Shown here one piece after another: positions 1-64,000 of a stretch of 64,000 bases of DNA. A model generated the notes under the pieces. That model saw nothing but the letters and a program-made list of their open reading frames with translations. It had not been told where the DNA came from and ran no database searches. The stretch is from Sinorhizobium sojae CCBAU 05684 (GTDB lineage Bacteria > Pseudomonadota > Alphaproteobacteria > Rhizobiales > Rhizobiaceae). The stretch lies in assembly GCF_002288525.1 (NCBI RefSeq), contig NZ_CP023069.1, positions 1-64,000 on the forward strand, read 5' to 3'. The number at the start of each line of letters is the position of its first letter. Position 1 is the stretch's first letter. The position numbers were made by a program, and so were the translations under genes.

Positions 1-1224
1 ATGAACGCTAATTCGCCGCCCATCGCTCCCGCACAGCCGATGCATTTCGAGGATCTCATCCTCGAACAGGGCGATCTGATTTCAAAGAAATTGCATCTTT
101 TAAGCATGCAGCAGTTCCCGCCGAATGCCAAGAAACTGCTTCGCCAGTTCTCGCTCTCGGAAGTGGCGCAGTTCCTCGGCGTCTCTCAAAGTACGCTGAA
201 GAAACTTCATCTTGAGGGAAAAGGCCCCCTCCCCCAGACATCGTCGTCGGGTCGCCGTTCTTATAGTGCTGAGCAGATGGCGGAACTGCGTCAGTATCTC
301 GATCAGCATGGACGATCGGAAGCCAGGAACTACGTGCCGCACCGTCGGTCGGGCGAAAAGCTCCAGGTCATTGCCGTTGTCAATTTCAAGGGCGGTTCGG
401 GAAAGACGACGACGGCCGCCCATCTCGCGCAGTACATGGCGTTGACCGGGCACCGTGTCTTGGCGGTGGACCTCGACCCGCAGGCGTCACTTTCGTCGCT
501 TCACGGTTTTCAGCCCGAACTCGACCTGTCGCCGTCGCTCTATGAGGCGCTCAGATATGACGATCAACGCCGATCGATCAGTGAGATCATCCAGCCTACC
601 AATTTCCCGGGCCTCGATATCGTGCCTGCGAACCTCGAACTTCAGGAGTACGAGTACGACACGCCGCTTGCGATGTCGAACAAGAGCTCGAACGATGGCA
701 AGACCTTCTTCACGCGGATTTCGCGCGCGCTGTCGGAAGTCAACGACCGCTATGACGTTGTCGTCATCGACTGCCCTCCCCAGCTCGGCTATCTCACGAT
801 CACCGCGCTGACTGCGGCTACGAGCGTCCTGATCACGATCCATCCACAGATGCTCGACGTCATGTCGATGGGCCAGTTCCTTTTGATGCTGGGCGGGATC
901 CTGAAGCCGATCCGGGATGTGGGTGCTGCGGTCAATCTCGAATGGTATCGCTATCTGATCACCCGGTACGAGCCAACGGATGGGCCGCAGGCGCAGATGG
1001 TGGGCTTCATGCAGACCTTGTTCCACCAGTTTGTGCTGAAGAACCAGATGCTGAAATCGACAGCGGTTTCAGACGCCGGAATCACCAAGCAGACCCTTTA
1101 CGAAGTCGACAAGAGTCAGATGACGCGGTCCACCTATGAGCGCGCGATGGACTCCTTGAACGCAGTCAACGCCGAGATCGCCGAACTCGTCCATGCCTCT
1201 TGGGGGAGGAAGGTTGTCAGTTGA
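1..1224 (+). CDS. repA: RepA, ParA-type partition ATPase of a repABC replicon
   Basis: This 407-residue protein is the ParA-like ATPase of repABC plasmids. It works with RepB to segregate the plasmid and represses the operon. An N-terminal helix-turn-helix-like region (about residues 50-110) precedes a deviant Walker A motif, NFKGGSGKTTTAAHL, near residue 130. Walker B-like segments are VDLDPQ and VVIDCPPQLGYL. The length is normal for the family. The ATG is the first base of the window, so the promoter and operator lie outside it. repB follows after 57 bases, and the order repA-repB-repC on one strand fixes the identity. Confidence 0.97.
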   Translation: MNANSPPIAPAQPMHFEDLILEQGDLISKKLHLLSMQQFPPNAKKLLRQFSLSEVAQFLGVSQSTLKKLHLEGKGPLPQTSSSGRRSYSAEQMAELRQYLDQHGRSEARNYVPHRRSGEKLQVIAVVNFKGGSGKTTTAAHLAQYMALTGHRVLAVDLDPQASLSSLHGFQPELDLSPSLYEALRYDDQRRSISEIIQPTNFPGLDIVPANLELQEYEYDTPLAMSNKSSNDGKTFFTRISRALSEVNDRYDVVVIDCPPQLGYLTITALTAATSVLITIHPQMLDVMSMGQFLLMLGGILKPIRDVGAAVNLEWYRYLITRYEPTDGPQAQMVGFMQTLFHQFVLKNQMLKSTAVSDAGITKQTLYEVDKSQMTRSTYERAMDSLNAVNAEIAELVHASWGRKVVS

Positions 1225-1281
1225 GAAGTGTAAACTTCCCCGGCGACGGCCCGGTAGATCGCAGGCAAACGGAGCAGGCAG

Positions 1282-2262
1282 ATGGCGAGAAAGAACCTAC
1301 TGGCGGGTCTAGTAGACACAGCGGAAATCCCGCACGCAGACGTTGCGCCCGCCTACCCGATGCGCGGGGCTTCGAAGAGCATGGTGCGCTCGCTCGACGA
1401 GTTGTCGCGCCAGGCCGAGAAATTTCTCGAAGGAGAAACGGTCGTCGAACTCGACCCTGAGACACTCGATGGTTCGTTCGTCTCTGATCGCATGGGCGAT
1501 AGTTCCGAGCAGTTCGAGGAATTGAAGCAGGCGATTGCCGAGCGCGGGCAGGATACGCCCATCCTTGTGCGCCCCCACCCGTCGGCAGCCGATCGTTACC
1601 AGATCGTCTTTGGACACCGCCGAGCCCGCGTTGCCCGCGAGCTCGGCCGCAAGGTTAAGGCGGTCGTCAAGGCGCTGGATGACCGTACGCACGTTATCGC
1701 CCAGGGACAGGAAAACTCGGCGCGCGCCAACCTCTCCTTCATTGAACGGGCGAACTTCGCCTCGCACCTCGAGAAGCTTGGCTATGACCGGACAATCATA
1801 GGATCGGCGCTTGCTGCCAATGCGGCCGCTATCTCGAAAATGATCGCCGTAATAGATCGTATTCCTGAAGAGACAATCGCAAGGATCGGGCCCTGCCCGG
1901 CGGTCGGCCGAGAACGCTGGGTCGAGTTGTCATTGCTTGTGGGTAAAACCGCCAACGAAGAGAAGGTGAAGGCAATCGTCTCTGATCCTTCCTTCAATGA
2001 ACTGAGCACTGACGATCGCTTCAATGCCCTGTTTTCTGGTCTGAACAGCGCGGCGAAGCCTGTCCGGAAGACGACTCCAAAGATCCTGGAGAACTGGCAA
2101 CCGGCGGACAAGACCGTCTCCGCTAAGTATTCGAACTCCGCCAAGGCGTTTGCCTTGTCTATGAAATCAAGGAATGCCGGCCCCTTTGGGCGGTATATTG
2201 CAGACAACCTGGACCGGCTCTATGCCGAGTTCCTGGAGCAGGGTAACCGGAAGGAAGACTGA
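1282..2262 (+). CDS. repB: RepB, ParB-type centromere-binding protein
   Basis: This 326-residue protein is the ParB-like partner of RepA and should bind parS sites on the plasmid. The ParB/Srx-type N-terminal domain is visible as IAERGQDTPILVRPHP followed by FGHRRARVARELG (about residues 85-120). The next segment, ENSARANLSFIERANFA, is the family's conserved box ahead of the helix-turn-helix. The C-terminal third is variable, as is usual for RepB specificity. The ATG at 1282 gives a full-length protein. It lies downstream of repA and upstream of the regulatory gap before repC. Confidence 0.96.
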   Translation: MARKNLLAGLVDTAEIPHADVAPAYPMRGASKSMVRSLDELSRQAEKFLEGETVVELDPETLDGSFVSDRMGDSSEQFEELKQAIAERGQDTPILVRPHPSAADRYQIVFGHRRARVARELGRKVKAVVKALDDRTHVIAQGQENSARANLSFIERANFASHLEKLGYDRTIIGSALAANAAAISKMIAVIDRIPEETIARIGPCPAVGRERWVELSLLVGKTANEEKVKAIVSDPSFNELSTDDRFNALFSGLNSAAKPVRKTTPKILENWQPADKTVSAKYSNSAKAFALSMKSRNAGPFGRYIADNLDRLYAEFLEQGNRKED

Positions 2263-2267
2263 CGCAA

Positions 2268-2325
2268 AAGAAAAAGGCCCCCAGACGGTAACCATCGTGG
2301 AAGCCTCTCTCATCGTTTAGCAGCC
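2268..2325 (-). ncRNA. Antisense counter-transcribed RNA (ctRNA/IncA) in the repB-repC gap
   Basis: repABC plasmids make a small antisense RNA between repB and repC that limits RepC synthesis and causes incompatibility. On the minus strand a TTGACT -35 element (2351-2356) and GATTCT (2328-2333), 17 bases apart, predict a start near 2321. A hairpin pairs GGCTTCC with GGGGGCC (2299-2305 with 2276-2282, using G-U pairs) and is followed by five T residues, giving a Rho-independent end near 2270. The predicted length of about 50 nt matches known ctRNAs. The promoter call is by inspection only. Confidence 0.75.
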
Positions 2326-2416
2326 TGAGAATCGCATTTCCACGAATCGCAGTCAAGAGTCTTTGGCACCGGAACGGGTGAGCGGACGTCTTTTGCCTGA
2401 GGATAGGTGAAAGAAG

Positions 2417-3631
2417 ATGCAAGATGGAAGTGTGACGACGCCCTTCGGGCGGCGGTCGATGACGCTTGGCATGTTGGCAAGCCAATATATGTCGCGTGAA
2501 CTCGAACCTGAAACATCGGCTGACAAGTGGAAGCTGTTTCGAGCGCTCTGCGAAGCTAAGCCGAAGCTCGGCATCAGCGAACGTGCGCTCTCTGTTATGA
2601 ACGCACTTTTGAGCTTTTATCCCGAGACGACCTTGTCTGAGGAAAACGGCCTCATCGTGTTTCCCTCTAACATGCAGTTGTCGCTTCGTGCGCATGGCAT
2701 GGCTGAAGCGACGTTGCGTCGCCACATCGCAGCGCTCGTCGACGCCGGCCTTCTGGCACGCCGGGATAGCCCAAATGGCAAGCGCTACGCCCGCAAGGAC
2801 GGAGACGGTTCGATCGATGAGGCCTATGGGTTTTCGTTGGCTCCGTTGCTGTCACGCGCACGCGAGATCGAGCAAATAGCTGCCGATGTCAAAATTGAGC
2901 GACTGCAGTTGCGTAGACTTCGCGAGCGCCTGACGATCTGCCGGCGCGATATCGGTAAGCTGATTGAAGTCGCCATTGAGGAGGGAGTGGACGGTAATTG
3001 GGACGGAATTCACCAGCACTACCGCAGCCTAGTAGCGACCATTCCTCGAGTGGCAACGGCCGCGACCGTGGCCCCCATCCTCGAAGAGATGGAGATGTTG
3101 CGCGAGGAAATCTCCAACCTTCTGGAAATCAGGTTAAAAATCGAAAATTTGAGCGGCAATCCTGATCAAATTGAGCGGCACAAACAGAATTCACATCCCG
3201 AATCCACTAATGAACTTGAACCTCGCTCTCTAGAAGAGCAGGGCGAAAGGCCGAGCCCAGCCATCGAACCGCAACGGGAGCCGATGAAGGTGTTTCCGTT
3301 GGGGATGGTGTTGCGGGCTTGCCCAAGCATCTCAGATTATGGCCCCGGAGGCGTAGTTGCGAGCCCGCGTGACCTGATGCAGGCCGCAGTGGTCGTCCGC
3401 TCGATGCTCTGCGTCAGTCCGTCGGCCTACCAGGATGCCTGTGAGGTTATGGGGCCCGAGAACGCATCCGCTGTCATGGCCTGCATTCTGGAGCGGTCAG
3501 GGCACATCAAATCGCCCGGCGGATATCTCCGCGACCTAACGTCTCGGGCAAAGCGGGGCGAGTTTTCGCCGGGGCCAGTGTTGATGGCACTGCTGAGGGC
3601 GCGCGGCGGAAGTGATCGATTGGCCTCCTGA
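2417..3631 (+). CDS. repC: RepC, replication initiator
   Basis: This 404-residue protein is the essential initiator of repABC plasmids; the origin normally lies within its own coding sequence. The N-terminus carries the family's conserved stretch GRRSMTLGMLASQ and a winged-helix DNA-binding region including AEATLRRHIAALVDAGLLARRDSPNGKR cut into shorter blocks (about residues 85-125). The C-terminal part, LRACPSISDYGPGG, is also typical. Length is normal. It starts 154 bases after repB, past the antisense RNA region that controls it. Confidence 0.96.
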   Translation: MQDGSVTTPFGRRSMTLGMLASQYMSRELEPETSADKWKLFRALCEAKPKLGISERALSVMNALLSFYPETTLSEENGLIVFPSNMQLSLRAHGMAEATLRRHIAALVDAGLLARRDSPNGKRYARKDGDGSIDEAYGFSLAPLLSRAREIEQIAADVKIERLQLRRLRERLTICRRDIGKLIEVAIEEGVDGNWDGIHQHYRSLVATIPRVATAATVAPILEEMEMLREEISNLLEIRLKIENLSGNPDQIERHKQNSHPESTNELEPRSLEEQGERPSPAIEPQREPMKVFPLGMVLRACPSISDYGPGGVVASPRDLMQAAVVVRSMLCVSPSAYQDACEVMGPENASAVMACILERSGHIKSPGGYLRDLTSRAKRGEFSPGPVLMALLRARGGSDRLAS

Positions 3632-3688
3632 CCGAAGAACCCGCTTAATCGGCGGGAACCAATCCCCTCAGCTCTTGGGCGACCGCTT

Positions 3689-3704
3689 GTTGTCGGCTGA
3701 CAAA
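3689..3704. promoter_or_regulatory. parS-like palindrome 1 downstream of repC
   Basis: The 16-mer GTTGTCGGCTGACAAA fits the repABC parS pattern GTTNNNNGCNNNNAAC at all fixed bases but the last. It lies 57 bases after repC, one of the places where repABC centromeres occur. A near-identical site lies at 4065. RepB binding is inferred. Confidence 0.55.
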
Positions 3705-4064
3705 ATCGGCAGATTGCGACGTCGAGTCAACCGACTAGGAGAAGTTATGACGCTGTCGTTTATGGTGGTCTCAGTAGGGGGAGCAACTCCAATGGTCCGC
3801 GTCGGTACGAGGACTTCACAGTGCAGGTAGGGACATTCGATGGCAATATGGACGACACCAAAGTCAGGGACAAGCCCGACCAGTCCGCAGCTCCCTCGGC
3901 ATGGTGTCCGAGAAGTTGGCGGAGGCATTCGAGCATCAGACCAGAGATGTTGCTTGAGCGCCAGGACGATGCTGTGAAAGGCCAAATGCTACACCAGATC
4001 TTGATTTTTGGTTGGTTGCGAAGCAAGGGGATGACTATTGCTTCCTCAAAACAGACTGTAAAAA

Positions 4065-4080
4065 GTTGTCAGCTGACAAA
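4065..4080. promoter_or_regulatory. parS-like palindrome 2
   Basis: GTTGTCAGCTGACAAA contains a perfect 14-bp palindrome, TTGTCAGCTGACAA, and differs from the site at 3689 by one base. It matches the repABC parS pattern except at the last position. The two related sites make a centromere cluster plausible. Confidence 0.6.
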
Positions 4081-4779
4081 AACGGAAATTTGCGCAAATT
4101 AATCAAAGCGTTAGTTCTAAACAGTCTTCGTTTGCTGTTGAAGGGAGGGGTTCCGTCGAACTTTCGAGGCGTTGATCGCCTGTTTGTAGGACGCGAGTCG
4201 TAAAGTCGTTGTAGCCAGTCCGTAGGTGACCGCCGACAGGAGATAGGAGGGCGCGTTTCGTCATTCTGCCAGAATGACTGTCACACTTCCAACAGAGCAT
4301 TAGTTATCGCTTGGCCAAGCGTATTTCATGCGGCTGGTAGCGCTCGCCGGTCGATATTTGCTTCATTTGGTAGATGCGGAACACCACCGCGCTGTTGGTT
4401 CCGGCCTTCCATGAGCCAGCGTTTCAAGGCGATCGCCGGCCGGCAGATCAAGAGCACATGTTCGTCATCATCGCTCGTCGTCGTTTTGGTGCGGTCGAGG
4501 CGGATTGAAACGCAGGGTGGGGCAGGGGAGGCTTCGTCGGTTGGCACGGACCTGTTCCTGGTCGGTGAGACATCAACGTGTGACGCTCTGATTGACCGGC
4601 CGCGGTGGTCCCTGGGACCTTCGTTCGCTATTCGATGTTCTACCGTATGTTCCTGCTCAATTAAATGTTCAGAGGCGGGAAGGGGTCCTGAGTTCGATTG
4701 ACGCAGCGCGCTTACGCTTCGCCAATTTGGTACAGTCCGGCGGGTTGACGAGGGCCCGTAACGAAGTTCGGGGGCAGCG
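4081..4779. other. No recognisable gene; decayed sequence
   Basis: Only short overlapping frames without family motifs are present between the second parS-like site and the Rmf-like remnant. I cannot support a gene, RNA or repeat here. Confidence 0.5.
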
Positions 4780-4933
4780 ATGGCAACGGTACTGTCGGCA
4801 TTCCATGAAGGCCTTACCACGGCGGAGATCGGGATGTGCAAGGAGGAAAATCCCTACCCACAACAGCGACTGGAACGCAGGCTACGACGCTGCCACGAAG
4901 GCAGGCGAAGCAACGAAACTCGACGACAAATAG
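4780..4933 (+). pseudogene. Possible Rmf/CrpP-like small protein remnant
   Basis: The reading frame from 4780 begins MATVLSAFHEGLTTAEIGM and reaches KEENPYP. A shift of one frame near 4858 then gives HNSDWNAGYDAATKAG, ending at TAA near 4933. The motif NPYP followed by WxAGxxAA recalls small ribosome-modulation-factor-like proteins common in rhizobia. A single-base indel breaks the gene. The family call is tentative, from motif memory only. Confidence 0.3.
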
Positions 4934-5036
4934 GGTCGTGCCCCTTGCCAGCGTGCCCCGAGCAGCCTCGGCGACGGGCTTTTCCGTACGTTCCCGCGCT
5001 CACACGATTAGATGCGCTCGAAGGCAGCTCCACTGC

Positions 5037-5685
5037 TTTCAAGAAGCGCGGCGGATCCTGAAGACCATTATGTTCGGCTCCTATGCCTGCGACGCTGTAG
5101 TCGATCCCCACACGACGTTGGGCGGTTTTCGGACTTCGGAATTCTCGTCCTCGTCAGCGACCGCAAGCTCGCTGAGCCGCAATACTCGAACAAGGCCTCC
5201 GACCGGTTGAAGTGGGACACGGTCATATCGACGCCGGTCGCGGCTGATCGCGCGCGGTGCGAGAAAGATCAACAACTAACTCGCCAAGGGAAAATTCGTC
5301 TTCGTCGATATCCTGCGCGAGGGAATTGTGCTCTACGAACTCGAAGAGCGCCCGCTCGCGGTATGGCGGTGCTGTTCGCGCGGCCAAGCTTTGACGAGCC
5401 GCTGTCCCGGTGTTCGGCCAAGTCGCGCAGGAACGTCAGGCTATGCGAGAGGAGGGCCGTGGTTCGTCAGGGTTAGTAGCAGAGTGGGATAAGCGCCCTC
5501 AACGGCACGGGGGCAGGAACGCCGCGTGTTTGTCCCAGTCGCGGGAGATTGCCACACGGCTAAGCTCAAGCAACCGTTGGGCTCGGCTGTGTTGCCTGTC
5601 GAAATGCTCCCTTGCCATTTTGAAGTCTCGGAGGAAGCGCTGTACTGGCTGATGGAGCGCGCCGACTTCCTGCTTCGGCAGTAGA
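5037..5685 (+). pseudogene. Degenerate nucleotidyltransferase (MNT)-like gene, possibly with HEPN domain
   Basis: Pieces of a nucleotidyltransferase-fold protein appear in changing frames: ILKTIMFGSYACD (5060 region), RFSDFGILVLVSDRKLAEP, then KFVFVDILREGIVLYELEE near 5290-5350, and FEVSEEALYWLMERADFLL near 5620. GSYA followed by SDFxxLV is the MNT catalytic signature, here with the first acidic residue altered (SDFG for SDFD). Several frameshifts and a stop make it non-functional. Intact relatives pair with or are fused to HEPN domains in toxin-antitoxin-like modules. Confidence 0.45.
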
Positions 5686-6352
5686 AACCATCTTACCGCG
5701 AGCGTCTAGCGGTACTCGAAGGGGCAGCGGGCCGGGCAGACTGATCTGTACGTGGGCAGATCAGGTGGCGCGGGAGCATGATCCTCGAACGGGTTCCTCA
5801 TCCAATCGAATACGTTCAGGACGAGCGCATCGAGGTCGGCCGCGCCCGGCGTAACCGCGCCGGTGAGCGCGGCGATCACCGTTGCCTAGAGAAAGGCAGT
5901 CAGCGCGAGCATCGCCGTGTCGCGCGTCGGCATCGAGGGCGACTCAGGCACCTAGCCCACGACTCGCGACGACGAGTTCAGCCGCCAGAGCCAACCTTGC
6001 GGGGCTCTGCGGAAAGCGCGCCTCGGATGAGCCTCTGCGGCAAATGGAGGTCTCACCTGGCGCCGGACTTCGACCCGTGCACGCTTGGGTTCCGAAAACT
6101 CAGTGATCTTATCTGCACGACAAATCAGTTCGACGTGTGGCAAGCCGAGGATGCTCCCGTCAGCATCACGGCTGAAACAAAGAGGCAAAAAGTAGCGTCT
6201 ATGGCGACGAAGATCGCTTGCTTGGGCTGGGCAGTTGCGTCAACGTTCGGGCTGCTTTACCCGGAGCGGAGAAGCGTCTATCTGTGCGCGCGTATACGAA
6301 GCGAGCCTCGCCCGCCCTGTGGCGGTACGGCAAATGATCGAAGGAAGGCATG
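5686..6352. other. No recognisable gene; includes leader of the cold shock gene
   Basis: Open frames here are short and lack family motifs. The last part before 6353 should hold the promoter and 5' leader of the cold shock gene. The ribosome binding site AAGGAAGG lies just before the start. Nothing else could be supported. Confidence 0.45.
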
Positions 6353-6559
6353 ATGGCGACCGGAACGGTAAAATGGTTCAACGCGACGAAGGGCTTTGGT
6401 TTTATTCAGCCGGACGACGGGAGCGCCGATGTCTTCGTCCACATTTCAGCGGTGGAGCGGGCTGGCCTGCGGGAGCTGAAGGATGGGCAGAAGATCAGTT
6501 ACGAGCTGGTAAAGGATCGTAAGTCCGGCAAGATGTCGGCTGACAATTTGCAGGCCTAG
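6353..6559 (+). CDS. cspA: Cold shock domain protein (CspA family)
   Basis: This 68-residue protein is a single cold shock domain that binds single-stranded RNA or DNA and acts as an RNA chaperone. It starts [18 protein letters not shown], containing RNP1 (KGFGFI), followed by RNP2-like DVFVHISAV. Two ATG codons are adjacent (6350 and 6353). The second has better spacing from the AAGGAAGG ribosome binding site and gives the family's usual MATGTVKWF start. It is intact amid decayed DNA and stands alone. Confidence 0.95.
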
Positions 6560-6706
6560 GCCGCCCCTTCCTCACAACGCGAGCTTTCTGGAATAGCCCG
6601 GGGGTTGCTCGGTCTTTTTCCATTTGGAAGCATGCGGCGACCGGAAACAGTGCTGCACCCAGCTTTCGACGCCGCGTGAACACTCTTGAATTCATGAACC
6701 AGCCTC

Positions 6707-7624
6707 TCAAGAGCGAACCAGCCCGATGCGGCTCGCCTCGTCCAGTAGTGCTCGGACGGAAGACGGTTGCCATTTGCGGCCGCCACGTGGCGGTCGCTCC
6801 TGCATCTGGTCCAACTGGGCGGCAATGTCGCGCAGCGACAGATCGGGATCGGCGATGGCGATCCCGGCAACCAGCCGCATCAGATGATCCTCGGGCGGCC
6901 GGCGCGGCGATCGGGCAAGCAGTTCCGGTTCCGCGAGCTTTTCGCGCACCAGCCGGTGGACCGCCCGCCGCAACCGTTCGACGGTCCAGTCGTGCCCCCC
7001 GCGATTGAGGATCCGCACGACATTGTCCCAACTGTGTCGCGGGCGCAGCCGCCGGACTGTCGGCAGCCAGGTCTGCGCTGACACAATCAGTTCATCGAGG
7101 TAGGCCCGCTCGCGCGCCGCTGAGACCGCGCGGATGGCTTCCGGCCGGCGTTCTCGAAGCCCGGGATTGCCGGCAAGCCGGCCGCGCGCCTTGGCGGCCT
7201 GCATACCGGACTTGGTCCGCTCCGCGATCAGCGCACGCTCGAGCTGGGCGACGGCGCCGAGCACCTGCAAGGAAAACATTCCCTGCGGCGTCGAGGTATC
7301 GATCGGATCACGCAGCGAGCGGAAATGCACGCCGCGCTTCTCGAGGTCTTCGATGACGTCGAGCAGGTGGCTGACCGATCGGGCCAGACGGTCGAGGCGA
7401 ACGACGACGAGGACATCGCCCGTGGCAAGGTCTTTAAGAAGCTTCGCAAGCACCGGCCGCGCGCGTGATGCGCCGGATCCGTGCTCTTGGTGGATGCGGT
7501 GGCAACCGGCCGCCCGCAATTCGTCGACCTGAGCGTCGTTGAGCTGATCCTCGGTCGAAACACGGGCGTATCCGATCAGCCTTTGCTGCAGGGAAGGAGA
7601 ATTGAGGTTTGCAGCCGTTGCCAT
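6707..7624 (-). CDS. Serine recombinase (resolvase/invertase family) with long C-terminal extension
   Basis: The N-terminal catalytic domain begins LIGYARVSTEDQLNDAQ, with the nucleophilic serine in ARVS. It continues with VVVRLDRLARS and AQLERALIAERT, the hallmark segments of resolvases. At 305 residues it is longer than a typical 180-200-residue resolvase. The extra C-terminal half (WDNVVRILNRGGHDW, DIAAQLDQM) looks like added DNA-binding helices. It is probably a site-specific recombinase from a lost mobile element, since no matching transposase is adjacent. The ATG at 7624 is supported by conservation from residue 15 onward. Confidence 0.85.
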   Translation of the reverse strand: MATAANLNSPSLQQRLIGYARVSTEDQLNDAQVDELRAAGCHRIHQEHGSGASRARPVLAKLLKDLATGDVLVVVRLDRLARSVSHLLDVIEDLEKRGVHFRSLRDPIDTSTPQGMFSLQVLGAVAQLERALIAERTKSGMQAAKARGRLAGNPGLRERRPEAIRAVSAARERAYLDELIVSAQTWLPTVRRLRPRHSWDNVVRILNRGGHDWTVERLRRAVHRLVREKLAEPELLARSPRRPPEDHLMRLVAGIAIADPDLSLRDIAAQLDQMQERPPRGGRKWQPSSVRALLDEASRIGLVRS

Positions 7625-8634
7625 CGGATTTTTCGGCCGTTTCGGGGCGGTTTGTACAAATGAAACATGTGTGAGAAAACGTTCCTTTGCAAGCGTGTTT
7701 TATGGTCTGAATGGAAGCCCGTCAGATTCAAAATACCGCAGTGGACGAGTGTCGGGTCATGAACATAGGCTAACGCGCGCCAGTGGGCTTCTGTGGCGGA
7801 AATGCCGCGAGTTCGGTTGTTTTGAAGGCAGCACGTATCGCGCTGGTGTTTCAGGCGGCCTTTGAGATGGAAAAATGACTGAGGAAAGCTCTGCCGCCTA
7901 CCGCTCGGACGAGGGCCCTTCCATTCGATCCGGCAAATGAGTCTGCCGAACTGGGTTGAAAAGCGGCTGAAAAGCCCGGTTTCCTAGGCAAATCCACTGA
8001 TCCAGGACGACTGACAATGGTCAACCAGACCGCCAAATCCATCGCTATCGATACTTGATCCCTATCGATAGTGATTGCGCGCGGAAATCGGCGTCTGAAT
8101 GACGGAAAGATGATTACTGTTAGCTTCCGTTTGAGTGATTTCTGGAGTTAATTCACATGGTTAACTCTTCGTGAACTCGACCTTGCGCTGGCACTTGTCC
8201 TAGGTCGGAACCGCGTGGAGAGTTGGCCGTCTACTGGCCGCCTCTATCCTGCGCCAGCCCGGCGTAACAACCGCGGCACATCTCCCCGATCAAATCTCGG
8301 CGATGCTGAAGCGGCGTCTCGTCGGCCGACGCACCCCTTCTAAGCCGCTTGCATTACGACCGCGACAGCCGGTTGCTCGCCATCGCGCAGGGGCTGGTCG
8401 CGGCCGCCGAGCTTGGCGAAGGAACACGACCGCAGGCGCGGTCGCGGTAGATGATGGAGCGCAAGCTCGCCGGCCGGCGCGCCTCCTCACGACTGGGGCG
8501 ATGATCGAACTCGTCATCGCCAAACCGTTCGCCGGCGCCGGCATGGTCGCAACAACCCTCGAGGTGACGCCGCAGAAGGCTCAGCTATTAACCCGGTCGG
8601 GTTGGTTCGTTCAAAACCTGGGCCAGAATATGCG
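7625..8634. other. About 1 kb without a supportable gene
   Basis: Overlapping short frames occur on both strands. A GC-rich stretch near 8290-8460 can be read as a helix-rich fragment (HYDRDSRLLAIAQGLVAA) ending at a stop, perhaps a gene remnant that I cannot name. No RNA gene or repeat was recognised. Confidence 0.4.
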
Positions 8635-9366
8635 TCAACGTTCAGAGAGATCAACCGCTATAACATCGATTAGCTTATTACCGCCTAACCCAGCGGTCAC
8701 GGCCGCCGCGCGCGCGTCGCACAGGGTAAGCAGTCCAGCAAAATTGACGTTCTTTCCAGCAACCTTTTTTGCGAAGGCCCTGCGCTTCACTTTGCCGGTT
8801 TTCGAGTCGATTTCCTTCTTCAACGGCTTTGCAGCATTTGCCAGCAGGTAGAAGCCGGTATGAGAGCCATTCTCATGCATGTACTGGTTAGCGAGTTGCG
8901 TCTCGATCTTGTTGACCAGAGTGTTCCCGTTCCAGTGGTCCGCGTCGGCCAGTTTGATTTCCACGGAGATCAGGCCGAATTCAGGATTTCTTGAGTGAAC
9001 TCTAAGGTCCGGCCGGTTTTCCACCGCGACCTCCTGCTCTCTGATGACTTCGTAATGCGAACTGCCGATCTCGCGCATGCGCGCGGATAGCCAGTTGCGC
9101 AAGTCGTCTTCCGTGGCCCGGTCATCTCGAAACACGAAACTCTCGTCGTCGTCAGAATGGTGGAGCTTCTCAAGCAGGGCGACAATCTGTCGTTTCACCA
9201 ATGCACGAAATTCGGGCACGGAGGCCGGCGCCTTTGTGAACAGATTAACAAAAGAGAGCGCGTCCGCGATTGTCAGGGTTGGTCGGCGGACTGAAGCGCG
9301 AACCATCTTGTCGCGTTGGTACAGGAACGTGTCGGGGTGTTGTCTTAAGGACGGGTCGGAAGCAAG
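8635..9366 (-). pseudogene. C-terminal part (PD-(D/E)XK nuclease) of a NACHT NTPase gene split by a transposon
   Basis: This 243-residue fragment carries a PD-(D/E)XK-type nuclease signature: RPDLRV, then about 10 residues later SVEIKLA. It is cut at its N-terminal side by the transposon end at 9373. Read on the minus strand, codons up to the target duplication at 24178 (ALQALDR) join in frame with LASDPSLRQHPDTF here, so 8635-9366 is the 3' end of the gene at 24178-27711. A downstream ATG at 9306 might allow a truncated product, but this is probably a gene fragment. Confidence 0.8.
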
Positions 9367-9372
9367 CCTATC
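9367..9372. repeat. Left copy of the 6-bp target-site duplication of the 14.8-kb transposon
   Basis: CCTATC lies directly before the transposon terminus TGTAGCC and is repeated at 24178-24183 directly after the other terminus. The duplication shows a true transposition event. Confidence 0.9.
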
Positions 9373-9527
9373 TGTAGCCGCTTGCCAACATAACGGCTCG
9401 TGCTCGCCAACATCGGCATTTTCTGCTCAGATTATCTGACAATGGAGAGCGCGTCCTGCTCACGCTCTTTGCCAACGTGCTCGCCAACATCCGAGGCTGC
9501 TCGCAAATGACGGCCACGTGCTCAGAT
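9373..9527 (+). repeat. Left terminal repeat with transposase-binding motifs
   Basis: The segment holds repeated short motifs: CGTGCTCGCCAACAT twice (near 9398 and 9477) and TGCTCAGATTA twice (near 9423 and 9520). Such spaced repeats are typical transposase-binding sites at Tn7/Tn5053/Tn552-type ends. The whole segment recurs inverted at 24023-24177 with few differences. Confidence 0.8.
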
Positions 9528-10447
9528 TAATTGCCAGCGAGGAAGGCGCGGATATCTGACGGCCGAGCGTTCAGGTGGGTGACCAATGCCGCCGCATCGT
9601 AGCCATTTCGGGTCAACGTCGGTTCGAGATCGTCGATGGCGCGAGACAGGATCTGCTCGACGATCTCGGCGGTGACCGGCTTGGCGCCGAGGCGAAAGCC
9701 CTGTTCGAAGGCAAGGGTTAGATGCATCTCGATCTGAAGCGGCGTGCGTAGCCGTTCGGCGATGAGGTCGATGGCGTCTTCCTCGAGGAGTTCGCCAACC
9801 TTCACGCCTTCGGCTGCACAGGCGCCGAGCAGCCATGCGACATAGTCGCGGCGCGCGGAACCGATCCCCTCGTAGTCGAAAATGGTGGTTCGATAGCCGA
9901 TCTCCTCCATTTGCGGACGACGCAGATCATTGCGAAGTCGAGGATGGCCGACAAGCAGCACGGAGAGGAGCACGCCGGCGTCGGCAACCACCTCCATCAG
10001 GCGCTTCAGGCCGGTTAGGGTCTTGTGGTGCAAGTCATGGGCCTCATCGACCACGAGGACGACTGGCCGTTTGCCCTTTTTCATGATGTCGCGCAGGTCG
10101 CGCTCCCGCCGCTCGGCCTGCTTGGGGATCTTCACCTGCGCGCGATCGCCGGGCGACAAATCGTAGAACAAGGCTTCAATGAGCGATGGCAGCGAAGTGC
10201 GTCGCTTGTCGACCGCCAACGACTTGGCGAGCGCGACCTTGCCGGCTTTGGTGAGTTCGGCCTCGATACGCCGCAGAAGGTGCGTTTTTCCCGAACCGAC
10301 CAGGCCGGAGACTACGACAAGCCTGCCGGTCTGGACGGCTGCGCAAACCTCGCGAATGATGGTACGCTGATGCTCGGTCTCGAAGTTGCCGGCCCCCTGG
10401 AAAGGTCGGTCGAGGCCGTAACTGGATTGAACGTCAGCGAGCATCAT
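9527..10447 (-). CDS. tniB: TniB-like transposition ATPase
   Basis: This 306-residue AAA-type ATPase is the target-handling or activator subunit of TniA/TniB transposons. Walker A is GLVGSGKTHLLRRIE near residue 46 and Walker B is VVLVVDEAHDLH near residue 130. The sensor-like stretch LLSVLLVGHPRL follows. It resembles ExeA/TniB ATPases. Its start overlaps the transposase stop by 4 bases (ATGA), so the two are translationally coupled. It ends at the terminal repeat. Confidence 0.88.
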   Translation of the reverse strand: MMLADVQSSYGLDRPFQGAGNFETEHQRTIIREVCAAVQTGRLVVVSGLVGSGKTHLLRRIEAELTKAGKVALAKSLAVDKRRTSLPSLIEALFYDLSPGDRAQVKIPKQAERRERDLRDIMKKGKRPVVLVVDEAHDLHHKTLTGLKRLMEVVADAGVLLSVLLVGHPRLRNDLRRPQMEEIGYRTTIFDYEGIGSARRDYVAWLLGACAAEGVKVGELLEEDAIDLIAERLRTPLQIEMHLTLAFEQGFRLGAKPVTAEIVEQILSRAIDDLEPTLTRNGYDAAALVTHLNARPSDIRAFLAGN

Positions 10448-12096
10448 TCTTCCTTTCGTCGCGCCTGGAAGCGTTCGCGGATACGGGCTGCGATCGCCTT
10501 TTTGTCGAGTGTTTCTCCGAGCAGTTCATCGATGAAGGCGCGATCGCTGGGATTCATCGCGCCAATCGGCCGGCCGAGCTGGTCGGCAATCGCCCCACGA
10601 GCTGCAAGGCCACTTCCATAGGCGGTCTCTATTGCGGGTTCCGGAAACGGTGTGCGCCGTACGCTCAGCCCAGCGGCGGTCGGGGGCAGCGAGGGCAATG
10701 GGCGATCCCCGCCGGTGACCGCGGCGCGGGGGAGCCCCAGTTTGTCGGCGAGCCGGACAACCTTGTCGAGCCGCTCTTCGATCTTGCTCTTCTGGTATTT
10801 GCGATAGCGAAACAGGGGAACCGCCCCGCGCGAAGGCTGGAATGGGCCGAAGCGTTTGCCCTCATACTCGACGAACAATTCCTGATCGAACAGGCCCCAG
10901 AGCAAAGTCACTGTTTCGCCGGCAAGTTCGGGCTCGACCTCATAGGATGCGCCCTCGACCGATACGGTCGCGTCTCCAGCAACGGTCCGTCGCTCCGGTT
11001 CGCGCGCAAAGGCGCAGAACCGTTCCCAGGAGCACATCGCCCGCACGCCATCAGGGGAAAGATGCCGCAGCCAATCCTCAATGCGTGCATGCGATTCGGT
11101 GCGGTGTTCGCCGTTGTTGTAGGTGATTAACGCGCGCCTGAACCAAAGGTTGGCTTCCTCTTCGTCCTTCGGTTTGTGGAAGTGATAAAGGGTCTCGTGC
11201 ACTTCCTTGATCGTACGAAACGGCCGTTCGACCTTGCCTTTGGCACGCGCTGGCGTACGTCGCTCGCTGTCCGACGGGGGCATATGCGTGAGAACCCTGA
11301 CACCGAGACTGCCCATGACGGATTGGAAGACGCGCGAGCGGCTCACCGGCCCGTTATCCATATGGATCGTCGTTGGGATCCCCTGAAGCGGCAGTTCCGG
11401 TTCGGGCTTGGTGGCGAAGGCATTGTAGAGGAACCGCAAGGCAGACTCCGCGTCTTCGCCGTAGACGCAGCGGTATTCCTGATAGCTCGCGCCAGAGCGA
11501 TCATCGACAACCGAGAACAGCATCAGGATTGGCCGGCCGCGCCCTTCCTCGACCCAAAGCGGTGCTTCCACCTGCTTCAGATCGGACGGGCTCATGTCGA
11601 AGTGCCACAGTTCGTTGGAGCGCCGCGCCTGGAAGCGGACGGCGGCCACCGGGCGGGTGACGCGCCTATAGTCGAGGCCGCAAACGTGCAGCAGCCGATC
11701 GACCGTTGCGCGTTTCAGCAGCCCGGGCGGCGCACGCACCAGGCCATCGGGCGTCTCCACCCCGTCGTCCTCAAGCAGCTTTATGGCGCGCGCCGTGGAG
11801 ATGTGCCGCCCCTTCCGGTTCGCCGTCCTGATCTTTAGGGCGGCGATGATCTCGGCATAGGTTTCCATCTCCGGCTGCGGGGCGATCCGGGAGGTTCCAT
11901 GATCGGCGCGTCGTACGGATTTCGGGCGGTTCAATTCGCGCAGCGCCCGATAGATGGTCCAGATCGAAAAGCCGTAGGCATCGGCAGCGCGTGCGACAAT
12001 CTCGGTGCGGCCTGGATCTCTGGGGGAAAGCAGCGACAACCGGCGTCGAATATCGACAAGAGCCTCGCCGGGCGGCCGCTTCCTCCGCTCAGCCAT
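10444..12096 (-). CDS. tniA: TniA-like DDE transposase (rve/Mu-type integrase core)
   Basis: This 550-residue protein should cut and join the transposon ends. An N-terminal helix-turn-helix region (DAYGFSIWTIYRALRELNR) precedes a retroviral-integrase fold. The DDE residues are visible in WHFDMSPSD, then TIHMDNGPV and later GKVERPFRTIKE. The C-terminal part (EGASYEVEPELAG) is the Mu-type domain. It overlaps tniB downstream and the resolvase upstream by a few bases. The part encoding its C-terminus recurs as a fragment at 23487-24022. Confidence 0.9.
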   Translation of the reverse strand: MAERRKRPPGEALVDIRRRLSLLSPRDPGRTEIVARAADAYGFSIWTIYRALRELNRPKSVRRADHGTSRIAPQPEMETYAEIIAALKIRTANRKGRHISTARAIKLLEDDGVETPDGLVRAPPGLLKRATVDRLLHVCGLDYRRVTRPVAAVRFQARRSNELWHFDMSPSDLKQVEAPLWVEEGRGRPILMLFSVVDDRSGASYQEYRCVYGEDAESALRFLYNAFATKPEPELPLQGIPTTIHMDNGPVSRSRVFQSVMGSLGVRVLTHMPPSDSERRTPARAKGKVERPFRTIKEVHETLYHFHKPKDEEEANLWFRRALITYNNGEHRTESHARIEDWLRHLSPDGVRAMCSWERFCAFAREPERRTVAGDATVSVEGASYEVEPELAGETVTLLWGLFDQELFVEYEGKRFGPFQPSRGAVPLFRYRKYQKSKIEERLDKVVRLADKLGLPRAAVTGGDRPLPSLPPTAAGLSVRRTPFPEPAIETAYGSGLAARGAIADQLGRPIGAMNPSDRAFIDELLGETLDKKAIAARIRERFQARRKEE

Positions 12097-12691
12097 GGGC
12101 TTCCTCGGATTCCACTATTTTGGTGACGCCACCCTTCTTGCCGATATGGCGATAGAGGGTTGCCACCGAAACTCCCATGCGCTGAGCAATATTGCGGACA
12201 GGTATGCTTCCTTCCTTCATCAGGGCGCGCGCGGCGGCAATATCACTCGGGCGCATCGCGGGCGGGCGGCCACCCTTACGGCCACGTTGCCGCGCCTCGA
12301 CCAGTCCAGCCGTCGTGCGTTCACGGATCAGAGCGCGTTCAAATTGGGCGATCGCACCGAAGACATGGAATGTCAGCATGCCGCCCGGCGTCGTCGTATC
12401 GATGCTCTCGGTCAACGACACGAGCCCGATCTTCGCGCGCTCCAGCTCTTCCGCGGTCGCAATGAGCTTCTTCAACGATCGCGCCAACCGATCGAGTTTC
12501 CAGACAACGAGCGTGTCACCCGTGCGAAGCACGTCGGAGAGAATTCTGCCCAGTTCCGGGCGGTCATCCGCAGCGCCGGATCCACGCTCGGTAAACACCT
12601 TCTCGCAACCGGCGCGTCTCAGGGCCTCAAGTTGAAGCTCCGGATTTTGATCGATCGTGCTGACCCTGGCGTACCCGACCCGCATAGCCAC
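12089..12691 (-). CDS. Serine resolvase of the transposon
   Basis: This 200-residue resolvase/invertase-family protein should resolve cointegrates. It begins MAMRVGYARVSTIDQNPELQ with the catalytic serine in ARVS. It contains VVWKLDRLARSLKKL and FERALIRERTTAGL, and ends with a helix-turn-helix (RNIAQRMGVSVATLYRHI). Its 3' end overlaps the transposase gene by 8 bases, so the three genes form one operon. A palindrome just upstream is a likely res subsite. Confidence 0.92.
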   Translation of the reverse strand: MAMRVGYARVSTIDQNPELQLEALRRAGCEKVFTERGSGAADDRPELGRILSDVLRTGDTLVVWKLDRLARSLKKLIATAEELERAKIGLVSLTESIDTTTPGGMLTFHVFGAIAQFERALIRERTTAGLVEARQRGRKGGRPPAMRPSDIAAARALMKEGSIPVRNIAQRMGVSVATLYRHIGKKGGVTKIVESEEAHG

Positions 12692-12697
12692 CCTAAA

Positions 12698-12719
12698 GTT
12701 CTCGAAAGTCGTCGAGAAC
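12698..12719. promoter_or_regulatory. Likely resolvase binding (res) subsite
   Basis: GTTCTCGA and TCGAGAAC form an inverted repeat with a 6-base spacer, 7 bases upstream of the resolvase start. Resolvase genes usually lie beside their res site, and this imperfect palindrome suits a dimer subsite. Other subsites were not identified. Confidence 0.5.
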
Positions 12720-13155
12720 GTAGCATTTTGCGACAGAGGTATCCAGAACAGTTTTGAGAAGACTCTGTGACATCATTTGAGGTTGAAGGAGGCTTTCGCT
12801 GTGGATTACTCAAAAACGGTCGTTTATGACAAGGCACCCGAGGAACCCCGGTTGTGAGCCTGACGGTCGAATAGTTCCGCCTATGGGCGGGGGGAACAGG
12901 AGCACTGGAAACCGCCGGGGCTCTAGTCGCCGCTGGATGAAAGTTCCGTGGCAGGTCATCTTCGTTTCGGAAACCTACCAACCTACCTGCGGTTGGGATA
13001 GATTGTCAGGCTTGCGGCGTGAAATGTCCGATCGAGTTCGTGGCGGCGGTTCGAGGCTCCCTTCTTCGCAACCCTTGATGATGTGGACGCCCCCGCGCCG
13101 GCGGTTGCCGCTATGATGCCGGCCAGTTACCCGCAGCAAAAGAGGAGCGTTGACA

Positions 13156-14150
13156 ATGCAGATCACGACCGTTGGATTGGATTTGGCCAAGAGCGTGTTT
13201 CAGGCGCATGGTGTCGATGAGACAGGCGCAACCGTGCTGGTGAAACGGCTGCATCGCAAGCAGATGCTGCCGTTCTTCTCGAAGCTGCCACCCTGCCTAA
13301 TCGGAATGGAAGCGTGTGGCACAGCGCACCATTGGGCTCGGACGCTCGCCGCCATGGGGCACGAGGTCCGGCTCATTCCCCATCCTACGTGAAGCCCTAT
13401 GTCAAACGCGGCAAGAGCGACGCGCTGGATGCCGAGGCAATCTGCGAAGCCGTGCAGCGCCCGACGATGCGGTTCGTGCCTGTGAAGACGGTGGCGCAGC
13501 AGAGCATTCTCATGACGCATCGCGCCAGGTCGCTGCTCGTTCGCCAACGCACCATGGTCGCAAATGCGTTGCGGGCGCATCTGGCTGAACTCGGCTTAGT
13601 CGCCAATCCAGGCATTGCCAATCTGGCAAAGTTGGCGCAGCAAGCGCTGTCTGGCGAGAGCAGCTTGCCCTCCTATGCCCGGACCACGCTGGACATTCTG
13701 ATCCGGCAGATCCTGGTGTTTGCCGATGAGATCGCTGCGCTGGATCAGCAACTTCTCGCTTGGCATGCCGACAGCGAGGCCAGTCGCCGGCTCTCCGCTA
13801 TCCCCGGCCTCGGCATAGTCACAGCCACGGCGGTCGCCGCCACCGTCACCGATCCCGAGCAATTCCGCTCCGGCAGGCAATTTGCCGCCTGGCTCGGCCT
13901 GACGCCGCAGCAGTGTTCGACCGGAGGAAAAACCCAGCTCGGCGGCATCTCCAAGCAGGGAGACCGATACTTGCGGAGGTTGCTCGTCGTCGGCGCCACC
14001 GCCGTTATCCGTCATACGAAGGACAAGGCAACGCCCCTGGCGAACTGGATCAGAAAGCTCCTGGAGAAAAAGCCGTTCAGGCTGGTCTCCGTTGCCCTCG
14101 CCAATAAACTCGCGCGGATCGCATGGGTCGTGCTGACCCGCAAGGAGTAA
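13156..14150 (+). pseudogene. IS110-family transposase, frameshifted
   Basis: This is a DEDD-type transposase of the IS110 family. The first part (MQITTVGLDLAKSVFQAHG, ending RLIPH) runs to a stop at 13392. The remainder (YVKPYVKRGKSDALDAEAI to WVVLTRKE) continues in another frame from about 13385. Family features are present on both sides: DLAKS, the SDALDAEAI segment, and the C-terminal IPGLGIVTATA and WLGLTPQQ. One base near 13383-13388 separates the frames. It lies inside the large transposon, between the resolvase gene and IS66. Confidence 0.85.
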
Positions 14151-14158
14151 CCATCCGG

Positions 14159-14449
14159 TCAGGACCGCAGTAGCCGAGGCTTTTTGCGATTTCTTTCTGC
14201 CACTGGTTTCGATGGCGGGTCGCCAATTCCGCGAAGATTGCGGATAATCTGTTGAAGGTTTTCGATCCCCACTTGGGTGAACAAGATGATGTGCTCGCTG
14301 AGCTCCGAGGCCGGATAGTCATCATATGCCCACAAGCAGCCATCTTCAGAGAACATCTCAATCGAACATTCTCGCAAGAAGTCTTCGTCCTCATCAAGCA
14401 TCGCGGCGACATATTTCAGGGTGTAGAGGGCAGAGTTGCGGTAGCCCAT
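14159..14449 (-). CDS. Small acidic hypothetical protein, IS66 passenger
   Basis: This 96-residue protein (MGYRNSALYTLKYVAAMLDE, then an acidic centre with SELSEHIILFTQVG) has no motif that I recognise. It is the last gene on the minus strand of the IS66 block, 29 bases after the pRiA4b-ORF3-like gene, so it is probably cotranscribed as a passenger. The basic tail (RNRKKPRLLRS) contrasts with an acidic core. Confidence 0.6.
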   Translation of the reverse strand: MGYRNSALYTLKYVAAMLDEDEDFLRECSIEMFSEDGCLWAYDDYPASELSEHIILFTQVGIENLQQIIRNLRGIGDPPSKPVAERNRKKPRLLRS

Positions 14450-14478
14450 GATGCCTCGTTCTGTGTTTTCAGATTTGG

Positions 14479-15090
14479 TCAGTGCTGCTGGTTTTGGCTC
14501 TTCGCAAATCCAGCTTTTCCAAGTGTCCGACGGCGGGCAATTTTAGCGACACGGTCTTGAATGATATCAACGCTTAAATCTTCTGGGTCGAAGCGGCCAC
14601 CATACCAACGCACGAACTCTCGATGCTGCGCATGCCGTGGCTTCGCCATGACGTTCAGGAATTCCTCGAACCCCGAGGTGCTGCCAACATCTTCCGGCGG
14701 CGCTCTGCGCTCACCATCGATGAAGCGCGGATATTCGATGCTGGGGTTTCCATCCTCCACTGCCTCGACCGTGATAGTGTGCCGCCAGTTATCACCAAAG
14801 TCATAGGTGTAGCTAAAGGTCGCGATCCCACGCTCGATGAGTGCCGCTATGCGGACGTTGCGAGCAGCAAAGGTTTTGCGTTCGTAGAGGTCTTCTGGAT
14901 CCGGCACATCGTAACATCGCCCACCAGCCTCGAACTCGAACAGATGATAATCCTCGAACAGCATCACGGCCTGAATGACATCGTGGAGCCCCTTCAAGCT
15001 CATCGTGAGTGGAACCTCGACCCTGCGCCAGATCAAAGGCTCGATATCGTCGAGTTGGATATGTAGCCTGGCGATGCGATCGACGGTCAT
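14479..15090 (-). CDS. Plasmid pRiA4b ORF-3-like protein
   Basis: This 203-residue protein has the pRiA4b ORF-3 signature: LHIQLDDIEPLIWRRVEVP near the N-terminus, then FSYTYDFGDNWRHTI in the centre. The molecular function of the family is unknown; it is frequent on plasmids and near IS66 elements. The ATG at 15090 is preferred to an upstream in-frame ATG (15132) because it overlaps the tnpC stop as ATGA, indicating coupling. Confidence 0.85.
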   Translation of the reverse strand: MTVDRIARLHIQLDDIEPLIWRRVEVPLTMSLKGLHDVIQAVMLFEDYHLFEFEAGGRCYDVPDPEDLYERKTFAARNVRIAALIERGIATFSYTYDFGDNWRHTITVEAVEDGNPSIEYPRFIDGERRAPPEDVGSTSGFEEFLNVMAKPRHAQHREFVRWYGGRFDPEDLSVDIIQDRVAKIARRRTLGKAGFAKSQNQQH

Positions 15091-16724
15091 GATGCCAAAG
15101 CCATCATAGGCCGCGGACCTGTCCAATTCCACGGCAGCAGCTCTGCAAGCTTTGTTGTCGGCGTGTCAGCGATACGCGCGAGAACGTCGGCAAGCCAAGC
15201 CTGCGGATCGACGTCGTTGAGCTTGGCCGTCATGATCATCGTCGCCATGAAGGCGGCGCGATCAGCACCACGATCAGAACCCGCAAACAGCCACGACTTC
15301 CTGCCGAGAGCGAAGCCGCGCAGAGCGCGTTCGGCGGCATTGTTGGTCAGGCAAATCCGACCGTCGCCCAGGAAGGACGTAAAGCCCTCCCAGCGCTTTA
15401 GCATGTAGTCGATCGGCTCGGCGACCGGAGAGCTGCGCGACAGCTTTGTCCGCTCGGCCCGCATCCAGGCCTCAAGCTCTTCGACAAGACGACGGCTGTC
15501 CCGCTGGCGTCGCGCCAGTCTTTCACTTGCAGCGAGACGATTGATGTCACGCTCGATATCGAACAGGGCATCGATCCGTTTCACGGCCTCGAGCGCCACC
15601 GGCGAGATCGGCGTGGCGTTCTTTCCCCGTTTGGCGTTGGTGGCGATGTCGGCAAGCACGAAGAACTTGCGACGCGAATGCGACCAGCACAATGCCTGGG
15701 TCAGCGGACCAGAATCGCGGTCCATTTTGAAGAGCGGGTTGTAGCCGCCATAGGCGTCGGCCTGCAGAATGCCGGTGAAGGTCTTTAGATGGCGCTCGGG
15801 ATGTTCCTGCCGCCGATCGCGGGAGGCATAGTAGAGGGCGGCTGGCGGCGACGTTCCGCTGAACGGCCGATCGTCCCTGACATAGGTCCAAATCCGCCCG
15901 GTATCGGTCTTGCCCTTCGCCAGGATCGGCACGGTCGTGTCATCGCCATGTAGACGCTCGGCGGTCAGCACATGCGCCTCGATCAATCCGTGCAAGGGCT
16001 TCAAGACCGCGGCGCAAGCCCCCACCTGGTCGGCAAGCGTCGAGAGGCTGAGGTCGACACCCTCGCGGGCATAGCGTTCACTTTGCCGGTTCAGCGGTTG
16101 ATGCTGGCCGAACTTCTCAAACAGGATCATCGCCAGCAGGTTTGGCCCTGCAAAACCGCGCGGCGTCACATGGAAAGGGGCCGGTGGCTGGGCGATCTTC
16201 TCGCATTCGCGGCAGGAGAACTTCTCGCGCACCGTCTGGATGACCTTCCACTGGCGCGGGATCACTTCCAGCGTCTCGGCAATGTCCTCGCCCAGTTTCG
16301 CCAGCTTGGCCGAGCCGCAGCATGGGCAGCTTGTTGGCGGAGCAATGACGACGCGTTCGCGCGGCAGGTGCTCCGGAAACGGCTTGCGCGATGGACGCTT
16401 GCGCTCGAAGGCCCGAACCGTCGAGGATCGTGCCGCCAGTTCAGCGGCCAATTCGTCCTGGCTGGCGTCCGCCTCCAACTCTTCGAGCTGCAATTCCATC
16501 TGCTCAAGAAGCCGCGCCTTGCGCTCCGAGCGGCTGCCATGAATGTCGCGCTTGAGCTTCTCGATCTCCAGCCTCAACCTGGCAATCAGCGCATCCGAAT
16601 GCGAGTTCACTGCCTGGGCTCGGGCAGCAACGGCCTCGGCTTCACGGCGTGCCGCGCGCTCGGCGAGGATCATCGCATGCGCGCTGGCAAGGTCGTCGGG
16701 AAGCTGATCGGCCGCATCGGTCAT
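15087..16724 (-). CDS. IS66 transposase TnpC
   Basis: This 545-residue DDE transposase has the usual IS66 layout: an N-terminal leucine-rich coiled coil (IARLRLEIEKLKRDIHG), a zinc-finger-like CPCCGSAKLAKLGED with a second pair in CRECEKI, then the catalytic core (HGDDTTVPIL, LQADAYGGYNPL) and the terminal NNAAERALRGFALGRKSW. Length is normal and the frame intact. Confidence 0.93.
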   Translation of the reverse strand: MTDAADQLPDDLASAHAMILAERAARREAEAVAARAQAVNSHSDALIARLRLEIEKLKRDIHGSRSERKARLLEQMELQLEELEADASQDELAAELAARSSTVRAFERKRPSRKPFPEHLPRERVVIAPPTSCPCCGSAKLAKLGEDIAETLEVIPRQWKVIQTVREKFSCRECEKIAQPPAPFHVTPRGFAGPNLLAMILFEKFGQHQPLNRQSERYAREGVDLSLSTLADQVGACAAVLKPLHGLIEAHVLTAERLHGDDTTVPILAKGKTDTGRIWTYVRDDRPFSGTSPPAALYYASRDRRQEHPERHLKTFTGILQADAYGGYNPLFKMDRDSGPLTQALCWSHSRRKFFVLADIATNAKRGKNATPISPVALEAVKRIDALFDIERDINRLAASERLARRQRDSRRLVEELEAWMRAERTKLSRSSPVAEPIDYMLKRWEGFTSFLGDGRICLTNNAAERALRGFALGRKSWLFAGSDRGADRAAFMATMIMTAKLNDVDPQAWLADVLARIADTPTTKLAELLPWNWTGPRPMMALAS

Positions 16725-16769
16725 GGCGAGATGGAATCATATTCGCTCCGACCTTTCCAGCCATTTCCA

Positions 16770-17117
16770 CTATCCAGCAGAGCTCGGACGCCAGGTTTTT
16801 TGCGGCATTCGCCAGTCGATTCCTTCGAGCAGATAGCCGAGCTGCGCCGGCGTGATCACCACCGTGCCGTCGGCCGCTGACGGCCAGATAAAGCGGCCGC
16901 GCTCAAGCTTCTTCGTGAACAGGCAGGCACCCTGGCCGTCGTGCCAGATCACCTTGATTAGGCCGCCCTTCCTGCCGCGGAAGCAGAACAAATGGCCGCT
17001 ATGCGGATCACGCTTCAGTGTCTCCTGCACCATCAGCGACAGGCCAGGAAATCCCCTCCGCATGTCCGTATAGCCCGTCGCCAGCCAGACCTTTACGCCG
17101 CTCGGAACCGGGATCAT
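16770..17117 (-). CDS. IS66 Orf2, TnpB
   Basis: This 115-residue protein matches the IS66 Orf2 family, with GVKVWLATGYTDMRRGFPGL and LFCFRGRKGGLIKVIWHDG. It is needed for transposition, but its activity is not defined. It overlaps tnpA by 4 bases, and tnpC begins 45 bases downstream. Confidence 0.93.
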   Translation of the reverse strand: MIPVPSGVKVWLATGYTDMRRGFPGLSLMVQETLKRDPHSGHLFCFRGRKGGLIKVIWHDGQGACLFTKKLERGRFIWPSAADGTVVITPAQLGYLLEGIDWRMPQKTWRPSSAG

Positions 17118-17506
17118 CGCCGTTCCACGACATCGAGGATGCGGCCCAGAGCTTCGGTGTCAACATCACTCTCCACTCGAATGCGCCGGCCGCGGCCAAG
17201 CTCGATCGTCACGATACTTGGCTTCTTGCGCGCCCGTGGTGCCGGTGTCGTCTCCAAAGGATCAGGCGCTGGCAACGCCGCGACGACCTCAATCGGAATG
17301 AATGGAGGCACGGACGGCGCTGACATTTGGCAGAGCTCTTTGCGCCACCGGAATAGCTGACTGACATGAATCCCGGCCGAGCGCGCCACATCCGAAACAA
17401 CGGTTCCAGGCTCTAACGCCGCCGCTACCAGCCGTTCTTTCTCTTCGCGAGACCAATGCCGGCGACGCTCGACCGACGTGATCACCTCAATATGCTGCTT
17501 CGTCAT
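17114..17506 (-). CDS. IS66 Orf1, TnpA
   Basis: This 130-residue protein carries the helix-turn-helix of IS66 Orf1: HWSREEKERLVAAALEPG, then VARSAGIHVSQLFRWRKEL. The ATG at 17506 (MTKQHIEVITS) is preferred to one 48 bases upstream because homologues start near the VERRRHWS stretch. The basic C-terminus precedes the ATGA overlap with tnpB. Confidence 0.88.
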   Translation of the reverse strand: MTKQHIEVITSVERRRHWSREEKERLVAAALEPGTVVSDVARSAGIHVSQLFRWRKELCQMSAPSVPPFIPIEVVAALPAPDPLETTPAPRARKKPSIVTIELGRGRRIRVESDVDTEALGRILDVVERR

Positions 17507-17560
17507 AGGACTACTCCCAGTGCTACCACCAGGACTTCCAATGTTCGGCATCACATCACA

Positions 17561-17914
17561 AGACGGCCGTCACCGTGGGGATACCGCAAGGAAGCCTATC
17601 GGGCCCATGAAATGATCGCCTGAGTTCAATCCCAGAGAACCGGGATTGGTAACGGCAGTCGATGATGTGTAACGATCGAGCCAATGGTGAGGCCAACCCG
17701 TCTGATTCAATGCGCTTCAAACGCGCGCCAGCTTGATCAGGGTCCTCATCGGCGGATTTCCATCAGGGCCAGCGGTCAAACTTCATACCGCACAAACAGG
17801 CCGGACATATGAAAGCAACCGATCAAACCACCCGACAAAAAGCCCTTGCCATAGGGGGCGTCCACATATGAATCACGCAACCGACATACAACAACAGATT
17901 TACGGCTCACGCCT
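17561..17914. other. Gap between IS66 and the biosynthetic operon
   Basis: No gene is supported. It should contain the IS66 end and the 3' end of the operon transcript. I found no clear terminator. Confidence 0.4.
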
Positions 17915-19153
17915 TTAGTCCAAAATCAGGCGCGCACTTGCGTGCGCGGCTTTCGCACGTGCGTTAGCCGTTGTGGCTGTTTGTCCCACAGCTAGAATTT
18001 CCGCAACGTGGTCACCATTACTGGTGGGAGGTCGCACATGTGCGCCAAACTTCGCGATTGGCGCGACCGATACAATTCCCGGCATGGCCAGCAATTGCGC
18101 AGTGTTTTTAATCCCACGAAAAATCCCGGGGCGTTCCGTCCAGATGAAATGAATGGCCGCCCCCTTGCTCTCGGCACAACGCCATTCGAGAGTTTTGCCA
18201 AGTGCAGCATCCAGCACTGCCTGCACCGCACTTAATCCAGTTGCCATCTCGATGAGGTGGCTGCCGATCTTTCCTCCCGCAAGTCGCGGATTGATCTCCA
18301 TAATCCTGATATCTTCGCCATCCACGCGACATTCGGTATGCACAGCTCCATGGCAGATATCGAGGGCGTTGAGAACGCGGCACGTAGCTGCGGCCAGAGC
18401 GGCAGCTTCGGGCCCAACATAGGGAAAGCTATGGCCCGCCTCGATGAAATGGTTGCGTTTGAGCCCAGTCATCTCTTTGGTAGTCACTCCTATGACTTGG
18501 CAGGGTCCCGCACAAAACTGGATCGTCTCGACACTAAACTCTGTTCCAGCAATATATGCTTCCATTAAGATCCCTGGAGGTGAACCTTGGCCCGCGGAGT
18601 TGCGCGTGAAGCTTCGCGCGGTCGCCATATAGTCTGTGAGTTGGCTCTCGTTGTGAATAAGCCTAACCCCAACCCCGTCGTTCTCTTCTTGGGGTTTGAC
18701 AACCAAAGGGTAATTCAGTTGCTGCGCCGCCGCCACGGCCTCGTCTGGGTTAAGTGCCAGAAAAAATGGAACATTGTGCTCGGGGGCACGCTCTGCCAAT
18801 GCCAGTCGCATCAGGTGTTTGTTTCTTGCGCGAAGTGCAGCCTCATAGCCTAGACCAGGGAGGGACATTTCCTGCGCAGCAAGTGCAGCCTGGGGAACAT
18901 ACATGTCGGCCGTGGTCGTAACAGCTGCTATAGAGGAATTTAGACCTCTTTGACGCACGATCCTGACCACTTCGGCATGCTTGTTGGTGTCACAGAAGAA
19001 AATATTATCTGCAGAGGACAATACGTCCGCACCGTAACGGCCTCTGTCCCGCGTGAGCAGTGTCACATTGAGGCCTTCGGCATGGGCCAATTGCTGTGCC
19101 CGACTACCAGCTCCCGTGGTGCTCGCTTCAACGAATATGATCTCGCGCTTCAT
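17915..19153 (-). CDS. ATP-grasp ligase (carboxylate-amine ligase family)
   Basis: This 412-residue ATP-grasp enzyme should activate a carboxylate with ATP and join it to an amine. The N-terminal domain (residues 1-110) has Rossmann-like segments (IIFVEASTTGAGSRAQQLA). The nucleotide-binding lobes show YPLVVKPQEENDGVGV (near 150) and ILMEAYIAGTEFSVETI (near 200). The metal-binding motif is IMEINPRLAGGKIG (near 290). It resembles stand-alone peptide or amino-acid ligases rather than purine enzymes. It is the last gene of a tight operon, starting 18 bases after the protease stop. The substrate is unknown; a peptide or an amino acid released by its neighbours is an inference. Confidence 0.85.
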   Translation of the reverse strand: MKREIIFVEASTTGAGSRAQQLAHAEGLNVTLLTRDRGRYGADVLSSADNIFFCDTNKHAEVVRIVRQRGLNSSIAAVTTTADMYVPQAALAAQEMSLPGLGYEAALRARNKHLMRLALAERAPEHNVPFFLALNPDEAVAAAQQLNYPLVVKPQEENDGVGVRLIHNESQLTDYMATARSFTRNSAGQGSPPGILMEAYIAGTEFSVETIQFCAGPCQVIGVTTKEMTGLKRNHFIEAGHSFPYVGPEAAALAAATCRVLNALDICHGAVHTECRVDGEDIRIMEINPRLAGGKIGSHLIEMATGLSAVQAVLDAALGKTLEWRCAESKGAAIHFIWTERPGIFRGIKNTAQLLAMPGIVSVAPIAKFGAHVRPPTSNGDHVAEILAVGQTATTANARAKAAHASARLILD

Positions 19154-19171
19154 GGTGACTGCTGATGCCTA

Positions 19172-20788
19172 TTACACCATTTCGTGTGGTAAATCAGGGC
19201 AAACAAAGAAGGTGTGGTACTGCAGCGCTAGACATTTGGGAGAAAGGACCGCAGCGACGAGCGTTAACCGGCCGAGGAAACTCAGTGCCGTATAGGGGAT
19301 ATGAACTTTCCCGCCATTTTGCGGCCAAGGTATCGGGGCGAAGCTTGGCATGCGATGAAACAGCAGAAGCCCCTGCGACCTCTGCGGGGGAGTGGGTATC
19401 GAAATCGCGACGGACGAAGCTTCGGGTTGGACAGTCAAAATGGTCAACTGCGGTCCATCGCCGATCCGTTCCTGCGTGGTGCCACAATGGTCGCATTCTT
19501 CGCGATGGACCGTAGGCAAGTATGAGGCGAACGGCTCATAACGTGTCCAGTTAGAAACACCTCCGCATCGCGCGCAGGTGTGGGTGGTAGGGGATAATCT
19601 GCGACAGAAGGTTGCGTAGCGCGTCTGGATCCATCCAGTCGTCTGGATAGATTGAGCGAGAGCTGTGATTAATGCAAGCTGCAGAGCGTGTCGTTGATGT
19701 TCGAAAAATTGACCGAGCTGCGCTACTTCTTCCTCACCAAGCCCCGTGATGTGCCAAGCATGATCCGTACTTCCGGCAGATTCTGTTAGGTCTTTGACGT
19801 TCGCGTGAATTTCAGCTAGGGCGGAACTTTCCGGTATCCAGCGCGTCAGAGCAGCGCTTAAAAGTTCGAGCCCAAGATTGTCCTCGAGCGCACGCCTTAA
19901 GGAAGAAGGCAAAGGCAGTTGCGGCGGCCTCGATTGCAGAGGACCGATCGAAGGCCGTATATTGACAGGGCTCAAGCGATGGAGGGGATCGCCAAGCAAT
20001 TGAAATGCCACTCCTCTTTCGAAGCGATTCGACTCAGCATTGAGACGGTTTACGATCTCACCAAGACTATTTCCTTGTAGAAGTGCTTGTGCAAAAACCG
20101 CCGCGTAATGCGGCGAAGTATGCAAGTTGCGGAAGCTGCCTATCACCGCAGAGCCGAGACTGAAGAGAAGTGCCGCCAGCGAATACGATTCGGGAACACA
20201 TGAATCGCCCAGTTTTAGAGATGAGCAGCAATTCAGAAAAATCACGTCTCCCAACTTGAAAGATGGAAGGATGATGGGGTCAGTAAGAAAAGCCGTATTG
20301 AATGTGCTGAACCACCTTGAATCGAGCCGTATGCAATATTCGCTACCGTGGCCTGTTATCACAACGCCTGATGGTGCGGGTAGGTTTGGGTCCAATAGAC
20401 GTCCAATAACGAAATTCGAATCAATGACCTGCCTTCCCGCCGCATTATGTTCGGTCGCAGGAAACCCGTCGATAATCTCGTAGACTCGATTGCCATCTAA
20501 TGGCCTGCGCGGGCGCATTTGGGGTGATACATTGGTGGCGAGGGAGAAACCGCAGCCTCGTTCCGGCTCTTGTATCGCCCACTGCGCCAAGGCGCGAGAA
20601 ACGCGCACGGTGAGTTGCCGCCAGGTGCCACAGAAGGTGAGCGACGATGCCCGACATGAAGCCAAGAAAGCGTCAAGTTGCGCCTCATCTAGAATTGCGA
20701 TTAATCTCCGGCTTGGAAATTGGCGCTTGGCGAACGCGCCGCAATTTGGCGCCACCAACACGATATCCTCTTCCATTTGAAACCTCAA
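19172..20788 (-). CDS. Caspase-like (CHAT/C25-type) cysteine protease with C-terminal zinc ribbon
   Basis: This 538-residue protein has a caspase-fold signature: the histidine in GVVITGHGSEYC (near residue 145) and the cysteine in VIFLNCCSSLKLG (near 187). The usual closing segment VAFQLLGDPLHRLSP is near 265. The region after about residue 300 is unassigned until a zinc ribbon-like pair, CARCGG and CDHCGTT, near 420-450. The likely role is proteolysis, for instance leader removal. It sits between the arginase-family and ATP-grasp genes with an 18-base gap on each side. Neither the fold nor the activity can be proved from motifs alone. Confidence 0.75.
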   Translation of the reverse strand: MRFQMEEDIVLVAPNCGAFAKRQFPSRRLIAILDEAQLDAFLASCRASSLTFCGTWRQLTVRVSRALAQWAIQEPERGCGFSLATNVSPQMRPRRPLDGNRVYEIIDGFPATEHNAAGRQVIDSNFVIGRLLDPNLPAPSGVVITGHGSEYCIRLDSRWFSTFNTAFLTDPIILPSFKLGDVIFLNCCSSLKLGDSCVPESYSLAALLFSLGSAVIGSFRNLHTSPHYAAVFAQALLQGNSLGEIVNRLNAESNRFERGVAFQLLGDPLHRLSPVNIRPSIGPLQSRPPQLPLPSSLRRALEDNLGLELLSAALTRWIPESSALAEIHANVKDLTESAGSTDHAWHITGLGEEEVAQLGQFFEHQRHALQLALITALAQSIQTTGWIQTRYATFCRRLSPTTHTCARCGGVSNWTRYEPFASYLPTVHREECDHCGTTQERIGDGPQLTILTVQPEASSVAISIPTPPQRSQGLLLFHRMPSFAPIPWPQNGGKVHIPYTALSFLGRLTLVAAVLSPKCLALQYHTFFVCPDLPHEMV

Positions 20789-20806
20789 ATGATTGTTGAA
20801 GCGAAA

Positions 20807-21754
20807 CTAGGTCCCACTTGATGTTTGTCGGACAACACCCGCCATGAAGTTCATGATGATCTGCGCTGCAAGTCGCGAGGTCATATCATCTCGGTCCAAA
20901 GGCGGACTCACTTCAGTGATGTCGAGAGCGAGCGTTGGTGCGTTAACCGCGATCTCGAACACCGCATCCAAAACCTCATGGGCAAGAAGACCACCGCAAT
21001 TGGGAACGCTCGTACCCGGCGCATAGGCCTGGTCGATGCCATCAATGTCGACGGAGATGTATACTCCGGCCCCATCAGCGGTCCCATGCTCGATTGCGGT
21101 TCTCAGAGCGACAGTCCAACCTACTCGACGTATGTCGTAAGGTGTCATCACCAGGACCCCGGCTGCTTCGGCCTCGCGCATGTATGCCTCTGAATAAATC
21201 GCAGCGTTGATTCCCATCTGGACAACCTTGCGATAGTCAATCACGTCCGACAGCGTCCGCATCCAATGCCCGGAATGCTCCTTGCCTGGTATTGGTTCGC
21301 GCGAATCGAAATGGGCGTCAAAAACAATCAGCCCCATTGGCGCCCCAGAAAGCCTATCACGAACACCCCGTATCGCTGGGTCGGTAATAGAGTGGTCACC
21401 ACCCAAGACTATTGGCAATAATCTGCGCGGCAGTGCGGCAATGGCAGCTCGAATGTTTGAGTATGACTGCTCGAGAGAGTGCAGCGCATCGACCGATCCA
21501 CACTCTACGAAGGACGTCTTGTCCAACGACACCCGCTTGTCGACGCAATATGCGCTTAACGTATTGAGTGCCGAAAGAATTTTCTCGGGACCGAAACGAC
21601 AACCAGGGCGATGACTGACCGCAAAGTCGAACGGCACGCTAACGAATCCAAAAGCTGGAGAATCGTGTGGGGCGCTCTGCGCGGTAACCCAACAATCCCG
21701 GATCCACCGCACAGTCGGATCGTTTACGATTGGTACAGAAGATGTAACTTGCAC
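20807..21754 (-). CDS. Arginase/agmatinase/ureohydrolase-family enzyme
   Basis: This 315-residue protein has all the binuclear manganese ligands of the ureohydrolase family: GGDHSIT, then FDAHFDSRE, then SVDIDGIDQAYAPG, and a late acidic DITEVSPPLDRD. Such enzymes hydrolyse guanidino groups to amine plus urea (arginine to ornithine, agmatine to putrescine). The ATG directly follows the radical SAM stop with no gap, so the two are coupled. Within a peptide-modifying cluster it could deguanidinate peptidyl arginine, as known peptide arginases do. It could also make a small precursor. The substrate is not deducible. Confidence 0.9.
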   Translation of the reverse strand: MQVTSSVPIVNDPTVRWIRDCWVTAQSAPHDSPAFGFVSVPFDFAVSHRPGCRFGPEKILSALNTLSAYCVDKRVSLDKTSFVECGSVDALHSLEQSYSNIRAAIAALPRRLLPIVLGGDHSITDPAIRGVRDRLSGAPMGLIVFDAHFDSREPIPGKEHSGHWMRTLSDVIDYRKVVQMGINAAIYSEAYMREAEAAGVLVMTPYDIRRVGWTVALRTAIEHGTADGAGVYISVDIDGIDQAYAPGTSVPNCGGLLAHEVLDAVFEIAVNAPTLALDITEVSPPLDRDDMTSRLAAQIIMNFMAGVVRQTSSGT

Positions 21755-22951
21755 TTAGACGGACCCCGCGCTGGGAACGACGGTCGGGGTTTCCTCACCC
21801 TGATGCATGGCATGCAGGCCACGCTCCACCACTTCGTCCGCTCCGTGCCTGCCCTCGAATCGACGATAAAGGTGAAGTTTACGCTCCATCCCAGATGACT
21901 GTACTGAGTCCCAAACACGTTCCCGCAGCAGGCAAAATCCATCTTGAACCGGGGTACGAACATGTCTGGCAAACTTTGAGTTCCAGATTGTTTCCAAGCT
22001 GTCGCAGCGAACGTGTCCCAAGAAACGGCCAAGGCCGTTGCAGTCGTAAACCTCGCCAAATAAATTCACGAATAGCCCGACGTTGACTTGTCTACAGCGG
22101 TAGCCGCCTGACATTGGGCGTGAGGGTTTATAGGTTAAGCCGAACTCTTGCTCGTCTACCTTGCGTACAGCCTCGAGCATATTGTTAGAGCGCTCGCGCT
22201 CTAAAATCATGGCAGCCCTATCGGCGCGGCCTTCCGGTATAAGGGTCACAATATAGTTGTGCACATTATTGATTCGGCACCACCGATGGAGTTCGACGAC
22301 CTCTTCGAAATCTTTCGACTCGTTAAACTGTGGCGTTACAACCATATCAACTGCTACACGCGTTGGTATCGATTGGTTGAAGCCCTTTTCGAGAAGGTAA
22401 TGAAGGCCTGCGTTGGCTTTCTCGGCATAGCCGGCCAAGCCAACCATTTTATCTTGGATATGCGTATCGCTTGAGTTGTGCTTGATAAAAACAGTGGCCC
22501 CGAGCTGAAAAAGCCGGTCAGCTGCCGAACGGTCAAGATGGTAGCCGCTCGTGAATATGACGGGCGTCATCCCATGACCATGAACACCAGCAATTATGTC
22601 CCAAAATCCCACATCGATCATAGGTTCACCAGCACCGGGAAATTCGACAGTGGTGGCACCGAGGTTGCGGGCCTGCTCGATCAAATCGAGGCGCTCCGCA
22701 GTTGTCAGTTCAACACGGTTGGGTACGGAATTGTATCTATCGGGCGTCCGGTCGCAATAAAAGCAATTGAGCTTGCACTCGCCGGTCAAGTCCAGGTCGA
22801 GGTGCAACATACGATTATTGGAACGTGCGTCGTCAACGATGTCCTTGGAATAGTCAGTGCCGGCAGCCCAAAGGTTCTCGATGCGCTCTCGCGCAGCAAC
22901 AATATGAGGTAGATCAGCGTAAGCCGTGCTCGCTTTACCAATGGACATCAT
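21755..22951 (-). CDS. Radical SAM enzyme with SPASM/twitch-like C-terminus
   Basis: This 398-residue protein carries the radical SAM CX3CX2C cluster motif in TGECKLNCFYCDR (near residue 60) and the SAM-binding EFPGAGEPMI. The C-terminal part has four cysteines, beginning with the auxiliary-cluster spacing CX12GX4C (C-RQVNV to VYDC), then GHVRCDSLETIWNS and GFCLL. That is the pattern of peptide-modifying SPASM/twitch enzymes. The start (22951, or a second ATG at 22948) overlaps the stop of the upstream small reading frame as ATGA and follows a G-rich Shine-Dalgarno. It probably modifies a peptide, though the reaction is unknown. Confidence 0.88.
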   Translation of the reverse strand: MMSIGKASTAYADLPHIVAARERIENLWAAGTDYSKDIVDDARSNNRMLHLDLDLTGECKLNCFYCDRTPDRYNSVPNRVELTTAERLDLIEQARNLGATTVEFPGAGEPMIDVGFWDIIAGVHGHGMTPVIFTSGYHLDRSAADRLFQLGATVFIKHNSSDTHIQDKMVGLAGYAEKANAGLHYLLEKGFNQSIPTRVAVDMVVTPQFNESKDFEEVVELHRWCRINNVHNYIVTLIPEGRADRAAMILERERSNNMLEAVRKVDEQEFGLTYKPSRPMSGGYRCRQVNVGLFVNLFGEVYDCNGLGRFLGHVRCDSLETIWNSKFARHVRTPVQDGFCLLRERVWDSVQSSGMERKLHLYRRFEGRHGADEVVERGLHAMHQGEETPTVVPSAGSV

Positions 22952-23088
22952 TTCCCCCCGTTTTGAAAAGACATAGCGTCACAAATCGCCTCGACTACCC
23001 GGCGAGAGCCTGCGCCAACTCGTGTGGAGATGCCGTGAATGCATGGGTCCTCGACACAATCTGCAAGGACCCAATACTTGAACCAACT
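22948..23088 (-). other. Open extension of the small peptide gene beyond an amber codon
   Basis: After the TAG at 23089-23091 the same frame stays open for 46 codons (SWFKYWVLADCVEDPCIHG, then ISTRVGAGSRRVVEAICDAM, then SFQNGGK). It ends at a TGA that overlaps the radical SAM ATG as ATGA. It has no ATG, GTG or TTG start ahead of the conserved-looking part. It has three cysteines and several arginines. It may be the former C-terminal (core) half of the precursor, lost through one nonsense change, or may be reached by amber read-through. Confidence 0.5.
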
Positions 23089-23241
23089 CTAAACCTGTAC
23101 GGTGGCGAGCAGCTTGGAGACCTTCTCAAGTTTCTCAGAAATCAGCGCGGTATGGACAATCTTCTGGGCCTCGCTAAGTTCCCTAATTGCTAGCTTGAGG
23201 GCCTCGGCCTCGTCGCCTTTGCCATACTTTAGATCGCTCAT
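23089..23241 (-). CDS. Small helical peptide, candidate precursor or leader of the radical SAM cluster
   Basis: This 50-residue peptide (MSDLKYGKGDEAEALKLAIR, then ELSEAQKIVHTALISEKLEK, then VSKLLATVQV) is rich in Ala, Glu, Leu and Lys and should form an amphipathic helix, as leader peptides do. The ribosome binding site AGGAGG lies 7 bases before the ATG and is the best in the operon. It is the first gene of the operon, 137 bases before the radical SAM start. Its amber stop is followed by an open in-frame extension, so the original product may have been 97 residues. Confidence 0.65.
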   Translation of the reverse strand: MSDLKYGKGDEAEALKLAIRELSEAQKIVHTALISEKLEKVSKLLATVQV

Positions 23242-23486
23242 GGAAATTCCTCCTGGTTAGAGTGTTGCAATCAAAGATCGTGATAGGCATCCAATTGCGC
23301 GGCATCACCCACCGTATATGCCGGCAAGAAGCCAACTGCCAACCACGCTAAAAATAAGCACCAAATGTAGGAAAAATTGCAATCCTCAAATTTGACGGGT
23401 ATACGCTGTTACTGCGCTATTTTGGGTAGCATCCCTTTTTTTTTGGGGGTTACAAACTTATAGGCGGAAACCTTCCGCCTGACGGG
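23242..23486. promoter_or_regulatory. Leader/promoter region of the peptide-radical SAM operon
   Basis: This AT-rich stretch lies upstream of the small peptide gene and should contain the operon promoter. No convincing -35/-10 pair was found. It includes a run of ten T residues near 23430-23445 and a perfect hairpin, GGCGGAA with TTCCGCC (23463-23479), next to the tniA remnant. The hairpin has no T tract on either exit side, so I do not call it a terminator. Confidence 0.4.
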
Positions 23487-24022
23487 GTGCGAGCCATGTG
23501 CTCGTGGGAGCGGTTCTGCGCCTTTGCGCGCGAGCCGGAACGACGGACGGTCGCTGGAGACGCAACCGTTTCGGTCGAAGGCGCATCCTATGAGGTCGAG
23601 CCCGAACTTGCCGGCGAGACGGTGACCTTGCTCTGGGGCCTGTTCGATCTGGAACTGTTCGTCGAGCATGAGGGCAAGCGCCTCGGGCCGTTCCAGCCTT
23701 CGCGCGGGGCGGTTCCCCTCTTTCGCTATCGCAAATACCAGAAGAGCCGGACCGAAGAGCGGCTCGACAAGGTGGTGCGGTTGGCAGACCAGCTTGGGCT
23801 CCCCCGCGCCGCGGTCACCGGCGGGGATCGCCCATTGCCTTCGCTGCCCTCGACTGCGGCTGGGCTGAGCGTATGGCGGACACCGTTTCCGGAACCCGCA
23901 ATAGAGACCGCTTATCCAAATGGCCTCGCAGCCCGTGGCGCCATCGTCGATCAACTCGGCCTTGACCGAGCAACTGCGTCAGGCAGGCGTGCCGGCTTGA
24001 CCCACGCTCTCGCTGGCAATTA
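23487..24022 (+). pseudogene. C-terminal fragment of a second tniA copy, inverted
   Basis: The frame from 23487 (CSWERFCAFAREPERR onward) is nearly identical to the C-terminal 150 or so residues of the TniA at 10444-12096, but lies on the opposite strand. It then jumps to a short tail ending ALAGN, matching the last residues of TniB (LAGN) before the terminal repeat. This remnant therefore came from a second transposon copy that lost most of tniA and nearly all of tniB by internal deletion. Confidence 0.85.
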
Positions 24023-24177
24023 ATCTGAGCACGTGGCCGTCGTTTGCGAGCAGCCTCGGATGTTGGCGAGCACGTTGGCAAAGAGCGTGAGCAGGGCACG
24101 TTCTCCATTGTCAGATAATCTGAGCAGAAAATGCCGATGTTGGCGAGCACGAGCCGTTATGTTGGCAAGCGGCTACA
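24023..24177 (-). repeat. Right terminal repeat of the transposon
   Basis: This is the inverted counterpart of 9373-9527, ending in the terminus whose complement reads TGTAGCCGCTTGCC. It carries the same CTCGCCAACAT and CTCAGATTA motifs. Target duplication CCTATC follows at 24178-24183. Confidence 0.88.
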
Positions 24178-24183
24178 CCTATC
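24178..24183. repeat. Right copy of the 6-bp target-site duplication
   Basis: CCTATC directly after the right terminus equals 9367-9372. It lies within the NACHT NTPase reading frame. Confidence 0.9.
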
Positions 24184-27100
24184 GAGGGCTTGCAACGCAT
24201 CCTCGTTACCAAGCGCCGCCAGCCCGTTTAGATAGTAGCCGCGTCTGGATGTCGCCTTGTCGTCAATGCCGGGCGAGTAGGCGTCTTCATGGACGGGGTC
24301 ATTGCTTGGTGGCCAAACAAGATAAGCGGCCTTGATGAGATGACACAGTGTTTGAGCATCGGCATCAAGTGCGTCCCGCTCCTCGGCGCGCTCTTCGGCA
24401 CGTGAGTTGGACAACTCTTCGCGCCCCATGTAGCGCTTGAACAGGCTTGCGCTGGACGGGCTCCATAGTGCTCCGAAGGTCGCGATCCATGTAGACCAGG
24501 CAGCTGCCGAATCAATAGCGAACAAGGCATCAAGCCAGAGCCACGCTTCGGCGAACCTAAACTCTATCACATGGGCTGCGAATTGCTGGCGGAGAATCGG
24601 TGATAGTTGTGAGGCCGAGACCGCATGACTCCGGGCAATTATCGTGAGAGCCATTTCCAAGTCGCGACGATTCTCGGGGATCCCTGCGGTTTGAAGCAGT
24701 TGGAACAGTGGTGCCGCTGTAAGCTCACGGATTGCAGAGGTGGAATAGGCTATGCGACTGAACCCGTCCGAGGAAAACTTCTCTTCACTGCTCGAGGTAA
24801 TGTCCTGCGTGAGAACGGTCGTCGCCACGGTCACGAAAATTCCGGGCTTCAACGTGATAAGAGCCGGCATCCAGTCCGGAAAGCCGTTCATGTTAGAAAA
24901 GCCGTAGGTGAAGGCCCGTTCTATCAAGTCATCGGACAGGTTCGCCAGTTCGCTCAGCGATTGCAGGGCAAGGCCGGTCAATCCGATCATGGCCTGATAG
25001 TCGCTTTGTGCGGGGTAGGTAATCCCGTTTTCTCGCCAGTACCTTTTGAAGCCGGAGGCGAACAATCCCGCAATCAGCTGGCCATGGCGCTCGCGCATGC
25101 GTTCTATGACTGCTGGACCAAGGTCATTTGGACTCTTGTTTACCGCCCAAGCCAGATAACCAGGTCTGCGCCCCTGGGACAAACCACGGAAATCCCTGAG
25201 AAACGTTGCTCCGTTACGGAGCTTCCAGCATGCATCGATCACTGAATCGACACTAGCGTGAAACCTGTGTTTGATCTGGTACCAGTCCTTATGACGAAAC
25301 TGATGCTTCAGCCGTCTTATCGGCGCTAGGTGGCCATAGGCGCGCTTTAACTCGCTGCTGCCATGGGTCCGCGCAAGGTTTCTAAGAATGGCGTTTGCGT
25401 GTTTGCGTTCTTCAGCGTCCCGGATCTCGTCAAACACGAATTGGGCGCAGGTGAAATACAGATCCCGATCCCTTTCAGTCTGCTCCTCGGCCATGAGGGC
25501 GCCAAGGCGCTCGATATCTTTCGAATTGAATACCTCGACTGCCTTATCGCTTCGATCGATCTTGAGCGGGCCGACTGCCTGGCGCGCCACGTACCATTCA
25601 CTCTGCATATTTTCGAACAAAGCGAGGCGCATCAAGATTAGGTCGATCTTCAGGTCGTTCAACGGACGGATGGTCGTCGCGAGCTTGTCGAAGCTGGTCT
25701 CGCGCAGCGAATAGCTCTGCCTTCCGTTAAGACCGAAGACAAATTCGAGTGCTTCGAGCCGTACCGCCTTTGGCAACACTTCGCCACCGTGCTGCAGCAG
25801 CCTGTCCAATGCCTGGCAAATGGGGGCGCCAAGCATCCTGAACCTCGGCTGGATCGTCGGCATCATATCCCGGTCACTCTTTCGCGGAGCGCGCGCGAAC
25901 CGAAGGAAAATCTGAAGCCAGTTCCCCAATTGATCCAATGATAGTTCGGCAACCAGCCCCTCCAGCAACATTGCGGTGGCTGATGCATAATTTTTGGCTT
26001 CCCGGCGGAAGCGATCCACGAGAGCGATTGCATCCAGGAGAGAAACACCGGCGGGCACGACGTATCGCACAGCACTGGCCACGAACAAGTTCCACGACGG
26101 CGCGCTTTGCGTATCCTCGTGCTTGGGAGCGGTCGACAGAAGCGCAGCCGCAAGTACATCATGGGCAAATGAAAAATCGTTCAAATCCGCCAGTGCAAGA
26201 CAAGCCTCCGCCCTGACGCGAAGACCTTCGGTCTGATCGCAGGCGATTGTCCGCAGGTCCGCGGCCATTGACGTCATCTGGCCAAATCTGATCATCTCGA
26301 CGAGTAACTCACGGACCTCAGGTGAAGTTGCGATCGCTAGCTGCTCTCCGATTGCCGGTGCCAGATCGGGAGTAACAAACTCCCGCACATCCTCCTGGTA
26401 AAACCATTCGCCTCGATAAAGCCGCTCCCGGTATGCAGCGACGTGTGCAGCAATGGCACGTGACTTCTCGTCAACCGTGAGCCGTGTCGGATCGCCGGTC
26501 TCAATAAGAAGCGACGGTCGGATCCTGGTCACAATCCTCCTCGCGATCGGATCGATCGTCGCCAACCATCCCAAGACGTGCTCGGTCGATTGAGGGACTT
26601 CGGTACATCCCAAGCCTTCTGCAAGGAGAGGCTTAACTACGTCGAGCGATCCGGCATTTTGGCCGATCGCCCGGCGGAAAAAGCAAGCAGCGAGGTAGTC
26701 ACGCAACTCCCGATGGGCAAACCTCACTCGTCCGGAAATGGACGGCTGAAACAACCCATACGAAAGAAGCTGGCGCACATCCATCTCCGTCCAGCGATCG
26801 GCGTCGCTCGATAATGCCGAGAGCGCGTGGATCGCCATCGGTTTGTCCGGCTCGGACGTAAAATCCTGAACGTCCGATAGGACGGAGATCGCGGCAAGCT
26901 TTTCACATGCCTGCCGTCCCAGCAGGGGGTCAAGGTTCGATCGACGCTCCTGTCCGCTCTCGGTCCTCAGTCTGAATCTGACGATATCTTCGTATACCTG
27001 CAGCCTTGACGAAAAGATGCTGGGCGGCTCCTTGCCCTCCCCAACTGCTTCTAACCACAGATCGAGGAGAAGCTGCACGTCCAGTGGCTGCGACACGAGA

Positions 27101-27711
27101 TTGGCGGCTTTAGCTCTGTCGATTGCTGCCGCGAACTGGTCGGGATCTACGCCACGGTGCTTGGCGATTTTCCTCACATCAGGCTTGCGAAGAGGTAGCA
27201 GGCGAAGCGTCTTTACTTTAATCTGTGCCTCTTGACTCGGATCCGAGACGCGAAAGCCCTTGATTGCCGTCTCGATCGCCCGCAGATCGCCATCACCCTG
27301 CCACTCGCTGGCCCTAGAGCTGATGATAACCCTCAGTTCCTTTCCTGCGGAACCTACCTCGCGTGAGAGACGCGCCAAAGCATCCGCCAAAGCGCTGGTA
27401 TTGCGAGCATCAGGCAAGCGCGCTTCGTCAAGTGCATCAAGAAGGGCGACTGCCGGGCCGCGTTTCACCTTCCACCTCGCGAAGGCCGTCGGAGATGCTT
27501 CGTCGTGCGGTGAGAACGAATCCTCCGCGGACAGGCGGCAAAGTGCCTCAATCCTAAAGACGAAGGCAGGGGTGCCAGCGGAACGTAGCTCCTTTGCCAA
27601 TTCCAGCAACTCTCGCGTCTTGCCGGCACCAGCAGAACCGAGGACTATCGCGCAGTCCAACGTCGCGACTTCGTGCCATGACTGGCCCTCGTTCCCACGT
27701 GAAGGGTTTGC
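24178..27711 (-). pseudogene. NACHT-type NTPase, central part of a gene split by a transposon and an IS
   Basis: This 1178-codon segment encodes a NACHT/STAND-like NTPase. Walker A is IVLGSAGAGKTRELLELAKE, Walker B is VALLDALDEARLPD, and RVIISSRASEW follows as a sensor segment. RFAHRELRDYLAACFFRRAI matches the typical end of NACHT modules. About 700 residues of helical, HEAT-like sequence follow. The 5' side is cut by an IS630-type element at 27714 and the 3' side by the 14.8-kb transposon. Joined with 28859-28948 and 8635-9366 it gives one frame of 1451 residues. The open frame continues antisense into the IS630 element, but that part is not native. Confidence 0.85.
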
Positions 27712-27713
27712 TA

Positions 27714-28858
27714 GTGGTATCCGCCTAACATAAGAGTCCGTATGGGATTCCCTTTGGCGAGTGCGTATGCGAGTGTGGCGCATGCGCACAGGAATAGCCT
27801 TCACCGTTTCGCCGACCGATCGCCAACGCCTGAGAGCCCTCATCAGTGATCGCAATGCGCCGCAGAAGCACGTCTGGCGCGCCGAGATCATCCTGCTGAG
27901 TGCCGATGGCGTCGGCACCGTCGAGATCATGCGACAGACCGGCAAGTCGAAGACCTGCGTGTGGCGCTGGCAGGAGCGCTTCGCCACGGAAGGCTTCGAG
28001 GGTCTCTTGCGCGACAAGACGCGCCCCTCGCGCATTGCGCCGCTCGGGCCGGAGATCGGCGAGCAGGTGGTGGCGCTTTCGCTTGCCGACCCGCCGGGCG
28101 AGACGACGCACTGGACTGCCGACATGATGGCGGCCGAGGTGGGCGTCAGCGCCAGCGCGGTGCGCCGCATCTGGAAGGCGCACGGTCTCCAGCCCCACCG
28201 CTGGCGGGCCTTCAAGCTCTCCAACGACCCGCAGTTCGTCGCCAAGCTCAAAGACGTTGTCGGCCTCTACGTCGACCCGCCGGCCCATGCCATCGTGCTG
28301 TCGGTCGACGAGAAGAGCCAGATCCAGGCGCTCGACCGCACCCAGCCCGGCCTGCCCCTGAAGAAGGGCCGGCTCGGCACCATGACCCACGACTACAAGC
28401 GGCATGGCACGACCACGTTGTTTGCCGCCCTCAACGTGCTCGACGGCACCGTCATCGGCAGGAACATGCAGCGTCACAGGCATCAGGAGTTCATCCGTTT
28501 TCTCAACGCCATCAACGCCCAAGTGCCGGCCGACAAGGCGATCCACGTCATCCTCGACAACTATGCCGCCCACAAGCATCCCAAGGTGCGCGCCTGGCTC
28601 GACCGCCATCAGCGCTTTACCTTCCACTTCACGCCGACGTCCTGCTCGTGGCTCAACGCCGTCGAGGGCTTCTTCGCCAAACTGTCGAAGCGTCGCCTCA
28701 AGCGCGGCGTCTTTCATTCGGTCGTTGACCTCCAGGCCGCCATCAACCGCTTCCTTACAGAGCACAACCAACAACCCAAGCCCTTCACCTGGACCGCCGA
28801 TCCCGACAAAATCATCGCTGCCGTCAAACGGGGGCACCAAGTGTTAGATTCCATCCAC
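27714..28858 (+). mobile_element. IS630-family element, type A copy 1
   Basis: This 1145-bp element is flanked by TA duplications (27712-27713 and 28859-28860). Imperfect inverted ends begin GTGGTATCCGCCTAACA and GTGGATGGAATCTAACA. It interrupts the NTPase gene after its first 30 codons. A second copy lies at 29865-32171 in inverse orientation. Confidence 0.92.
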
Positions 28859-28861
28859 TAG
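27761..28861 (+). CDS. IS630-family transposase (type A)
   Basis: This 366-residue DDE transposase has an N-terminal helix-turn-helix domain (IMRQTGKSKTCVWRWQERF) and a catalytic core with VLSVDEKSQIQALDR, HVILDNYAAHKHPKV and SWLNAVEGFFAKLSKRR giving D, D and E. The stop codon TAG is formed by the target TA duplication plus the next host base. The frame is intact, so this copy may be active. It resembles mariner-like IS630 transposases found widely in rhizobia. Confidence 0.93.
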   Translation: MRMRVWRMRTGIAFTVSPTDRQRLRALISDRNAPQKHVWRAEIILLSADGVGTVEIMRQTGKSKTCVWRWQERFATEGFEGLLRDKTRPSRIAPLGPEIGEQVVALSLADPPGETTHWTADMMAAEVGVSASAVRRIWKAHGLQPHRWRAFKLSNDPQFVAKLKDVVGLYVDPPAHAIVLSVDEKSQIQALDRTQPGLPLKKGRLGTMTHDYKRHGTTTLFAALNVLDGTVIGRNMQRHRHQEFIRFLNAINAQVPADKAIHVILDNYAAHKHPKVRAWLDRHQRFTFHFTPTSCSWLNAVEGFFAKLSKRRLKRGVFHSVVDLQAAINRFLTEHNQQPKPFTWTADPDKIIAAVKRGHQVLDSIH

Positions 28862-28948
28862 CATCATTGAGTCGTTTTGCTCATCAAGATCGCTCGAGGT
28901 GATCTCCGCGAGACGGCGGTCAAGCTTCACATATGTATACTCGACCAC
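28859..28948 (-). pseudogene. 5' end of the split NACHT NTPase gene
   Basis: On the minus strand a GTG at 28946-28948 follows CAGGAG by 6 bases and opens a frame VEYTYVKLDRRLAEITSS that reaches the TA target. It then joins in frame to ANPSRGNEGQSW at 27711. No in-frame ATG precedes it before a stop, so the GTG is the likely start. An alternative is that more upstream sequence (FLIISKDQEY) was once included. The TIR gene diverges about 190 bases away. Confidence 0.65.
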
Positions 28949-29134
28949 GACATACTCCTGATCCTTCGAGATTATCAGGAAAGTAATTTGGTGGCGGCGG
29001 GTTGAGAATGCCCTTTGTGACCCATCTTTGAGTTATTCAGAGCTTCGTGCATGAGAGGGTCAGTTGGAATTTACTACCTCGCGTCACCGTTAGTCTCACG
29101 CTCGAACGGTGGCGCCTCGAAACATGGAGGACGA

Positions 29135-29749
29135 GTGAGTTTGCTTACTGAAGATCGCGTCCGAGAGCGTGCTCGAATGAGCACAAAAGCTGCCGGCTTG
29201 TCCTCACGCCAGTTGTTGGCGCGTCAGGCCCGAGAGAGCCATCGACGGTACGATATCTTTCTCTCGCAGGCCATACGAGACGAAGAGCTTATTCTCGGAA
29301 TTTATTCCATTCTGACCGAAGATATCGGTCTAACTGTATTCTGTGACTGGGTGGAGAGCCCGCTTTCACATCGCGCCAACACGACGCCCGCCGACGCGGA
29401 GTACATCAAGGGCAAGATGCTCGCATCAAGAGGGCTAATGTTCATCGATTCAGAACATGCCGAAACGTCGAGCTGGATGAGCTGGGAGATTGGGTGGTTC
29501 CACGGCGCGAAACGTCGAGTTTGCGTCCTTCCAATCGTTCGTAGCGAAGACGACCAATATCGTGGGCGGGAATTCCTTGGTTTGTATCCGATGGTCGAAG
29601 AAGATGATCGGTTTGCCCTGCGCGTACCGGCGCGCATGGCTGACATCATGTCAAGGTACGCGGCTCCCGAGCCGCTTGCCTTGGCAAGGTGGATGCCCTT
29701 TCAGGTATGGGCAACAGTGGAGACGCTCCCGGACCAATTCTTGAGTTAG
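29135..29749 (+). CDS. TIR-domain protein
   Basis: This is a 204-residue protein with a TIR domain. RYDIFLSQAIRDEELI is the first strand and helix, TVFCDWVESP matches the second, and SWMSWEIGWFHGAKRR carries a glutamate at the catalytic position of NAD-cleaving TIR domains. YDIFLS is the typical box 1. I chose the GTG at 29135 because GGAGG precedes it at good spacing; an ATG at 29051 without a binding site and an ATG at 29177 are alternatives. It diverges from the split NTPase gene and is flanked by inverted IS630 copies. TIR proteins of bacteria often act in phage defence by NAD depletion. That role is inferred. Confidence 0.75.
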   Translation: MSLLTEDRVRERARMSTKAAGLSSRQLLARQARESHRRYDIFLSQAIRDEELILGIYSILTEDIGLTVFCDWVESPLSHRANTTPADAEYIKGKMLASRGLMFIDSEHAETSSWMSWEIGWFHGAKRRVCVLPIVRSEDDQYRGREFLGLYPMVEEDDRFALRVPARMADIMSRYAAPEPLALARWMPFQVWATVETLPDQFLS

Positions 29750-30106
29750 GTCTAGCGACGGAGCCATGTCGAAAGCTCGGTGGCGGTTCTTTGGCCAGAA
29801 CCATCCATACCCTGTTATGCGGCCTTCGCCAGTCGGTCGAGAATTGCGCGCACCGTGGCAACTAGTGGATGGAATCTAACACTTGGTGCCCCCGTTTGAC
29901 GGCAGCGATGATTTTGTCGGGATCGGCGGTCCAGGTGAAGGGCTTGGGTTGTTGGTTGTGCTCTGTAAGGAAGCGGTTGATGGCGGCCTGGAGGTCAACG
30001 ACCGAATGAAAGACGCCGCGCTTGAGGCGACGCTTCGACAGTTTGGCGAAGAAGCCCTCGACGGCGTTGAGCCACGAGCAGGACGTCGGCGTGAAGTGGA
30101 AGGTAA

Positions 30107-31265
30107 TACCAACGAGCGGTGATCATGACCGATGCGCCCATTCGCGGAGTCCGATGGACATGATCTTCCACGGCTGGTCGACGAGCTTGTTCCACGCGGC
30201 GCAGCAATGGGCGACGATGTCGTCGTAGTCTTTGAAGATGCGGTTCGAGAGCCAGTTGTCGCGCAGGAACTGCCAGACGTTTTCCACGGGGTTCAGTTCC
30301 GGCGAACGAGGCGGCAGGAACATCAGGGTGATGTTGTCCGGCACTTTGAGCTTCGGCGTGACGTGCCATCCGGCCTGATCGAGGATGAGCACGGCATGCG
30401 CTCCCTCATCGACGGCCTGGCTGATCTCGGCGAGATGCTGCTGCATGGCTTCGGTATCACAATAGGGCAGGACAAGGCCCGCACCCTTTCCCTTCCGCGG
30501 GCAGACGGCCCCGAAGATGTAGGCCCACATGGTGCGCTGATCCAAGGGTGCGGAGGGTCTGGTTCCGCGACGCGCCCACCGCCGCGTGATCTTGTTCTTC
30601 TGGCCTATGCGCGCTTCGTCGGCCCACCAGAGCTCGAGGTCGGTGCCGCGCGGGAGCCGGCCTCGGATTTCCGCCAGAGCGGCGGGGAAGTCTTTTTAAA
30701 AGCTTCTGCCTCCAGCTCGTTCTGGGCGTAGTGGCGCGGGCGGGCCGACAGCTTGGCGAAGCCGAGCGCCTTCAACTCACGGCCGACAGTCGTCTCGTCC
30801 ATCGCGATGCGGAATTCCTGGAATATCCACTGCACCAGGTCCTTGCGCCGCCAGCGGACGACACCGTGGATCGCAGGGATCGGGCCGCTTTCGACGATCT
30901 TCGCCAGCGCATGGCGCTGAGCGACGTTCAGCTTCGCTCGGCCGCCGGGTGCTTTGCCGTTCACCAGCCCGTCGGGGCCGCGCGCATTGAACCGCAGCAC
31001 CCAGTCACGGACGATCTGCAGCGTCACGCTGCCGATCCGTGCCGCATCCGAGCGCGAGCCGCCGTCATAAATCTCGGCGAGCGCCAGCAACCGCCGCGCC
31101 TGGTTGGCATCCTTCGTTTGCCGTGCGAGCTGTCGAAGAGCACGCCCATCGAAATCATCACGCAACAAAATTGCTGAACCCATCGCAAACCTCCCGTTTG
31201 CTGCATGGATTCAGATTCGAAGCCCCGTGGGAATCCCTGAGAGTCGGAAACGGCGCTCGTTGGTA
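30107..31265 (-). mobile_element. IS630-family element, type B copy 1 (nested)
   Basis: This 1159-bp element begins TACCAACGAGCG and ends CGCTCGTTGGTA. It is flanked by TAA (30104-30106 and 31266-31268) and inserted in the type A transposase gene. The full element is repeated, in the opposite orientation, at 59419-60577. Confidence 0.92.
30123..31183 (-). CDS. Type B IS630 transposase made by -1 frameshift (two frames)
   Basis: The first frame (31183 down to 30605) begins MGSAILLRDDFDGRALRQLA with helix-turn-helix domains. At an A-run (GCTTTTAAAAAG) a shift of -1 would give KDFPAALAEIRGRLPRGTD and WWADEARIGQKNK, entering the second frame that ends at 30123. That frame holds VLILDQAGWH and ELNPVENVWQFL. 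The D, D, E triad is complete only in the fused product. The same architecture is seen in the copy at 59501-60561. Confidence 0.85.
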
Positions 31266-32173
31266 TAAAGCGCTGATGGCGGTCGAGCCAGGCGCGCACC
31301 TTGGGATGCTTGTGGGCGGCATAGTTGTCGAGGATGACGTGGATCGCCTTGTCGGCCGGCACTTGGGCGTTGATGGCGTTGAGAAAACGGATGAACTCCT
31401 GATGCCTGTGACGCTGCATGTTCCTGCCGATGACGGTGCCGTCGAGCACGTTGAGGGCGGCAAACAACGTGGTCGTGCCATGCCGCTTGTAGTCGTGGGT
31501 CATGGTGCCGAGCCGGCCCTTCTTCAGGGGCAGGCCGGGCTGGGTGCGGTCGAGCGCCTGGATCTGGCTCTTCTCGTCGACCGACAGCACGATGGCATGG
31601 GCCGGCGGGTCGACGTAGAGGCCGACAACGTCTTTGAGCTTGGCGACGAACTGCGGGTCGTTGGAGAGCTTGAAGGCCCGCCAGCGGTGGGGCTGGAGAC
31701 CGTGCGCCTTCCAGATGCGGCGCACCGCGCTGGCGCTGACGCCCACCTCGGCCGCCATCATGTCGGCAGTCCAGTGCGTCGTCTCGCCCGGCGGGTCGGC
31801 AAGCGAAAGCGCCACCACCTGCTCGCCGATCTCCGGCCCGAGCGGCGCAATGCGCGAGGGGCGCGTCTTGTCGCGCAAGAGACCCTCGAAGCCTTCCGTG
31901 GCGAAGCGCTCCTGCCAGCGCCACACGCAGGTCTTCGACTTGCCGGTCTGTCGCATGATCTCGACGGTGCCGACGCCATCGGCACTCAGCAGGATGATCT
32001 CGGCGCGCCAGACGTGCTTCTGCGGCGCATTGCGATCACTGATGAGGGCTCTCAGGCGTTGGCGATCGGTCGGCGAAACGGTGAAGGCTCTTCCTGTGCG
32101 CATGCGCCACACTCGCATACGCACTCGCCAAAGGGAATCCCATACGGACTCTTATGTTAGGCGGATACCACTA

Positions 32174-32630
32174 GGAAGTGTGAATTCTTGGGATTGAACT
32201 AACCTGCTGACGCGGGAGAGGACGGGTTTGGAGGCGCGGTCTCCTGATGGGATGTTGGGGTGTTGAGAACCAACCCCTGACCAGGAGACCGATCGATTAC
32301 CGACGGCCCAATCCCAATGCGGATTTCAGCCTAAAGTCATCCCGCTCTAGCCAGATTGCGCCGCGCTATCCGTTTCGCGCAAAAAGTTCAGCGAAATTCG
32401 ACCGCAACCCATAACACGGCGCTCATCACGCTTGGCGATGCGTGCTTGTGTGATTGATCCCGCAGCGCGCTTACTGAGGGTGATGGGTTGCCTTCGCCAA
32501 TGCGCCCACAACCGCGCGAATGAGTCATCGGCTCATTTTCAGAGATCACCGGACCAGCCGCCGCCGCGGATTGGCAGGAGTTCCGAGGGAAGCGACCCGC
32601 CGCCGCTCATGGAATATGGGCGGCAAACCG
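32174..32630. other. No supportable gene; possible IS remnant
   Basis: Between the IS630 end and the eptA stop only short frames are seen. The stretch near 32230-32310 (rich in GGTCTCCTG and CAGGAGACCG, an inverted pair) may be a relic end of another insertion sequence. Confidence 0.35.
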
Positions 32631-34367
32631 CTAAAGAACTCCGCCCGGTCCGGCTCGCAGCCTGCGCTCGGCCGCATGGAAACCCGGCGCCTGCTTCTCC
32701 CGCTCCGCCGGGCGCGTGCAGGCCGCGAAAGCGTCGAGGGAGCGCTTATAGACGCCCGTTTGCACGTCCATCATGCCGAGCACCGTATGGAAGAGGTTGT
32801 CGTGCGACTTCGGGGTGTCTGCGTCCGTGGAGAGACAGGCGGCGTCAACCCCCATCGCGGTCTGATATGGTTTCGAAAACCAGGCGATGAAGGGGACCTG
32901 CGTCTGTTCCTTGGGTGCGATCGCATAGGGCGCGCCGTGCAGGTAAATGCCGTTTTCGCCGAGCGATTCCCCATGATCCGACATGTAGATCATCGCGCCT
33001 GCAATGCGGTCCTGATGCTTTTCGAGCAGTCTCGCGACGCTCGCCAGGATATGGTCCGTGTAGAGGATCGTGTTGTCATAGGCGTTGACGATTTCCTCCG
33101 TCGTGCAGCTCATCAGTTCCGGCGTGCGGCAGTCCGGCGTGAAGCGGCGGAACGCCTCGGGATAGCGCAGGTAATAGGATGGCCCGTGGCTGCCGAGTTG
33201 ATGCAGCACGATGACGCTATCGTTGGTCGTTGCGCCGAGCTTTTTATCCAGGTCGGCGAGGAAGATTTCGTCGAGACATTCGCCATTGTTGCACAGCGGG
33301 CCGTTCTTCCTACGCGTCATGCTGGCGAAATTGATGAGGTCGGCGATTCCCTTGCTGCCCGTGTTGTTGTCCCACCAGGTAACCAAAACGCCCGCATGCG
33401 TCAGTACGTTGACCAGGTTTTCGGTCGAGCGAGCCTTCCAGTCGCTGTACTCTGCGCGGGGATAGACGGAAAACATGCAGGGCAACGAGACGGCTGTCGC
33501 CGTGCCGCAGCTCGTCGTGTCGCGGTAGTTGACCACGCCAAGCGCCTTCAATTCCGGATTTGTCTCCCGGTCATAACCATTGAGGGAGAAGTTCATCGCC
33601 CGCGCCGTCTCGCCCGCTACCACTACGACGACGACCGGCTTGCCGGCTGCGGCGATGCGCGAACCCTCCTTGGCGTCGGTCCCGAGCGGCTGCACGACCA
33701 GATTGCGTTCGCGATAGGTGGAGAGACCGTAGCGTACCGCCGACGAGATCGGCCCGGCCGGATTGAACCGGACCATCAGGTCCCGATGCTCCCGCAGCGC
33801 ATAGGCGATGCCGGCAAAGTTGACGTAGATGAGCACGCCGCTCAAGACAAGCGCTGGAGCAATGAAGAGGAAATTGACGGCGGCCTTCGCGAAAAAACGA
33901 CGATGCATGACTTTCACCCAGGCGATCAGAAGCGAGGGAATGAGCGCGTAGATCGCAAGATGAAGCGCAAGGCCGCCTGTCAGCAGATGACCGGCCTCGG
34001 CTTGAGTGGTGACGGCGGCATTGCCGATCATCTCCTTGTCGATGACAACGCCGAACGTATCGGTGAAATAAGAGACGGCCGCCGAGATGGCGATCAGCAG
34101 GATCAGCACCGGCTTCGTGACATATTTCATCGACAGCGACGTCAGGGTCGAAAAGGTGGTCAGAGCGAGTGCCGTACCGAGCGATAGCATGGCGATCCAC
34201 GCGTGATCGAAATAGACCACCGCATGGCTCCAGAAGGAATTGTTGGCGAGCATCAGCAGGTAAAGGGTGGCGATCGCGCTCAATGCGACGCTGCCGATCT
34301 CCGGCCGGCGAATTCTGAAGACAGTCAAAAGCTTCTCTCCAAAAAAATGCGAGCTCATCGCTCTCAT
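32631..34367 (-). CDS. eptA: Lipid A phosphoethanolamine transferase (EptA family)
   Basis: This inner-membrane enzyme of about 578 residues transfers phosphoethanolamine to lipid A, lowering negative charge and giving resistance to cationic peptides. Hydrophobic segments near the N-terminus (LSAIATLYLLMLANNSFW, ILLIAISAAVSYF, FIAPALVLSGVLIY) form the membrane domain. The periplasmic catalytic domain shows VVVVVAGETARAMNFSLNGY with the threonine nucleophile in DTTSCGTATAVSLPCMFS, and the metal ligands MSDHGESLGENGIYLHG. The start is set at 34367 (MRAMSSHFF), as the open frame further upstream does not resemble the family. It diverges from the PepSY-cytochrome-regulator operon. Confidence 0.92.
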   Translation of the reverse strand: MRAMSSHFFGEKLLTVFRIRRPEIGSVALSAIATLYLLMLANNSFWSHAVVYFDHAWIAMLSLGTALALTTFSTLTSLSMKYVTKPVLILLIAISAAVSYFTDTFGVVIDKEMIGNAAVTTQAEAGHLLTGGLALHLAIYALIPSLLIAWVKVMHRRFFAKAAVNFLFIAPALVLSGVLIYVNFAGIAYALREHRDLMVRFNPAGPISSAVRYGLSTYRERNLVVQPLGTDAKEGSRIAAAGKPVVVVVVAGETARAMNFSLNGYDRETNPELKALGVVNYRDTTSCGTATAVSLPCMFSVYPRAEYSDWKARSTENLVNVLTHAGVLVTWWDNNTGSKGIADLINFASMTRRKNGPLCNNGECLDEIFLADLDKKLGATTNDSVIVLHQLGSHGPSYYLRYPEAFRRFTPDCRTPELMSCTTEEIVNAYDNTILYTDHILASVARLLEKHQDRIAGAMIYMSDHGESLGENGIYLHGAPYAIAPKEQTQVPFIAWFSKPYQTAMGVDAACLSTDADTPKSHDNLFHTVLGMMDVQTGVYKRSLDAFAACTRPAEREKQAPGFHAAERRLRAGPGGVL

Positions 34368-34605
34368 CGGGTCCGTTGGGGCTCGCCGACATCGGCTTCT
34401 TTCGAGACGTGGCGGAAGTCCGACGCGTCTCGACGCTTCCGCCAGTACCGCGGCCAAACTGTCGAAGTGCTGTCGGGAGAAGGGTTGAGGACGGCCAGGT
34501 GCACTGGGGTCGGTGACATCGAGAGGCGGACAGGTTCTCGACAGCAGGGCAGGGCCAAGGTGAGCCCGCCGCCGCCGTGGCGGCCCGTTTCCAAAGGAGC
34601 CGCTC

Positions 34606-34887
34606 GTGAAATCGATGCTTATCTGTGTGTTGGCGACCGTCGTCCTTCCCACCTTCGCATTTGCGGACGATGACAACGCGTCGTGCACGAAAGAGCCGCA
34701 GTCAGCCTGGATGAAACCTGACGCCGCCGGTTCGAAGCTAGAGGAGGCGGGCTATACGGACATACGCAACGTCAAGGTGGCCGGCACGTGCTACGAAATT
34801 TACGCGTTCACGGCCAAGCATGAGCGCGCTGAGGTCTACATGAACCCCGTGACGGGCGAAATCGTCAAAGCGGAGCTGGAAGACTGA
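34606..34887 (+). CDS. Periplasmic PepSY-domain protein
   Basis: This 93-residue protein begins with a signal peptide (MKSMLICVLATVVLPTFAFA) followed by a small PepSY-like domain (AGSKLEEAGYTDIRNVKVAG, VYMNPVTGEIVKAE). Such proteins often precede cytochrome b561 and two-component genes. Its stop touches the next start (ATGA-like overlap at 34884-34887), showing coupling. It is the first gene of an operon diverging from eptA. Confidence 0.85.
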   Translation: MKSMLICVLATVVLPTFAFADDDNASCTKEPQSAWMKPDAAGSKLEEAGYTDIRNVKVAGTCYEIYAFTAKHERAEVYMNPVTGEIVKAELED

Positions 34888-35447
34888 TGCCCAAGTCAGC
34901 GGCTGGAAGGCGGGAGGCGTTGGCTTCCCGCAACGGAGATGTTCGGGTTTGGGACCCGGTCGTCCGGCTTTTCCACTGGGGCCTGGTCGCCTGCTGCGTC
35001 ATCAACCTCTTTCTGCTGCCACCGGGCAAGAGCGTGCACCGCTATGTCGGCTATGCTGCAATGGCGCTGATCGCATTGCGCTTCGTCTGGGGATTCGTCG
35101 GCACGAGACATGCGCGCTTTGCCGATTTCGTTCGCGGCCCCTCGGCCGTTGCGAGCTACCTGTTCGCCTTTGCCGCAGGCAGAGCGGAGCGCCATGTGGG
35201 ACACAACCCCGCCGCAGGCTGGGTGATGATCCTGCTGATGGTTTTGCTGGCGGCCGTCGGCACCTCCGGCTGGCTGACGACGCTCGATGCCTTCTGGGGC
35301 AACAAGGCGCTCGGGGAAACTCACGAGTTGCTGGCAAATTCGCTGATGATCGTAGCTGGGTTGCACGCATCGGCGGCGGTCGTTGAAAGTTGGCACCTCA
35401 AGGAAAACCTCATATGGTCGATGGTCACCGGCCGTAAGAAGGGTTGA
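34887..35447 (+). CDS. Cytochrome b561-family membrane protein
   Basis: This 186-residue protein has four likely membrane segments and the histidines of di-haem b-type cytochromes: VRLFHWGLVACC, KSVHRYVGYAAMALI, ETHELLANSLMIVAGLHASA. It should carry electrons in the inner membrane. It is cotranscribed with the upstream PepSY gene and the downstream regulator gene, which starts 14 bases after its stop. Confidence 0.87.
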   Translation: MPKSAAGRREALASRNGDVRVWDPVVRLFHWGLVACCVINLFLLPPGKSVHRYVGYAAMALIALRFVWGFVGTRHARFADFVRGPSAVASYLFAFAAGRAERHVGHNPAAGWVMILLMVLLAAVGTSGWLTTLDAFWGNKALGETHELLANSLMIVAGLHASAAVVESWHLKENLIWSMVTGRKKG

Positions 35448-35461
35448 GTTCAGGAAAACGC

Positions 35462-36136
35462 ATGCGCCTGCTGCTCGTCGAAGACAGTCCCCGCCTCATC
35501 GAGCTTGTTGGCGAGACCATGCGTGATGCGGGCTGGCGGCTCGACGCGGTCTCGAGTGTCAACGAAGCCGAGGCGGCGATCGGCGGGCGGGAGCACGATC
35601 TCGTCCTTCTCGACCTGGGCCTGCCGGATGGCGACGGCCTCGATCTTCTGAAATGGATAAGGCAGCAGCACGCCGGGTTACCTGTCCTGGTTATCACCGC
35701 CCGCGGCTCCGTCGACGAACGCGTCCAGGGGCTCGATGCCGGGGCTGACGATTATCTGGTGAAGCCTTTCCACCATCGCGAATTGCTTTCCCGATGCCGG
35801 GCCATGCTGAGGCGCAATCCGCACGCCATACAGCCAGTGCTCGAGGCCGGGGCGTTGCGCTTCGATCCAGCCACCGCAGAGCTGACCTGTGATGGGGTCA
35901 TCGTCGCGCTTCCACCGCGCGAACGCTCGCTGATCGAGATATTGATGCGCGAGGTCGGGCGCGTCGTTCCGAAACGCCGGCTGGAGATCGCCCTCTCGGA
36001 ATATGGGCAGGAGCTCAGTTCCAATGCGCTGGAGCTTGCCGTTTCCAGAGTTCGGAAGCGATTGCAGCCGCTGGACACAGGCGTACAGATCGAAACCGTA
36101 CGCGGCATCGGCTATCTGCTGCGGGCCGCCGCATGA
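35462..36136 (+). CDS. OmpR/PmrA-type response regulator
   Basis: This 224-residue regulator has a receiver domain starting MRLLLVEDSPRLIELVGE. The phosphorylated aspartate lies in LVLLDLGLPDGDGL and the conserved lysine in DYLVKPFHHREL. The C-terminal winged helix ends AVSRVRKRLQP and IETVRGIGYLLRAA. The ATG at 35462 is preferred to an earlier non-ATG start, because MRLLLVED is the family start. Its stop overlaps the kinase ATG. By context it probably controls eptA and envelope charge. Confidence 0.92.
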   Translation: MRLLLVEDSPRLIELVGETMRDAGWRLDAVSSVNEAEAAIGGREHDLVLLDLGLPDGDGLDLLKWIRQQHAGLPVLVITARGSVDERVQGLDAGADDYLVKPFHHRELLSRCRAMLRRNPHAIQPVLEAGALRFDPATAELTCDGVIVALPPRERSLIEILMREVGRVVPKRRLEIALSEYGQELSSNALELAVSRVRKRLQPLDTGVQIETVRGIGYLLRAAA

Positions 36137-36240
36137 GAAAACGCAATCCGTCGCTGATCGGCATCGTGGCGTGGCGGATCATCGCCTTCTCGCTGCTTGT
36201 GTGTTTCGGCATGCAAATTTTGGACGCCGATAAGGGGTGA
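36133..36240 (+). pseudogene. Sensor kinase truncated after its first membrane helix
   Basis: The frame MRKRNPSLIGIVAWRIIAFS continues LLVCFGMQIL and then runs into IS21-like end sequence and a stop after 35 residues. The overlap with the response regulator stop (ATGA) and the position show it was the cognate histidine kinase. The sensor, HAMP and kinase domains are absent from the window. Confidence 0.8.
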
Positions 36241-36261
36241 ATTTTGCACGCCGATTGACAG
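36211..36261. repeat. IS21-like terminal repeat remnant
   Basis: TTTTGGACGCCGAT and TTTTGCACGCCGAT occur as direct repeats 23 bases apart. This layout is typical of the multiple terminal repeats at IS21-family ends. No IstA or IstB gene follows, so only the end is left. Confidence 0.5.
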
Positions 36262-36384
36262 CACGACGACGGGGCCGGCAGTTGCCTTCGGTGGACGCGG
36301 CCCGGAGCGGAGAGCTCGCAGGAACGCTAGCTGCGGTTTGATCAGCAAGGAAAGTCGGTTTCCGACATTCCGACGCTATCCCTT

Positions 36385-36636
36385 TTAATAGCACGATTGT
36401 GGCCGATATCCGCGCGCTCGCTTCTGGCGCGCCAGGACAAGGAAGCGGCTAATCGCTTGGCGGTCATTGTCAAACAGATGGATGCGTTCCTGGCCGCGCG
36501 TGCCGATGCGTCCCCAGCGCCGAATGAGTGCAGCGCCGCCGAAGAGATCCGGCTCGACAGACAATTGGTAAAAGCGCGCCATATTGCTGCTGGCGTCGGT
36601 GCGCTGAACATAAAGGTGGAACCAATGTTGCGTCAT
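36385..36636 (-). CDS. WGR-domain protein
   Basis: This 83-residue protein is almost entirely a WGR domain: MARFYQLSVEPDLFGGAALI followed by RRWGRIGTRGQERIHLFD and a helix of basic residues. WGR domains bind nucleic acids or occur with PARP and MolR-like proteins; stand-alone copies are common on rhizobial plasmids. The function is unknown. It lies alone between the IS21-like end and an XRE regulator gene. Confidence 0.8.
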   Translation of the reverse strand: MTQHWFHLYVQRTDASSNMARFYQLSVEPDLFGGAALIRRWGRIGTRGQERIHLFDNDRQAISRFLVLARQKRARGYRPQSCY

Positions 36637-36937
36637 GGATCCAAGATTGGCCGGACTATGCGCAGACGTCCAACGACATTTTTGAATCGATCATCCCTGA
36701 CCGATTCAAGATGTTGATGTCGACCTTTGGAGTGTCAGCGACAAGGATCCCAAAAACAAAAGTCCCGGTCCGTTCCCGTTTTCCACTCCGCCTTTGGCGG
36801 AGCGAAGCAGGCGGAGGCCTGAACGCGCTACGCCATTGCGCCGAAGAGAAGGCCGGAGCCTGTGGTAAACGGGAGCGGGGCGGCTGCCGTTTTTCACTGC
36901 GAGATAGCCATGACGTGCAAAGGCGGAGCGCGCCAGT
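36637..36937. other. Gene-free gap between WGR and XRE genes
   Basis: No frame with family motifs is present on either strand. The segment probably contains the promoter of the WGR gene. Confidence 0.4.
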
Positions 36938-37432
36938 TTAGCGGCTTTCGCCGTTGCTAGTGACGACAGAGCCGGCCGATGGCTCGCCCGGCGTCATGCG
37001 TTTCATCAGCCGGATTAAATCGCGAATGGTGTCATGCGGCAGAGATTCAACGAGCTTCGTCAGCGTCCTGCGGTCCTCTGCTTCTTCCGGCGTCTTGCCC
37101 CACAGGTGGGGACCTACCTCAAAGATCATGTCGAGAGGCGTGAAGCCCGTGATCTCACAGAGGTGAATCAGGCGGGGGACGGTCATTCGAGATTCTGACC
37201 GTTCGTACCGCCCGTAGACGGATACGGATAACCCCAATAATTGCGCTGCGTCGGCGCGGCTGATGCCTTTTTTCTCGCGGGCCTTCTTGAGCCAAGCCGA
37301 GATTTTTTCGTCCATCTCCTTTGCGGTAAGAATGCCGTCGAAGCCGGGTTGGCGATAAACCGGCCTCTCAAGTTCCGGATCGGTAGTTTCAACCAAGCCC
37401 CGCGAGCTCATTAAGCTGTTAAAATCAATCAC
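36938..37432 (-). CDS. XRE-family transcriptional regulator
   Basis: This 164-residue protein has a central helix-turn-helix of XRE type: KKAREKKGISRADAAQLLGL, then VYGRYERSESRMTVPRL (about residues 50-95). A C-terminal helical region ends with a short charged tail. The target is unknown. It lies next to the mobilization region and might control it, but this is only positional. Confidence 0.85.
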   Translation of the reverse strand: MIDFNSLMSSRGLVETTDPELERPVYRQPGFDGILTAKEMDEKISAWLKKAREKKGISRADAAQLLGLSVSVYGRYERSESRMTVPRLIHLCEITGFTPLDMIFEVGPHLWGKTPEEAEDRRTLTKLVESLPHDTIRDLIRLMKRMTPGEPSAGSVVTSNGESR

Positions 37433-37549
37433 CGACCTTACCTTTTATGAACCGCCCCTCAGCGGATATTATGCACCATTGAAGCAGCTTGGCACGTGCC
37501 TCTCTGGTGAAGTACAGCGGTTTTCCCTCCCTAATTGGGGGGAATTCCG

Positions 37550-37810
37550 ATGGCAAACTCTCGTAATGCACTGAAGCGAAATGCTTCGGCAAGTGGCAAA
37601 GCGTGTACCCGCAAGTTGAAGCCTCAAAAATCGTGGAGCGGGAAAAAGCAATTAGCGATTCTTGACCGCTATAATCTTCCAACCATCAGACTTCGCTTGA
37701 AAAACAGCCTCGATTTGCGTCTTACCTTCGACCCAACTGAGCTTCGCAGTCAATTCGCAAGCCAGCTCGGTGTCAGCGATTCGAATGCAGCGCTCGACCC
37801 TCACCTCTGA
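37550..37810 (+). CDS. Small basic hypothetical protein
   Basis: This 86-residue protein (MANSRNALKRNASASGKACT onward) is lysine- and arginine-rich at the N-terminus. A GGGGGGAA sequence 6 bases upstream may serve as a ribosome binding site. I recognise no family. It could be a chance frame. Confidence 0.4.
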   Translation: MANSRNALKRNASASGKACTRKLKPQKSWSGKKQLAILDRYNLPTIRLRLKNSLDLRLTFDPTELRSQFASQLGVSDSNAALDPHL

Positions 37811-37894
37811 TCCATTGCCATGCTTGCTTAGATCCCATTCGGCTAACTCGAAGAGCTGGATCTTGGCTTGATCGTCCGTCGGCCACGTACGCTC

Positions 37895-38044
37895 TTAGGG
37901 TACGGCCCGCGCCATATTCGCTTGAGGCGCAATGGTTTCGGAAAGCTTGCTCACCTCGACCTGCTGACTTCCAAGATGAGGAGCAAGACAAACGCCGAGA
38001 ACGCAGCCGCCGGCTGCGCCAAGCAAGAATCCGCGGCCTAGCAT
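37895..38044 (-). CDS. Small membrane or secreted protein
   Basis: This 49-residue frame starts MLGRGFLLGAAGGCVLGVCL, a hydrophobic N-terminus that suits a membrane anchor or signal peptide. It ends TIAPQANMARAVP. It starts 3 bases after the stop of the VirC2-like gene, so it is probably translated from the same message. The family is unknown. Confidence 0.55.
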   Translation of the reverse strand: MLGRGFLLGAAGGCVLGVCLAPHLGSQQVEVSKLSETIAPQANMARAVP

Positions 38045-38047
38045 CGA

Positions 38048-38488
38048 TCAGTAGCCGTTATCTTTAAGGAACTGATCGATCGAAGCCTTCATGATGACCG
38101 TCATCTTCACATCGTTGTCGAGGGCGGCCTTTTGAAGCCGCATCTTCGTGTCGTAATCCAGCGGGCAGTTGACGTAGTGCTTGGATTCCCGATCGCGGGC
38201 CCTCTTCAGATCACGCAAGCGAACTCTCGAATCCTCACGCTGCAGCGCTTTCGTCACAGCCCTTTCGCGTCGCGCTTCGTCCGTCGGTGCGATCAGGCGG
38301 CTTACGGGCTTTTCAGCCTCAGCACTGGGTGGTTCAGGCCGTTTTGGCTGATGTTCAGCCAGGGGCTTCTCTTTCTGGACCTCAGGCGCCTTTGTTGCTG
38401 AACCTTCCTGTGTCGCCGCCTGATCCGCGGGACGGCTGCGACGCGGCGCGACTGCAAAGTCCGAAACCGTCGTTTGCCCTTTAGCCAT
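38048..38488 (-). CDS. VirC2-like ribbon-helix-helix protein
   Basis: This 146-residue protein has a long charged, proline-rich N-terminus and a C-terminal ribbon-helix-helix-like region (KHYVNCPLDYDTKMRLQKAA, then MTVIMKASIDQFLKDNGY). It overlaps the upstream ParA/VirC1-like gene by 8 bases. Together they resemble the VirC1-VirC2 pair, which promotes relaxosome assembly at a transfer origin. Nearness to mobC and the relaxase supports this. Identity is at the level of family resemblance only. Confidence 0.6.
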   Translation of the reverse strand: MAKGQTTVSDFAVAPRRSRPADQAATQEGSATKAPEVQKEKPLAEHQPKRPEPPSAEAEKPVSRLIAPTDEARRERAVTKALQREDSRVRLRDLKRARDRESKHYVNCPLDYDTKMRLQKAALDNDVKMTVIMKASIDQFLKDNGY

Positions 38489-39194
38489 TTGCTACCCCCG
38501 TTTCTTCATCCGCCAAAAGTGCCTCGATGTCGCCCACCAGATTCATCACTTCCGCTCGCCCCTTTTTCACCGAGTCTGTGAGATCGAGCATTTGCAGCGT
38601 GCCATAGCCATTTCGAATTTCGCGATAGCAGTTGCGTTCCATGAGCTCCGTAGCGAGCAAATAAGAGTCGTAACCGCCCTCTTGCAGGTTCTGCACGAAC
38701 GGTCTGACCAGGCGATAGGCTTCCAAATATTTCGCTGGCATCGTGATCCTGGTGACGAAGTTTGCATGGGGGATAACCCTCCCCACTTTGTCGGAGATGT
38801 CGGCCGTGTCTGCGGCCGCCTGTCCTGCCGCCTTGATTTCGTCCTGGTTTGGCTGAATCGGGGTCAGCACGATATGCGACCCCGCAATGATCGTGTCCCT
38901 CAGAACAGTGTCCTGGCCGGGCGAGTCCATCAAGACGACGTCGAACTTGTTCGCGTCGTTTTCGAGGAGCTGTTGAACGGTCGTCTGCCGTGCCGCGGTG
39001 ATAAGCTCAATGTTATCAGGCAGGTTGTCTTTCGCCTCACAGCGCTTCCACCATTCCTGAAGGTTTTGGCGGCCGTCTGCGTCAATGAGGAGGACCCGCT
39101 TTCCCTGAAGGGCATATTCGCCGGCGATTAAAATGACCGCGGTTGTCTTTCCTGCCCCACCCTTGCCGCTCACGGCAGATATACAAAGTGGCAT
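38481..39194 (-). CDS. ParA-family ATPase, VirC1-like
   Basis: This 237-residue protein is a ParA/MinD-type ATPase with deviant Walker A ISAVSGKGGAGKTTAVILIA and Walker B-like VVLMDSPGQDTVLRDTII. The C-terminal segment ELMERNCYREIRNG resembles VirC1, which recruits the relaxosome to the cell pole. The ATG at 39194 (MPLCISAV) follows an AGGGAG site. A frame beginning 21 bases earlier is less likely. It is divergent from mobC across the predicted oriT. Confidence 0.75.
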   Translation of the reverse strand: MPLCISAVSGKGGAGKTTAVILIAGEYALQGKRVLLIDADGRQNLQEWWKRCEAKDNLPDNIELITAARQTTVQQLLENDANKFDVVLMDSPGQDTVLRDTIIAGSHIVLTPIQPNQDEIKAAGQAAADTADISDKVGRVIPHANFVTRITMPAKYLEAYRLVRPFVQNLQEGGYDSYLLATELMERNCYREIRNGYGTLQMLDLTDSVKKGRAEVMNLVGDIEALLADEETGVANG

Positions 39195-39543
39195 ATGTCG
39201 CAACTCCCTTCGCAAGTCTGCGAGAGCAGGCCGTGAGGTTTCGCGGCATCTTCACATTGTGCGTGCGAAACATGCCACTACCTTACGGTGTGGTCAATCG
39301 GACCAAAACTAACATACATCCACATCGTGTGAGCAATCTTCCCCACGATATGAAACCAGCGCCCCATGACCACATGGTGGTAAAACTACGTGCTACAAAC
39401 TCGTGTGAAGTTTCAACACGACACCGGAATGTGATTGACGCGTGCGATGCCTAGCCTCCTTTGCGGATCGGGTGCGGCGTCATCCAAACGTGCCGCTAGT
39501 TCAGTGAACCCCGGAACCGCGTGGGGCCGGCTTTCACGCTCAG

Positions 39544-39669
39544 CCGGAAGCAGCAAGGGGCGAAGAGCGAAGCGTCCCTTGCTGCGGACAAAGGCCTCAA
39601 AGGCGGCTTCCGGAGGTGAACCCTGGGGGAGCGTTCCCTCGATAAGCGGACGGGCCGGAGGCCGGCCCG
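39544..39669. other. Highly structured intergenic segment next to oriT
   Basis: A perfect 10-bp hairpin, GCAGCAAGGG with CCCTTGCTGC (39550-39559 and 39576-39585), lies inside a longer pairing CCGGAA with TTCCGG. A second hairpin, CGGGCCGG with CCGGCCCG (39651-39669), follows. The segment probably forms relaxosome structure or a regulatory RNA. No open frame explains it. Confidence 0.5.
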
Positions 39670-39701
39670 TAAAGGCAAACGGTCGAGCAGTGGGGCGACA
39701 G

Positions 39702-39750
39702 CTCTAAATTGTTTAGTTGAATTCCCCTTACAATTTAGAGGGGCAGGATA
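39702..39750 (-). other. Predicted origin of transfer with IncP-like nick site
   Basis: The perfect inverted repeat CTCTAAATTGT (39702-39712) and ACAATTTAGAG (39730-39740) abuts TATCCTGCCC on the minus strand (39750 to 39741), which equals the nick region of IncP-type (MOBP) origins. By analogy the nick falls between 39744 and 39743. mobC and the relaxase gene start just downstream. Confidence 0.75.
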
Positions 39751-39838
39751 CGGAAAAATGTGCTACGCCATTTTCCTGCAATCGTGGGACGAGCCCTCGA
39801 TCATCTGACGCAAGCGCCAGTAGGGGGCCAACGGCCAA

Positions 39839-40240
39839 ATGGATGACGGGAAATTCAACGCTCTTCTCGAGCCGACGAAGAAAGATCGCACTGTGCATGT
39901 CCGCGTCACGGCCGACGAACATGCGGCGATCGAGAAGGCCGCCGAGAGTGCCGGCATGACGGTGTCCAGCTTTTTCCGGTCGCTGCTTTTGGAGGGGGCA
40001 GGGGTCAAGCCGATGTTGACCGGCGATGACCGCCTGGTCATGGCGGCTCTGCTCGAAGACATGCGGATGATCGGGATCAACCTGAACCAGGTTGCCAGGG
40101 CGCTCAACAGCGGCCGCGGGGTCCACCCAAGCGAATTGGACATCAACCTTGAGAACGTGCAGCGGGTGCAAGCGGCAGTGATGAGCGAGCTACGTGCTCT
40201 GACGCGGCGAGCTGGTTATCAGCGCCGAGGGGAGAAATAG
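39839..40240 (+). CDS. mobC: MobC-like relaxosome accessory protein
   Basis: This 133-residue protein has a ribbon-helix-helix N-terminus (RTVHVRVTADEHAAIEKAAE) and the MobC-family stretch MIGINLNQVARALNSGRG. It should bind oriT and assist the relaxase. The relaxase gene starts 4 bases after its stop. It begins 89 bases after the predicted nick site. Confidence 0.88.
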   Translation: MDDGKFNALLEPTKKDRTVHVRVTADEHAAIEKAAESAGMTVSSFFRSLLLEGAGVKPMLTGDDRLVMAALLEDMRMIGINLNQVARALNSGRGVHPSELDINLENVQRVQAAVMSELRALTRRAGYQRRGEK

Positions 40241-40243
40241 CCT

Positions 40244-42745
40244 TTGGAAATCTTCTTCGGCGCATTCACGAGCGAATGGGAGCAGCGGCGCGTAGCGCTG
40301 CTACACGAAATGTCGTCCGACGGGCGCGGCGCTTCGGCCGAGGAAGAGATGCGAAAGCGTCTGAAGCAGTTGGCTCAACTCGGCGCTGCAGGTGGCGGCG
40401 GAGGCGCAGGCGGGGCTTCCGGTGGACGTGGATTCGCATCGAAGGGCAGGGGGGCTCCTCAAGCGCAGGTGACGTCGGCGACAACGGTCGCCCGATCGAT
40501 CGAGGCGCGGCTAGGGGCGATAGCAAAGGGAAGCCAGCCGGCAGTCGTCAAGATGGCGTCATATGGCGGCGGTGCTCGGGTCGGTGCGATGCTGAATTAT
40601 GTGTCCCGTGGCGGCGAACTGAAGGTGGAGAACCAGAACGGCAGGATCCTCGAGGGGCGGGAAGAACTCGCACGCATCCGTGGCGATTGGGATCACCTTT
40701 TTCAGAACCGCGCAGAAAGCCGCGACATCGGGAGTTTTTCCGTCGAGATCGCGGCGGCCGACTTTGCATCGGACGAGGCATTGCACGACCAGGTGAGGAG
40801 CACCCTGACGAGCGGCTTTGGCGATCGGCGCTATGCCTATGCGATCGAGAAGAATGAGCGCGGCTCCGTGACCGTTCAGGGGCTCGTCGTATTACGAAGC
40901 GGGCAGGGGGAGCGGCTGACGAGCGACGCGAAGGCGGCTGGCATCATCCAGGGCCGATACGACGCCAGCGCGGCCGCCGGCGAGGCTGCGGCGAAGTTCT
41001 CCTTTCAAGGCTACGGAAACGGCGTCGAGTTCGGCGCCAGCCGCTTGCGTGGGCTGGTCGAGCGGCATGAAGACGTTTGGGACGATCGCGGTCAGTCGAT
41101 AGCGAACGAGAAGGCCGCCGGCGACCTGGTGCAGAAGGAATGGCGCGGCGAGCTCCACAGCCGCAAGAGCCGCGACGTTATGCACGTCATCATGTCAGCT
41201 CGGGCCGGAACCGACGTGGCCGCATTCGAAGGCGCGGTGCGCGACTTCCTGGCGCAGCAGTTTGCCCGGCATCGGTATGTCTTCGCCATGCACGATCCGG
41301 CCAGCGATCCGAAAGAGGCAGGGGAGGGGGGGAAACGTCCGCACGTGCATGCACATGCCATCGTGGCAATGAAATCGGATTCCTGTGACCGCATCGAGAC
41401 GACGCCTGCCGTGTTTCGGGAATGGCGATCCGTTATGGCAGAGAAGGCACGGGAGCACGGCATTGAGATGGAAATGACTGATCGGCGCGAGTTTGCCAGC
41501 CCGCCGGCATTCACGCGCACCCAGGTCCGGCCGGTGAGCCGCGAAGGTCGCACGGAGCATGTCGGAACCAGCGAGGCGGCGCAGGCGAGATATGACGCCA
41601 AGCGCGCCGGCCGACGCACGGTCGCCAAAAGTGACAGGAGCCGGCAGTACATCATAACGGCGCAGGAATCGTGGCAGAAGGTCGCCCTGGCGGGTGGTGA
41701 CCGTCAAGTCGTGGCCTATGCCGCACAGCATCGAGATTACTTGGAATCCGGGCTTTCGATGGCACAAGCGGAAATGGGCGGCAGTGTTATTCGCGCGGAT
41801 TTTGGATCGGACTTCCGCATCAATTTGGCTACATTGCAGGAGATGGTTTTGGAGGGTCAGGAATTGCGCGAAATGTCACGAGCAGAGTTTGAGACATATG
41901 AGAAGAAGGTCGAGACGGCCTTGTTCAAGTTGGAGCGATCGGTCTCGGCAGACGATCGGGCGGACTTTGACGAGATAGCCGGCCTGGCCCGAGATTTCGT
42001 CAATCAGAAGCGTGAGCTGGTGGACCTCTACGCGCAGCGCAAAGAGGCGTTGGCGGAGCAAGGTGGCGAAGCGCCTCGCAGCGAGCCGCGTGATCCGGCC
42101 AATGACGAGTGGGACGCTGCGGTCGCCAAGCACGGCGAGGCTCTTGTTGAGGCCGGCAACGAGGCCATGATCGAAATCGAGCACTACCGAGAGGGACTTG
42201 ATCGGATCGAGACCGGCGAGTTTTCGGCCGACCGCAAAGACGGGATGCAACCCGGCCTTCAGCAGGCGCTCGAAAGGGCCGCGCAGTTGGCTGTCCAAGG
42301 AAACAGCTACCTCAGAGAGGTTGCCGATCAGGACCAAGATTTGCAACAGGCCATTGAACGCGCGGAAAGACAAGCCGAAGCGCAGGACCTACAGGATGAC
42401 GAGCGTGCAGACGTCAAGAACCGCGACGACGATCGGCCGATCGAAGGAAAGGACAAGGCGCCGGCGAATGTGGATGCTGCTGCTGCCGACCAGCGGCTCG
42501 AAGCTCGCGAGGAGCCTGATCAGCAGCCGATCGACAACGACACGCGCGAAGCTCACGAGTTAGCGTCCACGGTCGATGCTACAAATCGCCTACAAGATCG
42601 GCTAGATAAGGATAAGGAAGCCGCTCAGCGCAGCGGAGAAACGACGCGGACAGATCCCGCCCAACAGCATATTCCTCGTTTAGACGAGCTGGAGCGGGAA
42701 CAAATGCAACAGAGGAAACGCGACCGCGACGACCGGGACCGTTAA
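40244..42745 (+). CDS. MOBP-type relaxase
   Basis: This 833-residue protein should nick oriT and lead the strand into the recipient. An N-terminal Gly-rich linker precedes the relaxase domain (ASYGGGARVGAMLNYVSRGG). The metal-binding histidine cluster is GGKRPHVHAHAIVAMKSDS near residue 368. The C-terminal third is a very charged, Gln/Glu/Asp-rich coil ending in RDRDDRDR. The start is a TTG after GAGGGGAG, as no in-frame ATG lies near the mobC stop. No type IV secretion genes are in the window, so the plasmid may be mobilized by helpers. Confidence 0.87.
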   Translation: MEIFFGAFTSEWEQRRVALLHEMSSDGRGASAEEEMRKRLKQLAQLGAAGGGGGAGGASGGRGFASKGRGAPQAQVTSATTVARSIEARLGAIAKGSQPAVVKMASYGGGARVGAMLNYVSRGGELKVENQNGRILEGREELARIRGDWDHLFQNRAESRDIGSFSVEIAAADFASDEALHDQVRSTLTSGFGDRRYAYAIEKNERGSVTVQGLVVLRSGQGERLTSDAKAAGIIQGRYDASAAAGEAAAKFSFQGYGNGVEFGASRLRGLVERHEDVWDDRGQSIANEKAAGDLVQKEWRGELHSRKSRDVMHVIMSARAGTDVAAFEGAVRDFLAQQFARHRYVFAMHDPASDPKEAGEGGKRPHVHAHAIVAMKSDSCDRIETTPAVFREWRSVMAEKAREHGIEMEMTDRREFASPPAFTRTQVRPVSREGRTEHVGTSEAAQARYDAKRAGRRTVAKSDRSRQYIITAQESWQKVALAGGDRQVVAYAAQHRDYLESGLSMAQAEMGGSVIRADFGSDFRINLATLQEMVLEGQELREMSRAEFETYEKKVETALFKLERSVSADDRADFDEIAGLARDFVNQKRELVDLYAQRKEALAEQGGEAPRSEPRDPANDEWDAAVAKHGEALVEAGNEAMIEIEHYREGLDRIETGEFSADRKDGMQPGLQQALERAAQLAVQGNSYLREVADQDQDLQQAIERAERQAEAQDLQDDERADVKNRDDDRPIEGKDKAPANVDAAAADQRLEAREEPDQQPIDNDTREAHELASTVDATNRLQDRLDKDKEAAQRSGETTRTDPAQQHIPRLDELEREQMQQRKRDRDDRDR

Positions 42746-42750
42746 AGGAC

Positions 42751-42963
42751 ATGCTGAACGATAATAGGCAACAGTACGTCATCCAGAGCAATGATTCCAA
42801 AGGCGACGAATGGTTCGGCAAATTCTTCGGCGCCGTCGTTTTGTTCGTGTTGTTCCTTGCCGTCGCACGATATGTCCATGAATCTGTCATGGCCTGGTAC
42901 CGCGACACGACGATATGGCTGAACGCCGCCGCGACCTATGTGGCAGACTTCTGGCCCTTCTGA
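42751..42963 (+). CDS. Small single-span membrane protein of the mobilization operon
   Basis: This 70-residue protein has one strong hydrophobic segment, FFGAVVLFVLFLAVARYVHE, near its centre. It starts 5 bases after the relaxase stop and ends 20 bases before a terminator, so it is the last gene of the mobC-relaxase operon. The function is unknown. Confidence 0.7.
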   Translation: MLNDNRQQYVIQSNDSKGDEWFGKFFGAVVLFVLFLAVARYVHESVMAWYRDTTIWLNAAATYVADFWPF

Positions 42964-42983
42964 AGCTCCCGTTCTTTTTTCGA

Positions 42984-43010
42984 GATCGGCGTCAATCGCG
43001 CCGATCTTTT
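42984..43010 (+). terminator. Rho-independent terminator of the mobilization operon
   Basis: A perfect 8-bp stem, GATCGGCG with CGCCGATC around a 7-base loop, is followed by TTTT. It lies 20 bases after the stop of the small membrane protein gene. Confidence 0.85.
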
Positions 43011-43295
43011 CGCCGGACCTGACTGCTTCGGGTGGGGACCGGAAGCTCGGACGTCCCCCGGCTGAGGTCTGGTTCGCGCAAGGGAAACGGACTTTGGTTC
43101 TGGCTGCCTCTTCCTGGAAGCTGCATGAATGGCTGGTCGGTTTGCTGCCCTCCATCAGAGTTTCTGAGCGAGCCCTGCGTTGAATGACTGCGGGGCAGGA
43201 GCAGCTCACCTGCTGCTTTTCGCTCCGGCGGCCGGCTTTACCCATCCACAAAGTGCCTCCACATCACGCTTCACCCAAGCGGAGGGAATACACTT
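43011..43295. other. Gap after the mobilization operon
   Basis: No gene or clear signal was found between the terminator and the converging YeeE/YedE pair. Confidence 0.4.
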
Positions 43296-43736
43296 TCAAT
43301 TTGCCGAGTAGTTCGGAAGACGCTGGCGGTGTGATAAGCGGTAAACCAACATGCCGATCAGCATTGCCGCAACGAAGAGAACGGCCTCCCATCGCCCCGT
43401 CGACAATGCAGCGATAGCGGGGCCGGGGCAGAACCCCACCAGTCCCCAGCCGAGTCCGAACAAGGCCGCGCCAGTCACCAGTTTCCAATCGATCGATCTA
43501 TTCGTCGGCACATAGAAGCGGCTGTCAAGCAAGGGAGCCGAGCCGCGGCTGCGGATGATGTTGGCCACGGCAGAAGGGATCAGCGCGCCACCCATGACAA
43601 AGGCCAGCGTCGGGTCCCAGTTACCCGCGACATCGAGGAACGCCAGCACACGTCCGGGATTGATCATGTCGGAGATTACCAGACCCGCCCCGAAGATGAG
43701 CCCGCACACGATCGCTGCTAACATCTGGGCCCTCAT
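43296..43736 (-). CDS. YeeE/YedE-family sulfur transporter, second half (DUF6691-like)
   Basis: This 146-residue membrane protein has segments AAIVCGLIFGAGLVISDM, AALFGLGWGLVGFCPGPAIA and VLFVAAMLIGMLVYRL. GLGWGLVGFCPGP is a conserved motif of the second subunit in YeeE/YedE-type thiosulfate or sulfur-compound transporters. The start at 43736 overlaps the stop of the upstream half by 4 bases. Such pairs usually lie beside BigR-type regulators and sulfur dioxygenases, which are not seen here. Confidence 0.85.
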   Translation of the reverse strand: MRAQMLAAIVCGLIFGAGLVISDMINPGRVLAFLDVAGNWDPTLAFVMGGALIPSAVANIIRSRGSAPLLDSRFYVPTNRSIDWKLVTGAALFGLGWGLVGFCPGPAIAALSTGRWEAVLFVAAMLIGMLVYRLSHRQRLPNYSAN

Positions 43737-44173
43737 GGCTGGAATCCAAGGAGATGGCGGGTGACGAAGACCGTCGCGCCCGCAACGGCCATGAAGATTG
43801 CTGTGGCGGCAAGCGAACGCGGCGAAAGCCGCGCAAGCCCGCAAACGCCGTGGCCGCTCGTGCAGCCCGATCCGAGCCGGGTGCCATAGCCAACGATGAG
43901 TCCGGCGGCAATCAGCAGTGCTGGCGAAGACGTGAGCGTGATGTCGGGGTGGCGGACGAGGGCTGCCGCCAGCCAAGCGCCTGCGATGATGCCGGCGAGG
44001 AAACCCAGTCCCAACTTGCTGTCGCCGTCATGGGTCAAGCCGGCTGCGGCGGCCGCGAGGCCGGAAATCCCGGCTATCCTTCCGTTCAGCAGAAGGTAGA
44101 GGCCTGCCGACAGGCCGATCAGGAGGCCGCCTGCCAGGGGCCAGAGATAGTCTATTTCAGTCATTGCGCTCAC
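43733..44173 (-). CDS. YeeE/YedE-family sulfur transporter, first half
   Basis: This 146-residue membrane protein shows the family motif GTRLGSGCTSGHGVCGLARL, in which a cysteine handles the sulfur compound. Several Ala/Gly-rich membrane helices surround it. It is translationally coupled to the second half. The IS6 element begins 50 bases upstream and may have cut away its regulator or promoter. Confidence 0.87.
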   Translation of the reverse strand: MSAMTEIDYLWPLAGGLLIGLSAGLYLLLNGRIAGISGLAAAAAGLTHDGDSKLGLGFLAGIIAGAWLAAALVRHPDITLTSSPALLIAAGLIVGYGTRLGSGCTSGHGVCGLARLSPRSLAATAIFMAVAGATVFVTRHLLGFQP

Positions 44174-44223
44174 ACTACGTTCTCTGGTCGGACGTCGTTC
44201 TCCTCGGCCGGAGTAGAATCAAC

Positions 44224-45042
44224 GGCACTGTAAAGTTATCAGCGGATTGATGCAGCGATAGCTGGCGGGGACGGCTGTCAGGCTGCGGCGACACACGCGA
44301 TTTTGCTCCAGATTTGCATGGCGGCGTTACGCAGGTCTTGATGTTGAGCCGATGACAGCGTATTGCGGGGAAAGTGGAACAGGTTGGCATCGGATCATGG
44401 ATGGAAACGAACCGCTGAAGCTGGCGTGCCGACTTGAAGCGTTTCATGGTCCTTTCGCGTCGTCGGGTCGGCTGGTGCGAATTTTCCGCTCGATTATTTA
44501 GGCCTTTGTGCGACCGGTGTTCGACACCGGGCATGAGGTCGCGCCTGGCGGCATCATAGGACCGGAGCTTGTCGGTGATCATGACCCGTGGTGTCCGCCC
44601 TTGAGCCTTCAGCAACTTGCGCATCAGGCGCTTTGCCGCCTTGGCATTTCGGCGGCTTTGCACCAGCACTTCGAGGACGAAGCCGTCCTGATCGACGGCA
44701 CGCCAGAGCCACTGCTTCTTGCTATTGATGGCCACCACACATTCGTCGAGATGCCATTTGTCGCCCAGGCAGCCGGCTGACCGTCGCTTGATCTCCCGGG
44801 CGAAATGCCGTCCGAATTTCTCCGCCCAGCTTCGAATGGTCTGATGCGTGACGATGATGCCGCGGGACGCCAGCATGTCCTCAACCATGCGCAGGCTGAG
44901 CGGAAAGCGAAAGTAGAGCCATACCGCGTGCGCAATGATCTCAGCGGGATAGCGGTGGCGACGATAAAGCGGATCACGAGCAACTTCTGACATGGCCCAT
45001 GTACGCACATCTTCCTCAGCCGTCGGTTAACTTTACGGTGCC
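44224..45042 (-). mobile_element. IS6-family element, copy 1
   Basis: This 819-bp element has ends GGCACTGTAAAGTTA and GGCACCGTAAAGTTA inverted. No 8-bp target duplication is seen, since the flanking octamers differ. This suggests that recombination joined this copy to other DNA. A second copy lies at 52996-53814 in the same orientation. Confidence 0.9.
44278..44993 (-). pseudogene. IS6-family transposase, frameshifted near the C-terminus
   Basis: The DDE transposase begins MSEVARDPLYRRHRYPAEII and contains WHLDECVVAINSKKQWLWRA and VMITDKLRSYDAARRDL. A missing A near 44386 (relative to copy 2, GGCAATCGG) shifts the last 35 or so residues into another frame. The DDE core is kept, so activity cannot be ruled out. 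Confidence 0.85.
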
Positions 45043-45347
45043 AGTTGAGCCAGCGTTGATCGCCCTTGACGGCGGCCAGCGCCACGTTCAAAAAACCGGT
45101 GTGTTGTTCCGGCGCGCGCGTCTACTCTTCGTCTCGCTGATCTCGCGGCCCAATCTTGCCAGCCGTCCGGCAAAGACTCCACCTATCGCACTGTTCAGAT
45201 TTGCGGAGCCGGCTCTCAGATGAAAGTTTCAACAGCGCCTCGACCGCGTCGCGCGTGTAGTCGATCGGCTCGGCGTTGTGCGCTATTCACCATGTGGCCA
45301 GCCGGGATCAGATCGAGGTAGGGGTTGCTGCCATGCACTCTTCCGTA
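45043..45347. other. Unassigned DNA before the tts-box-like site
   Basis: No gene is supported between the IS6 end and the effector promoter region. A few short frames exist without family motifs. Confidence 0.4.
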
Positions 45348-45383
45348 CGTCAGCTCGTCGTCAGCTCCCTGGCTTAGGCTGCT
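45348..45383 (+). promoter_or_regulatory. tts-box-like TtsI binding site
   Basis: CGTCAGCTCGTCGTCAGCTC followed by CCTGGCTTAGGCTGCTAA resembles the tts box of rhizobial type III secretion genes (GTCAGCTT-TCGAAAGCT pattern). It lies about 60 bases upstream of the NopP-like gene, the usual distance. Activation by TtsI is inferred. Confidence 0.65.
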
Positions 45384-45445
45384 AACAGGTCTTGAGTAGA
45401 ACGATATTACAACGGTGCAACCATTTCAATTGGGGAGCGAACCGC

Positions 45446-46303
45446 ATGTATAGCAGTATCACTGGATCAGCCAGCCAATCTACAAGCGCGAGCCAAGCCG
45501 ATGAATCGGGGCAGGCAGCAGATGACCAGACGTTTACGGAAACGCTCGCAGAGGCGGCGTCTGGTTCGTCGTCGGCGTCGCGGCTGTATTCCCTCACCTC
45601 CGAACCTCCTATCTACGAGTTGGACAGAAAGACGTTCGAAAAAGAACTGAAGAATTTCTATAGTGATGATGTCAAGCACATTGCCGATAATCCATTAGAA
45701 TACTCGGATTTCGTGTCCAAGAAAGCCGAGCGCACCGCAATGGTCGCTAGAGTTGGTGCGAGCGTAGCTGACAAGCCTGGTGCGCAGTACTTCAGTTACC
45801 AGTTGGGCGACAAGAGCGTCGGGCTGCTAAGAGTGGATCCAGGATTCCGCATCAAAGGGAAAGACTGGCAGAAAGAGCACTTTCCGGAGCGAAAAAACAT
45901 CTCATCGGTTGTGGCTATGCGAGTGACCCATCCGCTCGTTGAGAACGCGGGCGATGTTCTGCTCGAACATCAACTTCGGCTCGACGGCAAGAAGCCCTTA
46001 ATCATGTCGCGTCCTGCTAACGATGACCCGAGGCCCCGTCTGGAGCAGATGGGCTTTGTTGACGTGGGTGGAAACGAGTTCGTGCTTGATCCTAAACGGC
46101 ATGGCGATAAGTGGACGCTGAACGGCGACCGTGAATGGCAGCGGGCAGACAAGCCTCGACAGTATCTCCAAGCCGAGAGCGAGGATCCCGTTGAAGGAAG
46201 GAGCGACGAAAACGAAGGGTATGTCGAGACAGATTCGTCCAGCGATGACCCTTCTTGGTATTTGGAGCGGGCGTTGAATTTCCGCGGAGGACCGGCCGAC
46301 TAA
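45446..46303 (+). CDS. nopP: NopP-like type III secreted effector
   Basis: This 285-residue protein resembles the rhizobial nodulation outer protein NopP. The first 60 residues are rich in Ser, Thr, Ala and Gln (MYSSITGSASQSTSASQADE), typical of type III secretion signals. The body includes NPLEYSDFVSKKAERTAMV and VMRVTHPLVENAGDVLLEHQ-type segments. NopP affects host-plant compatibility in legume symbiosis; its activity is unclear. The ATG follows GGGGAG, and a tts-box-like site lies upstream. It is isolated between IS6 and a Tn3 relic. Confidence 0.75.
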   Translation: MYSSITGSASQSTSASQADESGQAADDQTFTETLAEAASGSSSASRLYSLTSEPPIYELDRKTFEKELKNFYSDDVKHIADNPLEYSDFVSKKAERTAMVARVGASVADKPGAQYFSYQLGDKSVGLLRVDPGFRIKGKDWQKEHFPERKNISSVVAMRVTHPLVENAGDVLLEHQLRLDGKKPLIMSRPANDDPRPRLEQMGFVDVGGNEFVLDPKRHGDKWTLNGDREWQRADKPRQYLQAESEDPVEGRSDENEGYVETDSSSDDPSWYLERALNFRGGPAD

Positions 46304-46389
46304 GAGGTTCAATAGGGAGCGGCATGAAGACTATCATGTCTCGTGTCCCGCGTGCCGGGAGGGAAGAGATAGCGAAACGGGAGCGCGCT

Positions 46390-47114
46390 CCTCGGTGCGC
46401 CTTTCCGCATATTGCGAAAGCAATCGCTTCGATGACTGTTTCGATGTTCGAGATAAGTGAACGTTGGTGCATAAATCCGTCCGGGGCGTCGCGCCCGGCT
46501 GGCGGTGACCTATAGGGGCGGTCGTCTGGCGCCGAGAGCCGTATGGCTTCGATTTCACCGCGTTCGTGGAAGAACACGGCGCGCTTGAGCTTATGTGCAG
46601 CTTCGCCCTTGTTGAGACCGGCCTGACAACGCCGGCGCAGCGCCGGACTGGAATACCATTCGATCATGAACAGCGTTCGCTCGATGCGGCCGAGTCCGCG
46701 CAGTGCTCTGGCCAGTTCGCTGTATTTCGATGAGGCGGACAACCGCTTGAGGATCGCCGAAGGCGCGACGGTAAGCGTCGTGATTTACGCTGCAAGGCGC
46801 AGGAGTTCGTCCCAATGGTCCATAATGAGCGCGGTGTTGATCGGTGCGCCGATATGATTTGCCAGTGTCGGATAGGCATCAGCCTTTTCGAAGGAACGGA
46901 TTTTTCGCTCCTTGATGTTGCGAAGGCGCGGCGCGAAGCGCTTGCCGACCAGGCAGAACAGCGCAAAAACATGATCGCTCGCGCGCCCGGTATCCGTGAA
47001 CAGCTCCTCGATCTCCAGAATCGTATCGTGATCAAACAGGCCATCGAGCACATAGACAGCCTCGCTCTCAGTAGGGCTGATCGGCAGGATGCTGTAATAG
47101 CTGCGCGGCGACAA
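46390..47114 (-). pseudogene. Tn3-family transposase C-terminal remnant
   Basis: Three frames together match the C-terminal part of a Tn3 TnpA: YYSILPISPTESEAVYVLDG and IEELFTDTGRASDHVFALFC, then NHDAYRRAFGDPQAVVRLIE, then RGLGRIERTLFMIEWYSSPA and NKGEAAHKLKRAVFFHERGE. Frameshifts near 46740-46800 and truncation show decay. The group II intron 5' end follows directly at its N-terminal side. Confidence 0.8.
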
Positions 47115-47124
47115 TCACGGTGAG

Positions 47125-49030
47125 GTGCGCCAGGCCAAGCTGGCGCGTTCCAGCCGGTGCGAGTCCGGTCCGGGTAAGGGGTAGCGACCGCCCGGTAGCA
47201 AGTGTTGCGGCGTGGGAGGTGACGACCACGGCGAAGCGTACGCAGCAATCATGCGGGGTGTGGGAGTGAGCCACGATAGTGATAAGATTGCAGGGGCCGA
47301 GACGTTCTCATCCGTCGAAGGCAACATCTGCGGAGCCGATAAGCGAGGCACCGTCGCCCTGCCGGGGTCTAGGGCCGCATCACGCATGAAAGGAACGCGT
47401 CGGAACCTGGGAGATCTCTTGTCTGGCCGGGTGGCGTTCGCCATGCCGGTCCGCATCGGGAAGGCGAGGAGCCGTAGCCGATGATGAACGGACAGGAGAA
47501 GTCTGACTCCGGCATAGTAGCTGTGAAGCCGACGAACAAAACCGGGCAACCGGTGGCGGAGCCGGTGGAGCCAAGGCCGGCGACCAAGGGGAACGTGGGC
47601 CAGCAAAGCACGCACCGGACACAGGACCGGGCTCGCGTGACCCAGGCGCTGGACCGCGTACGGAAAGCCGCAAGGCAAAGGAAGAAGGAACGGTTCACTG
47701 CGCTCTTCCACCATATCAATGTCGACACGCTTCGGACGGCGTTCTACGCGCTCAAGCGCAAGGCCGCTCCCGGGGTGGATGGCATGACGTGGCAGGACTA
47801 CGAGGCAGACCTTGAGCCTCGGCTCAGGGACTTGCACAAACGGGTCCACAGTGGGGCGTACCGACCGCAACCGTCTCGCCGGACGTACATACCGAAGGCG
47901 GATGGAAAGCAGCGGCCGCTGGCGATTGCCGCCCTGGAAGACAAGTCGTCCAGGGTGCAACGGTCATGGTGCTCAACGCCATCTATGAAGGTGACTTCTG
48001 CGGTTTCTCCTACGGGTTTCGGCCCGGACGAGGACCGCATGATGCGTTGGATGCCCTGTGCGTGGCGATCGATAAGCGGAAGGTGAACTGGATTTTGGAC
48101 GCCGACATCCAGAACTTTTTCGGGAGCGTCAGCCAGGATTGGCTCGCACGCTTCCTGGAACACAGGATCGGCGACAAGCGCATCATCCGCCTGATCCGGA
48201 AATGGCTGAAGGCGGGCATCCTCGAAGACGGGATTGTGACGGTGGATGACAGGGGAACGGGTCAAGGGTCGGTGATTTCGCCGCTTCTGGCCAATATCTA
48301 CCTGCACTACGTCTTCGACCTGTGGGCGGAGCGCTGGCGACAGCGTGGGGCCACCGGCGATATGATCATCGTGCGTTATGCCGATGATGTGATCATTGGT
48401 TTCGAGCACGAGGACGACGTCCGTCGCTTCCTCGATGCGATGCGCGCGAGGCTTGAGGAGTTTGCGCTGTCGCTTCATCCGGACAAGACCCGCCTGATTG
48501 AGTTCGGCCGCTTTGCGGCGGTCGACCGCAAGCGACGCGGGCTCGGCAAACCGGAAACCTTTGCATTCCTGGGCTTTACCTTTATCTGCGGGAAATCGCG
48601 CAAAGGGCGCTTCCAGCTTAGACGGAAGACCCGAGGCGACCGCATGCGGGTGAAGCTCAAGGACATCAAGGTGGAGCTACGGCGGCGCATGCATTGGCCA
48701 ATCCCAAACAGGGGAAATGGCTGGAGCAACTCGTAAAAGGACACTTCGGCTACTTTGCGGTTCCAACGAATATCCGGGCGCTCACGGCGTTCAGGTACCG
48801 CGTGATCGACCTCTGGCGACGATCGCTACGGCGGCGTAGCCAGAAGGACGATGCAACGTGGGAACGGGTCGCAGAGCTAGCCGACGACTACCTTCCCAAG
48901 CCTTGCAACCTTCATCCATGGCCGAGCGTCCGCTTCGCCGTCAGTCACCCAAGGTAGGAGCCACGTGCGGGAAAGCCGCCCGCGTGGATCTGTGCGGGGT
49001 TGCGCCTTGCAAGCGCGTTGAAGTCAGCCG
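47125..49030 (+). mobile_element. Group II intron 1 (approximate ends)
   Basis: A 5' sequence GTGCGCCAGGCC with a structured leader precedes the intron-encoded protein. A domain V-like hairpin, GAGCCACGTGCGGGAAAG followed by CCGCCCGCGTGGATC (from 48959), marks the 3' end. It sits in the Tn3 transposase relic. Ends are set by resemblance and could shift by tens of bases. Confidence 0.65.
47481..48957 (+). pseudogene. Group II intron reverse transcriptase/maturase with two frameshifts
   Basis: The frames join as: MMNGQEKSDSG to ADGKQRPLAIAALEDK, then (after a missing base near 47950) VQGATVMVLNAIYEGDFCGF through the catalytic RYADDVIIGF, then (shift near 48700) NPKQGKWLEQLVKGHFGYFA to the end. 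Reverse transcriptase motifs are complete in sum, including YADD. The two indels probably prevent translation of an active protein. Confidence 0.8.
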
Positions 49031-49034
49031 TCTG

Positions 49035-50950
49035 AGATGACGGCCGCGGCAAAGCCTAGCGAGCAGCCGCGTACCAAGTCTTGCGTGGCGTCCGGTAACG
49101 GCCGTTGCGAAGCGTAGACAGGGAGGTTGTAGGCCGGAACAGCAGTGAACGGGAAGATAGCCCCGAAATCGATCGTGATCGGAGTAGCCGACCCCATCCC
49201 CGTTGGGGGAAGGCGGAATCGAAGGCCGCGTCTTCGCGAGTGGCCTGAGGTACTCCCGGGGTTCGTACCGCCAGCATACAACCGAAGGCATTGACGTGAA
49301 CAAGGGAGATCCATCCGGCTCAAGCGTAAACTTGTAGGACCTGACAAGCCGATGAGGTGAGAAGGGACTGATGGTCGGGTGGAAGTCAGACTGACTGATA
49401 GTACTCCGAGGTCGGGAGAGCCGGCCACATGGGGAAGCGGTCAGCGGTAGTTGAAGTGTTCTTGGGCAACATGGGCTCCATCCAACGGGAGACGAGGCCT
49501 TTCATGTAATGGAAAGATAAAGCTGACCATGGAAACAGAACTTGACCGCATAGAAGCGAAAGCTCGGTGTGAGCCGAAGCTCCGCTTTACGTCGCTTGCC
49601 CATCACATCACGCGTGACCGAGTGCAGAGGAATCTTACAAGGGTTCCGAACCGTTCGGCGGTCGGGGTGGATAGGCAGACGGTGGAGGCGGCGAAGGAAA
49701 GCTTTGGAGAATGGATCGAGCCGATGCTTCAATCCATTCACCGTCAGGGGTATCGCGCGCCGGCAGTCCGGCGGGTTTATATCCCCAAGCCCGGAAAGAC
49801 GGAGAAACGCCCGCTCGGGGTGCCAACCGTATCGGACCGGGCGCTTCAGCGTAGCACCGCTGAGGTGCTGTCCGCGATCTACGAGCAGGACTTTCTGCCT
49901 TGCTCGTTCGGGGGCAGGCCAGAGCGCAGCGCCCACCATGCTCTGTCGACCCTCAACGAGGTGATCTCCGGTGGTATGACGGGCTGGGTGCTGGAGGCGG
50001 ACCTGAAGAATTTCTTCGGGAGTTTGTCCCATGAGTGGATGCTCCGGTTTATCGAACATCGAGTCGGGGATCCGCGCCTGATCAGCTTGATCAGACGCTG
50101 GTTGAAAGCGGGCGTCCTTGAGGACGGAGCTGTCCACCCGAGTGACGAAGGAACTACACAAGGCGGTTCGATCAGCGTCCTGCTGAGCAACGTTTACCTG
50201 CACTATGTCCTGGACCTTTGGTTCGAGCGCGTCGTGAAGACCCGGTTACGGGGCGAGGCTCGGCTGGTGCGCTACATCGACGACTTTGTGATCTGCTTCC
50301 AATATCGCTCGGACGCACTTCGCGTCGAGGAGGCCCTGCGCCACAGGCTGGGGAAATTTGGCCTCACGCTTGAGCCGACCAAGACCAAACTGGTCGAGTT
50401 TGGCCGGTTCGCACAGCGGCACGCGGGCAAGCACGGCAGAAACCGCCCGGAGACATTCTATTTTCTGGGCATGACGCTGTACTGCACGCGGAACCTGAAG
50501 GGTAACTTCAAGGTTGGCATGCGCACGGAGAAGTCGAGACTTCGACGGAGCGTCTCGTCGCTGCAGGCGCTGATGCGGGAAATGCGGCATCATACGATCA
50601 GGAAACAGGTCGGCGCGATTAACGCTGTCCTACGCGGCCACTATGCCTATTACGGTGTCGCCGGAAATTACCGGTCGCTCACCAAGGTCTATAGGGCTGG
50701 GGAGCGGTACTGGTTGAAGGTGCTGCGCAGCCGCAGCCGTGATGGTGGCCACCTCACCTGGGACGCCTTCCAGCAGATCAAGGAACGGACCCCGCTGCAG
50801 CAACCAAAGCTGCGGCTCCCATACCGGGCGCTGCGAGCACTTGCGGTGCTGTGAAACAACTGCCGAAGAGCGTGGTGCGGGAAATCTGCACGCCACGTTC
50901 TGTGGGAACCGGAGGTGGGTGACCGCCTCCGGTGACCCGGTGGCGTCCAG
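49035..50950 (+). mobile_element. Group II intron 2 (approximate ends)
   Basis: Structured intron RNA lies before the second reverse transcriptase gene. A domain V-like hairpin (GAGCGTGGTGCGGGAAAT with CTGCACGCCACGTTC) follows from about 50870. A domain VI-like stem, CCGGAGG with CCTCCGG, is next to it. The intron is directly downstream of intron 1. Whether it is inserted at or within intron 1's 3' end is unresolved. Confidence 0.6.
49529..50854 (+). CDS. Group II intron reverse transcriptase with YIDD catalytic motif
   Basis: This 441-residue protein is an intact intron-encoded reverse transcriptase. Motifs include VYIPKPGKTEKRPLGVPTVS, LEADLKNFFGSLSHEWMLRF and ARLVRYIDDFVICFQYR. A C-terminal maturase-like GHYAYYGVAGNYRSL follows. 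The catalytic box is YIDD rather than the common YADD. The PQGG block reads TTQGGSISVLLSNVYLH, with V for the usual P. The ATG at 49529 follows AAAGATAAAGC and gives a standard start; an earlier open frame from 49451 is intron RNA. Confidence 0.87.
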   Translation: METELDRIEAKARCEPKLRFTSLAHHITRDRVQRNLTRVPNRSAVGVDRQTVEAAKESFGEWIEPMLQSIHRQGYRAPAVRRVYIPKPGKTEKRPLGVPTVSDRALQRSTAEVLSAIYEQDFLPCSFGGRPERSAHHALSTLNEVISGGMTGWVLEADLKNFFGSLSHEWMLRFIEHRVGDPRLISLIRRWLKAGVLEDGAVHPSDEGTTQGGSISVLLSNVYLHYVLDLWFERVVKTRLRGEARLVRYIDDFVICFQYRSDALRVEEALRHRLGKFGLTLEPTKTKLVEFGRFAQRHAGKHGRNRPETFYFLGMTLYCTRNLKGNFKVGMRTEKSRLRRSVSSLQALMREMRHHTIRKQVGAINAVLRGHYAYYGVAGNYRSLTKVYRAGERYWLKVLRSRSRDGGHLTWDAFQQIKERTPLQQPKLRLPYRALRALAVL

Positions 50951-51044
50951 TAATGGGCGTCCCTACCGCGAAACGCGTATTGCCTCATCCAAGAGTGTTC
51001 CCAGAAAATAATGCCGTTGCCTCACTCGGATGTTCTCGAATGCC

Positions 51045-51700
51045 TCACGGGGACTCAGCGTCAATCAGGATCGCCGCGCTATAAATAGCCATATTGATCG
51101 GAAAGCCCGCTGTAGAATTTGGTACCGGGCTCGCTGCCATAATGGAGGTTGATGTCGCTGCGCCTTGCCGCCCGAGGCGGCGAATCTTCTTGTGGTTCAC
51201 GACAATACCCTGCTGCCGCAGGGCCGCACCGACGCGGCGATAGCCGTAGAACTCGAACTCGTCGCAGATCGCGAACATCGCTTCGACGATCGCAGTGTCG
51301 TCGGCCGGCCTTTCTGGGTGGTCATAATAAGTGGAGCGCGCGATTCCCATCAGCCGGCATCCTTCCGCGACGGAGATGCCGCGGGGCCGGTGATGACGGA
51401 CGTAGTCCCGCTTTTCGGCGGCGGTGCGTTTTTCAGAGGCCCCTTTAGAAACTCCAGTTCCAGAGCCTGCTTGCCGACTAGCCGCTCCAGCGCCGCGATC
51501 CGCGCCTCGTATTCCTGGAGGAGGTCAACGGCCTGCGCATCCTCGTCAAATGCACCTTCCTCGTACTTCTGAACCCAGATGCGGATAAGATTGCGCGACA
51601 CGTCGTGGCGTTTTGCCAGACCATGCAGCGTTTCGCCGGCGAGAAATTCCTGCGCGACCTGACGTTTGAATTCGACGCTGTGACTGCGGTGCTTTGCCAT
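51045..51700 (-). pseudogene. Truncated IS3-family transposase (OrfA plus partial OrfB)
   Basis: OrfA (51700 to 51350; MAKHRSHSVEFKRQVAQEFL) has a helix-turn-helix and a leucine zipper ending EFLKG. A -1 shift at CTGAAAAACG would lead into OrfB, which has GIARSTYYDHPERPADDTAI and YGYRRVGAALRQQGI. OrfB then breaks off after NHKKIRRL, losing the catalytic core. Confidence 0.85.
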
Positions 51701-52087
51701 GGGTCTTCTTTCCGAAAACCCGGTAGGCCGGTCAATTCCTCATCCCAATCTGTCCACCCCAAGGGGCGCACTCCAAGTGCCGAAGTAAAATTCCCCAATT
51801 GTGCCGCTCCGGATGACGAGGAGAGATGGCCATTTTTCGGTGGCCGGCCTCTTGGTTTCGGCGCCGGGGTGAAGTTTGGCGGATCCAGGAGGCGAACCGA
51901 GATCCCAGCTGGCTGAATGCCATTCAAAGACGGGTCTCGCCTTTTGGGCCCATGCCGCCGCAAGCGGGATATTGGTGCAGCCGCTCCAAGCGGCGACCGT
52001 ATGTGATGAGGTGGAACGGCCCGCTCCGACAGCATCTAGTGCTAAAACGTGGTCGTTGTTCGAACGCCACAAAGGGGGGACCGTTCC
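51701..52087. other. IS debris between IS3 and IS110 fragments
   Basis: No gene is supported. The part next to 52087 probably belongs to the 5' flank of the IS110 element. GC-rich short frames have no family motifs. Confidence 0.4.
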
Positions 52088-52345
52088 ATGAAGCATGTTA
52101 GCACCATCGGGCTCGATTTAGCCAAACTCGTTTTCCAGGTTCACGGCGCCGATATCGAAGGCTCGCCCCTGTTCAATCGGAAACTGCGTCGAGGCGAGGT
52201 GCTGCGCTTCTTCGAAAAGCTGCCTCGATGTCTGGTTGGCATGGAGGCATGCGGTGGCGCTCACAATTGGGCGCGTGAGATCGCGAACCTCGGCCATGAT
52301 GTGCGCCTCATTCCTCCGGCCTACGTCAAACCTTTCGTCAAATAA
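52088..52345 (+). pseudogene. IS110-family transposase, N-terminal fragment
   Basis: This 85-residue fragment begins MKHVSTIGLDLAKLVFQVHG and ends RLIPPAYVKPFVK at a stop. It is related to, but distinct from, the IS110 at 13156. The rest of the transposase is absent. Confidence 0.88.
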
Positions 52346-52508
52346 TGCTCACCTCCTCATTCCTTGACTAATCGTCAGATGGCCATAATGCGAAGGAACG
52401 CGGGACTGGCGCAGAAAATCCATACACTTCCGCTGTTCGGCGCCGTCGTTGCTCTGCATTATTTTCCAGCGAACCTCTGCGGTCATTCGACCAGCAGAGG
52501 AGTTGTGG

Positions 52509-52995
52509 ATGTCGAAATCTGGACGAGAACTGATCCCTGAACTCAAAGCCGTACTGAGCAGTCGCCGCTACAGTCCGGTGGTGATCGGAAATTACTGCGC
52601 CTATGCACAGGAGTTTCTCGATTACTTAGGGCATCGAGGAATTATGGTCGCAGATGTGACCGAAGCCGAGGTCGCGCGATATCTGTGCGATGCAGTCGCG
52701 CTATTCCGGAAGCGCCGCGGTCGAAATCCCGGCAAGCGCTGGCACGAAATTCCGCAGTCGGGTATTCACGCTCTGCTGCGGCTTGTGCAGCATCAGTGGC
52801 CACCTGCTCCAAAAGCAACCTGCGCCGCCGACCGACTGCGGCTTGCGATCTGCAACGAATACGAAACCTGGCTTCGCGAGGAGCGTGGCCTTGCTTGGGC
52901 GAGCATCGACGCGTTCTTGTGGGGGGCCAGACATTTCCTGGCCTGGCAACTCGAACGAAGCGGAGCCGAAGACCTCATGGAGGTGAGCGTCGGCG
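52509..52995 (+). pseudogene. Tyrosine recombinase N-terminal fragment
   Basis: The frame from the ATG at 52509 (after AGAGGAG) gives a SAM-like integrase N-terminal domain: ELIPELKAVLSSRRYSPVVI, then YAQEFLDYLGHRGI and AICNEYETWLREERGLAWAS. It is cut by the IS6 end at 52996, so the catalytic domain is missing. Intact relatives are stand-alone recombinases in rhizobial transposons. Confidence 0.75.
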
Positions 52996-53814
52996 GGCAC
53001 TGTAAAGTTATCAGCGGATTGATGCAGCGATAGCTGGCGGGGACGGCTGTCAGGCTGCGGCGACACACGCGATTTTGCTCCAGATTTGCATGGCGGCGTT
53101 ACGCAGGTCTTGATGTTGAGCCGATGACAGCGTATTGCGGGGAAAGTGGAACAGGTTGGCAATCGGATCATGGATGGAAACGAACCGCTGAAGCTGGCGT
53201 GCCGACTTGAAGCGTTTCATGGTCCTTTCGCGTCGTCGGGTCGGCTGGTGCGAATTTTCCGCTCGATTATTTAGGCCTTTGTGCGACCGGTGTTCGACAC
53301 CGGGCATGAGGTCGCGCCTGGCGGCATCATAGGACCGGAGCTTGTCGGTGATCATGACCCGTGGTGTCCGCCCTTGAGCCACAGCAACTTGCGCATCAGG
53401 CGCTTTGCCGCCTTGGCATTTCGGCGGCTTTGCACCAGCACTTCGAGGACGAAGCCGTCCTGATCGACGGCACGCCAGAGCCACTGCTTCTTGCCATTGA
53501 TGGCCACCACACATTCGTCGAGATGCCATTTGTCGCCCAGGCAGCCGGCTGACCGTCGCTTGATCTCCCGGGCGAAATGCCGTCCGAATTTCTCCGCCCA
53601 GCTTCGAATGGTCTGATGCGTGACGATGATGCCGCGGGACGCCAGCATGTCCTCAACCATGCGCAGGCTGAGCGGAAAGCGAAAGTAGAGCCATACCGCG
53701 TGCGCAATGATCTCAGCGGGATAGCGGTGGCGACGATAAAGCGGATCACGAGCAACTTCTGACATGGCCCATGTACGCACATCTTCCTCAGCCGTCGGTT
53801 AACTTTACGGTGCC
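52996..53814 (-). mobile_element. IS6-family element, copy 2
   Basis: This 819-bp element is nearly identical to 44224-45042 and has the same ends. Flanking octamers differ, so there is no target duplication. It joins the integrase fragment to the truncated helicase gene, so one or both junctions arose by cointegration or deletion. Confidence 0.9.
53050..53765 (-). pseudogene. IS6-family transposase, frameshifted in the centre
   Basis: The protein matches copy 1 but a one-base loss near 53378 (GCCACAG for GCCTTCAG) breaks the frame after RLMRKLL. The C-terminal part, down to IACVAAA at 53050, is in the correct family frame, unlike copy 1. The two copies are therefore damaged at different places. 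Confidence 0.88.
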
Positions 53815-56800
53815 ATCGGTCTTGTTGTAGTCCTGCATGAAGGCGATTTCGGACGGGGGAACGCCGAGCCGGACGAGCTCATCGCGAATCCAGCGGTATG
53901 CCGAAAAGCCGCGGGTTTTCTCGACGTTGATCGTGCCGAGATCGGAGAAGATCATCTGCGCGGCGCCGGGCAGGTCATAGGACCTGCCGTCTGGGCGAAG
54001 ATACGTGGCCCCGCTCGTCTCTTTCCAAATATGAAAGGCATTGCGAACGAGGAGGTTGAGCTTGTTATCCTCCTCATTGTCGTTAGCCGGCATGACGAGG
54101 CGAAGATCGATCGCCGCATGCCGGCCGTCGGTGATGACCGAGAGCAGGATATCGTCGCCGGGCTGCGCCGATCCCTCACGCATCTCGATCGCCTTGATGC
54201 GGGTGTCAAGGATCTGCTGATAGGACTTGAACGCAGGCGTGGGCTTGGCGGTCAGGATCTGCCGCCGGCCGGTGGAGATATCCGGCACCTTGACGTATTC
54301 GCGGAGATCCGCCGGCATGACGACATCAGCAAAGGCTCGGAACATGGCGATCAGTTCCGGGACATTGACGAAGCTCGCAAAGCGGCTGACCGGCTTGTAT
54401 TTGCCGGACGGCTGGATCTCCAGCTCGGTCGTGGTATCGCCGAAGCAGGACGCCCAGGCATCGAATTCGTGCAGGCCGCGCTCGGCGAGAGCCTCGCGGC
54501 CGAGCAGGCGCTGGATCGAGAACATCTCACCGAGTGTGTTGGTGATCGGCGTGCCGGAAGCAAGCACCAGGGCGCGGCCCGGATTCTTCGTTTCGACGAA
54601 CCGGGACTTCACATAGAGGTCCCAGGCGCGCTGCGAGCCGTTCGGGTCGATGCCCTTCAACGTGCTCATGTTGGTCGCGAAGGAAAGCTTCCGGAACTCC
54701 TGCGCTTCATCGACGATGATCTGGTCGACACCGATCTCGGAGATCGTCAGCAGATCGTCCTTTCGGGTCCCAAGCCCTTCCAGACGTTCCTGCAGGCCTT
54801 CCTTCAGCCGCTCGAGGCGCTTGCGCGAGACGCGGTCCTCGCTGTCCACCTTGGTCAGCAGATCCTCGTAGAGTTCCAGCTCATCGTGGATCATCTGTTG
54901 TTCGAAGGCCGACGGCACGGCGATGAACTTGAACGCCGAGTGCGTTATGATGATCGCATCCCAGGTGGCGGTCGCCGCGCGCGACAGGAAGCGGGCGCGC
55001 TTGTCCTTGGTGAAATTCGTCTCGTCGGCGACGAGAATGCGGGCATTGGGGTAGAGAGCGAGAAACTCGCGGGCAGCCTGTGCCAGGCAATGACCGGGGA
55101 CCACGAGCATGGCCTTGGCGATCAGGCCCAGCCGCCGTTGCTCCATGATCGCCGCCGCCATCGTCATCGTCTTGCCGGCGCCGACCGCATGCGCAAGATA
55201 GGTCGAGCCGGAGGAGATGATCCGCCAGATGCCGCGTTTCTGGTGCCCATAAAGAACGAAGGCGCCAGAGGCGCCGGGAAGTTTGAGGTGAGCGCCGTCG
55301 AACCGTCTGGGCGCAAGGTTGTTGAACCGGTCGTTATAGACCCGCGCCAGCCGATCGGTGCGATCGGGATCGGTCCAAACCCAGTCTGGAAGGCCTGTTT
55401 GATCTTCTGCAGCTTGTCGCGCGCGGCCTCGGTATCGACGACATTCAGCACGCGGCGCTCGCCACTGACATCCTTGAAGACGTCGAAGATCTGCGGAACA
55501 CGGCTGTTCAGCGCATCGGCGAGCAGCTCACCGGCATCGCGGCGGCTTGTGCCCCATTCGGATGTTCCTGCAGCACTAAGCCCAAGCTGCCGGGCCTCCA
55601 CGGTCCAACTCCCAAGCTCCGGCATATGGTGGATCCTGATGTCGGAGCCCATCATCTCCTTCACGAAGGTCACGACGTCGCTCGCCGGATCCACGGCGCC
55701 CCGAGGCGCGCGGTGATGTCGGAGGGGCGAAGGTCGGTCGGCTGAACCGCCTGAAGCGCGGGGACGTTGCGTTCGTAGGCTGGATCGAGTGCCGCCGCAG
55801 CTTCGGCGACGGCAAGCTTGGTGCGGACCGGACCGGCGATATAGGCATCCGCCGTCTGCCAGGAGCCATCGGCAGGATCCCGGAAGATCGCATCGCCGAG
55901 TTCGTCGACTACCGCATCAACGCGTCTGTGCAGCAGCTCGGCGATATGTTCGATGTCGACGCGGCCGCGTTCGTTGAGCACCACGGCCAGCGCGTCCGCA
56001 GCACTGGTGATTTCGGGCGGGGCAGGCGGCGCGATGACCCGTTCGGAAAAGATCGGACCTGGTTTCGCCGTATCGGTGTCGAGGTCGTAATCCTCGATCG
56101 AGGCAACCAGCCAGCAATCGGGATCGCCGAGGAAGGGCTGCAGGTTCGGACGGCGGTGCGTTTCGCGCACTTCGCCGGATTCCTCATCCTCGCTGATCGA
56201 GACCGTGGTGTGGTTGATCGGACCGAAGTCGCGCACGAAGCTCGACCAGGCGATGCGCAGCCGAACTTGCAGATCGCGCCATGGCCGATCCTGCTCCTGG
56301 GCCTTCAGCACCTCGCGCACGGCGTCGCGGATCGGAATCAGCTTCTTGATGATGCCGACGTGCTTTTCGGACAGGCCTTCGCCTGATCGCCCTTTTCGTA
56401 CATTCACCGCTTGCGGAGATCCGTCGACCATCTGCATGAGACCGCGGCTGATGTCGATGAAAAAACTTCCTTCCCTGACCTGTCGGTTCTCGGGCCGAAG
56501 ATCGACGATCTCGCCGAGCTCGTCCTCAAGGTCGATGTCGATCGCGGTCGGCTCGCCGTCATAGCCGCCTTCGGGAAGGCGCCCGATTGCCTCCTCCAGA
56601 GCCGCCTGCAGATCCTCGTCGGCGCGCGGCCGGCAGGTGTAGGTTTCGCCAAAGGGCCCGGAGGTGAGGGCATGATCGCCGAGGACGAAACGGGGATGCT
56701 CTTCAAACCAGCGGTTCACTAGAATTGCGCCGTCATCTTGGCTTTCGGGCCGCACTTCCTGAAGATCGAGCCATGACAGATCATTCTCGACTTCGCCGGC

Positions 56801-57865
56801 CTTACGCTTGCGGAAGAAGAGAAGGTCGACGACGACATCCGTGCCGGCGTCCCGGCGGAAACTGCCCTCCGGCAGTCGGATCGCAGCGATCAGGTCGGCG
56901 GTCTTGGCGATATGTTCGCGCGCTGTCGCATCCGCCTTGTCCATCGTGCCGGAACTGGTGACGAAGGCGGCGAGCGCGCCGGGTTTCAGGAGGTCGATCG
57001 ACCGGGCGATAAAGTAGTCATGGAGCCGGAGGCCGAGCGAGCGATAGGTCCGGTCAGACCGGACAGTCCGGTCGGAGAAGGGCGGATTGCCGATGGCGAG
57101 ATCGTAGATCGGCGCCAGATCGGTTCGCGCAAAGTCGCCTTTGATGATGCGAGCCTTCGGCTGCAGCAGCTTGACGATCCGGGCGGTGACGGGATCGAGT
57201 TCGACGCCGGTGACGAAGGTCCTGTCGCGGAACGCCGTCGGCATCAGGGCTGGAAACAGGCCCGTACCGATACCGGGCTCGAGCACGCGGCCGCCACGCC
57301 AGCCCATGCGCTGCAAGCCCGACCAGATTGCCCGGATGATGAACTCCGGCGTGAAATGGGCATATTGCGTGCAGCGGGCGAGCGACGCGTAATCCCCATC
57401 TGAGACGGCACTTTCGAGCGAGCTGCCGAGCTCGCCCCACCCGGTCCGGAAATCGATCTCACCGGGGCGGCGGAACATCGTGTTCGCCAACTCCGAGGCC
57501 CCGAAGCCGGTGAAGCGGACGAGTTGTGCCTGCTCCTTCAGGGTCGCTGGCCTATCCTGCTTCTCGATGTTGTTCGCGATCAGGATCGCCGCAACATTGG
57601 CGCGGGCGCGATCCTTCCAGGATACGGCCAAGCCTCGATCCGCGTCGTCGAGGTAGAAGTTGCGCCGGTTGCACTGCCGCCGGGGCGCCGGACGTTCAAT
57701 CGCCGCGACCGGCAAAGCCGGAGCGGGAGAGGGCGGCGTCGGTTCGGGGTCGTCGTCATTGGCCGCGACCGTATCGAAGCCGCCGAACGATCTGACACCT
57801 AGGCCGAGGCCTGATGACAGCGCGCTGCTGCCGAACATGTCGAGAGTGAAGGGATCGTTGCTCAT
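53815..57865 (-). pseudogene. Plasmid-borne N6-adenine methylase/SNF2-type helicase, frameshifted and truncated
   Basis: The N-terminal frame (57865 to about 55685) begins MSNDPFTLDMFGSSALSSGL. It has a methyltransferase domain with GRVLEPGIGTGLFPALM and the catalytic-type motif LAIGNPPFSDR. After one shift it continues ASDVVTFVKEMMGSDIRIHH. After a second shift near 55380 the helicase part follows: YGHQKRGIWRIISSGSTYLA, AVGAGKTMTMAAAIMEQ, IIVDEAQEFRKLSFATNM and LVLASGTPITNTLGEMF. IS6 cuts the 3' end. Intact relatives are about 1600-1700 residues and are common near plasmid transfer regions. Confidence 0.85.
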
Positions 57866-57983
57866 GAAATTTTCCTCGCAGATAGGCGAGCGTCATCACC
57901 CCGCGGGGGAGCACTTGCGGGACTGAAGGACGCTCAGGGTTTTGGGTTTTGTGGCCAAACGGGCCGGGCTGGTCGCGAAATGT

Positions 57984-58384
57984 CTAGGATTTCGCGATCA
58001 GATAGAGCTGCATCGAGTCTTGAAGGAATGCGACACGAAGGTGCGTCGCCTCCGGAGCCGCCGCCATCATGGCTTCGAGCTGTTCCGCATCGATGAAATC
58101 GACACCGTCATCGCCGCCGAATGTCCGGCGTTTGACAGCGAACCAGTCGTCATTGGTGCGGGGATCGCATTCCTCGGCATAGACGACAAAGGGCTTGGCA
58201 CCATCGGCAGTTTGCCGTTGGACATCAGGTAGACACCCTGGTCGCCGACGAGCCAGAGCCCGGGCTGCTCGTCCTTGCCAGGGCGCAGGCCGTAATAGGG
58301 GTTACGAAAGCCGCCATGGGCTTCCGCGTCGGCACGTCCGCGGGCGATCGCCTCGCGGACCGATGTGAGCGGGAAAGAAAGCAT
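57984..58384 (-). pseudogene. DUF3085 protein with one frameshift
   Basis: The frame begins MLSFPLTSVREAIARGRADA and reaches GLWLVGDQGVYLMSNGKL. The family sequence then continues in another frame as ADGAKPFVVYAEECDPRTND and VDFIDAEQLEAMMAAAPEA to the stop. A missing base near 58205 explains this. The function of DUF3085 is unknown. It lies between the helicase and DUF1419 genes, a usual neighbourhood on rhizobial plasmids. Confidence 0.75.
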
Positions 58385-58397
58385 CGTGAAGCCTCCT

Positions 58398-59003
58398 TCA
58401 TGCGGCAATCGGCGAGGGAAGGTGGCGCAGTTGCACCGGCAGCTTGCCGGCGATTTCGTCGTCAGTCAGATCGTCGAGCAGTTTCAACATGCTGCCCGTC
58501 TTGCTGCCGTAGAGCAAGATTGTGCGCTTGCCGCACGCGGCTTCCGGCCAGCGATCGCCGGCATAGCCACGATAGTCGTCCGCAGTGATGCTCCAGATAT
58601 GTTCCAGGCGTTCTTCGCGGGTCATGGCGCGCACCGGCCGGCTCTCACGCTCGATGATTGCCACGCGCATGCGCTCGACCGCTTGCCCATCGGAGAGATC
58701 GCAATAGCCATGGAAGTGTCGGATGTCGCCATCGATCCGCAAGGCGAAGAACACTGATGTCACGGAACCGGCGAGATACTCGCGCATAGCGAACATCGCG
58801 CCGCGGATCCAGAGCGGTGGCAGGATTTCGAACATGTAGTCATGCTCGACTTCCGTGATCTCGAACCATTCGCCGGCACAAAGGGGCGAGGCGTCGCCCT
58901 CCCAACGGTTCGGACGCTGGGCGTGCCGGTCGAACATCCGGAACATTTGCTGGCGTGACGCGACGCCTTGGAAGACCTTTCGGATTGCGGGAGAGGGATT
59001 CAT
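58398..59003 (-). CDS. DUF1419 family protein
   Basis: This 201-residue protein matches the DUF1419 family: IRKVFQGVASRQQMFRMFDR at the start, then FEILPPLWIRGAMFAMREYL and SRPVRAMTREERLEHIWSIT. The role is unknown. It is intact, 13 bases upstream of the DUF3085 gene and probably in one operon with it and the helicase. Confidence 0.82.
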   Translation of the reverse strand: MNPSPAIRKVFQGVASRQQMFRMFDRHAQRPNRWEGDASPLCAGEWFEITEVEHDYMFEILPPLWIRGAMFAMREYLAGSVTSVFFALRIDGDIRHFHGYCDLSDGQAVERMRVAIIERESRPVRAMTREERLEHIWSITADDYRGYAGDRWPEAACGKRTILLYGSKTGSMLKLLDDLTDDEIAGKLPVQLRHLPSPIAA

Positions 59004-59069
59004 CTGCGGCTCCTTCGAGATGGTTCGGGACCGAAGCGCAGCACTGTCCTATCGACCTTGCCATCCTCT

Positions 59070-59418
59070 TCAGTCCTTCATGACACCTTCCGGGCCGCCG
59101 GCATCGCGGCCGGCCGGGTCAAGGGCCGGCTCCGCCGGGCGAAGCTTCCCTTGACGCGGGCGGTGCGAATGCGGCACGCCGTCTTCCTTTCTTTCCCTCT
59201 TTTCTTTCTCCCTGATTTTCAGGGTCTCGTTCCAGTCCTCCTCGGGCGGGCGGAGCCGCGACCAGTCGCACCCGGTCTCGACAGCGAGCGCCCGCAACCG
59301 CTCGGCAAACAACTCCCCTTGGGGATTGGCGTCTGTCGCGGCGAGGAGGAGAGCATCGGGTCGCGAGGCCAACTGCCGCAGCGCCCCCTCCGTGGACGGC
59401 GACCATCCGCCCCCGTTA
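59070..59418 (-). pseudogene. 3' part of a DUF3991/toprim gene split by IS630
   Basis: From the IS630 boundary the frame NGGGWSPSTEGALRQLASRP and LLLAATDANPQGELFAERLR shows the toprim acidic motif (ATDANPQG). It continues to a stop at 59070. It joins in frame with the piece at 60581-61260 when the element and one TTA copy are removed. Confidence 0.85.
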
Positions 59419-60577
59419 TACCAACGAGCGCCGTTTCCGACTCTCAGGGATTCCCACGGGGCTTCGAATCTGAATCCATGCAGCAAACGGGAGGTTTGCG
59501 ATGGGTTCAGCAATTTTGTTGCGTGATGATTTCGATGGGCGTGCTCTTCGACAGCTCGCACGGCAAACGAAGGATGCCAACCAGGCGCGGCGGTTGCTGG
59601 CGCTCGCCGAGATTTATGACGGCGGCTCGCGCTCGGATGCGGCACGGATCGGCAGCGTGACGCTGCAGATCGTCCGTGACTGGGTGCTGCGGTTCAATGC
59701 GCGCGGCCCCGACGGGCTGGTGAACGGCAAAGCACCCGGCGGCCGAGCGAAGCTGAACGTCGCTCAGCGCCATGCGCTGGCGAAGATCGTCGAAAGCGGC
59801 CCGATCCCTGCGATCCACGGTGTCGTCCGCTGGCGGCGCAAGGACCTGGTGCGGTGGATATTCCAGGAATTCCGCATCGCGATGGACGAGACGACTGTCG
59901 GCCGTGAGTTGAAGGCGCTCGGCTTCGCCAAGCTGTCGGCCCGCCCGCGCCACTACGCCCAGAACGAGCTGGAGGCAGAAGCTTTTAAAAAGACTTCCCC
60001 GCCGCTCTGGCGGAAATCCGAGGCCGGCTCCCGCGCGGCACCGACCTCGAGCTCTGGTGGGCCGACGAAGCGCGCATAGGCCAGAAGAACAAGATCACGC
60101 GGCGGTGGGCGCGTCGCGGAACCAGACCCTCCGCACCCTTGGATCAGCGCACCATGTGGGCCTACATCTTCGGGGCCGTCTGCCCGCGGAAGGGAAAGGG
60201 TGCGGGCCTTGTCCTGCCCTATTGTGATACCGAAGCCATGCAGCAGCATCTCGCCGAGATCAGCCAGGCCGTCGATGAGGGAGCGCATGCCGTGCTCATC
60301 CTCGATCAGGCCGGATGGCACGTCACGCCGAAGCTCAAAGTGCCGGACAACATCACCCTGATGTTCCTGCCGCCTCGTTCGCCGGAACTGAACCCCGTGG
60401 AAAACGTCTGGCAGTTCCTGCGCGACAACTGGCTCTCGAACCGCATCTTCAAAGACTACGACGACATCGTCGCCCATTGCTGCGCCGCGTGGAACAAGCT
60501 CGTCGACCAGCCGTGGAAGATCATGTCCATCGGACTCCGCGAATGGGCGCATCGGTCATGATCACCGCTCGTTGGTA
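59419..60577 (+). mobile_element. IS630-family element, type B copy 2
   Basis: This 1159-bp element has ends TACCAACGAGCG and CGCTCGTTGGTA, flanked by TTA (59416-59418 and 60578-60580). It is almost identical to 30107-31265 and in opposite orientation. It interrupts the toprim gene. Confidence 0.93.
59501..60561 (+). CDS. Type B IS630 transposase made by -1 frameshift
   Basis: The first frame runs 59501-60079. At GCTTTTAAAAAG (near 59983) a -1 shift leads into KDFPAALAEIRGRLPRGTDL, WWADEARIGQKN and the frame ending at 60561. The DDE residues are in WWADEAR, LILDQAGWH and LNPVENVWQ. The copy looks complete and may be active. Confidence 0.85.
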
Positions 60578-60580
60578 TTA

Positions 60581-61260
60581 CTGAGATATACGGTTCCATC
60601 ACGCAGCCCCTCGATGGCGGCAAGGCTCATGGCATCGATAGCAGCTTCAGTGACGGCCAGGCGCAACGCTGTGTCCGGCCCCAGACGGAAGAGACCCTTC
60701 GTTCCTCCGGAGGCAAAGCCCCGATACTCAGGCCCTCGCGCCTCCCAGCCGGTCACAGCGCCCGCATTGTCCGTATGCGCTGCCCACATGCTGCCATAGG
60801 GACCCTCCCGGAGGCGGTCTTGCCGGATTGTCGCGCGGAGCACGTTGGCTGGCAGGAAACGCTCGCCGGAGAGATAAGCCCACGTCGACGAGCCGGGCCA
60901 CGGATAGCGGCGTCCCTGCCAACGCTCGGGCAGAGAAAGGTCGTGGTTTTGATCGGGCCTGGGCGCCTGCCATTCCGGCTCGTCGATCGTGAAACCGACG
61001 AGGTCGGCGACCCTCCCGGCGCCTTCGAGAAATCCGACATGATCGAGATGTTCGACAAGTCCGAACACATCCCCTTTCGCATCGCTGAGCGGATCGAACC
61101 ATCCGCGCCCCTCATGAACCACGATGATGATTTCAGCGCCACGCCGAAACTTCACCGCCCGCCGGGTACTCTCCTTCGCATCGATGGCGAAGCCCGCATG
61201 CTCAAGAACAGCCGCACAGCCTACCCGTTCGCGCAGCGCCTCTATTTCCTTCCTGTTCAT
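60581..61260 (-). pseudogene. 5' part of the DUF3991/toprim gene
   Basis: The frame begins MNRKEIEALRERVGCAAVLE and contains the primase-like N-terminal segment IIIVVHEGRGWFDPLSDAKG and GWEARGPEYRGFASGGTKGL, then AVTEAAIDAMSLAAIEGL, the toprim start. It ends TVYLS at the IS630 insertion. Proteins of this type are primase-like plasmid accessory factors. Confidence 0.85.
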
Positions 61261-61437
61261 GCCTCTTCCTCTTTGCCTTGCTTGCCCGTCGCTTCGCGGG
61301 CGCACTTCCACCAGCCGCGAAGAGCAAAGGCGGCAAGGGCACGGCTGGCAATTGTCGGATCATGCAAGACCCGGCCGCGGCGCAGCCTCCCTTGCGGCCT
61401 GCCGCTCGCAAGCGGCACGCCGGAGGCACAGGCCGGC

Positions 61438-61614
61438 TCAATGAGCCGGCCATGGGAAGAACTCATGGACGATCTCAAGATCGTCATCGGCGTCGATCTC
61501 GTCGGAAGGAAGCACGCCGTACTCGCCGCCGACCGAGAAGAGGGTGACCGGGACCATCAGGTCGCGGGAGAGCTGGAAGGCGTGGGATTGAGCGAGGGAA
61601 AGATCGTGCGACAT
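61438..61614 (-). CDS. Small acidic hypothetical protein
   Basis: This 58-residue frame begins MSHDLSLAQSHAFQLSRDLM and ends EIVHEFFPWPAH. It has a balanced composition and coding-like codon use. It lies upstream of the toprim gene on the same strand. The family is unknown to me. Confidence 0.6.
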   Translation of the reverse strand: MSHDLSLAQSHAFQLSRDLMVPVTLFSVGGEYGVLPSDEIDADDDLEIVHEFFPWPAH

Positions 61615-61900
61615 GTGAGAGGCTCCTTCGGGAGCGGGCCAATCCCGCTCGATGGCTCCTCAAAAGGCCCGACGGCGGGCGCGATCACCGCGAGGCGAAG
61701 CCGAAGCGGCCGCAGCTTGCTAGCGGACCCTTTACGGGTTGATCGTGGAAGATCCGGCGCCGGGCCAGGACGCCATCACAAAAGAGCGGGATTGGGCTGC
61801 TTCCGAAGGAGATAAAGGATCACGCACGCCTATTGGTCTGCGGCAGTTTCCCGCGCCACAACAATCGTGTCCACCTTCACCCTACCCACCGACCGGACAC

Positions 61901-62899
61901 TCAGCGCATTCGGAGCGTATCCGAAGGCGTTTCGCCGAAAGCTTGATAATAGGCGGCGGCGAACCGCCCCATATGGGTGAACCCTCCATTGCGCGCCGCA
62001 TCGGAAATCAATCGTGAGCCGTCATCGCCTAGGAGAGCTCTGCGGGCAGCTTCAAGGCGGATCGTTCTAAGATAGCCTAAAGGCGTGGTGCCTTTGAAAC
62101 GCTGGAAGGCCGCCTGCAATGCCCTGACGCTTGTACCCGTCTCGGCTGCGATCAGAGCAGCCGTCATGGATTGCGCCAGGTTCGAGTGCATGTACTCGAT
62201 CGTTCTTTTCACCTGCCACGAGACAGCCGGCGAGAGCGACTGTTCGAGCCGCGGCATGTAGCTGTTGGGAGCGACCTCCAGAAGTGCGATCATCGTCGCC
62301 TGAAATAGCCGCTCGATAGCGGCCGGTGATAGTCGATCTGCTTCGGAAAGATTGAGGCAACTCCAAACAAGATGGCCGAGCGCCGCCAACCGCAATCCTT
62401 TCTCGGAAGTCAGATCGACAATACGATCGAATTCGAGATCCGTCGTGACAGGACCATCCAGCAGTTCACTCACCTGCTGCACCATCGCCGCCTTTTCGAA
62501 GGAAAGGCCGATATGGTTGGAATGTTCATGAGGGGTTAGCTCGTCGAAGTACGCGAGATCCTCCAGAAAACCTGTTGCTCTCGTCGTCGGGAAGCTTTGT
62601 GTCCCGGCACGTATCTCCGGCGCGTTGGTGGACGGCAGGTAAAGAACGAATGCGTCGGGCGCGTCATCGAAGCCAAGTTTCAGGGCTGAACGGCACTTCC
62701 CCTCCCAAGCGCTGAAACGGCCGACGATGTAGTGTCGATCTTGGCCAGCGCTCCCGTGGCGGAGCGGTTCAACGCTCGTCGAAAGCAACGCGCTCGCGTC
62801 GTGCGCCGGCATCGCACCGGCGTCAGCCCGTTCAACTTCATATTTTGAGAGCGCACGATACGGCAACGAACCCTCCAAAACTTGCCAAACGCAGCGCAA
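61901..62899 (-). CDS. AraC-family transcriptional regulator
   Basis: This 332-residue protein has a C-terminal AraC/XylS double helix-turn-helix: VKRTIEYMHSNLAQSMTAAL, TSVRALQAAFQRFKGTTP, RLISDAARNGGFTHMGRFAA and YYQAFGETPSDTL. The N-terminal two thirds would sense a ligand. It may act on nearby genes such as the ABC transporter, but no target can be shown. A LuxR-type HTH gene lies 45 bases upstream. Confidence 0.9.
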   Translation of the reverse strand: MRCVWQVLEGSLPYRALSKYEVERADAGAMPAHDASALLSTSVEPLRHGSAGQDRHYIVGRFSAWEGKCRSALKLGFDDAPDAFVLYLPSTNAPEIRAGTQSFPTTRATGFLEDLAYFDELTPHEHSNHIGLSFEKAAMVQQVSELLDGPVTTDLEFDRIVDLTSEKGLRLAALGHLVWSCLNLSEADRLSPAAIERLFQATMIALLEVAPNSYMPRLEQSLSPAVSWQVKRTIEYMHSNLAQSMTAALIAAETGTSVRALQAAFQRFKGTTPLGYLRTIRLEAARRALLGDDGSRLISDAARNGGFTHMGRFAAAYYQAFGETPSDTLRMR

Positions 62900-62944
62900 C
62901 GAGCGCGTCGCATTCTTCGTTCCCAGTCCCGCCAGCGGAGCCGG

Positions 62945-63145
62945 TCACTCGGGCTCTGAGAGATTGGCCTTCGCGATAGCTTCTTCCGTTGATCTTACCT
63001 CCAGCGCGGCAAGCGCGCGCTGGAGATAACCCTCGATATCGGCGACGCTCTTGCCCTCCAGCGAAGCGATTTCGGCGACGGTCCTACCTCGAGAAATCCA
63101 TCGAAGGCAGGTCTTTTCAAGTGGCGAGAGTGTCCATTCCTTCAT
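62945..63145 (-). CDS. Stand-alone LuxR-type helix-turn-helix protein
   Basis: This 66-residue protein consists of one LuxR-type DNA-binding domain: LSPLEKTCLRWISRGRTVAE, then IASLEGKSVADIEGYLQRAL. No sensor domain is present. It precedes the AraC gene on the same strand with a 45-base gap and may be cotranscribed. Confidence 0.8.
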   Translation of the reverse strand: MKEWTLSPLEKTCLRWISRGRTVAEIASLEGKSVADIEGYLQRALAALEVRSTEEAIAKANLSEPE

Positions 63146-63537
63146 GACAAAAATCGCGCTCAGTTGCGCCGCGGTCGGCGGCAGGTTTGGTACCGGACGG
63201 CAGCATTGAAATCTCGGTAGAAGCCAAGACTGCGATGCCTCCGAGAAAAGTGGCTGCCGTCGAGACCTGTGCGACGGCAGCCGAGTTGCCCCGGGAGGAG
63301 GCTGGGAGTTCGATATCTCGTCTTCAACATTCGCATGTTATGTTATAACATATCGCGTAATCAAATTTATGGAACTTCTAGCGCTGCCCCGGCCGTGGAC
63401 GGCCAAGCTTAAGTGCTTGGCCCGCACAGTTCGAGAGACTGGCCGCATGATCAAAAAATGCCTCTCCACTTTTCCGAAGCATGTCCCAGATGCAAGAGGC
63501 GATGATTCTGCTGGGTGTCGATCGTGGAGACAAGCAT
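63146..63537. other. Intergenic region with an operator-like palindrome
   Basis: No gene is supported. A perfect 14-bp palindrome, TATGTTATAACATA, at 63339-63352 lies between the ABC transporter gene end and the LuxR-type gene. It may be a regulator binding site. Confidence 0.45.
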
Positions 63538-64000
63538 TCACCCTTCATGAGAGAGGTGACGTGACAGAAAACCACGGAACCGATCCGTTTGGGGATTGGT
63601 CATGATCTCTTCTGGCGGACCTTGCTCGACCACAACGCCACCATCCATAAAGACAACCCGATCGGCGACCCCCCTCGCAAATCCCATTTCGTGGGTAACA
63701 ACAATCATTGTCATGCCTTCTTCGGCCAACTCGCGCATGACTTTGAGTACTTCCCCGACGAGTTCGGGATCGAGCGCCGACGTGACCTCGTCGAAGAGCA
63801 TGACGGATGGTTCCATCGCAAGCGCCCGGGCGATAGCTACGCGCTGCTGTTGACCACCCGAAAGTCGCCCTGGATAGGCGTCGGCCTTGTGTTCCATTCC
63901 GACCTTGGCAAGGAGCTTCATGGCGATGTCACGCGCCTTGCTGTTGTCCATGCCCTTCACCTTGACCGGACCCATCATTACGTTCTGAAGAACGGTACGA
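63538..64000 (-). CDS. Polar amino-acid ABC transporter ATPase, partial
   Basis: The C-terminal 154 or so residues of a GlnQ/HisP-type ATPase are present. The signature motif is [20 protein letters not shown], Walker B is [14 protein letters not shown] and the switch histidine is in [18 protein letters not shown]. The frame stays open to the window edge ([12 protein letters not shown]), so the N-terminus with Walker A is outside. The substrate is likely an amino acid or opine. Confidence 0.92.

Follow-up and report, generated by a model that had tools for sequence, protein, structure and literature searches.

The window, a stretch of 64,000 nucleotides of Sinorhizobium sojae CCBAU 05684 (contig NZ_CP023069.1), carries five minus-strand open reading frames between positions 17915 and 23241. 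They encode, in order, a small peptide, a radical SAM protein, a ureohydrolase, a protease-like protein and an ATP-grasp enzyme (Table 1), as identified from the sequence and an open reading frame check. A preliminary description of the same DNA had proposed this set, and each frame was found again where it had been placed. The gaps of 0 to 18 bases given there were recovered in part. The GTG start codon of the ureohydrolase gene indeed abuts the radical SAM stop codon. The protease-like frame, which ends at 19172, may start at TTG 20788 or at ATG 20776; since its relatives align from about the second position, ATG 20776 is probably the start, and the gap to the ureohydrolase gene is then 30 bases and not 18. 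The G+C content is 0.539 in the cassette versus 0.595 in the window. Neither an exporter gene nor an immunity gene was found within the cassette, and sigma-70 and terminator scans gave results at chance level only.

Table 1. Positions of the cassette and its features in the window.
Feature	Position	Strand	Evidence
Mobile unit	17869..23461	-	blastn: 99.2% shared with plasmid pSmeRU11d of S. meliloti RU11/001, flanks differ; plasmid annotation
Peptide ribosome-binding site AGGAGG	23249..23254	-	Sequence
50-residue peptide, VQV end, sole Arg at residue 20	23089..23241	-	Sequence and alignment
Hairpin, possible attenuator	23040..23077	-	Shuffle test; evidence moderate in the window
Radical SAM protein, twitch-type auxiliary motif, 398 aa	21755..22951	-	PF04055 and PF13186 above cut-offs; 8-protein alignment
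CX3CX2C, residues 59-66	22754..22777	-	Sequence and alignment
CX12GX4C auxiliary motif, residues 286-304	22040..22096	-	Sequence and alignment
Third auxiliary cysteine, Cys340	21932-21934	-	Sequence and alignment
PF00491 ureohydrolase (arginase/agmatinase family), 315 aa, GTG start	20807..21754	-	E 2.7e-62
Predicted caspase-clan (gingipain/CHAT-like) cysteine protease, C-terminal zinc-ribbon motif, 534 aa	19172..20776	-	Structure model
Zinc ribbon CxRCG...ECxxCGTT (Cys401, 404, 428, 431)	19484..19576	-	Invariant in 4/4
ATP-grasp ligase, L-amino acid ligase type, 412 aa	17915..19153	-	LAL_C2 and ATP-grasp_4 above cut-offs

As previously described, the first gene encodes a 50-residue peptide behind AGGAGG. 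In S. meliloti RU11 and S. fredii CCBAU 45436, its annotation is limited to hypothetical protein WP_014857766.1. Identity to the window peptide is 53% for its Hoeflea counterpart and 56% for that of Bradyrhizobium. Alignment revealed a conserved segment EKL...LL..VQV and variable residues 2-9, and every intact copy aligned ends in VQV. Arg20, the single arginine of the window peptide, lies in the middle of the chain; this residue and Lys37 are invariant in the four aligned peptides. Neither Cys nor Trp occurs in the window peptide, and Cys is absent from all four. A ribosomally encoded gene of the precursor type, such as characterizes RiPP loci, is conserved next to modifying enzymes.

Just past the peptide stop codon lies a hairpin, possibly an attenuator, whose local stability was equalled in 16 of 500 shuffled sequences. 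The same test gave 51/500 and 54/500 at loci L006 and L009 and 0/500 at the decayed locus L031; at L010, where a 13-bp stem is followed by a T tail, none of 500 shuffles was as stable. Folded as a whole, the intergenic stretch gave insignificant values in the window (z -0.69), L006 (z -0.97) and L010 (z -1.42) and a modest one in L009 (z -2.10); two within-gene control stretches gave -0.74 and 0.81.

The CX3CX2C and CX12GX4C motifs earlier reported in the radical SAM protein are both present and invariant in all eight aligned proteins, as is a third auxiliary cysteine, Cys340. Pfam and the alignment thus concur in showing the combination of CX3CX2C with an auxiliary cysteine motif that defines SPASM/twitch enzymes. 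The three conserved auxiliary cysteines indicate a twitch rather than a full SPASM domain. In the ureohydrolase, the motifs GGDHS, DAHFD and DID, which would include the metal ligands mentioned in the preliminary description, are invariant in 8/8 proteins; the same is true of the N-terminal VxDxxVxWI, which supports the upstream GTG start. The sole Pfam match of this protein is PF00491, the family of KgrD-type arginases. With landornamide-type OspR it shares the expected chemistry, namely guanidino hydrolysis in a natural-product pathway, but OspR belongs to PF12640 (OspR-type peptide arginases), which the cassette enzyme did not match. RRE (PqqD-like) domains are frequent, though not universal, in RiPP pathways; for the five proteins, Pfam gave no hit of the RRE type (E up to 1), although diverged RREs may escape such a search.

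The caspase-like character earlier ascribed to the fourth protein is not supported by sequence (Pfam and PDB profile searches), but it is supported by a structure model. In Pfam the protein has no match. The predicted N-terminal structure has a caspase-clan fold, with gingipains, separase and CHAT proteases as nearest relatives; only one of five N-terminal models was confident (76.1, versus 48.9-58.2), and the full-length model, with a mean pLDDT of 59, did not establish the fold. Neither CHAT (PF12770) nor Peptidase_C25 gave a Pfam match in three of three members at E up to 10. Alignment by hhalign with 20 CHAT domains was weak (P 0.047, controls 0.14-0.5), the motifs co-registering only when the alignment was relaxed. 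The motifs TGHG and N(C/S)C(S/A)S follow hydrophobic strands, and His143 and Cys184, presumably the catalytic dyad in view of the clan CD motif, are invariant. The model thus predicts a clan CD (caspase/C25/CHAT) cysteine protease domain. Gingipains and separase cleave after basic residues. The zinc ribbon previously noticed in this protein was confirmed, its four cysteines being invariant in the four aligned proteins.

The last gene encodes, as anticipated, an ATP-grasp ligase. Its LAL C-terminal domain (PF18603) scored 54.6 bits for a cut-off of 29.4, its best solved relative is the L-amino acid ligase BL00235, and by Pfam and solved structures its closest kin are ligases that act on free amino acids. 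Of the 40 listed plasmid relatives, six fall within or across genes whose annotation is PLP-dependent, cysteine-synthase or lyase. Graspetide loci also combine a small peptide with an ATP-grasp enzyme and sometimes a SPASM radical SAM enzyme, according to the accessible part of a survey (PMC8939145), in the main text of which, to that extent, the words 'arginase' and 'caspase' are absent. The cassette enzyme, in contrast, is of the LAL type (LAL_C2), and LAL-type matches dominate.

The five genes constitute a mobile unit that is conserved across genera and is under purifying selection. All five co-occur in the same nine of 72,556 plasmid records, every one from Sinorhizobium, and the unit of about 5.6 kb has different flanks in S. 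meliloti RU11. The gene order recurs, at 33-73% identity, in two genomes of Bradyrhizobium and in Hoeflea poritis, and it is identical across loci L005-L010 and L030. The co-conservation on which the preliminary description had made its case depend is therefore present in other Sinorhizobium, in Hoeflea and in Bradyrhizobium. Between the window and S. meliloti ml21, dN/dS was 0.07 for the peptide, 0.14 for the radical SAM protein, 0.24 for the ureohydrolase, 0.31 for the protease and 0.30 for the ATP-grasp enzyme. These low values, together with the peptide identities in Hoeflea and Bradyrhizobium, argue that the gene set is more than a chance association. The carriers of the five-gene set are soil and root-nodule bacteria.

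Radical SAM homologues were found in 2/397 sampled genomes of the order (own genome included), in 1/385 of the class (its own), and, by genus, in 1/8 Hoeflea, 3/45 Azospirillum and 3/242 Bradyrhizobium genomes (one truncated); a protease homologue in 1/398 genomes of the phylum and a peptide homologue in 1/397 of the order were in each case those of the own genome, and a genome-contig scan retained 6 loci out of 158 candidate stretches. As the counts are from samples and the scan used narrow patterns, they do not show absence elsewhere. Among viral contigs, no homologues were found. Distant plasmid relatives of the radical SAM protein (25-33% identity) lie beside a second radical SAM gene in Paenibacillus and in unannotated surroundings in Paraburkholderia. 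The Streptomyces relative is accompanied by a P450, an aminoacyl-tRNA-ligase-like gene and, again, a second radical SAM gene; this stretch looks biosynthetic, and its annotation includes no arginase or ATP-grasp gene.

Apart from the nine records, a close ureohydrolase (E up to 1e-60) was found in one further plasmid record only, from Azospirillum, where the radical SAM gene is also present. Four Azospirillum loci contain only these two genes of the cassette, behind an EamA-type exporter gene (tblastn identities of 61.6-63.3% for the radical SAM protein and 48.6-50.2% for the ureohydrolase). Profile searches covered the whole genomes that hold three of these loci and, for the fourth, the plasmid record of A. 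lipoferum. They yielded no protease homologue and no credible peptide homologue (best E 0.04), and ATP-grasp matches were confined to A. melinis, two weaker ones lying on other contigs. A search for a hidden peptide gene in the four loci turned up nothing that clearly resembles the window peptide (best E 0.80). Short ORFs common to these loci appeared, by eye, to be fragments of larger genes or to run antisense to them.

On these grounds, we tentatively propose that the mobile cassette couples a non-standard amino acid derived from arginine to the ribosomal 50-residue carrier peptide. The twitch radical SAM enzyme and then the PF00491 ureohydrolase would act on an arginine-type small molecule, giving an ornithine-like amino acid and urea. 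The LAL-type ATP-grasp enzyme would link this amino acid to the peptide through an amide bond, for which the invariant VQV at the C-terminus is the likeliest site, and the caspase-clan protease would cleave the conjugate, whereby the product is freed or the peptide recycled. A small-molecule substrate is favoured because the Azospirillum pair occurs without the other genes and because the lone arginine of the window peptide is internal, so that a C-terminal core would offer the ureohydrolase no substrate. Co-inheritance, the conservation of VQV and the kinship of the ATP-grasp enzyme to ligases of free amino acids also speak for the proposal. Against it, the invariant Arg20 could itself be the substrate, the carrier ends in Val while the gingipain and separase relatives cut after basic residues, and the Azospirillum enzymes may have switched substrate; the lack of exporter and immunity genes in the cassette is a further point against it.

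A precedent is TglA, a 50-residue carrier peptide that is built upon and then recycled, as the accessible part of its description states (PMC9016710). In the portions of the literature available, the 3-thiaglutamate (TglA) and ammosamide (AmmA) systems resemble the cassette in having a ribosomal peptide with a working C-terminal end and tailoring enzymes and a protease nearby; they rely, however, on tRNA-dependent PEARLs and other proteases, where the cassette has an LAL-type ATP-grasp enzyme, a radical SAM enzyme and a ureohydrolase. To the extent of the same sources, it also counts against our proposal that known carrier-peptide pathways use PEARLs and not an LAL-type ligase, and that several tgl enzymes carry RREs. 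By Pfam, no PEARL (truncated lantibiotic dehydratase, PF04738) was matched in the five cassette proteins; PEARLs have been proposed as descendants of ATP-grasp enzymes (PMC11117183). A PEARL-style addition of an amino acid at the peptide C-terminus would have the invariance of VQV as its sole pointer. The complete scheme of a tRNA-independent carrier pathway, in which the LAL-type enzyme puts an arginine-derived residue on the C-terminus of a recyclable peptide, the radical SAM enzyme and ureohydrolase remodel it and the caspase-clan protease releases it, all from a 5.6 kb mobile cassette, we hold to be unlikely.

The preliminary description had inferred a RiPP-type or peptide-tailoring pathway. 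A conserved, peptide-linked biosynthetic cassette was indeed found; an action of the radical SAM enzyme and arginase on the encoded peptide is less well supported, given the peptide-free pair in Azospirillum, the assignment to PF00491 instead of PF12640, the one mid-peptide arginine and the lack of an RRE match. In a conventional RiPP, the radical SAM enzyme would modify the surroundings of Arg20, the PF00491 enzyme would produce ornithine as KgrD does, the protease would cut a basic site and the ATP-grasp enzyme would close a ring or add a residue. The invariance of Arg20 in the four aligned peptides keeps this a serious rival, and the predicted protease fold is nearest to the gingipains. In the enteropeptin (kgr) pathway, the first modification step is reportedly a radical SAM reaction. 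As in the cassette, a modification step and then a PF00491 arginase, KgrD, are associated there with a small precursor peptide, and KgrD is active only once the neighbourhood of the arginine has been modified (PMC12703449). However, the enteropeptin modification links Cys to the adjacent Arg, and the four aligned cassette peptides, devoid of Cys, could form no Cys-derived thiomorpholine beside Arg. Furthermore, the cassette adds an LAL-type ATP-grasp enzyme and a caspase-clan protease, is without a methyltransferase and has an enzyme pair that also exists peptide-free, and Arg20 is located mid-peptide whereas the invariant end is VQV. We consider a conventional RiPP somewhat unlikely.

A pheganomycin-like route appears quite unlikely: the pair would make a free unusual amino acid, the protease would cut after Arg20 or Lys37, both invariant in the four peptides, and the ATP-grasp enzyme would acylate the new N-terminus. 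The accessible parts of two sources (PMC8359417, PMC8939145) describe how the PGM1 ATP-grasp ligase joins a guanidino-containing non-proteinogenic amino acid to the N-terminus of a small core peptide. PGM1 is likened to the cassette ligase by description and not by sequence, the polyketide synthase, amino- and amidinotransferase genes there named for pheganomycin-type loci are absent from the cassette, and it is the C-terminus that is conserved in its peptide. It is improbable that the peptide is a regulator or partner of the enzymes, for example by activating them, while the ATP-grasp enzyme makes a small dipeptide as the product; the amino acid ligases among the solved relatives of that enzyme and the six plasmid relatives mentioned above agree with this, but a dedicated protease and a strictly kept C-terminus would be left unexplained. 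An anti-phage or other conflict system with the protease as effector was rejected as highly improbable despite the mobile, plasmid-borne nature of the unit and an adjoining gene (24157-28251) that resembles the NACHT antiphage protein HyoA below the cut-off (448.8 bits versus 1200), as PADLOC found only weak radical SAM matches to viperins among the five proteins, the annotations of L005 and L006 show no gene of comparable size to that neighbour next to the cassette, and the two-gene form in Azospirillum looks biosynthetic.

A literature search found no described pathway with these five genes, in line with the preliminary description. Being self-contained, with five genes among which the candidate peptide stands out clearly, the cassette is simple to express and test. 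Since the radical SAM-ureohydrolase module also occurs peptide-free, its chemistry lends itself to study independently of the peptide chemistry. If the proposed pathway is true, a caspase-clan protease would be newly added to peptide natural-product biosynthesis; the accessible main text of a review on RiPP leader proteases (PMC10885120) names neither caspase nor gingipain. The cassette would also reveal whether a carrier-peptide pathway can run tRNA-free on an ATP-grasp ligase.

The five minus-strand genes were borne out by the sequence at the positions given for them in the preliminary description. When compared with Pfam, the radical SAM protein matched PF04055 and PF13186, the arginase-type protein (hereafter ureohydrolase) matched PF00491 (E 2.7e-62), and the last protein of the cassette showed LAL_C2 and ATP-grasp domains; the peptide and the protease-like protein had no significant Pfam match. 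Among the NCBIfam matches listed (25 of 37 and 25 of 48 for two of the five proteins), no cassette protein was above a model cut-off. The ATP-grasp protein has relatives of solved structure that include BacD and, as the best, the L-amino acid ligase BL00235. For the ureohydrolase, such relatives are agmatinase-annotated proteins, guanidinobutyrase, formimidoylglutamase and proclavaminate amidinohydrolase (best 126 bits), and a substrate with a guanidino or related group is expected. Three public annotations choose downstream start codons for this gene; conservation of the N-terminus favours the GTG that immediately follows the stop codon of the radical SAM gene.

The window, which forms the initial 64 kb of a 410,255-base contig in a genome of 6.09 Mb, is 99.98% identical to plasmid pSF45436a of S. 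fredii CCBAU 45436 across 18.5 kb. As S. meliloti RU11 and ml21 share the cassette stretch with the window but carry different genes outside it, the cassette is, judged by sequence comparison, a mobile unit. Its G+C content is 0.539, against 0.595 for the window. The HyoA-like gene adjoins the cassette in S. fredii-type plasmids; the annotation beside the cassette in RU11 and ml21 shows no gene of that size.

Coordinates of the cassette, shared stretches and neighbouring features
Feature	Location	Strand	Remarks
Cassette	17915-23241	-	five genes
Ureohydrolase gene	20807-21754	-	
Stretch shared with RU11	17869-23461		99.2% identity
Stretch shared with ml21	17892-23304		95.3% identity
HyoA-like gene	24157-28251	-	large protein resembling NACHT antiphage protein HyoA, 448.8 bits (cut-off 1200)
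IS66-type insertion sequence and pRiA4b ORF-3-like gene	14479-17554	-	a short way downstream of cassette; calls from annotation of matching S. fredii record
Decayed copy, Bradyrhizobium (L031, genome G526)	10074-11170		truncated radical SAM gene, frame-broken peptide gene
Genes upstream of Hoeflea cassette (L009)	858-5400 and 6149-7911		short class-I tRNA-synthetase-like protein (685 aa), methyltransferase

In a collection of 72,556 plasmid records, each of the five genes was found in the same nine Sinorhizobium records, with identities of at least 95% for the radical SAM protein and the ureohydrolase, 98% for the peptide, 85% for the protease and 81% for the ATP-grasp protein. CP035039 holds a second place for each gene. 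In CP050560, the matches to the radical SAM protein, the protease and the ATP-grasp protein are split into two or three pieces, so some frames there may be broken. Only one extra plasmid record, Azospirillum lipoferum p3, was reached with the ureohydrolase (E <=1e-60), and it is also the sole other one with a radical SAM match above 60%.

Linkage in other genomes, by which the preliminary description had proposed to check a new RiPP-type or peptide-tailoring pathway, was found in Sinorhizobium, Hoeflea and Bradyrhizobium. The complete set occurs in the same order in S. glycinis, Hoeflea poritis, Bradyrhizobium lablabi, where unread bases interrupt the protease gene, and a second Bradyrhizobium genome (L030). 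Identities in Hoeflea (tblastn) are 73% for the radical SAM protein, 64% for the ureohydrolase, 57% for the ATP-grasp protein and 33% for the protease. Between the window and ml21, dN/dS is 0.07-0.31 across the five genes, the peptide being lowest. In a third Bradyrhizobium genome, the decayed copy adjoins an NRPS gene and a gene for a protein with a methyltransferase domain; ureohydrolase, protease and ATP-grasp genes are absent within the 18 kb read. Upstream of the Hoeflea cassette, a GGACT protein, a class-V aminotransferase and a 529-aa protein that matched no Pfam family are also encoded; these upstream genes are possibly another biosynthetic locus.

A. lipoferum, A. melinis, A. sp. B21 and A. 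picis carry an exporter gene (319-322 codons), the radical SAM gene (61.6-63.3% identity to the window) and the ureohydrolase gene (48.6-50.2%), in that order. The exporter is annotated as DMT family in one locus (L004), was tested as EamA (PF00892) in a second (L011) and was recognised by eye as the same protein in L012 and L013. Peptide, protease and ATP-grasp genes are absent beside this core pair in all four loci. Profile searches covered the plasmid record for A. lipoferum and the whole genome for each of the other three. They gave no protease homologue, no peptide match that was credible (best E 0.04) and, at E <=1e-8, no ATP-grasp relative except in A. melinis, where two weaker ones (143.9 and 43.4 bits) lie away from the core pair. 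In genome G049, a 32% radical SAM relative adjoins a methyltransferase gene, with phosphopantetheinyl transferase and NRPS genes nearby. Together with the peptide-free Azospirillum loci, these neighbours suggest that the core pair makes a small molecule. Alternatively, the Azospirillum enzymes may have changed substrate.

Four peptide sequences from three lineages were aligned, with gaps at columns 2-3 only. All four agree at 21 of the 50 positions, including Arg20, Glu36-Lys37-Leu38 and the final VQV. Arg20 is the single arginine of the window peptide, in which Cys and Trp are both lacking. A second arginine occurs near residue 40 in the peptides of Hoeflea and Bradyrhizobium. Residues 2-9 are variable among the aligned peptides. 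A RiPP built on Arg20 is a serious rival to our best reading, though less likely. A second rival, attachment to an N-terminus in the manner of pheganomycin, appears improbable. A hairpin lies 3' of the peptide stop codon. It is very strong in Bradyrhizobium, with a T tail (none of 500 shuffles equally stable), and only moderate elsewhere (16 of 500 for the window, 51 for ml21, 54 for Hoeflea). By inference, it may set the peptide-to-enzyme ratio.

No recognised description of the five-gene set was met in the openly accessible papers covered, judged mainly from titles and the beginnings of abstracts. In our best reading, which is tentative, an arginine-type precursor would be converted into an amino acid, the ATP-grasp enzyme would join this amino acid to the ribosomal peptide, and the protease would then process the conjugate.
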